From assembly GCF_010731875.1 (NCBI RefSeq), contig NZ_AP022595.1, forward strand, positions 1,426,001 to 1,490,000: a stretch of DNA of 64,000 nucleotides, written 5' to 3'. The position numbers and the translations under genes are program-made. The first letter of the stretch is position 1; each line of letters opens with the position of its first letter. Source of the DNA: Mycolicibacterium sarraceniae. GTDB taxonomy: Bacteria; Actinomycetota; Actinomycetes; Mycobacteriales; Mycobacteriaceae. Positions 1-64,000 of this stretch are shown piece by piece. The notes beneath the pieces are model-generated. The model ran no database searches, was not told the DNA's origin, and was given only the letters and a program-made list of their open reading frames with translations.

Positions 1-73
1 GGCACCACCCGGGGTGGCCAGGTACCCGATGAGGAGTCTCACTGGGTAAAATTAACCGAACTGCCGACAATAT

Positions 74-700
74 TCAGAAGTTTCGTGCGTTGGCGTCCGC
101 CGAATTCGAAATGGTATGTGCAGCAGCATCTTTCACCGATAACCCGGGGAACGCACGCATCACCGCGACGGTTGCCGCCGCACCGTTGAGCACCAGCCTC
201 GGCGCGATGATACCGATAATAGGTTCGATCGTCGCGAGCAACACGGGCAGGTCGAAGCCAAGATAGGTGACCGCCCAGAAGGTGCCGGCCAGGGTTCCCC
301 GCAACCGGGGCGCAGACACGGTCTCCACCATCGACCAGCCCCTCTCGCAGGCAAAGACCGTAGGCGATACCCAGCCACGAGCGTGACAGCCAGGAAGGCG
401 ACCAACGACGGTGTGGGCCCCACTGCGGCGACAGCGCCGTTTCCTATTGCGACCGCCCGACGAAGACTCCCGCCTGATCGTGCCGGCCAACCTCGTGGCA
501 AACAGCACCGCAGGCAACACGGCCCGTCCGAGCGGCGACGGCCGGTCGTCCGTCTGCGCCATCGGTTGTTGCCACCAGGCTGGTGAAAAATTGCTACCCG
601 AGCTACAGCCGTTCCGCCCCCGCATTCCAGTGCAGATTGACTGGGCGTGCTGCCTACTCGTGACCATGCGGTTCGAGGGGGCGCCGGCGGTCCTACCGTA
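74..700 (-). pseudogene. decayed MFS transporter remnant
   Basis: No intact frame covers this stretch. On the minus strand the last ~85 codons (ending at 74) read like the C-terminal part of a major facilitator transporter, with an APRLRGTLAGTFWAVTYLG segment followed by hydrophobic helices. The preceding helix (SLVAFLAVTLVAGYRL) lies in a different frame, so at least one frameshift falls near 330-345. A further hydrophobic piece (AVLPAVLFATRLAG) lies upstream in the first frame. The family call rests on the RG-x-(A/F)-x-W-x-x-x-YLG pattern typical of MFS helix regions and is tentative. There is no start codon with a ribosome site. It could also be plain intergenic sequence with a chance hydrophobic frame. 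Confidence 0.35.
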
Positions 701-816
701 TCGACAAGCGCCACATCGCATCGGACGGGCGCATCGTGTGGGGTGCCCTGACCGGGAAGATTACTTAGATCCGGTAGCGTTTCAGCGCGAGCGCACACCG
801 ATCAAAGGAGCACCGC

Positions 817-1296
817 GTGAATCTCGGCCCGTGGGGTGACCTCACCATCTTTGCCGGCATGATGGCCATCGTTTTCGCCACCTGTGTGTTCGTCTACATC
901 ACCCGGCTGGAGCGACGGACCTCCCACCCAATGGGTGAGCAGGTGGGCGCCCATAAGGCTGTGCTGGCCAAAATCCGCAAGCGCGAGCCGCTGACGCGTG
1001 ACGAATTCGACTATGCCTCCGAATTGGTCGCCGATGCGCGGTCCCCGCTGGCGTACGCGATCCCGGCGGCGTTGTTTACCACCGGATTCTTCTACGTGGT
1101 CGGCTGCCTGTTCATGTTGCACCTCAACGGCGGCCACCCTTCATTCCGCACCTTCATCGGCGGCATTCCGATGCTGACGTCGATGAACATCGCCGCCCAG
1201 TTGCGCCGGGTCGCGGGGATCAAACGCAAGCTGACTGACATCCCGGTGCTCGAGTCGGAGTCGACGGAGCCGCTCACTGCCGTTGGCAGCAAGTAA
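817..1296 (+). CDS. small membrane protein of unknown function
   Basis: A 159-aa protein starting at GTG, 8 nt after a good AAAGGAG ribosome site. Two hydrophobic segments are clear: residues about 8-29 (LTIFAGMMAIVFATCVFVYI) and about 85-108. A charged cytoplasmic loop lies between them and a polar tail follows. No catalytic motif or family is recognised. It ends 6 nt before the stop of the convergent mmpL gene. Base composition and codon use match the neighbours, so it looks like a native gene. Confidence 0.75.
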   Translation: MNLGPWGDLTIFAGMMAIVFATCVFVYITRLERRTSHPMGEQVGAHKAVLAKIRKREPLTRDEFDYASELVADARSPLAYAIPAALFTTGFFYVVGCLFMLHLNGGHPSFRTFIGGIPMLTSMNIAAQLRRVAGIKRKLTDIPVLESESTEPLTAVGSK

Positions 1297-1302
1297 CTTT
1301 CA

Positions 1303-4179
1303 CTACTCCTGCGACTTCGCCACCGGGTCGCCGTCCTCCCACAACAGCAACTGACGGACCGATTGCCGGGTTCCGTACGCCCGCAGCATCGAGCTGGCGG
1401 GGCGTTGCCGCACCTTCAGCGGCCACCAGAACCAGCGGCCCAGCAGGGCCGCGACGGCCGGGGTCATGAAGGACCGCACGATCAGGGTGTCAAACAGCAG
1501 ACCGAGGGCGATCGTCGTCCCGATCTGACCGAGAATCCGCAAGTCAGCGAAGATGAACGATGCCATCGTCGCCGCGAACACCAGACCGGCAGCCGTGACC
1601 ACCGCGCCCGAACCGGCCATCGCCCGGATGATCCCGGTGTTCAGCCCCGCATGGATCTCTTCCTGGAACCGGGATATCAGCAGCAGGTTGTAATCCGACC
1701 CGACCGCCAACAGCAGGATGATGGCCAGCGCCAACACGATCCAGTACAGATGGATCCCGAAGATGTCCTGCCAGATCAACACCGACAGCCCGAACGAGGC
1801 GCCCAACGACAGCGCCACGGTGCCCACGATGACGAATGCGGCGACGATGCTTCGGGTGATGAACATCATGACGAGCAAGATCAGGCTCAGCGCGGCGATC
1901 CCGGCGATCATCAGGTCGTACTTCGCGCCGTCCTGGATATCCTTATAGGTGGCGGCGGTACCGGCAATGAAAATCTTGGACCCGGCCAGCGGTGTGCCCT
2001 TGACGGCTTCCTGCGCGGCATTGCGTATCGAGTCGATGTGCGAAATGCCTTCGGGCGTAGCCGGATCACCGTCATGGGTGATGATCATCCGGGCAGCCTT
2101 ACCGTCTGGTGACATGAACAACCGCATGCCACGCTGGAATTCGGGGTTGGTGAACGCCTCGGGCGGCAGGTAGAACGTGTCGTCGGTCTTGGAGGCATCA
2201 AAAGCCTGGCCCAGCGCGGTCGAGTTCTGCAGGGCCGCCTGCGCCTGATCGTTGATGCCCGAGTTGGTGGCGTAGTTGGTCAGCGTCAGATCCCGGTTGG
2301 TCTGCTGGCTCTTGATCTGCGGCGGAATCAGCGCGAGCAGTTTCGGTTGCAGCGCATCGAGTTTCGCGATACTTCCCGCGACATTGCCTAGTTGATCGGT
2401 CAGGGCGTCAATGCCGTCGAGCGCATCGAACAACGAGCGCACCGCAGCGCACACCGGGATGTCGTAACAGTGCGGCTCCCAATAGAAGTAGTTGCGCAGC
2501 GGGCGGAAGAAGTCGTCGAAATTGGCGATCTTGTTGCGCAGGTCCTGGGCCGTGGTGACGGTGTCCTGGAATGCCTTGGTCTGCTCGTCGGTGACTTCGC
2601 CCGACTGCTGCTGCAGTGCGTACTGCTGGCGCAGAATGTCGATCGAGGTGTTGATCACGCCCACCTGCTTGAGCAGGTCGGCGCTGCGGGCCTGCTGGAA
2701 CGGCAGATTGTTGATCTGCCCAAGGCTGCCGGCGCTGACTTGGAACGGAATCGACGTGTGGTCCAGGGGCGTGCCCAGCGGACGGGTGATCGACTGCACC
2801 TGGGCGATGCCCGGGGTGTGGAAGACTGCCTTGGCGACGCGCTCCAGGAGGATCATGTCGGTGGAATTGCGGAGATCGTGGTCGGCCTCGATCATCAGCA
2901 ATTCGGGATTGAGCCGAGCCTGCGAGAAGTGCCGTTCGGCGGCGGTGTAGCCGACATTGGCCGGGGCACTGGCCGGCATGTACCCCCGGGCGTCGTAACT
3001 GGTTTTGTACGCCGGCAGCGCGATCAGACCGATCAGGGCGATCCCGACCGTCACCACCAGGATGGGCCCGGGCCAGCGCACGATGGCCGTCCCGATCCGT
3101 CGCCAACCCTGGGTCCGCATCGGGCGGGCGGGCTCGAACAAGCCGAAGTGGCGGCCGATGAGCAACAGGGCCGGCGCCAACGTGAGCGCCGCCACCACGG
3201 CGACCATGACACCGATCCCGGCCGGCACCCCAAGGCTGTTGAAATACGGCAGCCGGGTGAACGTCAGGCACAACACCGCGCCGGCGATCGTCAGGCCCGA
3301 GCCCAAGATGATGTGCGAAGTGCCTTGGTACATCGTGTTGTACGCGGTGACCCGGTCCTGTCCGACATAACGCGCTTCGTGGAAGCGACCGAGGAGAAAG
3401 ATCGCGTAGTCGGTGCCCGCGGCGATCACCAACAGGGTCAGCAGGTTGGTCGAGTACGTCGAGAGCTCGATGATTCCGGCGTCGGCGAGCACAGCGACCG
3501 ATCCGCGAGACGCGGTCAGTTCGATCATCACCGTGAAGATGACGAAGAAGACCGTGGTGAGGCGGCGGTAGAGGACGAACAGCATCACCGCGATCACCCC
3601 GAGGGTGATCAGCGTCGTTTTCAGGGTGCCATGGCGTCCGACCTCGAATTGGTCGGTGACCAGAGGTGCAGCGCCGGTGACATACGCCCGGACGCCGGGT
3701 GGCGGCGGACTGTTGTTGACGATGTCGCGCACCGAGTCGACGGACTCGTTGGCCAGCGACTCACCCTGGTTACCGGCGAGATACAGCTGCACCAGCGCCG
3801 CTTTACCGTCGGCGCTCTGCGAGCCGGCCGCCGTGAGCGGATCTCCCCAGAAGTCCTGGATGTGCTGGACATGCTTGGTGTCTTGTTGGAGCTTCTTGAT
3901 CAGCCCGTCGTAGTAGTGGTGAGCGTCGGCCCCCAGCGGCTGATCGCCTTCCAGAACGATCATCGCCGAGCTGTCGGAGTCGAACTCGCCGAACACCTTG
4001 CCGATCCGCTTGGCGGCCTGCAACGAAGGCGAATCCTGCGGGCTCAGTGAGACGTTGTGCTTTTCGGCGACGGTCTCCAGCTGCGGAACGAAGACATTCG
4101 TGACCACCGCCAGGCCGAGCCAGAACAGTGCGATGACGACCGAGAATCGCCGGATGAAATCCGCGACACGCTGGGTCAT
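1303..4179 (-). CDS. mmpL: MmpL-family RND lipid transporter
   Basis: About 958 aa, the usual length for mycobacterial MmpL. An N-terminal helix is followed by a large periplasmic domain (about 60-190). Then come five helices including the LLVIAAGTDYAIFLLGR proton-relay helix, a second periplasmic domain with a Gln-rich stretch, and a second helix bundle containing ILLLAVGSDYNLLLISRF. These paired GxD-Y helices are the hallmark of the MMPL family, which exports cell-envelope lipids and siderophores across the inner membrane. The chosen start (MTQRVADF) gives an ATGA overlap with the stop of mmpS; an upstream ATG at 4197 is possible. Together with mmpS it forms a two-gene operon of the MmpS4/L4-S5/L5 kind. 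The substrate cannot be told from sequence. Confidence 0.95.
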   Translation of the reverse strand: MTQRVADFIRRFSVVIALFWLGLAVVTNVFVPQLETVAEKHNVSLSPQDSPSLQAAKRIGKVFGEFDSDSSAMIVLEGDQPLGADAHHYYDGLIKKLQQDTKHVQHIQDFWGDPLTAAGSQSADGKAALVQLYLAGNQGESLANESVDSVRDIVNNSPPPPGVRAYVTGAAPLVTDQFEVGRHGTLKTTLITLGVIAVMLFVLYRRLTTVFFVIFTVMIELTASRGSVAVLADAGIIELSTYSTNLLTLLVIAAGTDYAIFLLGRFHEARYVGQDRVTAYNTMYQGTSHIILGSGLTIAGAVLCLTFTRLPYFNSLGVPAGIGVMVAVVAALTLAPALLLIGRHFGLFEPARPMRTQGWRRIGTAIVRWPGPILVVTVGIALIGLIALPAYKTSYDARGYMPASAPANVGYTAAERHFSQARLNPELLMIEADHDLRNSTDMILLERVAKAVFHTPGIAQVQSITRPLGTPLDHTSIPFQVSAGSLGQINNLPFQQARSADLLKQVGVINTSIDILRQQYALQQQSGEVTDEQTKAFQDTVTTAQDLRNKIANFDDFFRPLRNYFYWEPHCYDIPVCAAVRSLFDALDGIDALTDQLGNVAGSIAKLDALQPKLLALIPPQIKSQQTNRDLTLTNYATNSGINDQAQAALQNSTALGQAFDASKTDDTFYLPPEAFTNPEFQRGMRLFMSPDGKAARMIITHDGDPATPEGISHIDSIRNAAQEAVKGTPLAGSKIFIAGTAATYKDIQDGAKYDLMIAGIAALSLILLVMMFITRSIVAAFVIVGTVALSLGASFGLSVLIWQDIFGIHLYWIVLALAIILLLAVGSDYNLLLISRFQEEIHAGLNTGIIRAMAGSGAVVTAAGLVFAATMASFIFADLRILGQIGTTIALGLLFDTLIVRSFMTPAVAALLGRWFWWPLKVRQRPASSMLRAYGTRQSVRQLLLWEDGDPVAKSQE

Positions 4180-4622
4180 CCGGACTTGTCCAGGCAATAG
4201 GTGAAGGCGTTGAGGGTGTTCACGGTGCGCTCGTCTTTGACGACGTCATCGATCTTGATGCGGCAGCCGATCGAGTCGCCGTCACCCTGCGCGGAGACGT
4301 TGACGAAGACGGCCGGCTGGGTGGTGGTCGTGTCGTAGGCCCACGGCAGCGTGACATTGTCGGCGCGCTGGGGTTGAGCGTTGACGTCGGTGTAGGTGAC
4401 GGTGGCGATCGTGCCGGGCGGCCCGAAAACCTCCATGACCACGTGCTTCGGGTTGAACGGGACGATGTCGTTGCCGGCGCCGCTAGGTGTGGAGGTGACA
4501 TCCTCGGAGCCGAAGATGCCGTGCAGGCGGTAGACCGCAAAGCCGGCCACCGCGACCACGACTACCGCAACCAGCAGCATCCATCGCTTGCCGATTCGGT
4601 GCCCGATCGAAATCCGCTGCAT
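4176..4622 (-). CDS. mmpS: MmpS-family accessory membrane protein
   Basis: About 148 aa from the ATG at 4622, which has an AAAGGG ribosome site 6-7 nt upstream; the ATG at 4637 lacks one. One N-terminal transmembrane helix (WMLLVAVVVVAVAGFAVYRL) is followed by a periplasmic beta-rich domain with the family pattern HVVMEVFGPPGTIATVTYTD and two cysteines near the end. MmpS proteins act with the adjacent MmpL as periplasmic partner in lipid or siderophore export. Its stop overlaps the mmpL start, so the two are translationally coupled. Confidence 0.93.
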   Translation of the reverse strand: MQRISIGHRIGKRWMLLVAVVVVAVAGFAVYRLHGIFGSEDVTSTPSGAGNDIVPFNPKHVVMEVFGPPGTIATVTYTDVNAQPQRADNVTLPWAYDTTTTQPAVFVNVSAQGDGDSIGCRIKIDDVVKDERTVNTLNAFTYCLDKSG

Positions 4623-4692
4623 CCGTGACCCTTTCATGAGCGGCGACAGGCGCTGACGGTGGCGAAGCTTCCGTAGGGGAGCTAATCAACTT

Positions 4693-4728
4693 TGTTGACA
4701 GTACGACACGGGACCGTACTCCACAACA
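4693..4728. promoter_or_regulatory. palindromic operator candidate upstream of mmpS
   Basis: An inverted repeat AGTACG-N9-CGTACT (4700-4720) is flanked by a second matching pair, TGTTG on the left (4693-4697) and CAACA on the right (4724-4728). It lies about 70 nt upstream of the mmpS start and about 135 nt before the divergent phospholipase gene. mmpS-mmpL operons are commonly repressed by TetR-type regulators. No regulator gene is adjacent here, so the binding protein is unknown. Confidence 0.5.
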
Positions 4729-4862
4729 CTGAGAACCGGCGTGGGTGCAGGCGCTGCCGGTGGCCACGGGGGCCCGGTGGCAACCGGGGAACTCGCGCCA
4801 GCGCCTGGCTGACCGTAGTCGACATCACGCGAGCGGTCGGGGGATAGGGAAAGATCGCAACC

Positions 4863-6392
4863 GTGGACCCTAGCGATTCAGCAGACGACGGTGCGCTACT
4901 GGTGCCCGGAGACACCTGCTGGCGCTCGGCGAAGGCGGATCGCTTCGCAACGATCATCGACGGCGCCGACTACCTGCGGCATGTGAAGGCCGCCATGCTG
5001 GGTGCTCGCCATCGGATCGTCGTGATCGGCTGGGACCTGGATTTCCGCACCACCTTCGAGCGTGGCGAGCAGACGCTGGAAGGGCCGAATCAACTTGGCC
5101 TCTTCCTGCACTGGCTGCTGTGGCGGCGGCGCGGGTTGAAGGTGTATCTGTTGAAGTCCAACCTTCGTCTGCTCCCGGCGTTCGACGGCTTCTGGTTCGG
5201 CATCGCGCCGGTGAGTTTGTTGAACCAATTCAGCTCGGCACGTCTGCATTTCGCTGTCGATGGCGCCCACCCCACAGGCGCGGTACACCACCAGAAGATC
5301 GTGGTCGTGGACGACACGATGGCGTTCTGCGGAGGCATGGATCTGACGCTCGGACGTTGGGATACCTCGGAGCACCTACCCATCGATCGGCGCCGCAATG
5401 GGCCGGGGGATCCCTACGGGCCCCGCCACGAGGTCGTCGCTGCGGTGGACGGCGTTGCCGCGGAAGTGCTCGCCGCGCAGGCGCAGGATCGGTGGGAGGC
5501 GGCGACCGGGGAGGTTCTATCGTCGCTCAGTGCTTCGGCACCGGCCTGGCCGGACGGGCTGGAACCTACGCTGCGCAACGTCGAGATCGGGGTGGCACGC
5601 ACGCTGCCCATGCTGTCTGGGCGCAGCGAGGTCCGCGAGGTCGAGGCGCTCGATCTGGCGGCAATCCGCGCCGCGCGCGATCTGATCTACCTGGAGAACC
5701 AATACTTCGCGGCGCGCGGTATCGCTGAGGCGATCGCGGCGCGGCTGCGCGAGCCCGACGGTCCCGCGGTCGTGATCATTCTGCCGCGAAGCTCCGAGAG
5801 CCGGTTGGAGCAGGAGTCGATGGACAGCGCGCGGCAGCTGCTGTTCCGGATGCTCAAAGAAGCGGACTCGTATGACCGGCTCGGCGTGTATTGGCCGGTC
5901 GCCGGTAAGGGCGTGTCGGTCTACGTGCATTCCAAGGTCATCGTGATCGACGGCCGGCTGCTGCGCATCGGTTCGTCGAACTTCAACAACAGGTCGCTGG
6001 GTTTCGACAGCGAATGCGATATCGCGCTTGACGCTGGGGGCGCACAAGCCGACTCCGCTGCGGTCACGCGCGAAATCCTCTGGGTGCGAGACAGTCTCGT
6101 CTCGGAGCATTTGGGTGTATCGGTTGAGGAGTTCCGGGATTCAATGGAGTCCGGCGGGACCTTCCTGTCTGCTGTCGAAGCATTGCGCGGCACCGGGCGC
6201 TCGCTGCGCGCACTGACCGACACTATGGTGGCCGCGGACGCGAGTCCCTTTGCGGAGAACGACCTGATGGATCCTGACCACGTGCCGCCATCCCTTGCGG
6301 AGAGTGCGTTCAAGCTCGCCGAGTCGGTGGTGCTCTGGCCCTTCCGGCACACGATTATCGGGACGCTGTACCGGAAACTTCGCGGTTCGTGA
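4863..6392 (+). CDS. phospholipase D-like (HKD) protein
   Basis: 509 aa. Two HxK catalytic motifs are present: HHQKIVVVDD with GGMDLTLGRW (about residue 142) and VHSKVIVIDG with GSSNFNNRSLG (about 355). Each is the active half of the phospholipase D superfamily, which cleaves or transfers phosphodiester bonds, typically of phospholipids. There is no signal peptide. The C-terminus has an amphipathic or hydrophobic stretch (ESVVLWPFRHTIIGTLY) that may touch the membrane. Bacterial members of this length act as phospholipases or cardiolipin synthase-like transferases. The start is GTG, with no strong ribosome site visible. It is transcribed divergently from mmpS-mmpL. Confidence 0.85.
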   Translation: MDPSDSADDGALLVPGDTCWRSAKADRFATIIDGADYLRHVKAAMLGARHRIVVIGWDLDFRTTFERGEQTLEGPNQLGLFLHWLLWRRRGLKVYLLKSNLRLLPAFDGFWFGIAPVSLLNQFSSARLHFAVDGAHPTGAVHHQKIVVVDDTMAFCGGMDLTLGRWDTSEHLPIDRRRNGPGDPYGPRHEVVAAVDGVAAEVLAAQAQDRWEAATGEVLSSLSASAPAWPDGLEPTLRNVEIGVARTLPMLSGRSEVREVEALDLAAIRAARDLIYLENQYFAARGIAEAIAARLREPDGPAVVIILPRSSESRLEQESMDSARQLLFRMLKEADSYDRLGVYWPVAGKGVSVYVHSKVIVIDGRLLRIGSSNFNNRSLGFDSECDIALDAGGAQADSAAVTREILWVRDSLVSEHLGVSVEEFRDSMESGGTFLSAVEALRGTGRSLRALTDTMVAADASPFAENDLMDPDHVPPSLAESAFKLAESVVLWPFRHTIIGTLYRKLRGS

Positions 6393-6495
6393 AGTCGGGC
6401 CTGCGGCCCAGAATACCTCGAGCACGTCGCTGGTTACTTCTTTGTGGGTACCCGCGGGGTCGCCTGATCGATCGAATGCGCGGCCGCTGAAACCA

Positions 6496-7578
6496 TTACC
6501 GGCCGTTGGTCGCTGCGCCCCGTGGCGTCGTGGTGACGTGAACGTGGTCGAAGTGCCCGTAGCCCGATCCTGCTGGTCCGCCCGGCGTGTAGTACGTGCC
6601 GCGCCAGATCGCATCCTGCAAGCCGAATCTGCCCGCGTTGCTCATCACGAACGCGAGAATCGCGTCCCCCAGCGCGATGCCCTCGGGGGTCCCAGAATTC
6701 GGGACCATCACATCGATCGCCAGGCCGCTCGGATGCCACGGCTTCGGATCGGGCCGGACGCCGTCGATCTCGGCGATTTGGGGGAACTGCGCACTGATGG
6801 CGCGGGCCGCGATGACGGTGTTGGCCTGCAGCCCAGCCTCATTCGCGACTCCGACCGGCAACGCCTCCGGGATGTCGGCGGGCATCGCCGCGAGCGGAGG
6901 ACCGGATACGTCGCCGGGCGGTTGTGCCGCCGATACCGCTGCCGCCGCGATATCGACCACCGCCTGCTGCTGCGGCGTCAGCGCCGCATATTGCGCCTCG
7001 GCGGCCAGGATCTGACGCCGCAAGTCACTCCATTTGGCCTCCAAATCTGCGCGCACCGATGCGGCTCGCTCGGCTGCGACACGAGCCTCAGCGGCCGACA
7101 GCTCTGAAGCGCTAGCGGCAGCAGCGGCGCGATCCCTCGCTGCCCTGAGTGCCTTCATCTGATCGGCCGCCATACCGGCGATCGCCTTCTGCAAAGACAG
7201 CCGGTCGATCAGATCTTGTGGGGAGGTTGCGCTCAGCACCGCCACGAACTGGCCAGTACCTCCACTCATATAGGTGATCGCCGCGAGCTGACCGACCTCA
7301 GCTTGATGCGGGCCAAGCTCGGCGTTCGCGGCGTCGACGGCTGCCATGTCCGCGCGATGACGCTCCTCGGCCACCGCCTGATCGGCCAGCCTGCGGTCGA
7401 CATCGCGCTGAGCAGCGCTCACAGCCTCGCGTGTCTGCACCGCCTCACGAGACAGCTCGTTGAGCTGGGCCAGCGCGTCAGACGCTGGGTCCGCCCAGCC
7501 GTTCTGCACTATCGACGCAGCTAGCACCGCGACCCCGGTCGCCAGACTTACCGCTGTTCGCCGAAGTGTGTGGCGCAC
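6496..7578 (-). CDS. secreted coiled-coil protein with VldE/ARB_07466-like C-terminal domain
   Basis: 360 aa. The N-terminus is a signal peptide (RRTAVSLATGVAVLAASIV, then Ala-Asp). Residues about 35-210 are a long Ala/Glu/Arg-rich coiled coil like that of NlpC/P60-associated RipA-type proteins and FtsX-EnvC type activators. The C-terminal ~110 residues carry WHPSGLAIDVMVP and GYGHFDHVHV, His/Asp motifs like those in M15-type peptidoglycan peptidases and related small domains of mycobacterial cell-wall proteins. A role outside the membrane in cell-wall remodelling is inferred. The gene is convergent with the phospholipase gene. Confidence 0.75.
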   Translation of the reverse strand: MRHTLRRTAVSLATGVAVLAASIVQNGWADPASDALAQLNELSREAVQTREAVSAAQRDVDRRLADQAVAEERHRADMAAVDAANAELGPHQAEVGQLAAITYMSGGTGQFVAVLSATSPQDLIDRLSLQKAIAGMAADQMKALRAARDRAAAAASASELSAAEARVAAERAASVRADLEAKWSDLRRQILAAEAQYAALTPQQQAVVDIAAAAVSAAQPPGDVSGPPLAAMPADIPEALPVGVANEAGLQANTVIAARAISAQFPQIAEIDGVRPDPKPWHPSGLAIDVMVPNSGTPEGIALGDAILAFVMSNAGRFGLQDAIWRGTYYTPGGPAGSGYGHFDHVHVTTTPRGAATNGR

Positions 7579-7629
7579 CGCGATCCTTCGCTGTAGGGGT
7601 CTGCTATGGCCGTACGTGCCTGCGACAGG

Positions 7630-8634
7630 CTACGAAGTGGGTCCTTCGATGTCTAGTTGGCCGGCATCCGGCCCCGGACTGCGCTGCCGGGCGTCCGCTC
7701 GGTCGCCGATGAACTCCACCCCGGCGTCGATAGCAGGGCGGTGACGCAGAACTCGGTAATGGGCCAGTCGGCCGAGCCCCTTTGTGGTCAGCAATTGGGC
7801 GCCCTGCCATGACTTGGCCAGACGCACGCTGGCGGCATACGGGCTGTCTGGATCGTCGGGGTCATGGATGAGAAGCAGCGGCGGGTAGTTGGCTCGTCGA
7901 CCGACCCGGGTCATATTCGTCTCATGCAGCGGCATGGCGATCCGTTTTTCCAAACGACGGCGGAGGCCCGCGCGGATCCGCCGGCCGAAACCATGGCGTG
8001 CGGCGAACAGGTCCAGGTAGAGCGGAAAATCTCCCATGGTCGCGAAGAAGACCAGGCGTCCTACCGGTGCGCCATCTGCTGCCGCCAATGCGGTCGCGTT
8101 CGCGCCGAGTGAGTGCGCGACCACCGCATGGGCGGACCCATGGGTCTCGATCATGGCCGCTATCGCGGCGGCACACTCTGCGGATGTGGTGCGCCCGGGA
8201 GCGAGCGCACCCGGGTCGGACTCGTGATGGCTGGGCAAGTCGAACGCAACGACCCGATAGCCGGCCGCCACGAGCGGCTTGACGAACATGGCCAGATGCG
8301 GGCGCTGCCCGCCCCAGCCGTGCACCAGGTATACCGGCGGCCCCTCGCCCCATTCCTCACCAGCGATCCGGTGCCCATCCCAGTACGCCACAATCGGCGT
8401 GCCTGGGGATACACCCGGCGGCAGGCGCAGGCTCGACTCGAGAACCGTTGGGGTGCACCATAACTCGACCGCCCACCGCGATCCCAACCAAGGCGCCAGC
8501 CGCTCGAGCAGCGCGAACCGCCGCTGCACTCGGTCCTCGACCGGAGGAAGAATTCCAGAGCCAACGACATCGAGCGGGGGGACCTCGCCGGTCTGCCCAG
8601 GCGTCGACGCCGGTTGAGGTGCTCCATCAATCAT
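7630..8634 (-). CDS. alpha/beta hydrolase
   Basis: 334 aa. The alpha/beta-hydrolase fold is shown by the oxyanion-region motif VYLVHGWGG, the nucleophile elbow AHSLGAN (Ser), an Asp in LLIHDPDD and a His in RLAHYRVL, in the canonical order. No signal peptide is seen. The first ~75 residues are an extra segment typical of mycobacterial hydrolases of unknown substrate. It lies 51 nt upstream of the coiled-coil gene on the same strand but need not share its function. Confidence 0.85.
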   Translation of the reverse strand: MIDGAPQPASTPGQTGEVPPLDVVGSGILPPVEDRVQRRFALLERLAPWLGSRWAVELWCTPTVLESSLRLPPGVSPGTPIVAYWDGHRIAGEEWGEGPPVYLVHGWGGQRPHLAMFVKPLVAAGYRVVAFDLPSHHESDPGALAPGRTTSAECAAAIAAMIETHGSAHAVVAHSLGANATALAAADGAPVGRLVFFATMGDFPLYLDLFAARHGFGRRIRAGLRRRLEKRIAMPLHETNMTRVGRRANYPPLLLIHDPDDPDSPYAASVRLAKSWQGAQLLTTKGLGRLAHYRVLRHRPAIDAGVEFIGDRADARQRSPGPDAGQLDIEGPTS

Positions 8635-8768
8635 GAACTTCGATCGTAGTACTGGCCAGCCGGCCGTCTCCGCTGGCGCTACCCGGCCCGAATCGCGGGC
8701 ATGCCAGGTGGGCTTCCGTTCTGGTCAGCGCTTCGCGCGCGGGTGGTCTGAACCGCCCCGGCGGCGAG

Positions 8769-10157
8769 CTAGCCGGTAAACCCCTCGCCCTTTGTCGAAC
8801 GGTCGTGGTGGGAGTAGGTCAGCGAGATTTGCTTGCCGCGGGCAACCTTGCTGAGCATGGCGATCCGCTCGCGCGCGGCGGCACCGCTCTTCTTCCTGCG
8901 CTCACGGATGGGGTTGGACCACGGCAGCTTGTCGGCCACCCTCGCGATACCAACGTTGAGCTTCGTGAGATAAGTAAAGATGTGAACGCGGCGTTCGAAG
9001 TTGTAGCCGAGCGGCTCAAACAGCGTGCCCGCCACCATGGCCTCGATCTGCTGGTACCCAAACACAACCCCTGCCGGCGCAAGGGCGACGCTGGCAGTGA
9101 TCTGGTTGACGTGGCGGGCCACAATTTTCTTGACGGGCCCGGGTAGCGCCTCCGTCAGCGTCGTCAGGTGCACGGGACCGGCGATGGCATCGACGAGTGG
9201 AGCACGCCACGGGGATGGGTTACCTCCCCTGGCCAGAACATAATTCAGCGATTTGATCAGCTCGATGCCGGTGGGTGAGCGGAGCGGTTCAGGGGCTCCC
9301 CACAACCGCCCGGAGAACGAGGAATACTCGGCGAGGTCCTCGAGCTGTTGCGGGGTCAGCGTGCGACCGAAGGCATGGTCGACGAGACGTCCGAGCAGCA
9401 TGCCGCTGCCGAACCCCAGCAACGACGTCGTGGGAATCGGCTCGCCGAACTTGAGATAGACGTCGTCACCCCATTTCTTTCGCAGGCCGCGGCTGGCCAG
9501 TGCGTGCATCAACCGCACGCGCACCACGTCTTGGAAGGCTTCCGAATCACGGTCGAAGATGTCTGGCAGGGTGAATTCTGCGAATACTCGTGCGGTTTCG
9601 ATGAATCGGCGTGGGCCGTCGTCGGCGAATCGGCCGGTGGCGCCCGTAGCGGCGGAGATATCCCCGGTCATCGCGGTCTCGTAGAACGCCCACCCCCGGA
9701 TGATCGTCGTTGCGGCGAACGTGCTCGATATCGCCAGCATTCGGCCGCGTTCGGCGGCGACAAGATCGAACTGAGCGGGCAGCTGATCCAGGTGCTCGAA
9801 GAGCTCAACGAGCTCCCGTGGCGGATCCGTGAGCGTGTCGATGCCCTGGGTCAACGCCTGCTCGAACAGCCCGCGGCCCTGCTCATAACCGAGGCGCTCG
9901 AACGCCTCGACCACACCGATCATGAGTTCGTCACGTTGCCAGAAATAGTCGTCCCGGATGCGGGTGAGATCGCTGGGCTCGACTTCTTTGTCGATATCGA
10001 TCCACTCACCGAAGATGAACTCGCGCATACCACGCCATTGGTCGGCGAAGTGGTCGCGACCTGGCGGGATGGGCCGCAGCGGCCGGTCGGGGTGGTCACG
10101 TCGATTGAAGTCGACGTCCTCAAGTAGTAACTGCGGACGCTGGCCGGTCACCGTCAT
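8769..10157 (-). CDS. oxygenase MpaB/Lcp-like family protein (DUF2236)
   Basis: 462 aa, all-helical and without a signal peptide. The features SSTFAATTIIRGWAFYETAMTG and the conserved RVRLMHALASRGLRKKW (with RLMHA) match the ER/MpaB/latex-clearing-protein superfamily, in which an Arg/His-rich helix bundle binds a b-type haem. Members oxidise or cleave unsaturated hydrocarbons, but most mycobacterial copies are uncharacterised. The length is slightly above the usual ~400 aa. The family call is reasonably firm; the reaction is not known. Confidence 0.7.
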   Translation of the reverse strand: MTVTGQRPQLLLEDVDFNRRDHPDRPLRPIPPGRDHFADQWRGMREFIFGEWIDIDKEVEPSDLTRIRDDYFWQRDELMIGVVEAFERLGYEQGRGLFEQALTQGIDTLTDPPRELVELFEHLDQLPAQFDLVAAERGRMLAISSTFAATTIIRGWAFYETAMTGDISAATGATGRFADDGPRRFIETARVFAEFTLPDIFDRDSEAFQDVVRVRLMHALASRGLRKKWGDDVYLKFGEPIPTTSLLGFGSGMLLGRLVDHAFGRTLTPQQLEDLAEYSSFSGRLWGAPEPLRSPTGIELIKSLNYVLARGGNPSPWRAPLVDAIAGPVHLTTLTEALPGPVKKIVARHVNQITASVALAPAGVVFGYQQIEAMVAGTLFEPLGYNFERRVHIFTYLTKLNVGIARVADKLPWSNPIRERRKKSGAAARERIAMLSKVARGKQISLTYSHHDRSTKGEGFTG

Positions 10158-10326
10158 GAAGCGACGTTATCGCGGCCGGGATCATCTGGCAACGACCGTT
10201 GTCAATTGGTGCGGACTATTACCTCTGTCCTGTGCCGATCACCCGACCCCAAGCGGCCCGGCGGTAGTGGCAAACGACAACGGACCGAGGTCGCAGCGGG
10301 ATCACCTCCGCGAGGGGTGACCGCAG

Positions 10327-10758
10327 CTAACCCTGTTGCGGCGAGTAATCCCACGACAGTGTTCTGACGGGGGTCATGCGGATGTAGGCGGCGCCCGGTC
10401 TGGGTTCGGTGGGCCAATCGGACTCCGGCACGCCCCGCGCCCGAGCACCTTGCCTTGAGAGCTCAAGTGCTTCGGTTGATTCGCGAACGATACGGGCGAG
10501 ACCTTGGAGCAGCACTCCCCGGATATCGGCCATGGTAGAGCCGTCTTCGAGCAAGACACTCACATGCGGGTTGCTTTCGACGTTGGCAACTTTGCGAGTC
10601 CCATCACGCACTCCCATGACGATGTCGCGGCCAAGGCGGAAGTATCCGAGGGGTACCGAGTGCGGAAATCCGTCCTTGTCGATGGTGCTCAGGACCGCCC
10701 AGCCCGGGCGGCTATCCAAATACGCCGCAACTTCGTCATCAGTGAGTTTTCTTGGCAT
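10327..10758 (-). CDS. pyridoxamine 5'-phosphate oxidase-like (PPOX-fold) protein
   Basis: 143 aa. The split beta-barrel flavin-binding fold is seen in GWAVLSTIDKDGFPHSVPLGY, DIVMGVRDGTRKVANVESNPHVSVLLED and the closing PGAAYIRMTPVRTLSWDY. Mycobacterial proteins of this size use F420, FMN or haem as ligand in oxidoreductase or carrier roles. No substrate can be inferred. It stands alone between the MpaB-like gene and the CIA30 gene, with 29 nt to the latter on the same strand. Confidence 0.8.
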   Translation of the reverse strand: MPRKLTDDEVAAYLDSRPGWAVLSTIDKDGFPHSVPLGYFRLGRDIVMGVRDGTRKVANVESNPHVSVLLEDGSTMADIRGVLLQGLARIVRESTEALELSRQGARARGVPESDWPTEPRPGAAYIRMTPVRTLSWDYSPQQG

Positions 10759-10787
10759 GACAAGAGTTTAGGCGCCGCGCGGATTCT

Positions 10788-11426
10788 TCAACTTGACGTG
10801 TCGATGTCACTGACGACGAGTGTGAACGGGCCTTCCTGCTTGTCGAGGATGTAGATCCCGACCCGGCTGATGGTTGAGGGGTCCAGAGGCGGCGCAAGTA
10901 CGGGATCGAGGAACATGCCCGCCGGCTGAAAGCCGCTGACCGGCAGGTCGTAGGTTCTTCGGACGCCGGGGTCGGTCGAGAAGCGCTGGATGTAGGACCA
11001 GGGCTGTCCCGTCTCCACCTTCACCACGTAGGTCTTGCCGTCGCCCAGTGCGCGCACACTCAGCGACGTCGCACCGCTTGCCCGGTGCCCGATCTCTGGA
11101 TCGACGGGACCGCGGGCCGAGGCGAATCCGCCGTTGTTGTCCAGCGAGATGTTGCCCGAGAACATGAGGCCACCCTCACCGAATGCGACCGCCGAGGTCG
11201 ACCGGCCACCCATGACGGGATCATTGACCGTTGTCCAGGCGGCCACCTCAGCGGGATCACCGAGGTCGACGAGAACGGCTGGGGCGCCGGGGCGAGGAGC
11301 GGTCGCCGTGGTCGTCGGTTCGTCCGCCCGGGCGATCTGACCCGTGCTCCCGCCAGCCACGATCAGTGCTGCCAAGCACATAATCGCCGGACCATTCCGC
11401 GCCCGCCAACGTTGATCACTGCTCAT
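10788..11426 (-). CDS. exported CIA30-domain protein
   Basis: About 212 aa from the ATG at 11426 (MSSDQRWRARNGP). An N-terminal signal-like hydrophobic stretch (AIMCLAALIVAGG) is followed by a CIA30-type beta-sandwich. Diagnostic pieces are WTTVNDPVMGGRSTS, FSGNISLDNNGGFASARG and the C-terminal ISRVGIYILDKQEGPFTLVV. The family is named after a mitochondrial complex I assembly factor. In bacteria it is a carbohydrate-binding-like fold of unknown role. A start 24 codons upstream is possible but would put a charged leader before the signal sequence. Confidence 0.75.
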   Translation of the reverse strand: MSSDQRWRARNGPAIMCLAALIVAGGSTGQIARADEPTTTATAPRPGAPAVLVDLGDPAEVAAWTTVNDPVMGGRSTSAVAFGEGGLMFSGNISLDNNGGFASARGPVDPEIGHRASGATSLSVRALGDGKTYVVKVETGQPWSYIQRFSTDPGVRRTYDLPVSGFQPAGMFLDPVLAPPLDPSTISRVGIYILDKQEGPFTLVVSDIDTSS

Positions 11427-11579
11427 CACCCCAATGTAGGGACGCGGTGGGTCATATGGACGAACAACGGGCCGACCATGTTCCTGTCGTGCCCGCAATG
11501 CCGATCTTATGGTCGACGCGCGATCCCGCGATCGGTCAGTCGGTGGGCGTCGCGCAGATGTCGATCCGCACGTGCGCGG

Positions 11580-13232
<1,653 letters not shown>

Positions 13233-13316
13233 TTAAATGGCTTTTTCACCTGCGTCACCATCTGCACGCCGCGCTGCCTGTGGTTTGGGAATTCTGCCAG
13301 GTCTAGCGTGGGCGAA

Positions 13317-13673
13317 ATGGGTTTGTTCAGTCATGAGGAGTTCCCGGATCCGGCCGACGGCGTTGGTGGTGGGGTTGTTGAGCGAGCTCGGGGTGCCCAG
13401 GTGGGCGAGTACGGGGTGGATGAACGTGTGGTCGTGGGTCCGGGGTTGCCGCCTGAGGATGGTTCGTGCGGTCAGTTCGCTGTGCAGTTTCACGTGTCTA
13501 CGTCAATGCTGGTCGGGCTGAAACGTATTGCGGATATGCGTGGGGTCAGCGTGCCAGAGGTATGCCGGCAGGTGATCGGCGTATTTGTTGCCCAGCAGGA
13601 GGGTGAGCTGGGCGCATTGCTCGCCGCCGAGGCCGAGGCGGCTGATTACCGGCCGAGTTTGGGTGAGGCGTAG
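13317..13673 (+). CDS. small hypothetical protein with possible ribbon-helix-helix-like tail
   Basis: 118 aa from the ATG at 13317. The first half is Gly/Val-rich and low in recognisable features. The second half (VSTSMLVGLKRIADMRGVSVPEVCRQVIGVFV) has the length and pattern of a CopG/RHS-like dimerisation helix pair. No ribosome site stands out and a competing minus-strand frame exists, so coding status is uncertain. I do not recognise a family. Confidence 0.4.
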   Translation: MGLFSHEEFPDPADGVGGGVVERARGAQVGEYGVDERVVVGPGLPPEDGSCGQFAVQFHVSTSMLVGLKRIADMRGVSVPEVCRQVIGVFVAQQEGELGALLAAEAEAADYRPSLGEA

Positions 13674-14193
13674 TCAGGCTGAATCGCCCAATGGCACATC
13701 AGATTCCCTCCGACCGGATTGTAGAAGCCCGGACGCCGGATATCTCCGGATCGAGGCCCTGCTCACCGTCACCGCGGGTGACGACATGCGCACCGTCATC
13801 TACGGATGGGACGGCGAGAGTGCCGACGGGCCGACCTGCGGAACGCCCAGCGCGTCGGCGATCCGATGTGGGTTCTCGGATTCTGTGTCATCTTGCGATG
13901 CATTGAACAGCGGCGATGCGAGGTGTCTCGGATCTTGTCGTCGATGATTCATCTCAGATTCCCGTCATTTCCTCAGGCCGCGTGATAGCCGAGTTCTACG
14001 CCTGCCAGAGCGGCGACCGCCGTTGACTTGAGGCAGTGCCATTCCGTCACATGACACACGCCGTCAACCAGGCAAACCCGGGTCGACGCGGTGGGTGAGC
14101 GAGTGCTCGTCGCCGAACCGCCGGGACCAGTACCGAGGTGGTGCGGTGGCATCGACTGCACATAGAAATGTGGTGTGCCCTCGGTTGGATACG
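13674..14193. other. intergenic stretch, nothing recognised
   Basis: About 520 nt with only short overlapping frames. None has a ribosome site or a recognisable family. It may contain decayed coding sequence. Confidence 0.4.
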
Positions 14194-14697
14194 TCAGTTC
14201 GCTTGTGAGAGTGTGAAGAACGCGCTCGTTTCTTGGCCGATTACCGCTGCGGCTCCGAGGATGGTGTGCTCGTCGATGCGGCGCAGGTAGTCAATGACGG
14301 GTTCACGGAGATAAATGATGGCGGCGCTGACGGTGCCGCGGTATTCGACCATCCGCATGCACGCGACGGGATCGGTGACTTCGACCCGTGACCGGACAGC
14401 TGCCACATCGGGAACACCTTCGGCGATGGCCTCGGCGATTCCGGCGGGGTCGGCGGCGAACAACTCGCCGCTATCCGCGCGGTAGAGCAAGGTGTCGACG
14501 TGGTCGTCATCGGTGAAGCGCATCCCGTACCAACCCGCGCTCACGAGTGGAGGTGTCGGCTGGTTGTCGACGCGGACGTGGCGGGCTCTCCACAGTCCGA
14601 TCATCTCGGCGGTGTGGACCGGGGGCAGTTCGGTGAACATCGCCTCAATCTCAGACGCCGTATAGGGTTCGCCGGCACTGAAAGACGACGATGTCAT
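14194..14697 (-). CDS. GXWXG/DUF4334 protein
   Basis: 167 aa with two known small domains. The N-terminal GXWXG-type region has MIGLWRARHV and SAGWYGMRF. The C-terminal DUF4334 part contains RMVEYRGTVSAAIIY, VIDYLRRID and LGAAAVIG. These proteins are often next to oxidoreductases, but their activity is not established. The gene overlaps the stop of the upstream FAD monooxygenase by 4 nt (ATGA), so the two are co-translated and probably serve one pathway. Confidence 0.8.
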   Translation of the reverse strand: MTSSSFSAGEPYTASEIEAMFTELPPVHTAEMIGLWRARHVRVDNQPTPPLVSAGWYGMRFTDDDHVDTLLYRADSGELFAADPAGIAEAIAEGVPDVAAVRSRVEVTDPVACMRMVEYRGTVSAAIIYLREPVIDYLRRIDEHTILGAAAVIGQETSAFFTLSQAN

Positions 14698-15947
14698 GCG
14701 TTCACCTCCGCTCGGGTGGCGGCGGCGATGTCTGTGCCGCGGATGCGCATCATGGGTAGCTTGCTCATCGCCCTGTTCACGACTGGTGCCACGACTGATG
14801 AGCGGCGGGCGGCCATCATGGCGCGGCGCGCCAGGATGCCTGCCTGGTTGGACGGGGTGAACAGGCTGGAGGCTTTGGTGCCCATGCTCTGAAAATTGTT
14901 GGTGTAGTGGCGCAGTCGCTGTTCCCAGTCGGTCAGAGCGTCTTCGAGGTTGCCGGTGTGTTCTTCGAACACAGTACCGAGTAGTTCACCTCCGGCCAGT
15001 CCGGTGGAGGAACCCATACCGGAGTACAGGGTCGGGCACCACGCGGAGTCACCGACCAGGACTACCCGACCGCGGTGCCAACTGTCGAGATGGGGCTGCT
15101 CGACCGAATCGAACAGATAGGTGTCGGCTGCCGCGAAGTCGTCGATCACCTCGGCGAGGATCTCACCGTAGGGCGGCGGGCCGTACACGGCACGGATCCG
15201 TTCGGCGGGGGTCTGGGTGAACTCAGCGTCGACGTCGTCGGTGCGGTACGAGAACAGCGCAGTAGGCAGGTGGTCTTTGAACGGGTAGACGATCATCGAA
15301 CGGCCCGGCTCGTTGAGCATCGCGCCGTCACCGATGCGCATGGTCGCCGGCGTCTTGGGCAGTTCAAAAGCCGCGATCATGTAGTTGAGCCGACGCAGAT
15401 AGCGCTCGTGCGGGCCGAACACCAACGACCGCACCGTAGAACGCACGCCGTCGGCACCGACCACCAAATCAAAGTGCTCGGTGGTATCGGCCTCCGCAAC
15501 CAGATCGTGCAACGTCACGTCGACCCCATCAGAGTCCTGGTCGATCTTGGTCGGCACCGTGGAGTACCGGACCTCGACATCCTTGGGCAGCGCGGTGAAC
15601 AGAGCCTGCTCGACATCGCCGCGCAGCATCAGCTCGGGCTTGGGTGTGACCGGCAAGTCGAAAAGGTTGATGCCCTTGCGCCTCTTGCCGGATCGCTCGA
15701 TCTCGTACATGACACTGTCGCCTGTCGGAGTGCGGTCAGGCAGGGCGTCATAGATGCCCAGCCGTTTGGCGGCTGCCTGCCCGACGCCGAACGTGGCGAT
15801 GAAATATCCACCGGTCCGCCGGCCAGGTGCACGTTCCACGACCACCGTCTCCCAGCCCAGCCCACGCAACCGGATCGCGGTGGCCATCCCGCTGATCCCC
15901 AAGCCCACGACCAACACGCGGCCCGGCGCAATCCCTGTCACGCCCAT
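14694..15947 (-). CDS. FAD-dependent monooxygenase (TetX/PHBH-like)
   Basis: 417 aa. The N-terminal Rossmann motif VLVVGLGISGMATAIRLRGLG binds FAD. DLVVGADGVRSTVRS is the DG motif of group A flavin hydroxylases. VVLVGDSAWCPTLYSGMGS is the third FAD-binding motif, with an unusual Cys-Pro in place of the common His-Pro. This class uses NAD(P)H and oxygen to hydroxylate small aromatic or antibiotic substrates. Its regulator is probably the divergent TetR gene across the palindrome at 15990-16021. That arrangement suggests induction by the substrate or a toxic compound. Confidence 0.88.
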   Translation of the reverse strand: MGVTGIAPGRVLVVGLGISGMATAIRLRGLGWETVVVERAPGRRTGGYFIATFGVGQAAAKRLGIYDALPDRTPTGDSVMYEIERSGKRRKGINLFDLPVTPKPELMLRGDVEQALFTALPKDVEVRYSTVPTKIDQDSDGVDVTLHDLVAEADTTEHFDLVVGADGVRSTVRSLVFGPHERYLRRLNYMIAAFELPKTPATMRIGDGAMLNEPGRSMIVYPFKDHLPTALFSYRTDDVDAEFTQTPAERIRAVYGPPPYGEILAEVIDDFAAADTYLFDSVEQPHLDSWHRGRVVLVGDSAWCPTLYSGMGSSTGLAGGELLGTVFEEHTGNLEDALTDWEQRLRHYTNNFQSMGTKASSLFTPSNQAGILARRAMMAARRSSVVAPVVNRAMSKLPMMRIRGTDIAAATRAEVNA

Positions 15948-15989
15948 GTCATCCCTCTTTCACTTCGGTTCACAATGGCGGTGGTGCCG

Positions 15990-16021
15990 CACAATAAGAT
16001 GTAAAATTACATCTTATTGTG
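15990..16021. promoter_or_regulatory. perfect 15-bp-arm palindrome, TetR operator
   Basis: The left arm CACAATAAGATGTAA and its exact reverse complement are separated by AA. The site sits between the divergent monooxygenase (start 15947) and tetR (start about 16073). A further TAAGATGT half-site lies at about 16040. This AT-rich palindrome stands out sharply from the GC-rich surroundings. It is placed to control both genes, which is typical of TetR autoregulation. Binding is inferred. Confidence 0.8.
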
Positions 16022-16072
16022 ACTGTACAGCCTCGAATGTAAGATGTGCAAGTACTTCTTAAGGAAGAGGGT

Positions 16073-16663
16073 GTGTTGGAGCGACGTCGGGGCGTAGCCC
16101 TTGAATACGCGCTGCTTGATGCGGCGTGCGCAGAGTTGTCCGAGAAGGGCTACGCCAATTTCACGATGGATGCAGTCGCCGTACGGGCGGGCACTAGTAC
16201 GCCGGTTCTCTATCGGCGCTGGTCCAACAAGCGGGATCTGGCGCGGGCTGCGGTCGGCCACACCGCGCGTAACAGCGAACTAGAGCTTCCGGATACCGGC
16301 AGTCTGCGTGGCGACGTGCTCGCGCTCATGCGTCAGAGCAACCAGCCAGGGGCCAGGCTCATTACGATGATCAGCGTCCATCTGGGAGGTTACTTTCAGG
16401 AGACCGGCACTAGCCCCGCTGAGCTCGTCGGCCAGCTGGCTCCTGAACTACCCCTGCTCGGTGCGGTCGACACCATCTACGACCGTGCGTTCGACCGAGG
16501 CGAAATTGATCCCGAACGCATCACCAACAGGATGAAAACACTGCCCTTCGACCTCCTGCGGGCCCAACTCCTGATGACGCTGCAGCCGGCACCCGATCCC
16601 GACCTCGAGGAAATCGTCGACACCCTGCTGCTACCCCTGGTGAGGGCACAGAACTCGCGCTGA
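16073..16663 (+). CDS. TetR-family transcriptional regulator
   Basis: About 196 aa from the GTG at 16073, which has AAGGA 7 nt upstream; a GTG at 16046 lacks this. The N-terminal helix-turn-helix is clear (ALLDAACAELSEKGYANFTMDAVAVRAGTSTPVLYRRWSNKRDL), with the usual YRRW-x-x-K ending. The C-terminal domain resembles TetR_C_11-type ligand domains. It is probably a repressor of itself and the divergent monooxygenase-DUF4334 operon through the palindrome between them. The ligand is unknown. Confidence 0.88.
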   Translation: MLERRRGVALEYALLDAACAELSEKGYANFTMDAVAVRAGTSTPVLYRRWSNKRDLARAAVGHTARNSELELPDTGSLRGDVLALMRQSNQPGARLITMISVHLGGYFQETGTSPAELVGQLAPELPLLGAVDTIYDRAFDRGEIDPERITNRMKTLPFDLLRAQLLMTLQPAPDPDLEEIVDTLLLPLVRAQNSR

Positions 16664-16844
16664 GTTTCAACGTTGATCAGGTATCAGAAACAGCCAGCCT
16701 GCCAACATGGCATAAAACTTGAGAAGCCCGTGTATGGGGGCTAGCTGAGGCCGAAGGCCTCGTGCTGCAAAAGGATTCGTGGGTTGCCAGCGTGGGTGAA
16801 CACTCGCTCTGGTAGTGCCACATTTGCAGATCAGGAGGCCTCCG

Positions 16845-17194
16845 GTGATTGTTCAGGGTACGAGTGTGGGGTTGGACGTGCATGCGCTTTCGGTTGTCGC
16901 GCATGGCATTGACGAGGAGACGGGCAAAATCGCGCGGGCACGGTTGTGTCCGGACTACGGCGAGGTCCTGGGCTGGCTGGGCCAGCTGCGTGCCCCGGTG
17001 CGGGTGACGCCCGCGATGCCGCGCACTTGGCCCGGCTGCTGCGGCTGGGTGAGATCACCGAAGTGACGGTCCCCGAGCCGGAGATCGAAGCGGTCCGCGA
17101 TCTGGTCCGGGCCCGCGAAGACGCCCGCGCTGATCTGATGCGGGTGCGGCATCGGCTATCGAAATTGCTTCTGCGCCAGGGCATCGTCTACTAG
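16845..17194 (+). pseudogene. IS110-family transposase remnant
   Basis: Begins GTG with an AGGAGG ribosome site. The N-terminal DEDD-type motif VGLDVHALSVVAHGIDEETG matches IS110/IS116 transposases. After about 50 codons the frame changes and sequence is lost. A second piece in another frame (DARDAAHLARLLRLGEITEV ... RHRLSKLLLRQGI) matches the middle of the same domain. The conserved C-terminal transposase_20 half is missing. It is a dead fragment just outside the Tn7-like element. Confidence 0.75.
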
Positions 17195-17386
17195 AAGTGA
17201 ACCAACCTGCGGAGAACCTATGAGCCACAGCATGATTGAAAACCATCACGGCCAGTGACGCTCGACTGTAGACAGCAGTACCGTTCACATCCGAACATCG
17301 TCCTGCGGTACCCAACCCGCGCATATCAGCCTGACACCACCGTCGTGAGCAACGACCGTCGAGGCCATCACCGGACCCAGTCAAAC

Positions 17387-17420
17387 GAAAGCCGCCCCAG
17401 CGACCGTCGGGGCGGCTTTC
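17387..17420. terminator. strong bidirectional terminator hairpin
   Basis: Perfect 12-bp arms GAAAGCCGCCCC and GGGGCGGCTTTC around a 10-nt loop. Short T-rich tracts flank it on both strands. If the adjacent Tn7-like element is removed, this hairpin lies about 40 nt after the dnaB stop codon. It is therefore probably the original dnaB terminator. Confidence 0.8.
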
Positions 17421-17448
17421 ACCTGCCCTCTTGACAAACGAGCCTCCA

Positions 17449-17560
17449 TATCAGGTTCTCACGCTGCGCTGCATCTACGCTCCCTGCTGACCAGGACTTT
17501 TGCGAGCTGTCTCACGACGACTGCACCGCCATTTGTCTCACGAAGTGCTTCCATTCCTAC
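17449..17560 (+). repeat. left end with TnsB-site-like repeats
   Basis: Three spaced copies of a motif. 17453-17473 has AGGTTCTCA-N7-CTGCA. 17508-17527 has TGTCTCA-N6-CTGCAC. A weaker copy lies at 17534-17553 (TGTCTCACGAAGTGC). Three separated transposase sites at the left end and closely packed ones at the right is the Tn7 pattern. The terminal bases read TATC or ATC before AGG rather than the TGT seen at the right end. Confidence 0.65.
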
Positions 17561-17684
17561 GCTCAGGCGGTTTTAGCGCCGGGAGTTTTCCGTTTGCGCT
17601 GGTCAAAATGGTGCGTACCGGCCGTATTGGACGTGTTGGAGCACCCGTTCTGAAAGTTTGGCCCTACTTTGGCCCTATGGTTGA

Positions 17685-18344
17685 GGCCAATACGCCCTGC
17701 TGTCCGGACCTCGAGCGACCGGTGGGCGAGGCGGCGGCGAGCCGCCGAACCCGCCGGGGAACAATGGGCGGATCGATACGCCCGACGAAACTCCGGAGCA
17801 GCGCCTGAACAGGCTGTTCGCTGGCCAGACGGCCAACGCGACGCCCGAACAGCGTGAAGCGCTGCAGCGCTGGCAGGAAAAAGGCGACCGTTTCTACCGC
17901 GAGATCCAGAAAGCCGCCCAGAATCAACGGGCTACCCCACTTGCCTACCAGGTGATGGATGACCTCCAGGATCTGATGGTGCCGCTGCCCGAAGACGTGG
18001 AAGTGTGGCGCGGTATCCGCAATTCAGTGGCGGTCTTCGGCGTGCCGGCGGCCAAGATCGACAGCCTAATCGGTGGAGACGGGACAGAAGTTCCGATGTT
18101 CTTCGCGACATCGCTTTCTAGGAATGTTGCGGCGACGGAATTCACCACACCAGGGCCTTACCCGGTCCTGTACAAAATCACTGCTCAGGCAGGTACGCCG
18201 GCGGTGGGGGTGTCTCCGATAGGGCAACAAAGCGACGCCTACCAGCAGGAACTCCTCTTTCCTCCGGGTGTCGTTGTGCGTATCCTCAGAGTTGACCGGC
18301 GACTTAGGGTTCCTGTGGTCGACGTGGAGGTGAGCGATGGGTAA
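17685..18344 (+). pseudogene. ADP-ribosyltransferase toxin C-terminal fragment
   Basis: An open frame from 17685 with no plausible start until GTG 17952. It encodes a Gly/Pro-rich linker (GGGEPPNPPGNN), a charged helix, then an ADP-ribosyltransferase fold. Numbered from the GTG, Arg20 is in VWRG, the Thr53-Ser54 motif in FFATSLSR, and Gln98-x-Glu100 in YQQELLFPPG. These are the R-S-E catalytic set of VIP2/C3-like toxins that transfer ADP-ribose from NAD to proteins. Such domains form the tips of mycobacterial polymorphic toxins. The N-terminal delivery part is missing and no ribosome site precedes the GTG, so it looks like an orphan tip just inside the transposon's left end. Confidence 0.72.
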
Positions 18345-18561
18345 GTGGGACGACGACATCCCGTTGCAGCCTCGTGGGAGCGTGCAGCCGAGTTCTGTGG
18401 CCGCTCTCCTTCGGACGCTGAAGCTGACGGACGCCTCGGAGCATGACCAGTCGGCTGGCATCCGGGCATGGTTGAAGAATCACAAACCCAGCCCCGGCAT
18501 GGAGTACAGCCTGCGCCGTAAGGGTTACGGCAGTCTGCTAGACAGCCGCGCCACCGCCTAG
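18337..18561 (+). CDS. small protein overlapping the ART toxin, possible immunity partner
   Basis: 74 aa. The ATG lies inside the toxin's last codons (8-nt overlap), so translation is coupled. The protein is small and charged, with the pattern PSSVAALLRTLKLTDASEHD and a basic tail. No family is recognised. Immunity genes for polymorphic toxins usually follow directly downstream, which makes that role possible. Typical immunity proteins are larger, so this is only a guess. Confidence 0.55.
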   Translation: MGKWDDDIPLQPRGSVQPSSVAALLRTLKLTDASEHDQSAGIRAWLKNHKPSPGMEYSLRRKGYGSLLDSRATA

Positions 18562-18736
18562 TTTCTAGCCTCGATTTTTCGTCCTGGTGGTGGTTCGTCT
18601 CTGTGCGGGGTTGGGTAGGCGGATCTGGGTTTTAGGGGTCTGGCCGTGTTCGGTGGTCCCGTGTCGCCGGGTGGGGCGGGCTTTCCCAGGGCCAGTGGAT
18701 CTTTCCTGGTTGGTTGGTCGCAGGAGGTCAGCGTCA

Positions 18737-19003
18737 GCCGAAAGCGGTGCAGATTGTCTGCCACGCGGTGGCGATGATCGCTGCCCAGCGCCAGGTGGGG
18801 TCGATGCGCAGGCGTACTTGTCGTGCTCCGCGGGTGATGCTGGCCGCGACGTGCAGGACTCGCTAGCGGAGGGTGGTGATTTCGACGCGGGCCAGGTCAG
18901 GGTGGTCGGCGAAGCCGAGGAGCCGGGTCCAGGTGACCAGATCGGCGACGGCCAGCACGATGTCGAGCCAGACTGCTGGTGAACCGAAATGGCTTGTGGC
19001 CTT
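18737..19003 (-). pseudogene. IS1380-family transposase C-terminal remnant
   Basis: The minus strand reads WLDIVLAVADLVTWTRLLGF, then a TAG stop in place of a conserved residue, then RVLHVAASITRGARQVRLRI and a WRWAAIIATAWQ ending with a stop at 18737. This is the end of an IS1380-type DDE transposase. It is cut off exactly where the IS3 element begins (19004). The downstream ~180 nt (18560-18736) is probably the rest of the same IS end. Confidence 0.68.
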
Positions 19004-19057
19004 TGAAACGCCCTGGAAATCCCGGAGGCTCCTGACCTTGGAAACGAGGATGCAGGT

Positions 19058-19401
19058 ATGCCGAAGGAACAGTCTGCCGGGAAGCCCACGGCGCGTCGTT
19101 ACAGCCCGGAGGAGAAGGCCGCTGCGGTGCGGATGGTCCGGGCTCTGCGTGCCGAGTTGGGGACCGAGCAGGGAACCGTGTCGCGGGTGGCCCGCCAACT
19201 CGGCTACGGGGTGGAGTCGGTGCGGTCCTGGGTGCGTCAAGCCGATATTGACGAGGATGCGCTCCGGGAGTGTCCAGCGCGGAGTCGTCACGGATCAAAG
19301 AGCTCGAGCAGGAGATCCGAGAACTCAAGCGTGCCAACGAAATACTGAAACGTGCGGCCAGTTTTTTCGGGGCGGAGCTCGACCGCCAACACAAGAAATA
19401 G
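19058..19401 (+). pseudogene. IS3 OrfA, frameshifted
   Basis: Starts ATG with a weak GAGGATG-type site. The HTH_Tnp_1 region is intact (RRYSPEEKAAAVRMVRALRA ... GYGVESVRSWVRQADID). Near 19260-19285 the frame is lost. The leucine-zipper continuation (SSRIKELEQEIRELKRANEI then LKRAASFFGAEL) lies in another frame and ends at the TAG at 19399-19401. Confidence 0.8.
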
Positions 19402-20314
19402 TCGATTTCATCGACGCCCAGCGCGAGAGTTCGGGGTCGAGCCCATCATCACCGTCCTGCGATCGGCAGGCGTGGTGATGGCCCCGAGCACTACTACGAC
19501 GCCAAGTCCCGCGGTCCGTCGGCGCGCGCGCAACGTGACGCCGAACTGGGGCGGCCCTGGTGGCCCTCTGGGAGGACAACTACCGCGTCTACGGGGCCCG
19601 CAAACTGTGGAAGACCGCCCGCCGAAATGGCCACGACGTGGGCCGCGATCAGGTGGGCCGGTTGATGCGGGCTGCCGGTATCTGCGGGGCACGGCGCGGT
19701 AAACGGGTCAAGACCACGAAGCCAGATGCCAGCGCTGCGCGGCACCCCGATCTGGTGAAGCGCAAGTTCACCGCGACCGCGCCGAACCAGCTTTGGGTGA
19801 CGGATCTGACATTCGTGCCGACTTGGGCCGGCGTCGCGTACGCGTGTTTCATCGTCGATGCGTACTCCCGGATGATCGTGGGCTGGCGGGTGGCCGGCCA
19901 TATGCGGACCTCGATGGTCCTCGACGCGTTGAGATGGCGCGCTGGTCGCGCGGAAACCTGTTGGCGGGCTTGAGATGTCACTCCGATGCTGGGTCGCAGT
20001 TCACCTCCATTCGCTACGGCGAACGGCTCGCCGAGATCGGCGCGGTCCCCTCTATAGGTTCGATCGGGGACAGCTTCGATAACGCCTTGGCGGAGACGGT
20101 GAACGGCTACTACAAGGCCGAGCTGATCTACGGTCCCGCCCGCAGCGGGCCGTGGAAGACCGTCGAGGACGTCGAGCTGGCCACCCTCAGTTGGGTCTTC
20201 TGGCACAACACCAACCGCTTACACGGCTACCTCAACGACGTCCCGCCCGCTGAGTTCGAAGCCACGTTCTACGATGCCCAACGGAGCGACCAACACCTGG
20301 TCGAAATCCAATAG
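19398..20314 (+). pseudogene. IS3 OrfB DDE transposase, multiply frameshifted
   Basis: The integrase core is recognisable across at least three frame changes. The pieces are the early MAPSTYYD-like region, then DNYRVYGARKLWKTARR, VTDLTFVPTWAGVAYACFIV (first Asp), CHSDAGSQFTSIRYGERLAE (second Asp), and SFDNALAETVNGYYKAELI (Glu), ending LVEIQ. The D-D-E residues survive but in different frames, so no active transposase can be made without multiple frameshifts. Confidence 0.85.
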
Positions 20315-20613
20315 CCCGAGCCTCCGGCAGAACCAGGGCGTTTCATAGTGACAACGCTGGCTCATGCGGTCACGCGCCTGATGTCCGGCATTCGCGTGGA
20401 CCCGGTGCTCGCGACATCACTGGCCACGCGATATCCAGCCGATGCAGCCTGATACTCGATAACCGCCTACAGTTATAGTGGCGGACGCTCACGTTGGTCA
20501 ACTAGGACAAACTGCAGCTATTCCCATTTCGGCACGGACCGAACTTGCGCACCTGCAGTTGGCGGCGCGGCTCATGCGACTGCGGCGTGGACCGTTTACA
20601 GGAGGATAAGACG

Positions 20614-21990
20614 ATGGCGGACGACCTCCGACAGGAATGCACCAACTGCGGCTTTATCTACGATCCCGCCGATCACGGCGGCGTGTCTGTATTCTTCCTC
20701 GACGCCTGGGAGTGCCCCAATTGTGGCGCCGGCGTGGACAAATTCGAATTCGCGGTCGACGAAGACACATCAGGGACGCAAGTAATATCGTCCAACTGCC
20801 TGAATGTAACGGTGATCGAGGATTCGGATCACTTCGGAATCGAAATCTCACGCATGGGATTGCTTCGCACCCCGGCGGGAAACCCTGTGTCCAGCCCGAA
20901 TAGCGCCCTCCTCTTGCACATGGTTCGAGAGTTAGAAGAACACCCAGTCCTCCACGTGGAGGATGGAATCATCCTCGAGCCACGCCCCTTGTGCGCATAC
21001 CTGCTCTTCTCAACCCAGCGTGACTTCATCCAGATCGATCCAGGAATCGACCGCGATACGGTTGCACACGCGCTCATACACGACCCAATTCTCGACCCGG
21101 CTGCAGGTCCCGAGTGGGCGGATCAGCTCCGGGCGTGGGAACCCGTTACCAACTTCGTCCGGGGAGTTGGCGCAAAGCTTCGCCCACGTGCAACGTACGA
21201 ACAAGATGAGCTGGACGCTCTCATCGACGGAGTTGCAACGCGTTGGAATCGCCTGTCGGACGCCGGAAAATCCGTCGTCGCGAATCTGCAAGTTCTCACC
21301 GAAGGCAACATCATTGCGTCGGTAGCTTTAGCTGCAGGCGAATGCACTCCGGTGGAGTTCGCCAACGCTGTGCTCGCAGCCACACCCTTACACCACCTTT
21401 TCGGCATCGACCTCGACGACGATGTGTCACCCGAGGAGCAGCACAGCGACGCGTTCAGGCAGTACAAAGACCTCGCTCGCGTCTGTGCCGACTATCTAGC
21501 CTTCTTTCCGCAAGAAAGTGTTTCCGGCCTCGTCGCGGCAGGTGAGAGCACGTCCCTGGAATTCAAGTCGACACTTCGCTGGGACCTCAGGCAGGACAAG
21601 AAGAACGACGAGATCACCCACGCAGCCCTCAAGACCATCGCCGCCTTCGCAAACTCTGAGGGAGGATGCTTGCTGCTTGGAGTGGCCGACGACGGGACGG
21701 CCGTCGGAATCGAAGCGGACAACTTCCAAAACGAAGACAAGTACCTCCTTCACTTGATGGACGCGATCAAGACGACAATGGGGGCCAATGTGGCCGCACT
21801 AGTTGATCCGAAGTTTGACGTACTCGGGGGGAAACGAGTGTGTGTGGTCCGCTGCCGCAAGAGTCACGAGCCGGTCTACCTGCGGAAGAAGGGCGGCGAT
21901 GAGGCGTTCTTCATCCGCACGGGCCCGTCGAGCGCGCAACTTTCCCCGCGTGAGCTGGTCAGTTACATGCGGAACCATTTCCAAACGTGA
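20614..21990 (+). CDS. Schlafen AlbA_2-domain protein with rubredoxin-like zinc ribbon
   Basis: 458 aa. The start is fixed by an AGGAGG site 8 nt upstream of the ATG. Residues 9-45 form a rubredoxin-like metal site: CTNCGFIYDP and WECPNCGAG (Cys9, Cys12, Cys34, Cys37). Residues about 50-305 are of unknown fold. Residues about 310-458 are a Schlafen AlbA_2 domain, with SLEFKSTLRW, AFANSEGGCLLLGVADDG and VYLRKKGGDEAFFIRTG. AlbA_2 proteins are ATPase- or nuclease-like components frequent in defence loci. It is the first intact cargo gene inside the left end and is convergent with the nuclease-solenoid gene. No family with this full architecture comes to mind. Confidence 0.8.
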   Translation: MADDLRQECTNCGFIYDPADHGGVSVFFLDAWECPNCGAGVDKFEFAVDEDTSGTQVISSNCLNVTVIEDSDHFGIEISRMGLLRTPAGNPVSSPNSALLLHMVRELEEHPVLHVEDGIILEPRPLCAYLLFSTQRDFIQIDPGIDRDTVAHALIHDPILDPAAGPEWADQLRAWEPVTNFVRGVGAKLRPRATYEQDELDALIDGVATRWNRLSDAGKSVVANLQVLTEGNIIASVALAAGECTPVEFANAVLAATPLHHLFGIDLDDDVSPEEQHSDAFRQYKDLARVCADYLAFFPQESVSGLVAAGESTSLEFKSTLRWDLRQDKKNDEITHAALKTIAAFANSEGGCLLLGVADDGTAVGIEADNFQNEDKYLLHLMDAIKTTMGANVAALVDPKFDVLGGKRVCVVRCRKSHEPVYLRKKGGDEAFFIRTGPSSAQLSPRELVSYMRNHFQT

Positions 21991-22081
21991 CGGCTGTGCC
22001 AATCCCTCCACATCGACCGGGCACCCAGTCGACGGCTTCCCCGTTCTATTCTTGCCATCCAGATCTGTCGGGTCAGTACAC

Positions 22082-25000
22082 CTAGTCCGGCGACGGAATC
22101 GCTTGCAGAACTGAACGGATAGACCATCGCGGGTCCTGGAGGAGCTTTTCTCGGGCACCTGACCCTTGCCTTTTGCCTGTATTGGACAACGCGCTTGCGA
22201 GCGCACGCCTTACTCGGACGTCCGGGTCCTGGCTGAGCGCATCGCCGAGGTACTCCGGTACCTCCATCGATTCGGCCCATAAGATGGCCGCGAGGCTCCT
22301 CAATGTCCAACTGCCCTGGGCGAGCAAGCCTACGCTGTCACCGAGTTCGGATTGGACGAGTTGCAGTGTCTTGGTGACTCTGTAATCGTCGTCGCTGCCG
22401 ATACCGATGAGGCGAAGCGCGGTATCTCGTATCAGTCGCTTCTCCTCAGGCGATTCTGCCAGTCGTCCCGCGAGGTATGCAGCCGCCGGCCGGCAGTCAC
22501 TCCTGTCGTTGATACGCATTGCGCCTAACGGGCTGCTCATCGAACCGTTGAGGACATCCGCCTGTGAGAGAGGCGGATTCATCGCGAAATCTATTGCCTT
22601 CAAGAGGAATTCACGGCGGCGCTCTTCGTCGAGATCGTCCGTTAGGTTACTTGCTGCAAGCAGATAGCTGTCCCGGTTTGAGGACGGTTCCCACGGCGAC
22701 GCCGCGTTCGACATGAGCATCTCGATGCACGCAATGCGTTCCTCTATCGGCAGCACCGCTGCGAGCAACGAGTCGCTGACAGCACCCGTCCCAGTTCCAA
22801 TTCGATTAGGCCCGTTCTTGGTTGGTTCACACAAGCGCTGCGCTCCCGCCTGAGCCGCTTCAGTCGAGACGTGGTCAGGGTCGCCGTACCCGAGCAGGGC
22901 GGCCGCCTCGTGCTGACCGCGGCCAGCCATCTCTTGGAGCCGATCACCAACGTGGTCGAGGTTAGCTATAAGGACGTTCCGTGCAGTAGACCGAAACGGG
23001 TGCGCGGCCCGCGAAAACAATCCGACGAGCTGATCAAGTGCCGCGGTGCGAAGATCACCGTCGTGGGCATGAGCAATACCGGCCGCAATCGCAACATGAC
23101 TTTCGTCTGTGCGCCGGTAGTGATGTTCCTTGACCACTACGGAGTCGGTGAGCAAGTCAAGCAACGCCTGAGCAGGTTGCGCGGGAAGTCGCGCGGACAA
23201 CGCCGCGAGCAGGCCATACGCTGCCAAGTACATTTGCGGACTGAGGATTGGGGAGTCCAGGAGTTTGCCCGCGGCGACGTCGTTGATCACGCTAAGCGCT
23301 AGTTCGATGACATTGGTGAGCTGATCATCGGGGATGAGATCGGCTTGTTCGGTCGCGAACTGCAGCGCAGAGGCAGCCACCCAGGACAAGGGACTCTTCA
23401 TCATCTCGGTGACATCGTGGTAGGCATCGCCGAACGCAACAGCAACTGCGCGCGCCTCCTTATAGTCCCCTGCCCCAATTGTGTAATAGGCAGCTAGCGG
23501 GAGATCGCCCGTAGCACGGTAGATCTCGCCAAGTAGACGACGTGCCTCAAGTTCGTCGAAGATGGACGCCGACCTGATCCCGTCGAGAAGGTGCCGACGC
23601 AGGTTGATTGCCGCAACTCTCGGCGCGTCGTTGTGCAAGGCCGCCAAAGCTCGTTCCCGTGCGTCATCCGCGCTCGTGACGATCTTCGGACGCGAGGGCA
23701 GATTGGAGAGGGCGCGCGCCAACGGGTGCCATTTGTCTTCATAGATACCCTCGTAGCGAGTTGAGACGAAACGCTGACTGTAGAGCCAGTCCGCCGCATC
23801 AGCGTGGCGCTTCGCCAGACATGCCTCGCTAATCGCCTCTTGCCACCCGCTGTCCGCTTCCGATGGCGATGCCTGAAGCAGTTTATGGCGGGCATGACGC
23901 GCAAGGGTCAATGCCTTCAGATCTCGCTGCATCCCCGTTCTCGCGCTGTGGATCAGGTGAGCCCATTCGCCAGTGGCGTCGGCCACGGTCAGGCGTAACC
24001 GTACCGCCACATCGATGTGGCTGCTGGCGACCGCTGCAGCGATCGATTCGATTTGGTCTTGGTGCGCGGCGATCCACGCTAGGTCGTCATTCCCTAGAGC
24101 GCGTTCGGCGGCGAAAAGGACAGTGCGGGCACGGTCCGCATTGTCGACTAGTTCAATTGCTTCAGAGGGCAACTCGATGCGCGCGGGAAGCGGCGAGTGC
24201 AAATGGCCCGTGATGAACTCGGCGATCTCGAAAGCAGCGCCAAGGGTCGGAGTGCGAGGTTCTTGAATTCGAGCCTGCCCGAACTCTGGGAAGCCTGCAA
24301 GGTCTCGTAACGTGCCTGCCACACGGTCAGCCTGTAGAGAGTTGCCAGCACATTCTGCCGACCAGAGAGCGTCCATGAGTAAACGGATCGCCGTGTCTTC
24401 TTCTCCTGCGCGAACGCAGAGCATCGCCACTGTGTTGTCGAACTCGGCTGCGTGGCCCGGAAACTCCGCCCCCATCAGCCGGCTCTGGATCTCGCGATAG
24501 AGCACGAGTGCACCGGCAGGATCGTTGGCAGATATTGTCTTGGCTCTGTCAAGTAGTCCCTGGACATCAGTGCTTGCAAGGGGGCCAAGCATTACTGCCT
24601 CAGCGGTCGCAACTGCATCAGGGCCTGCGATCTCGACAGGGGTAAGTACGTGTGGGACGCAGAAGCGTTCGGCGGCCCGTGGACCGAAGTACTTGATGAC
24701 GATTTCTGGCTTGTCGCGCAGCATTTCCGAGATTCGTGACTGGTCCCAGATGTCGATCTCCAAGGGATGGTGTTCCTGGTTGAGCGCAGTATTGCGTTCA
24801 ACGACAGTCCGATCGTCTGCTTTGCAACCAACGCCGATCACCAGCCGGACAAGAGAGAACGGCACGGTCGACCGTGTGTACTTGTCGACCGCTTTGTTCA
24901 GGTCAGCGACGGTGAACTGCTGGTATCGCTTTGACTGGATACCTTCCGCGGTTCCGTAGGCGTTGGTGCCAACGACATCAAGTCCTTTCTGGGCTTGGCC

Positions 25001-25399
25001 TCTCTTTCCAAAAAAACTCAGAGAACGCAACCCAAGCTCATGCCTCCCGAGATCCAGCAACAGCCGCTCGAAGTCCTCCCAATCCATCGAGTCGGTGGGC
25101 AGGAGTTCAAGTTGGGGATCAATCGGCGGCTCGGTGACCTTGCCCGGTCCCTGACGAACCGGGTCATCGACTGGAATCGCTGCTATCAGATCGCCGAGTT
25201 CATCCGAGTCGTCCACGACATTCTCGCTATTCACCCGTGCGGAACCGTCACCGTTGTCGCTCTTGCGGATCCACTTCGCCACCGTCGTTGGGTGCACCCC
25301 GAAATCACCGGCGATCTTCTCGATCGACACACCTTTTGCACGCTGTTGGACTGGCCCTACGACGCGGTCACGAAATTCCTTTGGATACGGCCGAGCCAT
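22082..25399 (-). CDS. HTH-restriction endonuclease-alpha-solenoid fusion
   Basis: 1,105 aa with a GGGGAGG ribosome site before the ATG. Residues 1-46 (MARPYPKEFRDRVV ... VHPTTVAKWIRK) are an IS3-type transposase helix-turn-helix. After a linker, residues about 104-250 form an Mrr-like PD-(D/E)XK nuclease (MDWEDFERLL, GLDVVGTN with Asp141, GIQSKRY with Gln156-x-Lys158). The rest, about 280-1105, is helical, TPR/HEAT-like, with no NTPase motif. This resembles sensor-nuclease defence proteins. It lies 73 nt downstream of hsdR on the same strand and may be read from the same operon. DNA cleavage triggered by sensing through the solenoid is inferred. Confidence 0.7.
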   Translation of the reverse strand: MARPYPKEFRDRVVGPVQQRAKGVSIEKIAGDFGVHPTTVAKWIRKSDNGDGSARVNSENVVDDSDELGDLIAAIPVDDPVRQGPGKVTEPPIDPQLELLPTDSMDWEDFERLLLDLGRHELGLRSLSFFGKRGQAQKGLDVVGTNAYGTAEGIQSKRYQQFTVADLNKAVDKYTRSTVPFSLVRLVIGVGCKADDRTVVERNTALNQEHHPLEIDIWDQSRISEMLRDKPEIVIKYFGPRAAERFCVPHVLTPVEIAGPDAVATAEAVMLGPLASTDVQGLLDRAKTISANDPAGALVLYREIQSRLMGAEFPGHAAEFDNTVAMLCVRAGEEDTAIRLLMDALWSAECAGNSLQADRVAGTLRDLAGFPEFGQARIQEPRTPTLGAAFEIAEFITGHLHSPLPARIELPSEAIELVDNADRARTVLFAAERALGNDDLAWIAAHQDQIESIAAAVASSHIDVAVRLRLTVADATGEWAHLIHSARTGMQRDLKALTLARHARHKLLQASPSEADSGWQEAISEACLAKRHADAADWLYSQRFVSTRYEGIYEDKWHPLARALSNLPSRPKIVTSADDARERALAALHNDAPRVAAINLRRHLLDGIRSASIFDELEARRLLGEIYRATGDLPLAAYYTIGAGDYKEARAVAVAFGDAYHDVTEMMKSPLSWVAASALQFATEQADLIPDDQLTNVIELALSVINDVAAGKLLDSPILSPQMYLAAYGLLAALSARLPAQPAQALLDLLTDSVVVKEHHYRRTDESHVAIAAGIAHAHDGDLRTAALDQLVGLFSRAAHPFRSTARNVLIANLDHVGDRLQEMAGRGQHEAAALLGYGDPDHVSTEAAQAGAQRLCEPTKNGPNRIGTGTGAVSDSLLAAVLPIEERIACIEMLMSNAASPWEPSSNRDSYLLAASNLTDDLDEERRREFLLKAIDFAMNPPLSQADVLNGSMSSPLGAMRINDRSDCRPAAAYLAGRLAESPEEKRLIRDTALRLIGIGSDDDYRVTKTLQLVQSELGDSVGLLAQGSWTLRSLAAILWAESMEVPEYLGDALSQDPDVRVRRALASALSNTGKRQGSGAREKLLQDPRWSIRSVLQAIPSPD

Positions 25400-25472
25400 G
25401 GTGATACCTCCCCGCCTGTTCTGGACAATAGAGCTTCCGCCGAAGCAACAGCCCAGCGCCCGCTACGGGCGT

Positions 25473-28400
25473 TCATTGCACCGACGCGCCCTCGATGTCA
25501 GATGTGACGACTTGGTAGAACCACTTGGCGATATCGGACATGAGATGTGACCGGCCAGGCGCATTGGTGAAGAAGTAGTCACTCATCTTCTCATGCGCAC
25601 CTTGGTTGTCGGCCACCGCACCCGTAACCGCATCATCGAAATCGGGCGATTCTACGAACTGCTTCGCGGAGTTCACTTTCGCCTGCTGTACGAGCGCATG
25701 GTCGTCGAGCAGTGTCCGCAGTAGTGCTTCGAGAAACGACACCTTCTGGGATTGGGTGAAATCCTCGGACCCAAACAGATCGTTGAGGCGATCGAGAACC
25801 TGTTGAAATGCAACCATTTTCGGATCCCGCTTCTCACCCGATCCAGCTGCAGTGAGTCCGGACAAGCCTACGCGCACACCGAGACCGATGTCGATGCGTC
25901 CTCGGTCAATCTGCTTGACCTGTTTGAGCACCACGTCGGACAGGTCGATGGGCGCGGTGTAGTTCTCCGACTGGATGAAACGGTCGAGAAGTCGAAGGTA
26001 GATCTGTTTCTTCTCCAACTCGGGATCGCCGTAGTCGATGATCTGCGACATGAAGTCGTAGAGACGGACGAACGACCCGACGTCCTTGCGGAACATGTCC
26101 AGTTCGGCGAGCGCGGCTTTGTCTCCCTCGCCACCGTTGTGGATCAAAGCCGCAGTGTACCGGTCAGCAAAGCACTTTTGGCCCGGGCCGACCGCGCCGG
26201 CGAGGGCGCTGTTGCCCTTGCCCTTCACGAAAGCCTCAGCGCACTGGTCGATCTCAGCCTGGGGGTAGATGGCGGCGGTGTCGAGCTTTGCAGCGAGGTC
26301 GTGCACCAGGTTCGGATCGGTCGCAGTTTCCAGGAACGCGTCGGTGAAGTAAGGCTCGAACGCCTCTTTGATCGCAGCGGGTTCGTTCACGAAGTCCACA
26401 ACTTGGGTCATGGCCGCGGTTTTCACGATGCCGGACGGTGTGCGATAGGTGCGGTTGAGCCGAGACAGGGTCTGCACCGTCGTCACGCCGGACAAGATTC
26501 GGTCGACGTACATCGCGCACAGCAACGGCTGATCGAACCCGGTCTGGAATTTATTTGCGACAATCATGATCTTGTAATCGTCGCCGCGGAACGCAGTTCG
26601 CAGATCGTGCACGCCTGGGTTCATGGTCGCTTCGGTGAAGTCGTTCGGACCGGATTCGGGATCCTGGACCGCACCGGAGAACGCGACCAGCGTGCCGTAG
26701 CCGTAGCCCTTCTTGGCGATGTAGTCGTCAATCGCGAGCTTGTAGCGGACGGCGGCCTTGCGGGAGTCGGTGACGACCATGGCCTTGGCGTGCCCGTCGA
26801 GTAGTGCCGCGATATTCTCGCGGAAGTGCTCGACGCTTATCGCTGCCTTCTGCGAGATCGTCTGCGGGTTGAGCTTGACCCAACGCATCACTGCTTTGGT
26901 GGCCTCGTTCTGGTCCACCTCGTCACCGCCACCCGCGTTCTGACCAATCTGAAACGCCAGCTTGAACGAGTGATAACCGGTCAGTACATCAAGGATGTAT
27001 CCCTCTTCGATGGCCTGCTTCATCGTGTAGACGTGGAACGGCACCGGGTTCTCGCCTGGCGCCGGCTCGCGGCCAAACAGTTCGAGCGTCTTGGCCTTCG
27101 GGGTGGCGGTAAAGGCGAAGTACGAGATGTTCTCCGATGCCGCTCGCTCAGTGGCTTCCGCGGCCAAGATCGCCTCGACGTCGATCTCTTTGCCTTCCTC
27201 GACCTCCTTCAGCTCCTCAGCGGTCAACACCGCCTTCAGCTTTCCGGCGATCTGACCAGACTGCTACGAGTGCGCCTCGTCGGCGACGACAGCGAACTTC
27301 TTACCCTTGAGCCCCTTGTTTTCTCGAATCGCCTGCATCGCGAATGGAAACGTCTGGATGGTGACGACGATGATCAGCTTCCCGTCGGTAAGCGCCTTTG
27401 CCAGTAGCCCTGACTTCGAGGCGCCAGCCTTCGCTGCCTGGTCGCGGTCGACTGCCACGACGATGCCCTGATCGTTGTCGATCTGCTTGATTGCGTCCTG
27501 CAGTTGAGCGTCGAGGACGTTGCGATCAGTAACCACGATGACGGAGTCGAAGACCTTCTGATTGTCGACCTGCAACCGGGCCATCCGATGCGCCGTCCAC
27601 GCGATCGAGTCTGTCTTTCCTGACCCCGCAGAATGCTGGATCAGGTAGCGCTTGCCAACACCCTCGGTGGTGACCGCAGCGGTCAATTCCGTGACCGCTT
27701 CCCACTGATGGAAGCGGGGAAACCGCAACGTCGCCGACTTGCTGGTCTTACCACTGATCGGGTCGGTTGAAGATTCGTGCTTGATGTACATCAGCCGGCC
27801 CAAGATGTTGAGCCACGCGTCGCGCTGCAGCACCCGCTCCCAGAGGTAGGAGGTACGTGACCCTTGGGGATTCAGAGGATTCCCAGCACCGCCGGTTTCC
27901 GAGCCGCGATTGAACGGCAAGAAGTGCGTTCTCTCACCCGCCAACCGTGTGGTCATCCACACCTCGTCGTTAGACACGGCGAAATGCACCAAGGCTCGCG
28001 CGCCTGACGTGAACAGCGGTTGTACCTTCCCGGATACGGGGTCCTTTGGCAGTCGTGATGTCCGGTACTGGGTGATGGCATCGGCGACCGTCTGGGTGAA
28101 ATCCGTCTTGAGCTCGGCCGTAGCCACCGGCAGCCCGTTGACGAAGAACACCAGATCTACCGATTGGTTGCCAGCGGTCGAAAAGTGCACCTGCCTCATA
28201 ACCCGCACCCGCACTGCGTCATAGTCCGCGTTGCGCTTGGCGTTCAGCGTGGACTCGGGCTTGAATACGCACATCTGAAACTTCGCAGCCAGATGCGAGA
28301 AGCCCTTACGCAAAAGGTTGAGGGTACCGCCACCATTTTCCAACGGCAGATCGAGCACCTTCACAATCCGGTCGAGCACCTGTGCTTGCTGCTTGGCAAC

Positions 28401-28592
28401 ATCCTTCGAGCCGGACTTGACGACTTTCGCTAACTGGTCGGGCTGGGTGTCCGCAAGCCAGCCGAGGACGTCCTCGGGGAACAGCGCCCGTTCCTTGTCG
28501 TAGCCGGTGTCATTCGCCGAATACTCCCACCCGTGGACGGCGAGATACTTGGCGATTTCCTTCTCGAACTCAATCTCGTTGTGCTGGGCCAT
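25473..28592 (-). pseudogene. hsdR: type I restriction subunit HsdR with in-frame amber stop
   Basis: The complete frame would give ~1,039 codons, the normal HsdR length. The N-terminal PD-(D/E)XK nuclease (ATAELKTDFTQ) and the helicase with Walker A SAGSGKTDS and box VADEAHS are intact. Codon 443 is TAG (27264-27266) directly after DEAHS, where the family has Ser-Gln-Ser-Gly. The remaining motor and C-terminal domains follow in frame (QSGQIAGKLKAVLTAEE onward). A single base change explains it. If real, restriction is lost while HsdM and HsdS persist. A downstream ATG at 27230 could make a 585-aa fragment, but it would lack the nuclease. The start overlaps the hsdS stop by 1 nt. Confidence 0.88.
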
Positions 28593-29851
28593 TAAGCCAC
28601 CTCGTTCCGCACTTCGATCTGCCCGGTCACCGCCGCTGTGATCAGCGCTGCGCGACGCTCGCGCGCCAGGTCGATGAACCGCACCGTCTCTGCGATTAGG
28701 GCGTCGACTTTCGACGTCTCTTCATCGATGTACGCAGCGATCGTTCGCTGTTCAGCGAGCTCTGGGAATGCAAACTTGATCTCCCGGAGCTTCTCGCCTG
28801 TGAGGTGGACGAACGAAACAGCGCTGAAGTGACTTAAGTAGTACCCCGATTCGTATAGCCGAAGAAGCACCCAGTAGCAGAATCGTGCGCTCATCGACGT
28901 GCTCGCGCGTAGTCGGTTGACGGTCTTCTGAAAGGCGATCCCGTCTGCATCGTCATACAGGAACCCCGGCCGGCCGACGGTCGCCCCGCCTTCGATTAAC
29001 AGGATGTCCTCCGCGCGAAGGTCGAAGTGCCGCATCTCCGCATCCGAGAACGGCATCTCATTCAAATCGGCCAGGTTTACAGTGCCATTGGCCAGCACAT
29101 CGGCCGCGCGCACGTAAGGCCGCAGTCGGTCGCCGTCACGATCCGCCCGGCCAGCATCGAGCATCTTGCCGAGACATGTACTCCCAAGGTGCTTGATCCG
29201 GCCAGTGCGCCAGCCCTCTCTGGGCGCGAGCGCTCCGCTGATCACCGACCGACGGCGCTCCTGCAACATATCGATCAATCGGCGCTGCTCCTCGATGAGC
29301 GTGTCGATTCGAGCCGTTTCCCGGTCGAGATAGTCGGCGATGAAACGTTGTTCTGATAGCGGCGGAACGAGCAACGGGTAGTCGAGCAAGTTGCGATCAC
29401 TGAGGGACGGTACGGCCCCCGGGTTCACCAGGTAGTCGAACTTGATCTGGGATAACGCCCAGAACAGAAAGCGTTCATCTACCCCGGCATCTGGATCTGG
29501 AATCAGACCAGCCATGTTGTTGTCGATGCAGGCTGGTCTCGGCAGAGTTCTCACCCGTCCAAGCATCAGAGCGGCGCCAACCTTCGCGTATACCAGGGTC
29601 CCGGCAGGAAAGACGGTCGCGCCGAGCGTTGTCGCTGTCTCTATTTCAATGGAGTCATCTGCCTCCGCCAAACAGCCGGTGGCCGAGGCTTGGCCGAGAT
29701 GCTTAACCTTGTAGAAGGGGATTTCGAGATTATTCCGCCCTTGAAGGGCCGGCGGAAATCCACTCCCCGAGGCCGTTGAACCCAGCGTTCGAACGCGGCG
29801 CCGTTCCCAGCCCAATCTTTGCGTATGAGTCCACGGTGCAATTTCGCTCAC
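28592..29851 (-). CDS. hsdS: type I specificity subunit HsdS
   Basis: 419 aa. Two target-recognition domains (about 20-150 and 215-350) alternate with conserved coiled-coil spacers ending LVPPLSEQRFIADYLDRETARIDTLIEEQ and ELAEQRTIAAYIDEETSKVDALIAE. This two-fold layout defines HsdS, which sets the DNA sequence methylated by HsdM and cut by HsdR. The start overlaps the hsdM stop by 4 nt. The recognition sequence cannot be predicted from this reading. Confidence 0.93.
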   Translation of the reverse strand: MSEIAPWTHTQRLGWERRRVRTLGSTASGSGFPPALQGRNNLEIPFYKVKHLGQASATGCLAEADDSIEIETATTLGATVFPAGTLVYAKVGAALMLGRVRTLPRPACIDNNMAGLIPDPDAGVDERFLFWALSQIKFDYLVNPGAVPSLSDRNLLDYPLLVPPLSEQRFIADYLDRETARIDTLIEEQRRLIDMLQERRRSVISGALAPREGWRTGRIKHLGSTCLGKMLDAGRADRDGDRLRPYVRAADVLANGTVNLADLNEMPFSDAEMRHFDLRAEDILLIEGGATVGRPGFLYDDADGIAFQKTVNRLRASTSMSARFCYWVLLRLYESGYYLSHFSAVSFVHLTGEKLREIKFAFPELAEQRTIAAYIDEETSKVDALIAETVRFIDLARERRAALITAAVTGQIEVRNEVA

Positions 29852-31587
29852 CCCTCCACCACCCGAAGCAGCTCCATGATCTTCGCGACCTGCTTATCTA
29901 GGTCCGCGTCGATCTCCGCGAGCGGTCGAGGAGGTACGTGCTTGTAGAAGTGCCGGGTGAATGGAATCTCGTAGCCCACCTTCGTCTTCGCGGCGTCGAT
30001 CCAGGTGTCGGGAGCGTGCGGCAGAACCTCCGCCTCGAAGTAGGCCTTGATAGTCTCCGCGCGAGCCGCGTCGCCCGCGGTATTCCCACCGTAGGTGAAC
30101 GGGATGTTCTCCGTGTCCCTCAGTTTGGCGTCCGGCTTCGGGTTGTTGCCCCTCCGGTTCGTCGACAACTTTCCCGTATCGGTCCGCATCGGCCGCTCGA
30201 CGGTGACAGACCAATACCCGAAATCGTTGTTGGAGAACACTTTCGAATAATCCGGATCGGCCTCATCGAACGCGTCATACAGCCCCAGAATTCGATCTCG
30301 CGCATCAGCATCAAGTTCGCGGTTCTTGGAGCCAAGGCTCTTGCGCATCTTGGTCCAGAACGAAGTGGCATCGATCAACTGGACCTTGCCGACCCGCTCT
30401 GGACGCTTGGCGTTGTCCAAGATCCAGATGTACGTAGCGATGCCGGTGTTGAAGAACATGTTCGTCGGCAGCGCAACAATGGCCTCTACCAGGTCGGATT
30501 CGAGAAGCCACTGTCTGATCAACGAGGGACCCGACTCTGCCGCTCCGTTGAACAGGGGCGATCCATTGAGGACGATGCCCGCTCGGCCGCCCCCGTCGTG
30601 GGCTGGCCGCATCTTCGACGCCAGGTGCGACAGGAACAGCATCTGCCCATCGCCGATTGACGGTAAACCATGGGAGAAGCGCGAATTCGAAGCCAACGCC
30701 TCCTTCTTCACAGACTCTTGTGACGCCTTCCAATCCACTCCGTAAGGCGGATTCGACATGCAGAAGTCGAAGGTGCGATCGAAGAACAGGTCGTCGGCCA
30801 GTGTGTCACCGAGCTTAATACTCCCCACATCCTGGCCCTTAGCGATCATGTCGGACTTGCAGATCGCGTAGGACTGGTCGTTAATCTCCTGCCCGTACAG
30901 CCGCAGCCGTGCGCCGGGGTTACGTTCGAGCAGACGTTCCTCGGCGACGGAAAGCATCCCGCCGGTGCCCGCGGTAGGGTCGTAGATCGTCCGCACGGTT
31001 CCGGGTTCAAGCAGAGCTACGTTGTCCTCAGCGAACAACAGGTCCACCATCAACCGGATCGCGTCGCGCGGTGTGTAGTGTTCACCCGCCTCCTCGTTAG
31101 AAGCTTCCGCGAACTTATAGATGAGGTGCTCGAACAGATCGCCCATCTCGGCGTTGGAAACGGCATCGGGGTGCAGGTCTACCTCGACAAACTGCGACGT
31201 AACCAGGTACAGCCGATTCTTTTCGTCGAGCGTGGCGAGCTCGTTCTCGAACTTGAACCGCTCGAAAACGTCGATGTTCGACGAGAATCCGGTGATGTAG
31301 TCCATTAGGTTTGCGCGCAGACCCTCCGGATCCTCCAGCAGAAGCTTGAAATCGAAGGCACTGGTGTTGTAGAAGGCAAGACCTGTCTTGCGCTTCACCT
31401 GCACATCCAAAGCCCCGCCGGAGTACTTCTCGGCCAACTTACGCACCTCGTCGCGGGTCGGTTCGAGGATGCAGTCCAGACGCCTCAGGATTGTGAACGG
31501 CAGGATCACCCCGCCGTATTGGTGTGGCTTGTAAACACCGCGGAGCTGGTCGGCGATGCCCCATACGAAATTGCCCAGCTTGCTCAA
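29848..31587 (-). CDS. hsdM: type I DNA adenine methyltransferase HsdM
   Basis: 579 aa. An N-terminal HsdM_N helical domain (VWGIADQLRGVYKPHQYGGVI) precedes an N6-adenine methyltransferase with the SAM-binding motif YDPTAGTGGML and catalytic NPPYG. EHYTPRDAIRLMVDLL is the conserved entry to the domain. It methylates adenine at sites chosen by HsdS. It is coupled to hsdS by a 4-nt overlap and lies 76 nt after the methylase-like gene, so the run from 34278 to 25473 is probably one operon. Confidence 0.95.
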   Translation of the reverse strand: MSKLGNFVWGIADQLRGVYKPHQYGGVILPFTILRRLDCILEPTRDEVRKLAEKYSGGALDVQVKRKTGLAFYNTSAFDFKLLLEDPEGLRANLMDYITGFSSNIDVFERFKFENELATLDEKNRLYLVTSQFVEVDLHPDAVSNAEMGDLFEHLIYKFAEASNEEAGEHYTPRDAIRLMVDLLFAEDNVALLEPGTVRTIYDPTAGTGGMLSVAEERLLERNPGARLRLYGQEINDQSYAICKSDMIAKGQDVGSIKLGDTLADDLFFDRTFDFCMSNPPYGVDWKASQESVKKEALASNSRFSHGLPSIGDGQMLFLSHLASKMRPAHDGGGRAGIVLNGSPLFNGAAESGPSLIRQWLLESDLVEAIVALPTNMFFNTGIATYIWILDNAKRPERVGKVQLIDATSFWTKMRKSLGSKNRELDADARDRILGLYDAFDEADPDYSKVFSNNDFGYWSVTVERPMRTDTGKLSTNRRGNNPKPDAKLRDTENIPFTYGGNTAGDAARAETIKAYFEAEVLPHAPDTWIDAAKTKVGYEIPFTRHFYKHVPPRPLAEIDADLDKQVAKIMELLRVVEG

Positions 31588-31663
31588 TTGACTCTCCTTC
31601 TGAAACTGCGCTTATCGTGGGTGCCGCATGAGTGTGGCAGCCCGGTCCGGACATACCGCGGGA

Positions 31664-33763
31664 TCACTCGTCGCCGCCAATCGGCGCGTCGTATCGCACG
31701 GCATCGAGGATCGCGGTGGCAGAAGCTGCAGCGGCCTCCGCCACCGCAGCAGCCTGTCGAGCAAGCTGCTCGATCTCACGTAAAGCTCCGACAAGGCGAG
31801 CCTGCTCCGACAGCGGGATCAGGGGAATCTCGAGCTCCCGGAGGTCGACGCGTTGGATCGTCGCACCCTTCTTGAAACGTTCGTTCCACGTGCCACACAG
31901 GCACCGTGCTACGTAGTTCGGTTCGCATTGCTTATCGTCGACACGCAGCCGATAAACACCGTTGCCGATGAGCCGGCCGCCTTGCTTATCGACCACCGCT
32001 CGAACGACATTCCATGTCGTCACCAGCACGTCGCCGACTCGAGTTCGTTCGTCGCGTCCGCCGACCAGGTTTGGCTGTGCATCGATCGGTAGCTGGTCGA
32101 GTACCGGTAGCCCGTCGCGCACTTCGTTCGGCGTTACCAACGCAGCGGCGTCTCTCTCGTCTAGGTCGTCCCGCTTGACGCGTCCGTTCTGGATTGAGGC
32201 CACATCGAGTTGCACAAGTTCTTTCACGGTCAGGAGCCGCGGTGTCGCAGACGGCCCTTGCGGCATTGGCACCACCGCGTGATCCAACAACGTGGCGAGT
32301 GCGTTCTCGAGAACATGCTGCGAGTCGGCGAGACGAGCCGCCACGTCCTTGGGATCTGAGCCAGGTGTTTTTACCCAGCGCCGAGGGTCGAGCTGTGCAT
32401 CATCAGCGAGCAAGTCCAACGTCTTGATCAGTTCGAAAGGCGGCGCACCGGCCGCCGATCCGGTTAGACAGTCATCGAGCCACGAAAGTGCATGGGCCTC
32501 GGGGTTCTCTGATTCCGAGGCATCGATCAGCAAGACATCGTTACTGGCGGAAGCGTGATCCGCCAGTCGCAGAACCCATAGCGCTAACGGAATAGTGGTG
32601 TGGGGCAGCATCTTTGGCGGTAGCAGAATGACAGCCTCGATCCATCCTGATCGGAGCAGTTCGGCACGGATCGAGGCGCTGCTGCCACGCGCAGTCAACG
32701 GTGCCACGGATGTGACGACGTAGGCACTCCCATTCGGCTTCAAGTGAGCAATTGCGTGCTGAAGCCAGGCCAACTCGGAATTGTTGGCGGGCGGTATGCC
32801 GAACACCCAACGCGGATCCGCGATGTTCTGGGACCGGGACCAGTCCATACCAAACGGAGGTTCAGCGACGACGGTGTCTGCTCGAAGATCTGGGTCTGGG
32901 TCTTCGTGCAGCACGTCGCCACACTCGAACTCAGCGTCCAGCTCGTGCAGGAGGCTGCGCATGCGAGCAAACCGAATGGCCCGCGCATTGATGTCGTGGC
33001 CGACCAACCGAACGGTCCCCCCGCATTTCGTCCGGGTCCGAATGAGTGCCTCAGCAATCCCGCATGCGGGGTCATAAACGAGGCCCTTGGTCGACGACGC
33101 CAGGTTCGAAAGGAGTTCCGATACGCGCGAGTTCACAATCCCGTGTTCACCAACGCCGTACCCGGCCGCGCGACCGCGTTCGCCGCCGCCGCGTCGGAGC
33201 ACCTCGTCTGCCGCGACCGCCAGGCGGTCAACATCGATCCCGTCAACGGCGCTCACCATGGCCGCCATCGGGAGCGTGTCGAGCCGCCCGTTTGTCTCCC
33301 GCTCAACATCATCGAGAGCTGACAGAATGTCGTCCCATCGCGGATCGGTCGCTGTATCGCTCGAGATCCGCCGCAGTACATCCACTGTTTGAGACGTGCT
33401 GGCCGCCGCTATCAGCCGCCAGTTCCCGTCGGCGGCCTCCATCGATAGCTTCTTTGCACAACACAGGGCTAGAGCGAGCTCACCTGCTACGGCAGTTGAT
33501 ACACGTCCCCGCAGGGCGTTCAACGAATGCGAAAGGGCCGCCTGGCTGCCGTCGCGTTGTATCTGGATCTCCGGCTTCGTTTCAGCAAGCCAGGCGATGA
33601 CCTTCTCCAGGTCGTACAACGGCTTGGTCGCAGATTCCGGGGCCGGATCTGGAAATGGCGGATCGCTCGGTCGCTTGCGCCAGTTGGTGACTGCTCCTCG
33701 CGTGACGCCAGCCAGGTCTGCGATCTCGCTAGGAGTGAGCAGCACCCCTGCCGATTCACCCAT
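31664..33763 (-). CDS. HTH + HsdM-like + HsdS-like fusion with altered catalytic motif
   Basis: 699 aa. The N-terminal MerR/phage-like HTH is LTPSEIADLAGVTRGAVTNW. Residues about 150-480 have an N6-adenine methylase fold: the SAM motif YDPACGIAEAL is only partly conserved, and the catalytic motif reads AEPPFGMDW instead of the usual (N/D)PP(F/Y). The C-terminal ~180 residues look like one HsdS target-recognition domain with its coiled-coil end (LIPLSEQARLVGALREIEQL). The Asn-to-Glu change suggests that it binds DNA or SAM without methylating, or uses a variant site. Its start overlaps the NYN stop by 1 nt and the type I operon follows. The role is unknown. Confidence 0.8.
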   Translation of the reverse strand: MGESAGVLLTPSEIADLAGVTRGAVTNWRKRPSDPPFPDPAPESATKPLYDLEKVIAWLAETKPEIQIQRDGSQAALSHSLNALRGRVSTAVAGELALALCCAKKLSMEAADGNWRLIAAASTSQTVDVLRRISSDTATDPRWDDILSALDDVERETNGRLDTLPMAAMVSAVDGIDVDRLAVAADEVLRRGGGERGRAAGYGVGEHGIVNSRVSELLSNLASSTKGLVYDPACGIAEALIRTRTKCGGTVRLVGHDINARAIRFARMRSLLHELDAEFECGDVLHEDPDPDLRADTVVAEPPFGMDWSRSQNIADPRWVFGIPPANNSELAWLQHAIAHLKPNGSAYVVTSVAPLTARGSSASIRAELLRSGWIEAVILLPPKMLPHTTIPLALWVLRLADHASASNDVLLIDASESENPEAHALSWLDDCLTGSAAGAPPFELIKTLDLLADDAQLDPRRWVKTPGSDPKDVAARLADSQHVLENALATLLDHAVVPMPQGPSATPRLLTVKELVQLDVASIQNGRVKRDDLDERDAAALVTPNEVRDGLPVLDQLPIDAQPNLVGGRDERTRVGDVLVTTWNVVRAVVDKQGGRLIGNGVYRLRVDDKQCEPNYVARCLCGTWNERFKKGATIQRVDLRELEIPLIPLSEQARLVGALREIEQLARQAAAVAEAAAASATAILDAVRYDAPIGGDE

Positions 33764-34278
33764 CAGGCCACATCCATGTTCGACGCGGCGGGAACAGACC
33801 GCGGCGACGGCTGTTCGGGAAGTAGCCTGACCTCTGCGGCAGCGAGCCCCAGCCGTCGAGACAGACCGCCGGCGTGTGCAACCACCGTTGTCTTCACTCC
33901 CCGCGAAGCTAGTGCAGCAATCGCGTGCGTGAAGATTCCGTCGCCCGACACCAGTACGACTTCGGTAAAGCGGTCGGCGATGTTCTCGCCAAGCACTTCA
34001 AGCAAGGCCAAATCTGCGCCGTTCTGGCCTGGACGCATGACGTACCTAACGCTCTGCCATGTAAGGGCGAGATCCAGCAATCCAGTTGGACCAACGCCGA
34101 TCACAACCTGGTCACCGGGCTGCGCCGGGACGCACTCGGCTACGACCACCTTGGCCCATGAGACGTAATCGCGGACAGCGGATAGACCACCGACAACATT
34201 TTCGATATCAACCAGGACGATCCGGCGCTTGCCGATCTTGCGCCCGTCAGCCCGATGATGTGTTCCCGTGAATGACAT
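33763..34278 (-). CDS. NYN/PIN-like nuclease-fold protein
   Basis: About 171 aa from the ATG at 34278 (MSFTGTHHRADG); an upstream ATG at 34314 is possible. The fold has acidic residues in RIVLVDIENVVGG, NGADLALLEVLG and EVVLVSGDGIF, matching the metal-binding acidic triad of NYN/PIN-type RNases (LabA-like). It is expected to cut or bind RNA with a metal ion. The gene is translationally coupled (TGATG) to the methylase-like fusion and heads the presumed operon that includes the type I system. NYN domains are seen in other anti-phage loci, but this pairing is not one I recognise. Confidence 0.8.
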   Translation of the reverse strand: MSFTGTHHRADGRKIGKRRIVLVDIENVVGGLSAVRDYVSWAKVVVAECVPAQPGDQVVIGVGPTGLLDLALTWQSVRYVMRPGQNGADLALLEVLGENIADRFTEVVLVSGDGIFTHAIAALASRGVKTTVVAHAGGLSRRLGLAAAEVRLLPEQPSPRSVPAASNMDVA

Positions 34279-34694
34279 GCGAAAAGCATCGCACGCAGTT
34301 GCCGTATGCGTCAAGCCCTTATGCGATTCACGCTGACCGTGAACTTTGCACTGACGCGTTCGGGGGTCTCGCTCGCACTACCGTTCTTGTTGGTGATCGT
34401 CGCCGGGTGCGTGCTTCCTTCGGTCAGTTGGGCTCGTCATTTCGGAGCCACGTGACATTTGTTTCAGCGGACCACGGGCTTCCCCCAGGCAGGCCGGGCC
34501 GAAGGTCAATACACACTGCGTGACCGCTTCGTGCCAGCGGCGAGGATCGTCGACTCCTCAGATTCAGCTGCACGCATGCCGACCTCATCCACAGGTCGTA
34601 TCCCGGGCATCACCGCCCTCACAGGATTTCGCAGATGTGGCGCGAGCAGAGGCGGCACAAGCCCAGACCGCTCCTCAAACGCCTTTGGTTGCCG
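34279..34694. other. gap between NYN and RyR-like genes
   Basis: 416 nt between two leftward genes. It should hold the promoter of the NYN-hsd operon. It also contains a possible 44-codon plus-strand frame (34321-34455) with one hydrophobic segment (LALPFLLVIVAGCVL). That frame has no clear ribosome site, and I cannot tell whether it is translated. Confidence 0.35.
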
Positions 34695-34976
34695 TCATCG
34701 CGTGAGTGCGTCGATGATGACGGGAAGGTACCGACGAACCTGCTCCCGGTCGCTGTTTTTCTCGCGTTCAGTCAGCCCGACGTACGGCGTCTCGATTTGA
34801 GCTTCCCAGCGCGCAGCCAGCTCGGCCGGGATCGTTAAGGATCCATCTTGCTGGCGCTCGCAGTTGTCATGGACGTACCGCTGCCAGTGCGCCCAACGCT
34901 CGTGCTCGACCGCGGCGAGCTCGTCGACGAGCTGCTCACTCTCCAGAACCTTCCGGATTGCGTCGGTAGATGGCAT
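34695..34976 (-). CDS. small RyR-domain-like protein
   Basis: 93 aa. HERWAHWQRYVHDN and the ending PYVGLTEREKNSDREQVRRY match the RyR repeat pattern (HxxWxxW ... LxExEKxxDRxxVxxxL) found in ryanodine receptors and in scattered bacterial and phage proteins. Bacterial RyR domains have been proposed to bind nucleotide-derived ligands. The start overlaps the caspase stop by 1 nt (TGATG), making it the third gene of a coupled TIR-caspase-RyR-like operon. The family match is by pattern only, and the function is inferred from context. Confidence 0.65.
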   Translation of the reverse strand: MPSTDAIRKVLESEQLVDELAAVEHERWAHWQRYVHDNCERQQDGSLTIPAELAARWEAQIETPYVGLTEREKNSDREQVRRYLPVIIDALTR

Positions 34977-35968
34977 CAGATCAGGTCCTGCTTCACGAGC
35001 TTCCAGTAGTGCTGTCCAAGGACGGTAAGTTCACATGCCTTGCACTGCATCGCTGCGTGCCACATGTGCGGCGCACCAACCGGGCGGACCAGGTTCACCT
35101 TGACTAACTCCTGCAGCACCGCGAAGTCGGCGTTCTTGGCCGGGTCCGGTGGCGGGACCGAGTCGTCCTCGTTGCCCGTGCGCTCGGGCTCGTAGCCCGG
35201 ATCGAGCTGGAGCTCCTCGGTCGGTTGGCTGAACAGGATGGTGAGCTGCTGCAGCTTGACGAGCTCGATCGGTGCGTCCGCCTCCCGCAGCGAGACGAAC
35301 TTCTTGATGTTCGTCTTGAACACCGGTCTCTGAGCCCAGGGGCCGAGCGACTGGTCGATGTGCGCGTAGACGCTGCCGGGGGTCACATCGCCGACGAGAT
35401 TGGCCGCAGCGCCGTTGAGTGCATCAACGAGCAGGCTCGTAAATACGCCCGAGCCACCGGACTCCATCGCGTACTGCTCCGCCGTCGAAGCGGTCAGGAT
35501 CGTGACCCCCTCCTTGATCTCGGCAACCTGGTCCGCGACAGGGTTGGTGCCGGCCACCCCGCTGTGGCAGCTGTCCAGGATGATCACCTTGTTCTTCGCC
35601 GGCGAGCTGTTAGCGAAGGTCAGCACCTCGTTGAGCGAGAGGCCGTCGTGCCCGGAGGCGCAGTCGCTGGCACATAGGTACCCGCCGGCCCCGTCGATGT
35701 AGCCGTGCCCGGAGAAGTACAACAGCGAGATCTCGGCATCGTCCTTGAACAGCTCCTGGACCGCCTCACGCAGCTCGGTGCGGGACACCGCTGCTCCCGG
35801 GCCAGTGGCCGTCATTAGCCGCGGCTGGGCGAAGTTGAGCGTGCCGTCGGCATGCCGTTCCAGCACGGCCTTGACGCTGTGAGCGTCGTTCACCGCGCCG
35901 CTGAGCGACTGGATCTGGTCATAGTGATCGATCCCGATGATGAGCGCCTTGCGCGTATCCCTCGGCAT
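34976..35968 (-). CDS. caspase-like (peptidase C14) protein
   Basis: 330 aa from the ATG at 35968. The caspase fold is shown by [26 protein letters not shown] (His88) and [10 protein letters not shown] (Cys134), the His-Cys dyad of C14 proteases. The C-terminal ~115 residues hold an acidic linker and then a winged-helix-like domain ([19 protein letters not shown] ... [17 protein letters not shown]) that may sense or dock. The ATG shares one base with the TIR stop and the RyR-like ATG shares one base with its own stop. A TIR gene making an NAD-derived signal that activates a caspase-like protease has been reported as type IV Thoeris. This operon is a candidate relative. Confidence 0.88.
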
Positions 35969-36339
35969 CAGAGCGAGTCGATGAAGCCGGCAATGTTGGC
36001 GTCGGTCCAGGGCACGGTCCGGACGCCAGCGAGGTTCGTACGGTCGGAGGCGTAAGACCAGACGCCGAGCAGTGGCTTGGCCTCCTCCTTGGCGCATTGG
36101 ATCTCCCACTTCTGCCCGGAGGACGTCAGCGAGTTCTTGCTCACGAGCGCGATGACGCCATGGGAGCGGCGGATGCGTGTACGAACCTTCTCCTTCCACC
36201 CAGTGTCGTAGGGCTCCTTCACCGACATATCGATGAACTCGTACGGCGAGCGCGGATGCAGCGACTGCCCTTTCAGCAGGTCGCGCTGACGCTCGTCCTC
36301 GATCGCGAACGCGATGAATACGGTCTTCTTGTCGGCCAT
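35968..36339 (-). CDS. Thoeris-type TIR-like (DUF1863) protein
   Basis: 123 aa. The ATG at 36339 is preceded by GAGGAG at a good distance; the longer upstream frame is not needed. The fold matches ThsB-like TIR proteins. There is a first strand [28 protein letters not shown], and a putative catalytic Glu79 in [19 protein letters not shown]. Such proteins turn NAD into a cyclic ADP-ribose-type messenger during phage infection. It is the first gene of the coupled operon with the caspase and the RyR-like protein. Activity is inferred from fold and context. Confidence 0.82.
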
Positions 36340-36665
36340 GTGTGGACTCCTCATCTTGCTCAGCCGCGACCGCCGTCGATCGCTGAACGACTCAGCTCGG
36401 AGGTTATCCGCCACCACCGACAACGCACCCGCCCCGGCGGCTGCAAGTGATCGCCAGCGAGGAGCTGGCCGGCCGCGCTTCCAGCACACGGAAGAGATCC
36501 GAGTTCGTTATGGCCTGCCGCCATCAGGCACGCGTTGACGGCCGCTACTTCCAGCTTTGCATGACCGCCTTCGACTGAAGATGCCATCGAAATCGAACGG
36601 TCAGGGCATCTCGCCGCTCGTTACGCCCGAGATCAACACCTGGCGCGTCCTGTGAGAATCAACCC
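36340..36665. other. divergent promoter region, nothing else seen
   Basis: 326 nt between the leftward TIR operon and the rightward nuclease gene. It should contain both promoters. No palindrome or coding frame stands out. Confidence 0.4.
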
Positions 36666-37088
36666 ATGGGCAGCCGTGCCGAATCAGACGAGTATTACGT
36701 GCTCGACCTGTGTGACGAGATCCTCGGGACCCGGGGGCGCCGCCAGTCGACCTTCGACTGGCTCCGAGGAGACCCATCTCCCAAACGGCACAGGGGTACG
36801 CGGCTTCCCGTCGACGGGTACTGGCCGGACCTGGAACTGGTCGTCGAGTTCCAGGAGGAACAGCACTCGCAACCTTCGTCGCTGTTCGACCGCCGCCAGA
36901 CCATCTCGGGGGTCGGCCGCGGAGAACAGCGCCGCCTCTACGACGCGCGCAAGCATGCTCTGATCCCACGACATGGGTTGCGGCTCGTGGTGATCAAAAA
37001 GGCCGCATTCGCCCTGAAGTCGAAGCGAATCGCGCGTGTCCATATGCGGGATATCGCCGTTGTCCGTCAGCACCTCGAACTGGATTGA
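36666..37088 (+). CDS. small PD-(D/E)XK nuclease-like protein
   Basis: 140 aa from an ATG without a clear ribosome site. After STFDWLRG the core has LPVDGYWPDLELVVEFQEEQH, SGVGRGEQRRLYDARK and HGLRLVVIKKAAF. Asp and Glu at PDL...VVEFQEEQ resemble the D-(x)n-ExQ/K active site of small restriction-like endonucleases (Vsr/DUF559 fold). It stands alone, divergent from the TIR operon. It could be a nuclease effector or a decayed restriction enzyme. Confidence 0.65.
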   Translation: MGSRAESDEYYVLDLCDEILGTRGRRQSTFDWLRGDPSPKRHRGTRLPVDGYWPDLELVVEFQEEQHSQPSSLFDRRQTISGVGRGEQRRLYDARKHALIPRHGLRLVVIKKAAFALKSKRIARVHMRDIAVVRQHLELD

Positions 37089-37246
37089 GTCCGCGCTCCG
37101 CCCGTGCTCACTGTCGACGTCGCCTGAAAATTAACCCCGCCGCCTTTGGCCTGGTTTTCGACCGTCGTCAACACCAGTACTTCGGGGACCAGCAAGGCCG
37201 ACTCGCTGAGCGGCCACAGCAGGGTGCGGGTGTCCAAAGAAAGCGT
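37085..37246 (-). pseudogene. PIN (VapC-like) toxin remnant
   Basis: Directly after the antitoxin stop, the minus strand reads VNAF in one frame and then DTRTLLWPLSESALLVPEVL in the next. This resembles the LDTxxLLWxLSE start of VapC-type PIN ribonuclease toxins. The frame shifts within the first few codons and the rest of the domain, with its other acidic residues, is absent. Only a toxin stub remains. Confidence 0.5.
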
Positions 37247-37492
37247 TCACGAGGGCTCGCCCCCCTCCCACCGGGCAAGCTCGGCATTGGGCAGTGGGTC
37301 GTCGAAGTCGATGGGGACGGACAGGCTCGGCAGCTGCCCGAACTGCCGAGGCGTTGGGTTTGCGGGGACTAAGAGTGCAATATCGCGGCCGTGGTTGGTG
37401 ATGATCACTGTCTTCCCGGTGCGCTCGACTTCAGCCAGGAGCGCGTTGAGCCGGCTTTTGGCTTCGGTGCTGGAAACCTTCTCCACGGCCAT
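37247..37492 (-). CDS. Phd/YefM-family antitoxin
   Basis: 81 aa from the ATG at 37492; GTG 37498 is an alternative. The N-terminal Phd fold VEKVSSTEAKSRLNALLAEV then TGKTVIITNHGRDIALLVP is typical of DNA-binding antitoxins that pair with PIN or RelE-type toxins. The C-terminal acidic tail (VPIDFDDPLPNAELARWEG) would wrap the toxin. Its toxin is only a stub, so it appears to be an orphan. Confidence 0.85.
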   Translation of the reverse strand: MAVEKVSSTEAKSRLNALLAEVERTGKTVIITNHGRDIALLVPANPTPRQFGQLPSLSVPIDFDDPLPNAELARWEGGEPS

Positions 37493-37752
37493 GCCCACTA
37501 CATAACCTCAAACCACCTCGGCACGCTAGCAGGCATAGCGCGGTTGCCGTGGACCAATGTCGACCCCTCGGATCGGCCGCCGTCGTGGCGGCAATGGGTG
37601 GCCATGAGCGATGGCCGTCGCGGTCTGCACATTCGGGCGCCACCCCTAATCGCCGGGGCAACGGCGACATCGACCACTTGCTCGGCGCCGGGCGAATTCA
37701 CGACCAAGGGCTGGGATCGGTCACTGGGATGGTCAGTCGACCGCTAGCCGCG

Positions 37753-38010
37753 TCATTGCTCTCCTAGCAGACGAACTATCGGCACCTGCAACGCCTTCGC
37801 AAGGTCGTAGATGCGTTCGTACAGCAGGCCGCGCCGGCCGTGCTCCACGTCGATCAAGACATTCCGCGTCACGCCCGAAAGAAGAGAAAGCGTCTCTTGC
37901 GACATTCCCTGCTCGGTTCGTGCGTCACGGATGTTCTGGCCCACCATCTGCCGCAGCCGCTCCCACTCGACGACCCTCTGCGGATCGTTCTGACTGGGAC
38001 GAGTCGGCAC
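37753..38010 (-). CDS. XRE-family helix-turn-helix regulator
   Basis: 85 aa. The HTH_3 domain is clear: VGQNIRDARTEQGMSQETLS, then LLSGVTRNVLIDVEHGRRG and LYDLAKALQVPIVRLLGE. It covers nearly the whole protein. It is divergent from the 230-aa unknown gene at 38064 and about 50 nt apart, so it could control that gene and itself. The short gap contains CTAGTAGTAC, an AT-rich near-palindrome. Confidence 0.9.
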   Translation of the reverse strand: MPTRPSQNDPQRVVEWERLRQMVGQNIRDARTEQGMSQETLSLLSGVTRNVLIDVEHGRRGLLYERIYDLAKALQVPIVRLLGEQ

Positions 38011-38063
38011 GCAGCCAGGAAAGTGGTGTCCGCAGCCAATGTCTGCCCTACTAGTAGTACATT

Positions 38064-38756
38064 GTGCCTGTGTCGGACCTGGCTGCCACGGGAGTTGAAG
38101 AGTTCGCGACCCCGGACGGACTCGAAGTTCTGGACCAGCTATGCCTGACGCTCCTCGAATGCCTGCTTATCACTGGCGATGTACAGCGCGAGGTCGGGCT
38201 GAACTTGGATGAACTAATTAGCGGCCTCGGCGCCATTCAGCACACAGCACGGTCGGCATTCCGCGCGGCAAGTCTGTTGAACCAGCGGGCTGAAATGGAA
38301 GCGGCGTGGGGTGACTACCTTTCTCGACCGAAGGCTGTCTTTGCCCGTCACCATGCGGCCGTCAGGTCGGGAGCCCGCAAGGTTCGGCCGCGTGAGCCTG
38401 CAGCAGCACTTTTCGACGCCGTGATCGATACCGCGGTGCCGATCGACGACGGTGCTGACCTCAAGGCTTCGAAGCCTTCGTGCACTTCGACCACCAAAGT
38501 GGGACGGGCGTACGGTAATTCAACTGTCTACCTTGGCTCGGGGGAATTTGCCCAGCACTGCTATAGCCATTTGACGACGGTTGAGCGCCGTCGTTTCGAA
38601 AGCCACCGCCGCGAAGCCGCAGCCCTTGAGGACCACCTCCTCGAGGAGCGTGCCGAGCAAATCGCACGGGCCGCTGGCCTGGTCCGACTCGAATGGCAGC
38701 GCAAGCGTCAAACAGATCAAGCCTGGCTCGACACGCATACAGCTTGGCAACATTGA
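38064..38756 (+). CDS. unrecognised 230-aa cargo protein
   Basis: Starts GTG. The N-terminal half is helical (LDQLCLTLLECLLITGDVQREV). The middle has a basic stretch (RSGARKVRPREPAAALFDAV) and the C-terminus a charged coiled-coil-like helix rich in Glu/Arg. No motif or membrane segment is seen. It is convergent with the second tniQ and divergent from the XRE regulator. Its position next to the transposition operon could mean a role in target choice or regulation, but nothing in the sequence shows this. Confidence 0.65.
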   Translation: MPVSDLAATGVEEFATPDGLEVLDQLCLTLLECLLITGDVQREVGLNLDELISGLGAIQHTARSAFRAASLLNQRAEMEAAWGDYLSRPKAVFARHHAAVRSGARKVRPREPAAALFDAVIDTAVPIDDGADLKASKPSCTSTTKVGRAYGNSTVYLGSGEFAQHCYSHLTTVERRRFESHRREAAALEDHLLEERAEQIARAAGLVRLEWQRKRQTDQAWLDTHTAWQH

Positions 38757-38879
38757 ACCGATCCACGTTCAGCAGCCGATTCCATAGGGGCATGCGCGTG
38801 AGCGCGTTTGCATTGTCCGGACTTCGAGGCGCTCGTCACCGCCGAGTTTGAACCTAACCGCATCTTCATCGCCCGCAAA

Positions 38880-41435
38880 TCAGCCCTTACGCAACGCTTC
38901 GTGTGCCGCCACCGCCTTGCTGCCCAGTTCCGTAGTCGCCATCGGCCGGTTCGGTGTCCAATGTTCGAGCAGTGGCCCGCCGAAATCTTTTGTCAGGTAG
39001 CGAATCTGTGTGTTCAAAGTTGAACGATTGATACCCAGGTGTTCCGCGGCCTCGCACACCGATTCGTGTTCTGTGACGCGGACGAAGTTACTGAGATGAA
39101 TTAGTCCTGCAGGGCGACTGAGGGTTTGATGCAGTAGTTCGTGGGCCTCCACTCGTGAGAGGATTATGCGACGGGACCGCGCAGGCTGGTGAAGCAGAAT
39201 GTCGTATCGGGCGAGCCATTTTCGTAGAGTCGGCCAGCTGATCCCGAGTTCCGCGCAGAGGTCTGTTTGGGTTCTGCGGGCGACAACGTAGTTCTGGTGC
39301 AGCCACTGGAAGTCGATACTTACCTCCTGCGACCGCAGCGTAACCCCGTACTGGTTAGCGCTCCTGCGCACGCTCGTTCTGCTCATGCCGAATCGCGCCC
39401 CGATCTCGGCGCACGCCAGATGCTGGACGTCGTATAGCTCATGGAGGACTTCCTTCGTCAAGGAAGTATTGCGTGCTGCGCGTAAGACGTCCCTTCGCAC
39501 CGTGCGCCCACCAGTCGCGTTGGGTTCAGGTGGATGCCGGTCCAATAAATATCGGACTGTGTCAATGGTGACGTGAAATGTCCTTGCCAAAGCTGGAACT
39601 CGTGCAGAGGCAGCGCTCGCAGCTGATCGCAGGGCCGTGATGTCGACATGCTCGCACTCCGGGGCGGGTAGCGCCAACCCTTCCACCAGAGCGAGCGGTG
39701 GATGCCACTTCAGCGGCTCATCCGCGATTCCGTTGCGGGCGAGAAACACCATCGCGTGCTCATCGAGCGCGTGCTGCAGCGCCGAGGTGAGATCCAGTGG
39801 AAAGTTCAGAGTTCTCGTCAGCATTTGGGGTCTCCCGTTGCGTGCGTCCTGCGCATCGGGCGGCGCAGATCTTCCGGAGATTCTCCGGAAGAGGTAGCGG
39901 CGGGCGATTTCAGCCTTGACCGGCGAGCCGGGCAATGCGCCAGCCCGGTGTGCGGCTGCGTTCCAGTCAGGATCGGGCAGGAGGCTTCTGTAGTCGAGTC
40001 GCCGGCGCCGCTGGTAGTCGATGGGGTTTCCGCTCGTGCGCAGATAGTCGGCCAGTCGTATAAGTGCGGTAGAGAAAGACGGCCAGTGTTCGCTCTGATG
40101 CAGGTACCTCAGCAGGTGCTGCAACGTCCGCTCGGCGCCATTGTCCAGTTGCTTCGCTGCTGCCTCCGGCGTTAGGTCTGTTCCGACAAGGAGCACCGCG
40201 CTTGCCAGTGCCGGCCGCCATCGTTCGTAGGTTCTGCTGGTTAGCCCGAAACGAATCGACCACTCCGGCCATAGTGTGGACGGAAGACTGGACACAAGCC
40301 GCTCCACGCCAAGTTTCGATGCCGCGGGTGTCGCTGGATCCGGCGATGCCGATCGATAGCGCAGCTGCAGTGGGGGAATGAGATTGGGTGCGTAAGCTTT
40401 GATTTGCGCCGCCGCCAATGCTCGACTGCACGATAACCCGATATTGAGGATTCGCTCGGTGCCGGGTAGTTCTTCGTCGGGTATGAGCCAGGCCATCCGC
40501 TGCGCCGCCAATGCGGAAGTGGCGGTTTCGACGATTTTGAGTGCCTCGGTGGCGTAGACCGCGGCTTCGACAGCTGTTACGGGTGCATCGAGGCTCAGCC
40601 GACGGAGGTGCCGGGTTGGTGTGACAGGGGCGGCTCGTACCCGATCCTCGTCGTAGGCGGCGATGAAATCTGCGTGCGGTAGTTCGTGTAGGCTGTGCCG
40701 ACGGGAGTGCACCACAACCCTCGCAGCGATCATCGCGAGATCTCTCAGGGCGGTTTGTACATTGACCGGCTGCTGAACGTAGATCCCGTAGTCAGCGGTT
40801 CCGGCGGTGAGCATTCGGTTGATCCTCCTCTGCGCGCGCATGATCCGATGGTCGGCGGAAAGTGTTATCGCCCCGGTGGTCTCAGTGAGGTCGGCGCCGC
40901 ACGGGGTGGTGTCTTTATTTGATATCGAGCATTGTCCCGGGCTGGGAATGCTACCGAACGGGGGCGGGAACTTCCGCTGGAACCGGTGGCACCGGGGGCA
41001 CTCGTCGACCAATAGGCGGTTGTGTTCGGTGCAGGCGAAGGACCAACTCAGCCGCCATCTGAGGTGCCAACGGCCGCCGTTGTGCGCGAGGCATTTCGGG
41101 CAATAGCGAGAGCGAGGGGTTGGTCCGAGCCGCGCCCACGGAATGTCATTTCGGAGCCTGTGATTCTCGCGATCGATGCTGACTGCGAGGCCGTGAAACC
41201 GGCGCAGAGTGCCCGCTCGGATGGCGGCGGGATCGGTCGCGGTAGCTTGTGCGATCTTCTCTGTTTGATCGTCCGTTAGGTCGACGACCCACGAACTTGA
41301 GTAGTCCACCGGAATGCCCACGTGCTCAGCAAGATCCCCAAATGCGGTGCCGAACCGTATTGCGACCGCCTCGAGCCAGGAATCGATGGCTTCGCCCTCC
41401 ACCGGAGCTACGCGGAACGGCAATGTTCGAGTCAC
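38880..41435 (-). CDS. tniQ: TniQ/TnsD-family target selector 2
   Basis: About 851 aa from a GTG overlapping the first tniQ stop by 4 nt (GTGA). The TniQ domain begins VTRTLPFRVAPVEGEAIDSW and has zinc-finger residues SRYCPKCLAHNGG, FACTEHNRLLVDECPRC and CSI. Much of the middle is helical. The C-terminus has at least three helix-turn-helices (CAEIGARFGMSRTSVRRSANQYG, TQTDLCAELGISWPTLRKW and the LysR-like EAAEHLGINRSTLNTQIR). TnsD-type proteins bind the attachment site and recruit TnsC. At ~850 aa it is far larger than Tn7 TnsD (~500 aa). With two tniQ genes, one may recognise dnaB and the other a second target class. Confidence 0.88.
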   Translation of the reverse strand: MTRTLPFRVAPVEGEAIDSWLEAVAIRFGTAFGDLAEHVGIPVDYSSSWVVDLTDDQTEKIAQATATDPAAIRAGTLRRFHGLAVSIDRENHRLRNDIPWARLGPTPRSRYCPKCLAHNGGRWHLRWRLSWSFACTEHNRLLVDECPRCHRFQRKFPPPFGSIPSPGQCSISNKDTTPCGADLTETTGAITLSADHRIMRAQRRINRMLTAGTADYGIYVQQPVNVQTALRDLAMIAARVVVHSRRHSLHELPHADFIAAYDEDRVRAAPVTPTRHLRRLSLDAPVTAVEAAVYATEALKIVETATSALAAQRMAWLIPDEELPGTERILNIGLSCSRALAAAQIKAYAPNLIPPLQLRYRSASPDPATPAASKLGVERLVSSLPSTLWPEWSIRFGLTSRTYERWRPALASAVLLVGTDLTPEAAAKQLDNGAERTLQHLLRYLHQSEHWPSFSTALIRLADYLRTSGNPIDYQRRRRLDYRSLLPDPDWNAAAHRAGALPGSPVKAEIARRYLFRRISGRSAPPDAQDARNGRPQMLTRTLNFPLDLTSALQHALDEHAMVFLARNGIADEPLKWHPPLALVEGLALPAPECEHVDITALRSAASAASARVPALARTFHVTIDTVRYLLDRHPPEPNATGGRTVRRDVLRAARNTSLTKEVLHELYDVQHLACAEIGARFGMSRTSVRRSANQYGVTLRSQEVSIDFQWLHQNYVVARRTQTDLCAELGISWPTLRKWLARYDILLHQPARSRRIILSRVEAHELLHQTLSRPAGLIHLSNFVRVTEHESVCEAAEHLGINRSTLNTQIRYLTKDFGGPLLEHWTPNRPMATTELGSKAVAAHEALRKG

Positions 41436-43831
41436 TCGGCGCTCGATGGGGCCAGAGGATTGTGTCGCGGTTGGTTCGATGGTTCGGCGGTGCGGCGGAT
41501 ATTGAGACGCGCCGTGTGACTTCCTCCGCCTCGGCTTCGCATCGGTATGGCGTGAGTCTTTGCCCACCGCGCCATGTTCGCGGTGCTCATTCCGGCCTCT
41601 TTGGCGATGTCGGGTAAGGCACGGCGTTTGTTGACGTACTGGTCGTACAGCCAGTCTCGATCTATGGTCGTGCGGGCTTGTAGACCGGGTTCGCGTAGCG
41701 GGAGGTCGTAGTCATTGGCCAGACGAGCGACGATCTGGCGGCTCACTCCTACCGCCGCCGCGATGTCTCGGAGCGACATCCGCTGATGCTCGTAGAAATC
41801 AGCCAAAACGACCCGCGGGAGCGCTGCTTTCGCGGTCGCATACGCGCGGTTGTGGTAGGTCGGCAGAGAGTCACCCGACGCTAGATTCGGCCGGGGCACG
41901 GGGTGGGTCTCGAGTAGGTAGCGCACGGTGTCGAGGCTGGTGCCCAAACGATGTGCGGCGGTCCCCAGCTTCATTCCGTCGACGCCCATGACACGGTGCA
42001 GGCGGGCGATGTCGACCGTGGCGGGGTCGGGTCCAGGGAGGTCGAGCCCCTTGTGCACCGCGTTCGGTGGGTGCCATGTGGCAGGTTCGTCGTCGATGTT
42101 CTGGTCGGTCAGGAACTCGTGAGCGTGTGTGTTTAGTGCTTCGGCGAGTTCGGGTGTGAGATGACGGGGAAAGTCCGCGGTCTTGGTGCGAAAAGCGCTG
42201 TCGTCCAAGGCCCATGGCGATGTGCTGGCGGGCTGCCCGCTCAGGCGCTCGAACAAATAGCACCGGGCGATCCTTGCCCGGGCCGGCCGCGGTCCCGGAG
42301 TGGCAGTGTCGCGGCAGATCTGGGTCCACACTGTGTCCGGTAGCAGCGTGCTGTAGTCGGCGCGGCGACGGCGTTGGTAGTCGATCGGGATGTCATTGTC
42401 AGCCAGGTAGTCGGCCATTCCGATGAGAGCGGTCCGGATGCTGGGCCACTGGTCCTGCTTTTCCAGGAGCTGCAGGACGCGGGAGACGGCGTGGCCTTCG
42501 ATGGGACCGTCGATCAACCAGGCGGCTTCGTCGAGGTTGACCCGGCTACTGACCAGCAGAAGGATGCTGGACAGTGCTGGGCGCAGCTGCCGTTGATGGC
42601 AGTTCTGAATCGCTAATGGCAGTGACCACGTCGGCCACAACATCGCGGGCAGCCGGCGCACCAGGGTCGCGGTGCGCTCCGTACCCGGCACCGGCTGAGC
42701 TGGCAGTCGAGTGCCTATGCGGTAACGCAGTTGATCGCTTGGATTGAGAAGCGGCCCCAGGGCGGTGAGCTGGACTCCGGTGAGCACCTGCGACGTATTC
42801 TTACCCCACGCGATGTTGGTCGCGCTCACTGCCGATCCGCGCTGCCGCGAGGAGGCCACCAGCCAGCGCAGCGCGTCGCCGGCGGACGCCACGTCGGGCC
42901 GAGCCAAGGCTTCCAAGGCGGCTATCACTCCGACAGCGGCAGTCTCGGCTCGTGTCGGTGCGGCCAGCCCAGGCTTGGTTTCGGTTCGTGCGGGTCCGGA
43001 CCGCGAACCCGAGGTCTCGCCCACACTCTGGTAGATGCGGTTGAGGTCCTGTGGGACCAGACTTTTCAGGTCTTCTGGTGTGGCGTATGCCAGCGCCCGA
43101 CCCGCGACGGCCCGGATATCCGAGAGAACCTTGAGCCGTGCCTGCGGCAAGGTCTCGTACACTCCGAACGCTGTGTTCTCGCTGTCGAGGACGGCGTTCA
43201 CGACCCGCTGCGCGTGTATCACCGGATGGCCTGCGTCGAATGAATGAACAGCCGCGGCGGCAAGGTCGGTGCTGCATCTTCGTGGGGTGCGGCCAGTGGC
43301 GTCGGGAGCCGGGTGCGAGCAGCGACCGGGCTGAGGAACCATCTCGCCAACGTGTGTGCGGACGCGCTGGACCGCGCCGCAGCCTGGACAGGCGTCTGCG
43401 AGCAAGCAATTATGCGTGGTGCACGCGAACGTCCAACCCAGGCGCCAACTCAACTGCCAGCGCCCACCGGTCGCGTCCAAACATGCTGGGCAGAACCGCG
43501 ATCCCCGTCCAGGTCCCCAGGGAAACGCGCGGCTGAGCATTCCGTCGTCAGGTTTGACGCGCACCGCCCGACCCGAATAGTGTTGCAGTGTCATTGTTCT
43601 CAACACATCCGGGTCAATCCCGGTTGCTGCGCCGGTCGTCGCTGCTTCGTCGGGGTTCAGACACACGACCCAGGCGGGCGTGCTCATCCCGCTGAACGGG
43701 CTCAGTCCAACGGCCGTCAGTAGGTCGCTGAATGAAGTGTGGGTACGGTGAGCGATAGCTTCGAGCCACGAGTCGATTGCCTCACCCCCGATCGGAGCAA
43801 TACGGATCGGTAGAGTGCGCACAGAGTTCAT
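41432..43831 (-). CDS. tniQ: TniQ/TnsD-family target selector 1
   Basis: 799 aa. It starts MNSVRTLPIRIAPIGGEAIDSW, the TniQ signature. Zinc ligands are in RFCPACLDATGG, FACTTHNCLLADACPGCG and later Cys residues. Two C-terminal helix-turn-helices are present, SLRDIAAAVGVSRQIVARLANDY and ALPDIAKEAGMSTANMARWA. The start overlaps the tnsC stop by 4 nt. It shares layout and several motifs with the second TniQ, which points to an old duplication followed by divergence of the DNA-binding end. Confidence 0.9.
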   Translation of the reverse strand: MNSVRTLPIRIAPIGGEAIDSWLEAIAHRTHTSFSDLLTAVGLSPFSGMSTPAWVVCLNPDEAATTGAATGIDPDVLRTMTLQHYSGRAVRVKPDDGMLSRAFPWGPGRGSRFCPACLDATGGRWQLSWRLGWTFACTTHNCLLADACPGCGAVQRVRTHVGEMVPQPGRCSHPAPDATGRTPRRCSTDLAAAAVHSFDAGHPVIHAQRVVNAVLDSENTAFGVYETLPQARLKVLSDIRAVAGRALAYATPEDLKSLVPQDLNRIYQSVGETSGSRSGPARTETKPGLAAPTRAETAAVGVIAALEALARPDVASAGDALRWLVASSRQRGSAVSATNIAWGKNTSQVLTGVQLTALGPLLNPSDQLRYRIGTRLPAQPVPGTERTATLVRRLPAMLWPTWSLPLAIQNCHQRQLRPALSSILLLVSSRVNLDEAAWLIDGPIEGHAVSRVLQLLEKQDQWPSIRTALIGMADYLADNDIPIDYQRRRRADYSTLLPDTVWTQICRDTATPGPRPARARIARCYLFERLSGQPASTSPWALDDSAFRTKTADFPRHLTPELAEALNTHAHEFLTDQNIDDEPATWHPPNAVHKGLDLPGPDPATVDIARLHRVMGVDGMKLGTAAHRLGTSLDTVRYLLETHPVPRPNLASGDSLPTYHNRAYATAKAALPRVVLADFYEHQRMSLRDIAAAVGVSRQIVARLANDYDLPLREPGLQARTTIDRDWLYDQYVNKRRALPDIAKEAGMSTANMARWAKTHAIPMRSRGGGSHTARLNIRRTAEPSNQPRHNPLAPSSAE

Positions 43832-44952
43832 CCGGCCTTGCCGACCCTTGTCGTCAGCCTTCGCGTTTCGAAGGCCATCGCCAGTTCCTGGCGTGCCTTC
43901 TCGGATGCTTCGTCGATTTTGACGCGATCCATCAGCTCACGGGACAGGACTTCGGTCCCGGTGCGCACAGCTCGTTGGCATCCACGATTGATCAGGGTCA
44001 TGAGCGAACCGATATGTCCGGTGCTACGGGCGAACAGGTAGTCAGATAGATGGTCGGCCAACATGCCGGGATGCTTCTCAGCCAGCACGATCCGCTTCTC
44101 CAACGTCAGCAGCAGTTGGCGCCATTCGCGTCTGCCCTCATCTGTGTCGATCGCGAACGGACGCATGTCGAGTTTTGTTGTTCGCCTGCCGGTTTGGGCA
44201 ATCACAGCGTCCTCGTAGGAATGTCCTTCGGAGAACAGTCCACGCGCCGCCAGGCCGACTCCGACAAAGATCAGGGTGACGGGAAACTCGTTGGCGATGT
44301 ACTTGAAATGGTTGCTGATCTCCACTCCAACGGAGTTGCGCCAACGCAGAAAGTGCAGATCATCAACAATCAGCAGCTTTGTTTCGCACGTCAGCACGCA
44401 GTCCAGCGCGCGGTGTGCGAAGTGCGCGGCGTTGCCGCGGGCCGTGCCCGGATGTGCGTAGAAGGACAACATGGCTCGGTTGAAGTCGACCATGCCGGTG
44501 TTACCGGTCAAACCGACTCGGCATACCGGCCACCGCTCGTGGCCCGCGCCGGTCTCAGTTCCTTGCTCCTTCATCTCGCGACGGTGGAACTTCCTGGCGA
44601 AGTCCAGCACTGATGTGGTCTTCCCGAGTCCGGGGAAAGCGTCGATCGCGACTGCACCCTTGGCCTTATCGCCATCTTGGAGATTGCTGTCGACGATGTC
44701 CCACAGGTCCTCGTGCAGTGCGGCCAGTTGTGGTGTCTTGATCGGACCAAGATTGGCGTGCCATTCGCGACGCTGCCGGTTGTAGTCGTCGAAGGCCGTT
44801 TCGCCGAGCTGCTCAAGCTCCGTACGAGTCAATGACTCTGGTGGGATCCGTGAGGCCGTGTTCACAAACCGTTGCCAGCCCTCCTTGCGCGCCAGCGTGA
44901 GATTGTCCAGTCGTGATTCAGTGTTCTCTGGTGGTTTTCGTCTGGCCGTCAC
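43828..44952 (-). CDS. tnsC: TnsC-type AAA+ transposition regulator
   Basis: 374 aa. Walker A FPGLGKTT lies at about residues 106-113 and Walker B KLLIVDDLHFLRW follows. SVGVEISNHFKYIANEFPVTLIFVGVGL matches the sensor region of TniB/TnsC ATPases. The protein would bridge the TniQ-bound target and the TnsA/TnsB transposase in an ATP-dependent filament. It is coupled by 4-nt ATGA overlaps to tnsB upstream and tniQ downstream. Confidence 0.93.
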   Translation of the reverse strand: MTARRKPPENTESRLDNLTLARKEGWQRFVNTASRIPPESLTRTELEQLGETAFDDYNRQRREWHANLGPIKTPQLAALHEDLWDIVDSNLQDGDKAKGAVAIDAFPGLGKTTSVLDFARKFHRREMKEQGTETGAGHERWPVCRVGLTGNTGMVDFNRAMLSFYAHPGTARGNAAHFAHRALDCVLTCETKLLIVDDLHFLRWRNSVGVEISNHFKYIANEFPVTLIFVGVGLAARGLFSEGHSYEDAVIAQTGRRTTKLDMRPFAIDTDEGRREWRQLLLTLEKRIVLAEKHPGMLADHLSDYLFARSTGHIGSLMTLINRGCQRAVRTGTEVLSRELMDRVKIDEASEKARQELAMAFETRRLTTRVGKAG

Positions 44953-47084
44953 GCATCCTCCAGGGCGTCGGCGTAGAAGTCTTCGAGATCCTCGTCAAAG
45001 TCGTCATCGCCGGTTTCGGGGTCAGGGTCGTGGGCCTGCTCGTTGCCTGAATCATCAGGTGTGTCGACAGCGGCAAGCACTCGCGCCACCGACGGCAAGG
45101 CGACGATGTCATCCTCTGCAGGGAGTTCGTCCAGCAGGATGGAATCGCGGGAAAGCCGTAGAGCCATGCGGCGCTCGGCAAGCGTGTCACCCAGGCCAAG
45201 GTTCCACCGTTCGAACAGGTCGGCTATGGCCAGCCGATCATCGGGGTAAGTGTATTTGGCGGCAGCCAGTTTCCGTGCGAACGTCATTGCATCTTCGTTC
45301 AGCGGCATGTCCATGGACGGCGCGTGCTCCCATGTCAGTGTGTGCCATTGTCGTGTCTCCGGATCGCGAAAGTAGGCGCGAGTGATGTCGTCGGGACTGT
45401 AGTGGATAGGCCAGCGCCCCTTGGCTTTTCCTGTGTAGGAACTGGTGATATTGCGGTAGGGATTGAGCGCAGGTCCGTTATATCGGCGACCGAGATCGAC
45501 ACCGTAATGCTGGATCGTCCGCCACCGCATGTTCAGGAACTCGTATGCCAGATCGGGGTCGCGTGGCGCTTCGATGTAGCCGGCCCGGGCCATGCCGTGT
45601 TCGAACATCTGCGCTGGCGACATGACCAGTCCTGGCACGTGGGGATCACGCAGGCTGTCATGCGGATTGTGGTGGTAGAACGATGCCACCCACTCACGGA
45701 TGATTGCTTCGAGTTCGTCGAGGTAGAAGAATGCTTCTGATTCTGGATCGAGGCCGCGGGAGTGGACATCGGGGCCTTTGTAGCCGGGCAGTAATTGGAG
45801 TAGAGACTCGCGGAGGGTCCGAAAGAATCGTTCGACGGGTCCCTTGTCCCGTCCCGTCCGCAGTCGTGCGGGTTGGATCGAAATGCCCATCCGCTGGCAG
45901 ACGCTGGTCAGATGATCGGAGACATAGACCTTGCCGTGGTCGACGACGATGGTCTCGGGCACTATCGACGGACCGGCCGCGCCGCGGATCGAGCCCTCGA
46001 TCGCATCGGCATCCAGCAGTACGGATCGTGGCACACCGTGCTCCGGCCACACCGCGTGGGCGGGCCAATCGGTCCCGGCGGGTCGTGGTCTGTACGCCTG
46101 ATACAGCACCGCTGCCGCGTCGACGGACTTCGTCGACACCGGCGTGACCCGGATACCGGTGATACATCTTGTGTACCAATCCATTCCGACTGTCAGTTCA
46201 GCCTGAACCCATCGCAACGTGAGTGGGTCCAATGCGAAGACGTCCAGCCTGGTTGTGTCCATCAGCAGGTACTCGCCGGGCCTTGTGGGTCGCAGCTTGC
46301 CGTACGCCTCGGATGGGCGGTCCGCGATGTCGCGATTGCGTTTCGTACTGCGCCGAAACGTGGGGTGCCGGTTCTCCAGCTCCGCGAGAATCCGGTACGC
46401 AGTCGCCCGTGAAGGAATCTTGACGGCTCCTTCGCCGTAGCGCGCGATGACCCTCGCGTTGGTTCGGCTGATGACGATGCTCTGGGATGGTCTCGATTGA
46501 TCCGTATGCTCGACCATTACTTCAAGAGCTGTTTCGGTCCATTTGTCGTCAGCATTCCCCAGCGGCTTCTGGCGGTCAGACTGCTTGCGCGCCAGTCCGG
46601 CGACGCCATGTCGGCGGAAGTCGGCCACCCACTGTTTGATCGTCCTCAGGCATACCTCGAGTTCGGCCGATTTGGCCGTGTAGCGGCTGGTGAGGGACAA
46701 ACTTGGGTTGTATTGCTCTCTCGGTTCACCTCTCGCAGGCAGCTCGGCGGATCCAGATCGGTATCCAGTCAACACTTCTCGCACATGGGCAGCGCGCTCG
46801 TTGAGCTCATGGCGTTCGAGGTCCGACATCGCCGCAAAGATGACGCTGGCTGGGTCCACGTCATCGTCAGCCTGCGGGCCGCCGTCATCAGGCAGAAGTC
46901 GAGCACGACCACCGTCAAGCAGCTCACGCAATGAGACCCGGATAACGACTGTGCTACCGCCGGCGGCAGCTCCTAGAACGACCACCGTCCCGGTCGCGGC
47001 GGCCTGCATCTCCACGACCTGCACGAGTTCGCCGTCGTGAATGAACCGCGTGCCAACGCTGACACGAACAAGGCCGTCGCTCAT
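44949..47084 (-). CDS. tnsB: TnsB-type DDE transposase
   Basis: 711 aa. N-terminal helix-turn-helix regions (about 120-170, with VCLRTIKQWVADFRRHG) precede an rve/integrase core with catalytic residues in LLMDTTRLD (Asp about 276), TIVVDHGKVYVSDHL (Asp about 381) and KGPVERFFRTLRES (Glu about 417). A Mu-type C-terminal beta-barrel follows and the tail is acidic, probably the TnsC contact. The enzyme joins the 3' ends to target DNA. It lies 10 nt after tnsA. Confidence 0.95.
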   Translation of the reverse strand: MSDGLVRVSVGTRFIHDGELVQVVEMQAAATGTVVVLGAAAGGSTVVIRVSLRELLDGGRARLLPDDGGPQADDDVDPASVIFAAMSDLERHELNERAAHVREVLTGYRSGSAELPARGEPREQYNPSLSLTSRYTAKSAELEVCLRTIKQWVADFRRHGVAGLARKQSDRQKPLGNADDKWTETALEVMVEHTDQSRPSQSIVISRTNARVIARYGEGAVKIPSRATAYRILAELENRHPTFRRSTKRNRDIADRPSEAYGKLRPTRPGEYLLMDTTRLDVFALDPLTLRWVQAELTVGMDWYTRCITGIRVTPVSTKSVDAAAVLYQAYRPRPAGTDWPAHAVWPEHGVPRSVLLDADAIEGSIRGAAGPSIVPETIVVDHGKVYVSDHLTSVCQRMGISIQPARLRTGRDKGPVERFFRTLRESLLQLLPGYKGPDVHSRGLDPESEAFFYLDELEAIIREWVASFYHHNPHDSLRDPHVPGLVMSPAQMFEHGMARAGYIEAPRDPDLAYEFLNMRWRTIQHYGVDLGRRYNGPALNPYRNITSSYTGKAKGRWPIHYSPDDITRAYFRDPETRQWHTLTWEHAPSMDMPLNEDAMTFARKLAAAKYTYPDDRLAIADLFERWNLGLGDTLAERRMALRLSRDSILLDELPAEDDIVALPSVARVLAAVDTPDDSGNEQAHDPDPETGDDDFDEDLEDFYADALEDA

Positions 47085-47094
47085 GGCGGGCTCC

Positions 47095-47820
47095 TTACGT
47101 CAGGACCGTTCTGGGGCTCAGGGGTTGATCGATACTCACCACAAAGTGGTTGCACCACAACAGATGAAGGACGGAAGCCCGCACAATGGGCGCTGTCCAT
47201 CTGCGGTACGCGGAGAACGCATGTGCCAACGTCCGGCCTCTCAGGTCGTCGCGGGCCTTCAGTGCGCTCACAAGTTCCGGATCGAAACGCTCTGCGTTGC
47301 GGAATCCCGCCAGGAACCGGACGGTCTCGAGCTCAGTCGCCGGGGGTTCGGTCCATACCTCATAGCGCCATCCACGTCGTTCGACCAGCACCCTCGTCCA
47401 TTCGAGAGTGAACCTGACTTTGGGTTTGTCGAGCTGAGAGTGCGGCTTCACATCAACGACCACCGGTCCGTCGCCTGTCAACAGCAGGTAGTCCGGCACG
47501 TGCTTACGCATACGCTTATCGATGGAGGTGCGAATCAGGAACGGCTGCGCAATGATTCGACTAACCGCGGGATCAAAGTCCGCGAACAGCAGCCGCGCGA
47601 GTTCCAGACGAGATTCGTAGATGACATGCGCCCGCTCGGTCGCCGACCAGTAGGTACCCGAGTAGTGCTTCTGACCGTGACGCCAGCGGAACGTCCGCCA
47701 CGGCGTCGCATTGCTGATCAGTTCAAGGGGGGCGCGGTCCCACTCAATGCAGACCTCCTCCAAGAAGTCCTTTGAGCGCACAGAAATGTTCGGGAGTGGC
47801 GATGCCCCCGCTTCCGGCAT
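47095..47820 (-). CDS. tnsA: TnsA endonuclease
   Basis: 241 aa. It has a PD-(D/E)XK nuclease with VIYESRLELARLL (Glu69), KHVPDYLLL (Asp110) and VVVDVKPHSQ (Asp123-x-Lys125). A conserved C-terminal wing (WRYEVWTEP) follows. TnsA cuts the 5' ends so that the element moves by cut-and-paste rather than by cointegrate. As in Tn7 it is the outermost gene at the right end. The upstream region overlaps the TnsB-site-like repeats, which suggests self-regulation. Confidence 0.93.
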   Translation of the reverse strand: MPEAGASPLPNISVRSKDFLEEVCIEWDRAPLELISNATPWRTFRWRHGQKHYSGTYWSATERAHVIYESRLELARLLFADFDPAVSRIIAQPFLIRTSIDKRMRKHVPDYLLLTGDGPVVVDVKPHSQLDKPKVRFTLEWTRVLVERRGWRYEVWTEPPATELETVRFLAGFRNAERFDPELVSALKARDDLRGRTLAHAFSAYRRWTAPIVRASVLHLLWCNHFVVSIDQPLSPRTVLT

Positions 47821-47870
47821 GCCGCCACCATTGCAGCTCCGAAATGCCGCTCTGCGGATTCCGCGCGGCG

Positions 47871-47947
47871 TGTCTCAGTATTTCTGCACAAGTGCAACGG
47901 TGGTGCAGTCAGTCGTGAGAAAGTGCAGTCAGATTTGAGAACCTACA
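47871..47947 (-). repeat. right end with packed TnsB-site-like repeats
   Basis: Read inward from 47947: TGT, then AGGTTCTCA-N7-CTGCAC, then directly TTTCTCA-N7-CTGCAC, and a further copy TGTCTCA-N6-CTGCAC in the opposite direction at 47871-47889. The left end carries the same motif with wider spacing. The copies sit immediately upstream of tnsA and probably overlap its promoter. Confidence 0.75.
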
Positions 47948-47958
47948 CTCCGGAATCC

Positions 47959-50586
47959 CTACCGCGCCATGTTGGTAAACCGTGACAGATGCAGCTGGTG
48001 CGCCACGGTGACCGTACGGGTAGGTCCCGCACGGTGTTTCGCGACAATCAGGTCAGCTTCGCCGCCTCGCGGATCGTCAGTTTCGAAGGCATCGGGCCGG
48101 TGCAGCAAAATAACCATGTCGGCATCCTGCTCGATCGATCCCGATTCGCGGAGATCGGCCAGCATCGGTTTCTTGTCGGTTCGCTGCTCAGGTCCACGGT
48201 TCAGCTGGCTCATCGCCACCACCGGAACTTCGAGCTCCTTAGCCAAAAGCTTGATCTGCCTGGAGAATTCAGAGACTTCCTGCTGGCGTGACTCGACCTT
48301 CTTACCCGATGTCATCAGCTGCAGGTAGTCCAGCACAATCAGCCGCAGCCCCGCCTTCTGATGGAGCCGACGGGCCTTCGCGCGGATCTCCATCATCGTC
48401 AGGTTTGGCGAATCGTCGATATACAAAGGCGCTTCACTTATTTCGCTCATGCGGCGCGCCAACCGCGTCCAGTCGTCATCGGTCATCTTGCCCGACCGCA
48501 TGTCGGCCAGCTTGATCTTCGCCTCCGCCGACAACAGCCGCATGACAATCTCGGACTTGCTCATTTCCAGCGAGAACACGATGCTTGGCAGCCGGTTCTT
48601 GATCGAGCACGACCGCAGGAAATCCAAGCCTAGGGTCGAGTTGTGCGTCGGGATCATCGCCCGCCCAGCCAGGTACAGGTGCGCATCGTTGTCGACCTCG
48701 ACACAACGAACCGGAACACTCGTGGTCGGCCGCACGTCGACGATGAACCTCGATGACACCCTTGCTGTGCCCCCGACACGTCGTTCTTTGTGCGCCAGCG
48801 CCTTCCGTGGCAACCCGAACACCACGTCATCGGTGGAGAAGTTCAAGATGAACGCCGTTGAACTCTCTGCGGATCGACCCCGGACTCTCTTCGTTGCGCG
48901 GCCGCACCGGTAGCCGAGGCTGACGATCAGTTCGAAGACGTCATCGGCGAGCCGCTTGTTGGTCACCGAAAACTGGATGGCCCCGCCATTCGTGACCGTG
49001 CCGTCGGTGTCCAACAGACCGGCGAGCACCGCGCGCCGCTGCGCCTCGGAGGCACGCAGGTAGTCGGCCGGGATGTGCTTGGCGTTGAGCACACCGATCG
49101 TCCGCAGTCGCGCCTGCAGGGTGCCGACCTCGTTTCGGCACGGCTGGCACAGCTGGAGTCCGCACGACGCTCCCCCGCACCGCGAGCACGACGGCGCCGG
49201 CACCGGCTCGGACAGAAAGCGGGCCTTGCCTCCGCAGGACTGTCCGCAGATGCGAACCGGACTTGTCCTCGGAACGAAGGATTCTCCGCACACCACGCGA
49301 CTCCGAGCCGCGAGCGCATCCGGCGCGGGCAGGCGCAACGAGTAGCGGCACTTCGCCGTCTCGGACTTGTGCGCATCGATGCCTTCGGCCTCGATACGCA
49401 TGACGATCTCAGGATCCGCCACCGTGATCTGCGCGGCGGCGCTGGTGCCATCCCCCAGCCACGCGCCGAGGGTGTACGGCGGGACTAGCAGGTCACGATC
49501 CGGTGCCTGCAGCGGCTTGGCATTGGTCACCGAATGGTTCAGCCGGCGGTCCTGCGTCGGGCAGCGCAGCGTCTCCGCGATCTCCCGCGTTGTGTGGACA
49601 GCGGCGAACGTCTGCTGGCTCTTGTGGCGGTTGTAGCCAACCGCGGCAGCCGGCGCCGACTTCCGTGACGCCCGGGTATCCGTAAGCCACTGATGCTCGG
49701 CGTCGGCGATCAGCACGGTGCCATCGGAGAATTCGACCTCGTAGCACGGCCGACCGACCATCACATCGGTCGCCGCGACCACCCGCGTGGGACGCCCGCC
49801 GGCATCGATCAGGTAATCCCCGACCTTGACCTCACCCATCGTGGTCCAGCCCGTCGGCGTCGGCAGGGGCGTGTCCAAACCCAGCGCCTTGCCCATACCG
49901 GGCCGCGCCGCCACCACGATCATCTGACCGGGATGTAGCCCGTTCGTCAGCGCGTCGAGGTCATCGAAGCCCGTCGGCACACCCCTCGAAAGGCCGCCGT
50001 TGGAGGCGATGGCGTCGATCTCGTCCATCGTCGGCTGCAGGAGATCTTCCAGCGGAAGGAAGTCCTCGGCGGTCCGCCGCTCGGTGACGTCGTAGATCTC
50101 AGCCTGCGCGCGGTCCACGATCTCGTTGACGTCGGCGCCCTCGGCACCGGCATAGCCGTACTGCACCACCCGCGTGCCGGCCTCCACCAGCCGCCGCAAC
50201 AACGCCTTCTCGGCCACGATGCCCGCGTAGTACCCGGCGTTGGCCGCGGTGGGCACCGTCGAGATCAGGGTGTGCAGATAGGGCGCCCCGCCGATGCGGC
50301 GCAACAGCCCGCGCCGATCCAGCTCGGCCGCCACGGTGACCGCGTCCGCGGGCTCACCGCGCCCATACAGGTCCAGAATCGCGTCGTAGACGTTCTGATG
50401 TGCGGGCCGGTAGAAATCGCCCGGACGCAGGCGCTCCAGCACGTCGGCGATCGCATCCTTGGACAGCAGCATCCCGCCCAGCACCGACTGCTCCGCGGCA
50501 AGATCCTGAGGAGGCTGGCGACCGAAGTCCTCGGACGGAGGAGGACTGCCCATCCCGGGCTGACTGAGATCGTCAACGACCGCCAC
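47959..50586 (-). CDS. dnaB: replicative DNA helicase DnaB, intein-containing
   Basis: 875-aa precursor from the GTG at 50586 (VAVVDDLSQPGMG), chosen because it matches known mycobacterial DnaB starts; mature DnaB would be 459 aa. The N-terminal primase-binding domain (QDLAAEQSVLGGMLLSKDAI) and the RecA-like motor with Walker A ARPGMGK|ST and LIVLDYLQLM are intact. The intein interrupts the P-loop between Lys and Ser. The C-terminus ends LHLSRFTNMAR. DnaB unwinds DNA at the fork and is essential, so splicing must occur. The 3' end is the likely attachment site of the Tn7-like element, whose end lies 11 nt beyond the stop. Confidence 0.97.
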   Translation of the reverse strand: MAVVDDLSQPGMGSPPPSEDFGRQPPQDLAAEQSVLGGMLLSKDAIADVLERLRPGDFYRPAHQNVYDAILDLYGRGEPADAVTVAAELDRRGLLRRIGGAPYLHTLISTVPTAANAGYYAGIVAEKALLRRLVEAGTRVVQYGYAGAEGADVNEIVDRAQAEIYDVTERRTAEDFLPLEDLLQPTMDEIDAIASNGGLSRGVPTGFDDLDALTNGLHPGQMIVVAARPGMGKALGLDTPLPTPTGWTTMGEVKVGDYLIDAGGRPTRVVAATDVMVGRPCYEVEFSDGTVLIADAEHQWLTDTRASRKSAPAAAVGYNRHKSQQTFAAVHTTREIAETLRCPTQDRRLNHSVTNAKPLQAPDRDLLVPPYTLGAWLGDGTSAAAQITVADPEIVMRIEAEGIDAHKSETAKCRYSLRLPAPDALAARSRVVCGESFVPRTSPVRICGQSCGGKARFLSEPVPAPSCSRCGGASCGLQLCQPCRNEVGTLQARLRTIGVLNAKHIPADYLRASEAQRRAVLAGLLDTDGTVTNGGAIQFSVTNKRLADDVFELIVSLGYRCGRATKRVRGRSAESSTAFILNFSTDDVVFGLPRKALAHKERRVGGTARVSSRFIVDVRPTTSVPVRCVEVDNDAHLYLAGRAMIPTHNSTLGLDFLRSCSIKNRLPSIVFSLEMSKSEIVMRLLSAEAKIKLADMRSGKMTDDDWTRLARRMSEISEAPLYIDDSPNLTMMEIRAKARRLHQKAGLRLIVLDYLQLMTSGKKVESRQQEVSEFSRQIKLLAKELEVPVVAMSQLNRGPEQRTDKKPMLADLRESGSIEQDADMVILLHRPDAFETDDPRGGEADLIVAKHRAGPTRTVTVAHQLHLSRFTNMAR
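48640..49887 (-). other. class 3 intein with LAGLIDADG homing endonuclease in DnaB P-loop
   Basis: 416 codons from ALGLDTPLPTPTGW to MIPTHN, inserted at GMGK|STLG. The N-terminal residue is Ala, not Cys or Ser. The block B Trp (AEHQWLT), block F Cys (VRCVEVDN) and Thr in PTHN form the WCT set of class 3 inteins, which start splicing from the internal Cys. The endonuclease half has two LAGLIDADG-type motifs, LGAWLGDGTS and LAGLLDTDGT. Between them is a Cys-rich stretch with several CxxC pairs (CSRCGG, CQPCRNE). The M. smegmatis P-loop DnaB intein is a small class 3 mini-intein; this one keeps the homing domain. Confidence 0.92.
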
Positions 50587-51016
50587 AGATTTGTCCCCAC
50601 CTCGGTCTAAAGCCTGTCGAATGCCAGTTCGATGCATCATTCGGGGGTTTACCCGACGCCCCCGACAAGTTTTCGTCGCGACGGTGCTGACCGGTTCCGC
50701 CGACGGCTCACGCTAGACGTTGCTGGAGCCCTCGCAAACCGGTCGTGTTCATCAACCTGTTAGTGGTTTGTGGATAGCTGGGGAAAGTGGTGTTGAGGTG
50801 TTGGGGAGAACCTGTGGATCACGGACTAATCTCGTGTCATTTCCCCAGTTGAGGGCAGAGTAGTGCCTGGTGTGTGTTGTGGATGGCAAGTCCATCGGCG
50901 TGTCGGCCCCGGTTGCAATCTCGGGCGTGTTGTGTTGCCGGAGGTTATGCGCAAGGTTAACGGCTGGTTAGATTAGCTGAGCCGGGCCCGACAGAATAGG
51001 TTCGCCAGAATGCAGC
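50587..51016. promoter_or_regulatory. dnaB upstream region with three DnaA-box-like sites
   Basis: About 430 nt between rplI and dnaB, without a gene. TGTGGATAG (50769-50777), TGTGGATCA (50813-50821) and TGTGGATGG (50878-50886) lie within 120 nt. Read on the minus strand they are CTATCCACA, TGATCCACA and CCATCCACA. Two of the three fit the relaxed actinobacterial DnaA-box consensus. Control of dnaB by DnaA is a possibility, not shown. Confidence 0.4.
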
Positions 51017-51060
51017 AATTCCCCGGGACCGACCACGAAGGGCCGGCGCCCCGGGGAATT
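51017..51060 (-). terminator. terminator of the rpsF-ssb-rpsR-rplI operon
   Basis: 11-bp perfect arms AATTCCCCGGG and CCCGGGGAATT around a 22-nt loop that contains its own GGCCGGC. It lies 11 nt after the rplI stop. No long T-tract follows, as is common in mycobacteria. Confidence 0.75.
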
Positions 51061-51071
51061 GACGCGGATGG

Positions 51072-51530
51072 CTAACTTTGTGCGACGACGTCGACGGTCA
51101 GGTCGACATTCACCTCGGGGTGCAGGTGCACGCCGACGGTGTGGGCACCGGTGGCCTTGATGTGAGCCTTGGGCAACTGCACGGTGCGCTTGTCCAAGTT
51201 CGGGCCGCCGGCCTTCTTGATCGCCGCGACGATATCGTTGGCGGTCACCGAACCGAACAGCTTGCCCGAATCCGCAGCGGTCTTCACCGGCAGCTGGACC
51301 GAGCCCAGGGCCGTGATAGCGGCCTTGATCTCATCGGCGTGCTCACGATCGCGCACGGTCTTGGTCTCGCGGGCCCGACGGATTTCGTCGGCCTGCTTCT
51401 GCGCACCACGCGAGGCCGTGATGGCCAAACCGCGCGGCAGCAGATAGTTGCGTCCGTACCCGTCCTTCACCTCAACGGTGTCACCGGCAACGCCGAGGTG
51501 TTCGACCTCAGCGGTCAGGATCAGCTTCAT
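51072..51530 (-). CDS. rplI: 50S ribosomal protein L9
   Basis: 152 aa from [21 protein letters not shown], the conserved L9 start; the longer upstream frame is not used. The N-domain signature [14 protein letters not shown] binds 23S rRNA, and a long helix joins it to the C-domain with [11 protein letters not shown]. It is the last gene of the rpsF-ssb-rpsR-rplI operon, 16 nt after rpsR. Confidence 0.97.
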
Positions 51531-51546
51531 GTCGATATTCCGTTCT

Positions 51547-51801
51547 CTACCGAGCCGCCGACGTGAACGGCAGCAGGGCAACCTCACGCGCGTTCTTGAC
51601 GGCGATCGCGATGTCGCGCTGGTGCTGCACGCAGTTACCGGTCACCCGGCGGGCGCGGATCTTGCCGCGCTCGCTGATGTAGGTACGCAGCAGCTGGGTG
51701 TCCTTGTAATCGATGTCCTGCCCCTTCTTCGAGCAGAACACGCACTTGCGGGTCTTGACCGGCTTTTCCGGTGCCGGACGCCGCTTATTGGTTTTGGCCA
51801 T
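51547..51801 (-). CDS. rpsR: 30S ribosomal protein S18 (zinc-binding form)
   Basis: 84 aa. S18 signature with [17 protein letters not shown] and [13 protein letters not shown]. The CxxC pair in [10 protein letters not shown] plus further Cys/His marks the zinc-containing C+ paralogue. Mycobacteria also carry a C- copy used in zinc limitation. It lies in the native ssb-rpsR-rplI context. Confidence 0.97.
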
Positions 51802-51855
51802 GGGTCAATCTCTTTCGTTCTTCAGATGGCGCGCCGGGGCGCGCAAAGGTTTGTG

Positions 51856-52374
51856 TCAGAAAGGCGGTTCGTCGTCGCCACCGGCGAACGAGCCCGACGC
51901 CGGGGCGCTGCCCCACGGATCGTCGGCCGGCGCATCATTGGACGCCGCCGGACGGGAACCCCCGCCGCCACCACTGCCGCCGCCGAAGCCGCCGCCCCCG
52001 CCACCGCTGCGCGAGGCCTTGTTGACCTTGGCGGTGGCGTAGCGCAGCGACGGGCCAATCTCGTCGACCTCGACCTCCATGACAGTGCGCTTCTCACCCT
52101 CACGGGTTTCGAAGGAACGCTGCTTGAGTCGGCCGGTGACGATGACCCGGGACCCCCGGGTGAGGCTTTCGGCCACGTTCTCGGCCGCCTCACGCCAGAT
52201 ATTGCAGCGCAGGAACAGCGCTTCGCCGTCCTTCCACTCCCCGCTCTGGCGGTCGAACGTCCGCGGTGTAGACGCCACCGTGAAATTAGCGACGGCTGCA
52301 CCGGACGGGGTGAACCGCAGTTCGGGGTCGGCGGTCAGATTCCCGACGACGGTGATGGTCGTGTCACCGGCCAC
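51856..52374 (-). CDS. ssb: single-stranded DNA-binding protein
   Basis: 172 aa. OB-fold domain 1-~112 ([54 protein letters not shown]). A Gly-rich linker follows, then the acidic tip GGDDEPPF that recruits repair and replication enzymes. It coats single-stranded DNA at the fork. It lies 54 nt before rpsR in the operon. Confidence 0.98.
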
Positions 52375-52459
52375 AAGGTCCTCCTGGCGTAGGCGGATAA
52401 ATTCACCGCGAGCCTAGTTACTAGCTCCGACGCACGGCGAGCTTTATCCACTGGCGTGA

Positions 52460-52750
52460 CTAGTGCTTATCGGTCCGCATCACCTTGGTCCGCAGCACCG
52501 ACTCGTTCAGGTTGAGCTGACGGTCGAGCTCGGACACGGTGGCCGGTTCGGCCTTCACATCGACGATGGCGTAAATGCCCTCGGCATGCTTGGCGATCTC
52601 GTACGCCAGGCGGCGCCGACCCCAGATGTCGACCTTGTCCACCGAACCGCCGTCAGTGCGGACGACGTTCAAGAACGTGTCCAGAGACGGAGCCACGGTG
52701 CGCTCATCGAGAGTGGGGTCAAGGATGACCATGATTTCGTATGGACGCAT
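52460..52750 (-). CDS. rpsF: 30S ribosomal protein S6
   Basis: 96 aa from [17 protein letters not shown], the conserved S6 start, with a GAGG site about 8 nt upstream. [18 protein letters not shown] is the diagnostic S6 segment. It is the first gene of the operon. S6 binds S18 in the ribosome, whose gene is two places downstream. Confidence 0.97.
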
Positions 52751-52861
52751 GGGAACCTCATCACCTCCTATGGTCGTAACGGCCACGGTCGATCCGTGGC
52801 AGGAGAGTCGCCTGCGTCGGCAACCTGCACAGGCTACCGGAGCCCACGCTGATCAGCGAAA

Positions 52862-53078
52862 TCAGCTCCGCCGGCCGTAGTACTCCAGCGCCAGCTGCAC
52901 CATGGCATCCGAGGCTTTGCCCAGCGCCCCGGCGTTGAACGGTGGCTGTGGGTCGTATTCGATCATCAGCTCACTGGCCCCCGCCGGGGGACACCAGGAC
53001 GTCGGGCTGGGTCACCTCGTAGGGGCCGATCGCGTCCAGCGCGGTGTTACGCGGGAACAGTGCTATCGCGACTCGCAT
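52862..53078 (-). pseudogene. DJ-1/PfpI-family gene with large internal deletion
   Basis: The start MRVAIALFPRNTALDAIGPYEV and the end SELMIEYDPQPPFNAGALGK ... ALEYYGRR match the two ends of a DJ-1/PfpI protein (the position of Rv0052 in M. tuberculosis, ~187 aa). Only ~72 codons remain. The join falls near DVLVSPGGG with a frame change and stop. The nucleophile-elbow Cys region is gone. It overlaps the end of the GT87 gene. Confidence 0.8.
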
Positions 53079-54749
53079 CCGGCACAGCGTGCTGTTCAGG
53101 CTGTGTGACAGCGGCTGCCCGGGGCCGCAGCCGCCGCGGGAACCATTGCGGGAGCGCGTCGTCGGCGCGATCGAACACTCCCCCGGCCGGATCGTCGACC
53201 CGGCCATTCCAGCGCACCAGATCCAGCTCCGGCCGGTAGATCTGGCGCACCACCAACACCATCAGCCCGATCACCGCGATATCGCGCAACAACACTGTCG
53301 CGGTGAACCACTGTTCGGGTAGGCCCTTGTTGCCCTCGCCGTACAGGTAGAACATCCGCGGTACCCATACCAGCATGTCAATAGTCATCCACGCCAACAG
53401 GATTCGCCGGTGCGGCAGCGCCAGAACCGCCAGCGGCACCAGCCACAGCGAGAACTGCGGGCTCCACACCTTGTTCACCAACAAGAACGCCGCCACCGTC
53501 AGGAACGCCAGCTGTGCCACCCGGGGCCGCTGTGGTGCGGTCAGGCCGATGTAGGCGATCGCCGCGCAACACAGCAGGAACAGGACCGCGACGACGGTGT
53601 TGAGGATTACCGGCGGCTGCCAGAACCCCAGATTCGCATCGAAACCGTCCCAGCCGGTGAACGACTTCGCCACGTTGTACAGCGAGTCCATATCGTCACC
53701 GCGCCGGGAGTTCAGCCGGAAGAACTCCGACCAGCCGCGTGGAAACAGCGCCATCACAGGCAGATTGACCACGAACCATGCGCCGACGGCGGCGACCACC
53801 GTTTTGGCGGCTTCGGGCATCCGGTCGCTGCGGATCGCCAGCACCACCAGAGGCAACAACAGCAGTGCCGGATACAACTTGGCGGCTACCCCGAGCCCGA
53901 TCAGAATTCCGGCCAGTACCGGTTTACGGCGCGCCCAGGCCAGCAGGCCGCCGATCGCAAAAGCCGTTGCCAGCGCGTCGAAATTGGTGAACACCTGAAA
54001 TACCAGCACCGGTGAGGCGGCCACCAACGCGGCATCCCAGACCCGTCGACCCGCCAGCCACGACGTGGCCCATACCGTCGTCAGCCACGCCAGCGCAAGA
54101 CCGAACGCGGCGAAGTTGAAGAACATCACCACTTCGGCGATCACCGGCAGCGACACTATCTTCGCCGCCGCGGTGTACGTCTTGGCCAACGCCATCGAGA
54201 CGTACTGGTACACCCCGGTCAGGACCGGATACTCCATATAGCGCACCGCGGGTTTACCGTCGTACCGAATCTGTGGGCGCCCGCTGGAGTCGGTCTCGAG
54301 CCAGCTCGACTTGTACGGAAAACGGCCCTGGCTCAGCAACTCCGCACCGTAGAGCGGCACCGTGTCGGAGTAGCACAGTTCGAAGTAGGCGCGCTGGTTC
54401 TGCCAGTTCGCCACCCGCTGATCGGGTGGCCCGGCGCCGACGGTCTGCAGGCACGGCGACTTGGTGGTCCAGCCCAGCGCCAGCACCACCAGCGCCATCA
54501 TGAACATCACCCGCAGTGGGGTGAACAGCCGCGTCCGACCGATCAGCGCGTGCCGACCGACTGGACCGCCCACCACATCCGAGAGCGCGGCACCCAAAGT
54601 GTCGGTGCGACTGGGTTTGTCACGATCGTCGGCGCTGCGCAGGTCGGTGGCCAGCGGCTGCGGTGACACCGTGGCGCGGCCCGTTAACACAACGCCGGCC
54701 GGCGCAACGGCCGGCCGGTCGGCCGAAGATCCCTGGCTCTCGCTGTCGA

Positions 54750-54753
<4 letters not shown>
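53047..54753 (-). CDS. GT87-family membrane mannosyltransferase
   Basis: 568 aa. A variable N-terminal cytoplasmic tail is followed by about ten transmembrane helices (LRVMFMMALVVLALGW, VVMFFNFAAFGLALAWL, VLAGILIGLGVAAKLYPALL and others). The LYPALLLLPLV helix and the external Trp/Asp-rich loops fit DUF2029/GT87 polyprenol-phosphate-mannose enzymes that build envelope glycans. This is the Rv0051 position. Its start overlaps the ponA1 stop (ATGA), coupling the two cell-envelope genes. Confidence 0.88.
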
Positions 54754-57240
<2,487 letters not shown>

Positions 57241-57248
<8 letters not shown>

Positions 57249-57675
57249 TGGCCGTGCGCGCGCCGGAGCGCGCCGTCTGGGTGCCCCGGCGACCGCGCGT
57301 TCCGTCCTTGGGACGCGGCGCTCCGAGCACATATGACTTAACCAAGTGATTCCATTCGCAGGTGCGGCATACCTCCACCACATGTACCGAAAACTCATCG
57401 AACCGCGTCGCCAGCAACACCAGCTCCTCGGCGGTGCGCGCCGACCCGGAGACAGCGCCCAGGTGATCGCCGAACACCCAGGACACCAATGTCAACGGCT
57501 CCTTGCGGCAGATCGGGCACATCACCGTACTGGGCTTGCCGTGAAACTTGGCGGCGCGCAACAGATAGGGATTGGCGTCACAAACCTCGGTCACACCGGT
57601 CCGGCCGGAGTAGACCTCGGCCAGCAGGGAGCGTCGCCGCAGGGCGTAGTCCACCACCTGTCGCTGCAATCGCAC
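57241..57675 (-). CDS. DUF5318 zinc-ribbon-like protein
   Basis: 144 aa. Four cysteines in VMCPICRKE and VEVCRTCEWN form a likely zinc site. The start RLQRQVVDYALRRRSLLAEV is conserved in the Rv0049 family next to ponA1. Function is unknown. The operon position suggests a link to cell-wall growth. The C-terminus is basic and disordered. Confidence 0.9.
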
Positions 57676-57922
57676 GATGACCAGAGTACGTCGGGGATCT
57701 AGGCGACGGCGCGCAACCGACTCGCGAGTGCCCCCGATTGTGTGCCTGGTCTGCGTTCATACTTGCCGAACTCTTACGACCAACGCCGTGGCGACTCGCC
57801 AGACAGCCAGCACGCGAGCCAAGGACGCTGACCGTGACGACACCCTGACGCCTCCCGCGTGACGCTGGAGTGACGGTCGGCGCTCAAGAAACGGTCGCAT
57901 GACGTTCAAGTGGCGTTAAATA

Positions 57923-57935
57923 TATCGCTTCGATA
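57923..57935. promoter_or_regulatory. TATCG-CTT-CGATA operator/promoter element of padR-ino1
   Basis: A perfect 5-bp inverted repeat in an AT-rich island (GTTAAATATATCGCTTCGATACTAT) 54 nt before the padR start. It probably overlaps the -10 region. It would suit PadR autoregulation. Confidence 0.5.
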
Positions 57936-57988
57936 CTATTCACGGAGGTGTCGAAACGCCGTAACGGCCAAGCAAAGGAGGTGACCCG

Positions 57989-58534
57989 GTGTTGGAGCTT
58001 GCCATCTTGGGTCTTCTCCTCGAATCCCCCATGCACGGCTACGAACTGCGCAAGCGGCTGACGGGCCTTCTGGGCGCTTTTCGGGCGTTTTCATATGGCT
58101 CGCTGTATCCGGCACTGCGCCGGATGCAGACCGACGGGTTGATCATCGAGGACACCGCACCCGCGGGAACTACGGTGTTGCGCCGTGCCCGCCGGGTGTA
58201 TCAACTGACCGATGCCGGACGCCAGCGCTTCGCCGAGCTGGTGGCCGATACCGGTCCGCAGAACTACACCGACGACGGCTTCGGTGTGCACCTGGCGTTC
58301 TTCAACCGCACACCGGCCGAGGCACGGATGCGAATCCTTGAAGGCCGCCGCCGCCAGGTGGAAGAACGCCGCGAGGGTCTGCGGGAGGCCATCGCCCGGG
58401 CGAGCAATTCGCTCGACCGCTATACCCGACAACTGCATCAGCTGGGCCTGGAGTCCAGCGAGCGGGAAGTCAAGTGGCTCAACGAGCTGATTGCCGCTGA
58501 GCGGGTGGCCCAAAGCCACCCAGACCAGGCCTGA
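57989..58534 (+). CDS. PadR-family transcriptional regulator
   Basis: 181 aa from a GTG with an AAAGGAGGTGA ribosome site. The winged HTH begins LELAILGLLLESPMHGYELR and the wing contains YGSLYPALRRMQTDGLI. A C-terminal helical dimerisation region (about 95-175) follows. This is the Rv0047c position, 60 nt upstream of ino1 on the same strand, so it may regulate inositol synthesis. Confidence 0.93.
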   Translation: MLELAILGLLLESPMHGYELRKRLTGLLGAFRAFSYGSLYPALRRMQTDGLIIEDTAPAGTTVLRRARRVYQLTDAGRQRFAELVADTGPQNYTDDGFGVHLAFFNRTPAEARMRILEGRRRQVEERREGLREAIARASNSLDRYTRQLHQLGLESSEREVKWLNELIAAERVAQSHPDQA

Positions 58535-58594
58535 CGCGGGCCACCGCAGTACCTGAACAGCAGCCAGTAGAAGTACGAGTAAGGAGAACGTCCC

Positions 58595-59698
58595 ATGACG
58601 GAGCACAACGGAGCGTCAACAGATGTACGGGTCGCCATCGTCGGCGTCGGCAACTGCGCATCCTCACTGGTCCAGGGCGTGCAGTACTACAAGGACGCCG
58701 ACGCGAACGCCACCGTTCCTGGCCTGATGCACGTGAAGCTCGGCCCCTATCACGTGCGCGACGTGAAGTTCGTCGCCGCGTTCGATGTGGACGCCAAGAA
58801 GGTCGGCTTCGACCTGTCGGAAGCGATCTTCGCCTCGGAGAACAACACCATCAAGATCGCTGACGTGCCGCCGACCGACGTCGTCGTGCAGCGCGGCCCG
58901 ACCCTGGACGGCATCGGCAAGTACTACGCCGAGACCATCGAGATCTCCGACGAGCAGCCCGTCGACGTGGTCAAGATCCTCAAGGACGCTCAAGTCGACG
59001 TCCTGGTGTCCTACCTGCCGGTGGGCTCGGACGAGGCCGACAAGTTTTACGCGCAGTGCGCCATTGACGCCAAGGTCGCGTTCGTCAACGCGCTGCCGGT
59101 CTTCATTGCCTCGGACCCCGTCTGGGCCAAGAAGTTCACCGACGCCGGTGTGCCGATCGTCGGCGACGACATCAAGAGCCAGGTCGGCGCGACCATCACC
59201 CACCGCGTGATGGCCAAGCTCTTCGAAGACCGCGGCGTCACGCTGGATCGCACGTATCAGCTGAACGTCGGCGGCAACATGGACTTCAAGAACATGCTCG
59301 AGCGCGAGCGCCTCGAGTCCAAGAAGGTGTCCAAGACTCAAGCTGTCACGTCCAACCTGACCGGCTCGCTGGCCAACAAGATCGAGGACAAGAACGTCCA
59401 CATCGGTCCGTCGGATCACGTCGCCTGGCTCGACGATCGCAAGTGGGCCTACGTCCGCCTCGAGGGCCGCGCCTTCGGCGATGTGCCCCTGAACCTGGAG
59501 TACAAGCTTGAGGTCTGGGATTCGCCGAACTCGGCCGGCATCATCATCGACGCGGTGCGCGCGGCCAAGATCGCCAAGGACCGCGGCATCGGCGGCCCGA
59601 TCATCCCAGCATCGGCCTACCTGATGAAGAGCCCGCCCAAGCAGCTGCCCGACGATATCGCCCGGACTCAGCTCGAGGAGTTCATCGCCGGCGAGTAA
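58595..59698 (+). CDS. ino1: myo-inositol-1-phosphate synthase
   Basis: 367 aa with an AAGGAGA site 9 nt before ATG. NAD-binding [38 protein letters not shown] and [20 protein letters not shown] are signatures of the enzyme, which converts glucose 6-phosphate to inositol phosphate. Inositol feeds phosphatidylinositol, lipoarabinomannan and mycothiol. This is the Rv0046c position. Confidence 0.97.
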
Positions 59699-59710
59699 TC
59701 GCGCTGTGCA

Positions 59711-59770
59711 CGCGAAAGTGCGGTCGGATCTAGATGGGACGCCCCATCGCGATCTGGCCGCACTTTCGCG
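59711..59770. repeat. 60-bp nested inverted repeat after ino1
   Basis: Outer arms CGCGAAAGTGCGG and CCGCACTTTCGCG are perfect. Inside lies a second hairpin GATGGG-acgc-CCCATC. The structure could form a cruciform. It begins 12 nt after the ino1 stop and ends 4 nt before the next start codon. It may act as a terminator or be a dispersed genomic repeat. Confidence 0.7.
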
Positions 59771-59774
59771 TTAG

Positions 59775-60698
59775 ATGGACGGTGTGATCGCCGACGATGA
59801 ACTGATCGGACTCGACGAGTTCGCGCTGCTGCCCGAGAACGCGGAACAAGCCGGGGTGAGCGCTCCCCTGCCCGCGGTTGCCCGGATCGGGTTCGGCCCC
59901 ATCAGCGCCGTGCGCTGGGGCACTGACCCGGTACGCGTGGTCTTCTTGCACGGCGGCGGCCAGAACGCCCACACCTGGGACACCGTCATCCTCGGGCTCG
60001 GCGCTTCTGCGCTGGCCGTCGACTTGCCCGGCCATGGCCGCTCGGCCTGGCGCGAGGACGGCGACTACGGCCCGAAGCTCAACGCCGAGGCGATCGAACC
60101 GGTGTTGCGTGAGCTGGCCGTCGATGCCGACCTGGTGGTCGGCATGTCGCTGGGCGGCCTGACGGCGTTGCGGCTGGCGACGATCGCACCCGACCTGGTC
60201 CGCACGTTGGTACTCGTGGACGTCACCCCGTCGGCGCCCGAACGGCACGAGCAGATGACCAAGGCGCAGCTGGGTGCCGTCGCCCTGGTGCAAGGTGAGC
60301 GCACGTTTCCCAGCTTCGCCGCGATGGTGGACGTCACCGTCGCCGCTTCTCCCAGTCGAAGCCGAGAGTCGCTGCGCCGCGGCGTTTTTCACAACTCCAA
60401 GCAGTTGGATGACGGCACCTGGACGTGGCGCTACGACTCGTTCCGCACAGGCGCGGGCGGCGGCGGACTGCCGGAGTCGTTCGCCGGCTTGTGGGATGAC
60501 GTGCCCAGGCTGACCGTGCCGACCACGCTGGTACGCGGAGCCAACTCGTTCTTCGTCAACGACGACGATGCCGACGAATTCGCCCGCACCGCACCGGGTT
60601 TCCAGAAGGTGATCATGGTGCCCGACTCCGGTCACTCGGTTCAAGGCGACCAGCCCGGCGCGCTGATCGAGATCCTGCGCGGAGTGCTCAGCGACTGA
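59775..60698 (+). CDS. alpha/beta hydrolase (Rv0045c-like)
   Basis: 307 aa. Oxyanion motif VFLHGGGQNAHTWD, nucleophile elbow VGMSLGGLTA (Ser), VRGANSFFVNDDDADEF (acid) and PDSGHSVQGDQP (His) form the esterase triad. The syntenic M. tuberculosis Rv0045c is described as an esterase of unknown natural substrate. No signal peptide. The start is an ATG right after the inverted repeat, with no clear ribosome site. Confidence 0.9.
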   Translation: MDGVIADDELIGLDEFALLPENAEQAGVSAPLPAVARIGFGPISAVRWGTDPVRVVFLHGGGQNAHTWDTVILGLGASALAVDLPGHGRSAWREDGDYGPKLNAEAIEPVLRELAVDADLVVGMSLGGLTALRLATIAPDLVRTLVLVDVTPSAPERHEQMTKAQLGAVALVQGERTFPSFAAMVDVTVAASPSRSRESLRRGVFHNSKQLDDGTWTWRYDSFRTGAGGGGLPESFAGLWDDVPRLTVPTTLVRGANSFFVNDDDADEFARTAPGFQKVIMVPDSGHSVQGDQPGALIEILRGVLSD

Positions 60699-60757
60699 GC
60701 CATCTCCCAGCTGTTCACTGGTTACCCCCCAGTCGATTCACAGCCGAGTCCCGGGTT

Positions 60758-60778
60758 GCCATGTTTTCGCGACATGGC
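60758..60778 (+). terminator. short hairpin after the hydrolase gene
   Basis: GCCATG and CATGGC arms around a 9-nt loop containing TTTT, 60 nt after the stop. No long T-tract follows. It is a weak terminator candidate. Confidence 0.4.
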
Positions 60779-60907
60779 TCTGGTGCCGCTGAATCGGCTT
60801 GATTGACCACAACGGGCGCTCGGCGTTGGAGGCGGCGGGCGTGGCGGTGCTGGCGGTATGGAAGAAAGACGGGAATATCGGCGTCTAGCCGAACGTACGG
60901 TTGAGAC

Positions 60908-61696
60908 ATGACCTTTCCGATTCGCATCGGCGTGCAACTGCAGCCGCAACATTCCACCGACTACAACGAGATCCGCGACGCCGTCCGGCGCTGTGAGGAC
61001 ATCGGCGTCGACGTCGTCTTCAACTGGGACCACTTCTTCCCGCTCTACGGTGACCCCGACGGCGCGCATTACGAGTGCTGGACGATGCTCGGCGCCTGGG
61101 CCGAGCAGACCTCCCGCGTCGAGATCGGCGCCCTGGTCTCCTGTAACTCCTACCGCAACCCGGAGCTGCTGGCCGATATGGCCCGCACCGTCGACCACAT
61201 CTCCGGAGGCCGGCTGATCCTAGGCATCGGATCGGGTTGGAAGGAGAAGGACTACGACGAGTACGGCTACGACTTCGGCACCGCCGGAAGCCGCCTCGAT
61301 GATCTCGCCGAAGCGCTGCCGCGCATCACATCCCGGCTGTCCAAACTGAATCCGGCCCCGACCCGTGAGATCCCGATCCTGATCGGGGGCCAGGGCGAGA
61401 AGAAGACCCTGCGCCTGGTCGCCGAGTACGGCGACATCTGGCACGGCTTCACCAATGCCGAGACCTACCCGGGCAAGGCCGAGGTGCTCGCCCGCCACAG
61501 CTCGGATGTGGGCCGCGATCCGGCCGTCATCGAGCGGTCCGCGGGCGTGGAGGGCGGCCAGGACGTTGATGCTCTGCTTGCCAGTGCCGACGCGCTCGCC
61601 GGGTTGGGCGTGACCCTGCTGACCGTCGGCGCCAACGGCCCCGACTACAACCTCGGTCCGGCCCAGGCGCTGATCCGCTGGCGGGACAACCGCTGA
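60908..61696 (+). CDS. LLM-class F420-dependent oxidoreductase
   Basis: 262 aa. A luciferase-like TIM-barrel with VFNWDHFFPLYGD, LGAWAEQTSRVEIGALVSC, GGRLILGIGSGWKEKDYDEYG and PILIGGQGEKKTLRLVAEYGD, matching mycobacterial F420-dependent enzymes in the Rv0044c position. It would use F420H2 to reduce or oxidise an unknown substrate in the cytoplasm. Confidence 0.92.
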   Translation: MTFPIRIGVQLQPQHSTDYNEIRDAVRRCEDIGVDVVFNWDHFFPLYGDPDGAHYECWTMLGAWAEQTSRVEIGALVSCNSYRNPELLADMARTVDHISGGRLILGIGSGWKEKDYDEYGYDFGTAGSRLDDLAEALPRITSRLSKLNPAPTREIPILIGGQGEKKTLRLVAEYGDIWHGFTNAETYPGKAEVLARHSSDVGRDPAVIERSAGVEGGQDVDALLASADALAGLGVTLLTVGANGPDYNLGPAQALIRWRDNR

Positions 61697-61714
61697 CGCT
61701 GTTGGCGCCCTACT

Positions 61715-62623
61715 TCAGGACTTCAGGTAGGGCGTCAAGAGTGTGTTCCAGGCGTGGTCCAGCTTCTGGTATTCCTCGTCACAACTGCCCGCGCGAGATT
61801 CGGGCAGCAGCCCCGCGGCGACAACGTCACCCGTGAGTTGGGGCTGGCCACCATAGGCCCAGCAGACCATGTTGTACATCCGAGCCTTGTTCGGTGAATG
61901 GGGATCGGCGAAGTTGACTTCGCCACCGTCCAGCTCATTCATCGCGTTGAACCAGCGCGCCGAGTCGAGGATGGCGACCACGCTGTCGCGGTCGACCTTG
62001 CCGTCGTCCCCGGGGCGCAACAGCAGGTAGACCGACGCCTGGTCGGCCACATCCTCTTCGCGCCCGGTGGCCGGCAGATCGTAGAGGTCGATCACCATGT
62101 GCCCGGCCTCGTGGTAGAACGCGGCGAGTGCCTCATGGAAGGTGCCCTCAGCGGGTTTGGCGTCGCCCGCCTTCTGGTAGATGTCCAAGCTGTTGGCAAT
62201 GTCCTCGTAGCACAACGTCATTGCCTTATCGGACGGGCTCCAGAAGTCGTTCGGCTCATCACACTGCGAGCCCCGCAGAGGTATGTCGTAGGGAAGCTTG
62301 AGGGTGGTGTTGATGTCGTCGGCCAACTGCGGCAGCAGGTTGGTGTCTTCCATGAACTTCCGTCCGCGGACGGCGTCCGGTGTCTTGGCCTCCTCATAGA
62401 CCACGGTCATCTTGCCGGGCCACGCCTGGTCGGGGTCTTGCGCATCCGGCGTGCCGTTGCCGTTGACATCGGTCTGCGTGGGCGTGGGGAATGCGCCGTC
62501 GGTTGTCGCACCTGCGGCCGGCGATGTAGAACCCTTCGTGGAACTCGAGGTGTGTCCGCAACCGGTGAGGGCGCCGGCCACGATCACGCCGGCAAGCACC
62601 GCTGTCCGAATCTTCCGTGCCAC
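61715..62623 (-). CDS. DUF4344 metallopeptidase-like lipoprotein
   Basis: 302 aa. Signal peptide with lipobox ALTGC (Cys about 22). A Ser/Thr/Gly-rich linker follows, then a DUF4344 domain with the zinc motif FYHEAGHMVIDLYDLP and a downstream Glu in REEDVADQASVYLL. Conserved cysteines later (GSCDEEYQK) may form a disulfide. It is probably a membrane-anchored protease outside the cell. The substrate is unknown. Confidence 0.85.
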   Translation of the reverse strand: MARKIRTAVLAGVIVAGALTGCGHTSSSTKGSTSPAAGATTDGAFPTPTQTDVNGNGTPDAQDPDQAWPGKMTVVYEEAKTPDAVRGRKFMEDTNLLPQLADDINTTLKLPYDIPLRGSQCDEPNDFWSPSDKAMTLCYEDIANSLDIYQKAGDAKPAEGTFHEALAAFYHEAGHMVIDLYDLPATGREEDVADQASVYLLLRPGDDGKVDRDSVVAILDSARWFNAMNELDGGEVNFADPHSPNKARMYNMVCWAYGGQPQLTGDVVAAGLLPESRAGSCDEEYQKLDHAWNTLLTPYLKS

Positions 62624-62698
62624 GTATGACCCCTTGCTGTCGGTCGAGACGCCGCAGCAGAAAGAAAGCCCCTCCCCCGGCCGGGCTCCTTGATATTA

Positions 62699-63063
62699 GC
62701 CCGGCGGAGTTTGCCTGCCGGTAATCCGGGATCCGGGCGGGGAATTCCTCGATGGTCAGCCGTAGCTCCCGGCGCGCCAGATGCGAACCCAGACAGCGAG
62801 GGATACCGCCGCCGAATCCCGAGTGGGTGGGCTTGGCGGTCAGGTCCATCTGGTGCGCATGCGGGCCTTCGCGACTGGCGGTGAACAGCATCACCATCAC
62901 CGTCGATGGCCGGGATAGTGCTGACCATGTCATCGCCGGGATGACTACGCAGTTGGGCCCTGAGGTCGACCTCATAACTGGTGATCATCCGCGTGCCGCC
63001 GACCCGGTACGCCGGCTGCGGCCTCTGCAGACACTCCACCGCCGCGGAGAGAACGATGCCCAA
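62699..63063 (-). pseudogene. cytochrome P450 C-terminal remnant
   Basis: The haem-binding segment GFGGGIPRCLGSHLARRELR is clear but has Pro instead of His in FGxGxHxCxG. Upstream pieces such as [15 protein letters not shown] and VMVMLFTASREG lie in two frames. Only the last third of a P450 remains, and it overlaps the GntR remnant at its outer edge. It cannot fold as an enzyme. Confidence 0.75.
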
Positions 63064-63223
63064 ACGCTATGGGGTCAAAGAGCAGGACTTGGTCGTGGCG
63101 CATGTCCGCGACCTGCTTCTCACAGGCCGGCTCCGGTCCGGAGACCGAGTGGACCTGATGGCCGACGTGCTGACAGCGGAACTGCGCAGCCGCGATGTAT
63201 TCGCCGACTTAGATTCCGTTTGA
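63056..63223 (+). pseudogene. GntR-family regulator N-terminal remnant
   Basis: 55 codons. [20 protein letters not shown] then SGDRVD is the first part of a GntR winged HTH. The recognition helix is replaced by unrelated sequence and the ligand domain is missing. A GntR gene (Rv0043c) occupies this place in M. tuberculosis, so this looks like the decayed orthologue. Confidence 0.6.
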
Positions 63224-63267
63224 CTGCAAGCCGTGTCCGGGCGACTGTCCGCAGTAACTTGCTAGTG

Positions 63268-64000
63268 ATGACTATTCATTCGAGTCGGTTCGCGGCGGTA
63301 TTGGCGGTCCTGCTGATGATCGTCGGCCTGGTTGGCGCCGCGCCCGCGAGCGCCGATCAGTGCGCCCCGCCGGGTGTGGAGTCGGCCAGCGCCTTGCCGA
63401 CCAACCTGGCGGCCGCGGCCAAGGGGCCCAGCGAAGACAAATACACCACCGCCACGACAGAGCCGCTGAGCTCGGTCAACCGCGATACGCTGCGACTGAT
63501 CACCCCGGGCACGCTGACCGTCGGGACGCTGTCCGACGCGCCACCGAGCATCTGCATCGACGCGGGAGGTCAGTTCACCGGGTTCGACAATGAACTTCTG
63601 CGCGCGATCGCCGACAAGCTCGGCCTGAAGATCACGTTCGTGGGCACCGAATTCTCTGGGTTGCTCGCGCAGGTGGCGGCCCGCCGCTTCGACGTCGGGT
63701 CGTCCTCGATCACCACCACCGATGCGCGCCGGCGCACCGTCGGCTTCACCAACGGCTATGACTTCGGCTACTTCTCTCTGGTCGTCCCGTCCGGCTCGCC
63801 GATCACCGGGTTCGACAAGCTGGGGTCCGGCCAGCGCATCGGGGTCGTGCAGGGCACCGTGCAAGAGGCCTACCTGGTCGACACGCTGCATCTGCAGCCG
63901 GTGAAGTTCCCGGATTACAACACCGTCTACGCCAGCCTCAAGACCCGCCAGATCGACGCGTGGGTGGCGCCGTCGCAACAGGCGGTCGGCACGGTCAAGC
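63268..64000 (+). CDS. ABC transporter solute-binding protein, family 3 (partial)
   Basis: The first 244 codons; the gene runs off the window. Signal peptide (FAAVLAVLLMIVGLVGAAPASA). The amino-acid-binding fold is seen in LTVGTLSDAPPSICIDAGGQFTG, GFDNELLRAIADKLGLKITF and the QVAARRFDVGSSSITTTDARR segment typical of SBP_bac_3. It would bind a polar amino acid outside the membrane for an ABC importer. Confidence 0.92.
   Translation, partial: MTIHSSRFAAVLAVLLMIVGLVGAAPASADQCAPPGVESASALPTNLAAAAKGPSEDKYTTATTEPLSSVNRDTLRLITPGTLTVGTLSDAPPSICIDAGGQFTGFDNELLRAIADKLGLKITFVGTEFSGLLAQVAARRFDVGSSSITTTDARRRTVGFTNGYDFGYFSLVVPSGSPITGFDKLGSGQRIGVVQGTVQEAYLVDTLHLQPVKFPDYNTVYASLKTRQIDAWVAPSQQAVGTVK

Follow-up and report, generated by a model that had tools for sequence, protein, structure and literature searches.

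A TIR–caspase–RyR operon of Mycolicibacterium sarraceniae as a candidate type IV Thoeris variant with a predicted RyR-domain brake

Introduction

Type IV Thoeris (Rousset et al., Science 2025) is, as cited in PMC12847820, made up of a TIR protein and a caspase-like protease and is reported to use N7-cADPR. Phages are reported to interfere with TIR-derived signals by means of small RyR-domain proteins. One of these is RyDEP, the gp78 protein of mycobacteriophage DyoEdafos, which contains an RyR/R12 domain (PF02026). A 2026 preprint (PMC13232231) describes RyDEP as an inverting glycosidase that overcomes Thoeris by converting both 2'cADPR and 3'cADPR to ADPR; its catalytic dyad consists of H75 and D117, W78 stacks on the adenine and H100 contacts the phosphate. 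The same source states that before RyDEP no proteins hydrolysing 2'/3'cADPR were known. It further reports that none of eight other phage homologues cleaved the signals, that six bound them, two with nanomolar affinity, and that phage RyR proteins binding TIR-made signals inhibit Thoeris (PMC13232231).

The operon bears on how bacteria restrain harmful TIR signalling while they are healthy, and on whether such signalling can be brought to an end. In type III CRISPR systems, ring nucleases let the host itself clear an immune nucleotide signal. In this work, we describe a three-gene operon that adds an RyR-domain gene to a TIR–caspase pair, found in a 64,000-nucleotide stretch of the Mycolicibacterium sarraceniae genome (“the window”; contig NZ_AP022595.1, positions 1,426,001 to 1,490,000). 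A literature search, with the type IV paper and a key 2025 TIR preprint outside its coverage, returned no description of a TIR–caspase–RyR operon, and the term “RyR” is absent from the searched passages of PMC7159879.

Operon Organisation

Located on the minus strand, the operon encodes first a ThsB-like TIR protein (123 aa), then a caspase-fold protein (330 aa) and last an RyR-domain-like protein (93 aa). Its features are as follows:

36347..36351, minus strand: AGGAG, ribosome-binding-site-like, 7 nt ahead of the TIR ATG (read from the sequence)
35968..36339, minus strand: ThsB-like TIR protein (123 aa), predicted to cleave NAD and make the signal (PF08937, E=3.8e-8)
36103-36105, minus strand: TIR Glu79 codon
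34976..35968, minus strand: caspase-fold protease, 330 aa (PF00656, E=2.7e-19; model pLDDT 91.3)
35705-35707, minus strand: caspase His88 codon
35567-35569, minus strand: caspase Cys134 codon
34991..35143, minus strand: C-terminal, winged-helix-like region (residues 276-326) of the caspase-fold protein (model secondary structure; column conservation)
34695..34976, minus strand: RyR-domain-like protein (93 aa), predicted to hydrolyse or soak up the signal (PF02026 match at E=1.2e-4, under the cut-off)
34902-34904, minus strand: RyR H25 codon
34893-34895, minus strand: RyR W28 codon
34749-34751, minus strand: RyR D76 codon

At both junctions, neighbouring stop and start codons share one base (TGATG), and the third, RyR-domain gene is translationally coupled to the TIR–caspase pair. 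The RyR gene gives a single match in the 4.83-Mb, one-contig genome. Gene calls and Pfam confirm the three-protein operon with TGATG overlaps that the sequence-only reading had described; the matches to ThsB_TIR (PF08937) and Peptidase_C14 (PF00656) are above the Pfam cut-offs. Glu79 of the TIR protein as well as His88 and Cys134 of the caspase-fold protein were found at the residues claimed, and are kept in 49/50, 50/50 and 50/50 non-redundant operons, respectively; the one exception for Glu79 (L049) has a TIR frame of just 104 aa. The “winged-helix-like tail” ascribed to the caspase protein is consistent with the secondary structure of the confident model, in which helices at residues 276-290, 302-307 and 316-326 are interspersed with strands at 294-297 and 311-314. 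Seven columns of this tail (L293, A306, L314, T315, G318, Y321 and L324) are invariant among 48 aligned sequences, and we infer that the C-terminal part is a candidate signal-binding or regulatory region.

The 23 TIR relatives picked for alignment, drawn from the best 120 of 7419 matches, are 79-96% identical. Searches of PDB sequences with the TIR profile, and likewise with the single TIR sequence, gave 0 matches.

The RyR-Like Protein

The window RyR-like protein matches PF02026 at E=1.2e-4 with 22.6 bits, which is under the gathering score of 27.4; 36 of 51 RyR relatives (window protein counted) match the family at E<=0.01, the best at 1.2e-6. On these sequence comparisons, a distant homology to the RyR domain family PF02026 is supported. 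The family profile also matches an RyR1 chimera in the PDB (E=6.5e-5, summed over weak repeated short stretches), and this match runs through both motif ends with the same anchors as the PF02026 mapping. A PDB search with the single RyR sequence gave chance-like matches alone, and the PHROGs collection contained no family for the window protein or for the three viral relatives tried. The structural model (pLDDT 96.5) is mainly helical, with a helix at residues 51-62; Foldseek and VIA searches with this model gave no convincing RyR structure, RyR3 appearing just as a 26-column match (E=7.7).

Seven residues—H25, W28, H30, W31, H36, W57 and D76—are present in 50/50 non-redundant operons. In viral relatives, H25 and W28 are each kept in 22/22 and D76 in 21/22, whereas H30 and H36, fixed in the operons (50/50 each), are found in 8/22 and 13/22, respectively.

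The structure of RyDEP (PDB 35TM) was located by sequence search. When both proteins are placed on the PF02026 columns (window RyR 12-88 on 16-83; RyDEP 72-117 on 26-71; gap-free anchors assumed), H25, W28 and D76 correspond to RyDEP H75, W78 and D117, so that the catalytic dyad and the stacking tryptophan are kept. RyDEP His100 is not kept; its column, counted back from D76/D117, lands on A59 within helix 51-62. For RyDEP Gln54, no clear counterpart is seen in the window protein. An hhalign comparison of the RyR family with RyDEP was not significant, and the RyR profile missed RyDEP within the protein's own phage stretch (L081) at E<=0.01. The homology between the two would be a transitive one, both being linked to PF02026.

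Retention of the catalytic positions together with a rebuilt ligand site might be expected if the RyR family fits another cADPR isomer. The signal reported for type IV Thoeris counts against a RyDEP-like hydrolysis here: N7-cADPR contains an N-glycosidic link, as opposed to the O-glycosidic link cut by RyDEP. The His/Asp/Trp pattern could be compatible with a pure sensor, too.

Conservation and Genomic Distribution

An alignment of RyR relatives was used to scan 84,980 species genomes; of 84 matches confirmed, the 80 best were kept and gave 79 loci, whose neighbour genes were assigned by profile searches of ORFs. The loci were located through RyR peptide patterns and, therefore, the scan gives no share of TIR–caspase pairs that carry RyR. 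At 59 of the 79 RyR-family loci, chiefly in Actinomycetota and Pseudomonadota, the order TIR–caspase–RyR is found on one strand (58 called by script, plus L003, where the ORF is over-long and the TIR was seen in a profile search); in the 58 measured loci, the genes are tightly packed. The three-gene set sought elsewhere is hence present, and the possibility that no homologous operons exist is ruled out. Three loci with different phylum labels (L058, L060 and L063) share identical profile scores, so mis-binning is possible. In 9 loci, the first TIR gene has another TIR gene ahead of it.

The remaining loci fall into three groups. Caspase–RyR without a TIR just upstream occurs in 6/79 (L014, L036, L054, L056, L071 and L072), some of these having a shortened caspase or lying at a contig end. 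In another 6/79 (L028, L032, L047, L052, L066 and L068), RyR stands beside TIR and/or caspase-fold genes in other arrangements, and in 8/79 (L008, L018, L065, L073-L076 and L080, with L065 at a contig end) it occurs without TIR or caspase.

Several of these loci have individual features. At L014 (1830-6208), a 1036-aa protein whose N-terminus carries a TIR domain comes after caspase–RyR, and at L036 (495-3974), a 1159-aa protein without a Pfam match at E<=0.01 directly precedes caspase–RyR, at the usual place of the TIR. The RyR gene of L052 (456-3908) is convergent with a TIR–TIR–CHAT set, CHAT being another caspase-fold protease found with TIRs. The mycobacterial locus L137 (8077-12834) carries 8xMP–caspase–RyR, then a nucleoside-deoxyribosyltransferase-like part fused to a prokaryotic STING, and an adjoining metallophosphoesterase; there, RyR may belong to another signalling system.

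For evolutionary comparisons, 61 operons were reduced by 11 near copies to 50 non-redundant ones; L003 is outside this set, and L102 is an unverified metagenomic phage record. Within the 50, pairwise TIR distances track those of the caspase (r=0.58), and caspase distances track those of RyR (r=0.45; 0/2000 permutations as high); the TIR–RyR correlation is weaker (r=0.21; 10/2000 permutations as high). In six operon pairs, dN/dS is 0.03-0.25 across the three genes and 0.09-0.25 for the RyR gene; in a seventh pair, dS is saturated. By these ratios, purifying selection seems to act on each of the three genes. Conserved order and purifying selection rule out that the operon consists of three unrelated ORFs.

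Among 297 genomes of the window's genus, RyR was found in 7 (E<=0.001), the caspase in 6 (E<=1e-30) and the TIR in 8 (E<=1e-10). All three genes adjoin in four genomes (G000, G081, G084 and G260), which are the four with a TIR of at least 75% identity. The other three RyR matches (G129, G167 and G265) are without a close TIR–caspase pair: in G129, RyR adjoins a caspase of just 38% identity and no TIR reaches 75%, and in G265 and G167 a piece of RyR is present and the caspase absent, G265 being a stump and G167 lying at a contig end. Genome G054 contains distant caspases without RyR.

TIR–Caspase Pairs Without RyR

RyR-less pairs were gathered among plasmid records and viral contigs; a pair counted as RyR-less when tblastn (E<=0.01) or the RyR profile gave no match. 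A TIR match was obtained in 60 of 72,556 plasmid records, 32 of them with at least 58% identity. Of these 32 plasmids, 18 have RyR next to the caspase and 14 are without an RyR match; within the 14, nine share a caspase match ending at residue 133, one has an interrupted caspase and four (CP133151, NC_009661, CP045692 and CP024822) combine a full-length caspase with no RyR. The 28 records with a more distant TIR yielded one RyR match, about 3 kb off. The RyR profile, run on eight plasmid loci with an uninterrupted caspase (L105-L110, L112 and L113), detected no RyR; in two of them (Enterococcus and Sinorhizobium), a second TIR gene occupies the third position. Locus L111 and eight similar enterobacterial plasmid records have a TIR gene of the same kind and a caspase match stopping at residue 133.

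Viral contigs contained 18 strong caspase relatives (L142-L159), with a TIR in the fetched stretch of 17/18. RyR was seen in 1/18, namely L145, which shares its contig with L085. In three of the 18, the fetched sequence stops inside the caspase gene or right at its end, where an adjoining RyR gene would be out of view.

TIR–caspase pairs with a full-length caspase and without RyR exist, and RyR is therefore considered an accessory or modulator and not a core component; these pairs exclude RyR as an essential core part. In a caspase tree made by a quick method from biased sampling, with 27 of 76 inner branches open, one 57-row crown group (support 91, below the starred level) takes in all 50 RyR-bearing operons together with four RyR-less and three re-arranged rows; 16 of the 20 RyR-less pairs lie outside this group. 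This topology suits a putative gain of RyR in a single type IV Thoeris-like lineage, with some later losses.

Phage-Borne Relatives

A tblastn search with the RyR protein matched 11 phage records, of which two were inspected. In Ma-LMM01 (L104), the RyR gene is alone within a 5.2-kb stretch, and the unverified metagenomic record MT835687 carries the whole TIR–caspase–RyR set. Of 20 RyR loci on viral contigs, 19 show neither TIR nor caspase within the sequence fetched, which in some cases is short on one side; the contig of L085 has caspase–RyR with TIR genes nearby. The RyR tree places 20 of its 22 viral rows, with low support, outside the group holding all operonic rows, L082 and L085 being inside. 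On this placement, the idea that RyR is a mere phage protein trapped in the island was rejected.

Genomic Surroundings

Downstream of the operon (25473-34314) are an NYN-domain gene, a methyltransferase gene, hsdM, hsdS and an hsdR-like gene of type I restriction; upstream, a Tn7-like transposition module reaches dnaB. The relevant features are:

25473-27230: hsdR-like gene, second of two ORFs (domain-3-like part)
27264-28592: hsdR-like gene, first of two ORFs (HSDR_N)
31664-33763: methyltransferase with specificity-like C-terminus
38880-47820 (38880-47947 in a wider delimitation): Tn7-like transposition module
47959-50640: dnaB, 893 aa, N and C domains split by an insertion with a LAGLIDADG match

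The Tn7-like module comprises two TniQ genes, a TniB/AAA-like ATPase, an integrase-fold transposase (weak Pfam matches) and a TnsA-like gene. Two repeats TTCTCANNNCTGACTGCAC lie beside dnaB (47903-47941); the search pattern was derived from these repeats themselves, and two matches arose in 5 of 100 shuffles as well. A search for the other end of the Tn7-like element did not find it. The dnaB insertion is intein-like as judged by the LAGLIDADG match.

The order NYN–methyltransferase–hsdM, along with DNA similarity, is seen again at L003 and L008. In the latter (Mycobacterium sp. E1747), an RyR stump (residues 25-93) lies about 10 bases from dnaB, with the same restriction genes after it; TIR, caspase and Tn7-like genes are missing between the stump and dnaB, and L138 (G265) shows an identical arrangement. 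The defence island looks mobile or unstable, because L008 lacks the TIR, caspase and transposition genes yet keeps the restriction genes.

Proposed Function and Alternatives

Judged by gene make-up and catalytic residues, a type IV Thoeris-like character of the TIR–caspase core is supported, with the third gene as a putative new part. The sequence-only reading had named this pairing and had taken the RyR-like protein for an added sensor, adaptor or brake. The pairing is borne out by Pfam and the catalytic residues, and an added component acting on the NAD-derived signal is plausible; of the three roles, the evidence leans towards the brake, given that phage RyR proteins hydrolyse or sequester TIR-made cADPR signals and that the catalytic positions are kept.

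A type IV Thoeris variant with a built-in RyR brake, i.e., a predicted hydrolase of or sink for the TIR signal, is the explanation to which we assign slightly better than an even chance. As reported for the family, the TIR protein would sense infection and convert NAD+ to a cyclic ADP-ribose-type signal. This signal would switch on the caspase-fold protease (an activation likewise reported for the family), perhaps via its C-terminal part, and the active protease would degrade cell proteins, stopping phage growth. The RyR protein would bind the same signal and hydrolyse it or, failing that, soak it up; background TIR activity would be kept from tripping the protease, and the alarm could end. 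A brake or hydrolase is suggested because of the homology with phage RyDEP and the kept His/Asp/Trp positions, and it is preferred over an adaptor because signal-binding phage RyR proteins inhibit Thoeris and the catalytic pair is fixed. Stand-alone RyR relatives in phages—a setting where RyR proteins are reported as counter-defence—speak for a role in signal removal. Further points in favour are the TIR–caspase–RyR order in 59/79 loci, the correlated caspase and RyR distances and the dispensability of RyR, which suits a modulator. Points against are the missing His100, the non-significant comparison with RyDEP, the lack of cleavage by the eight other phage homologues, the weak TIR–RyR covariation and those three of seven RyR matches in the genus that are without a close TIR–caspase pair. 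A bolder version, in which the operon-borne enzyme destroys the TIR-made alarm, perhaps by new N7-cADPR chemistry, and phage anti-Thoeris RyR proteins are its viral counterparts or derivatives, is put forward tentatively, its chances being well short of even.

The non-catalytic half of this explanation, a pure sponge or buffer that binds without cutting and sets a threshold, is unlikely taken alone. It draws on the phage homologues besides RyDEP, none of which cleaved while six of eight bound, two with nanomolar affinity (PMC13232231), and on the loss of His100. A sponge need not retain both H25 and D76, however, which are present in 50/50 operons; against this stand the facts that viral relatives retain them as well (22/22 and 21/22) and that most phage homologues tested in print were sponges.

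Could RyR instead be a signal receptor aiding activation, as an adaptor or sensor that delivers the TIR product to the caspase or assembles with it? The tight coupling of the RyR gene to the caspase gene, a caspase–RyR covariation exceeding that of TIR–RyR (r 0.45 vs 0.21) and the persistence of caspase–RyR without the usual upstream TIR in 6/79 loci (some being contig ends or having a shortened caspase) would all fit. We nevertheless consider this improbable: RyR-less TIR–caspase pairs exist, so activation need not depend on RyR; the full His/Asp dyad is kept, beyond the demands of binding alone; and phage RyR proteins, where tested, act as Thoeris inhibitors (PMC13232231).

Compared with the built-in brake, two further ideas fare poorly. 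That RyR acts against counter-defence—as a guard of the signal pool, a decoy or a monitor for phage RyR proteins or sponges—is brought to mind by the related stand-alone phage proteins, yet it is very unlikely, with no gene arrangement seen that points to a guard and with 20/22 viral rows outside the operonic RyR group, at low support. An unrelated task on another nucleotide, with RyR riding along as a mobile neighbour, would agree with its distance from characterised RyR proteins (under the Pfam cut-off; RyR3 fold match at E=7.7) and is highly doubtful in view of tight operonic linkage across many families, correlated distances, purifying selection and the association of RyR with other TIR/caspase-fold sets.

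Comparison with Known Systems

If the brake explanation is true, a conserved RyR protein in a defence operon would be a host-encoded regulator and an off-switch for the Thoeris alarm. The operon would tie a phage counter-defence family to the very defence it counters and place the RyR R12 domain, known from animal calcium channels, in a defined bacterial context; with three small genes, the control of a TIR signal becomes directly testable.

Type IV Thoeris is the closest described defence system, sharing TIR and caspase-like protease genes in one operon, and the catalytic residues of both proteins are kept here; it differs by the RyR-domain third gene, which is unmentioned in the passages considered from PMC12847820. 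Ring nucleases have a role comparable to that proposed for the RyR brake, with a different protein and a different signal. The animal RyR Repeat12 domain, matched by the family profile in the RyR1 chimera, sits in a calcium channel, whereas no channel is present here. With RyDEP, the window protein has in common the RyR/R12 domain, the His/Asp/Trp positions and the make-up of a small protein tied to TIR-derived signals; it differs by the absence of His100 and Gln54, by helix 51-62 where RyDEP has the HP loop and by an identity of just 19% in the alignment. Above all, RyDEP is a phage counter-defence protein, while the window RyR is part of a defence operon.
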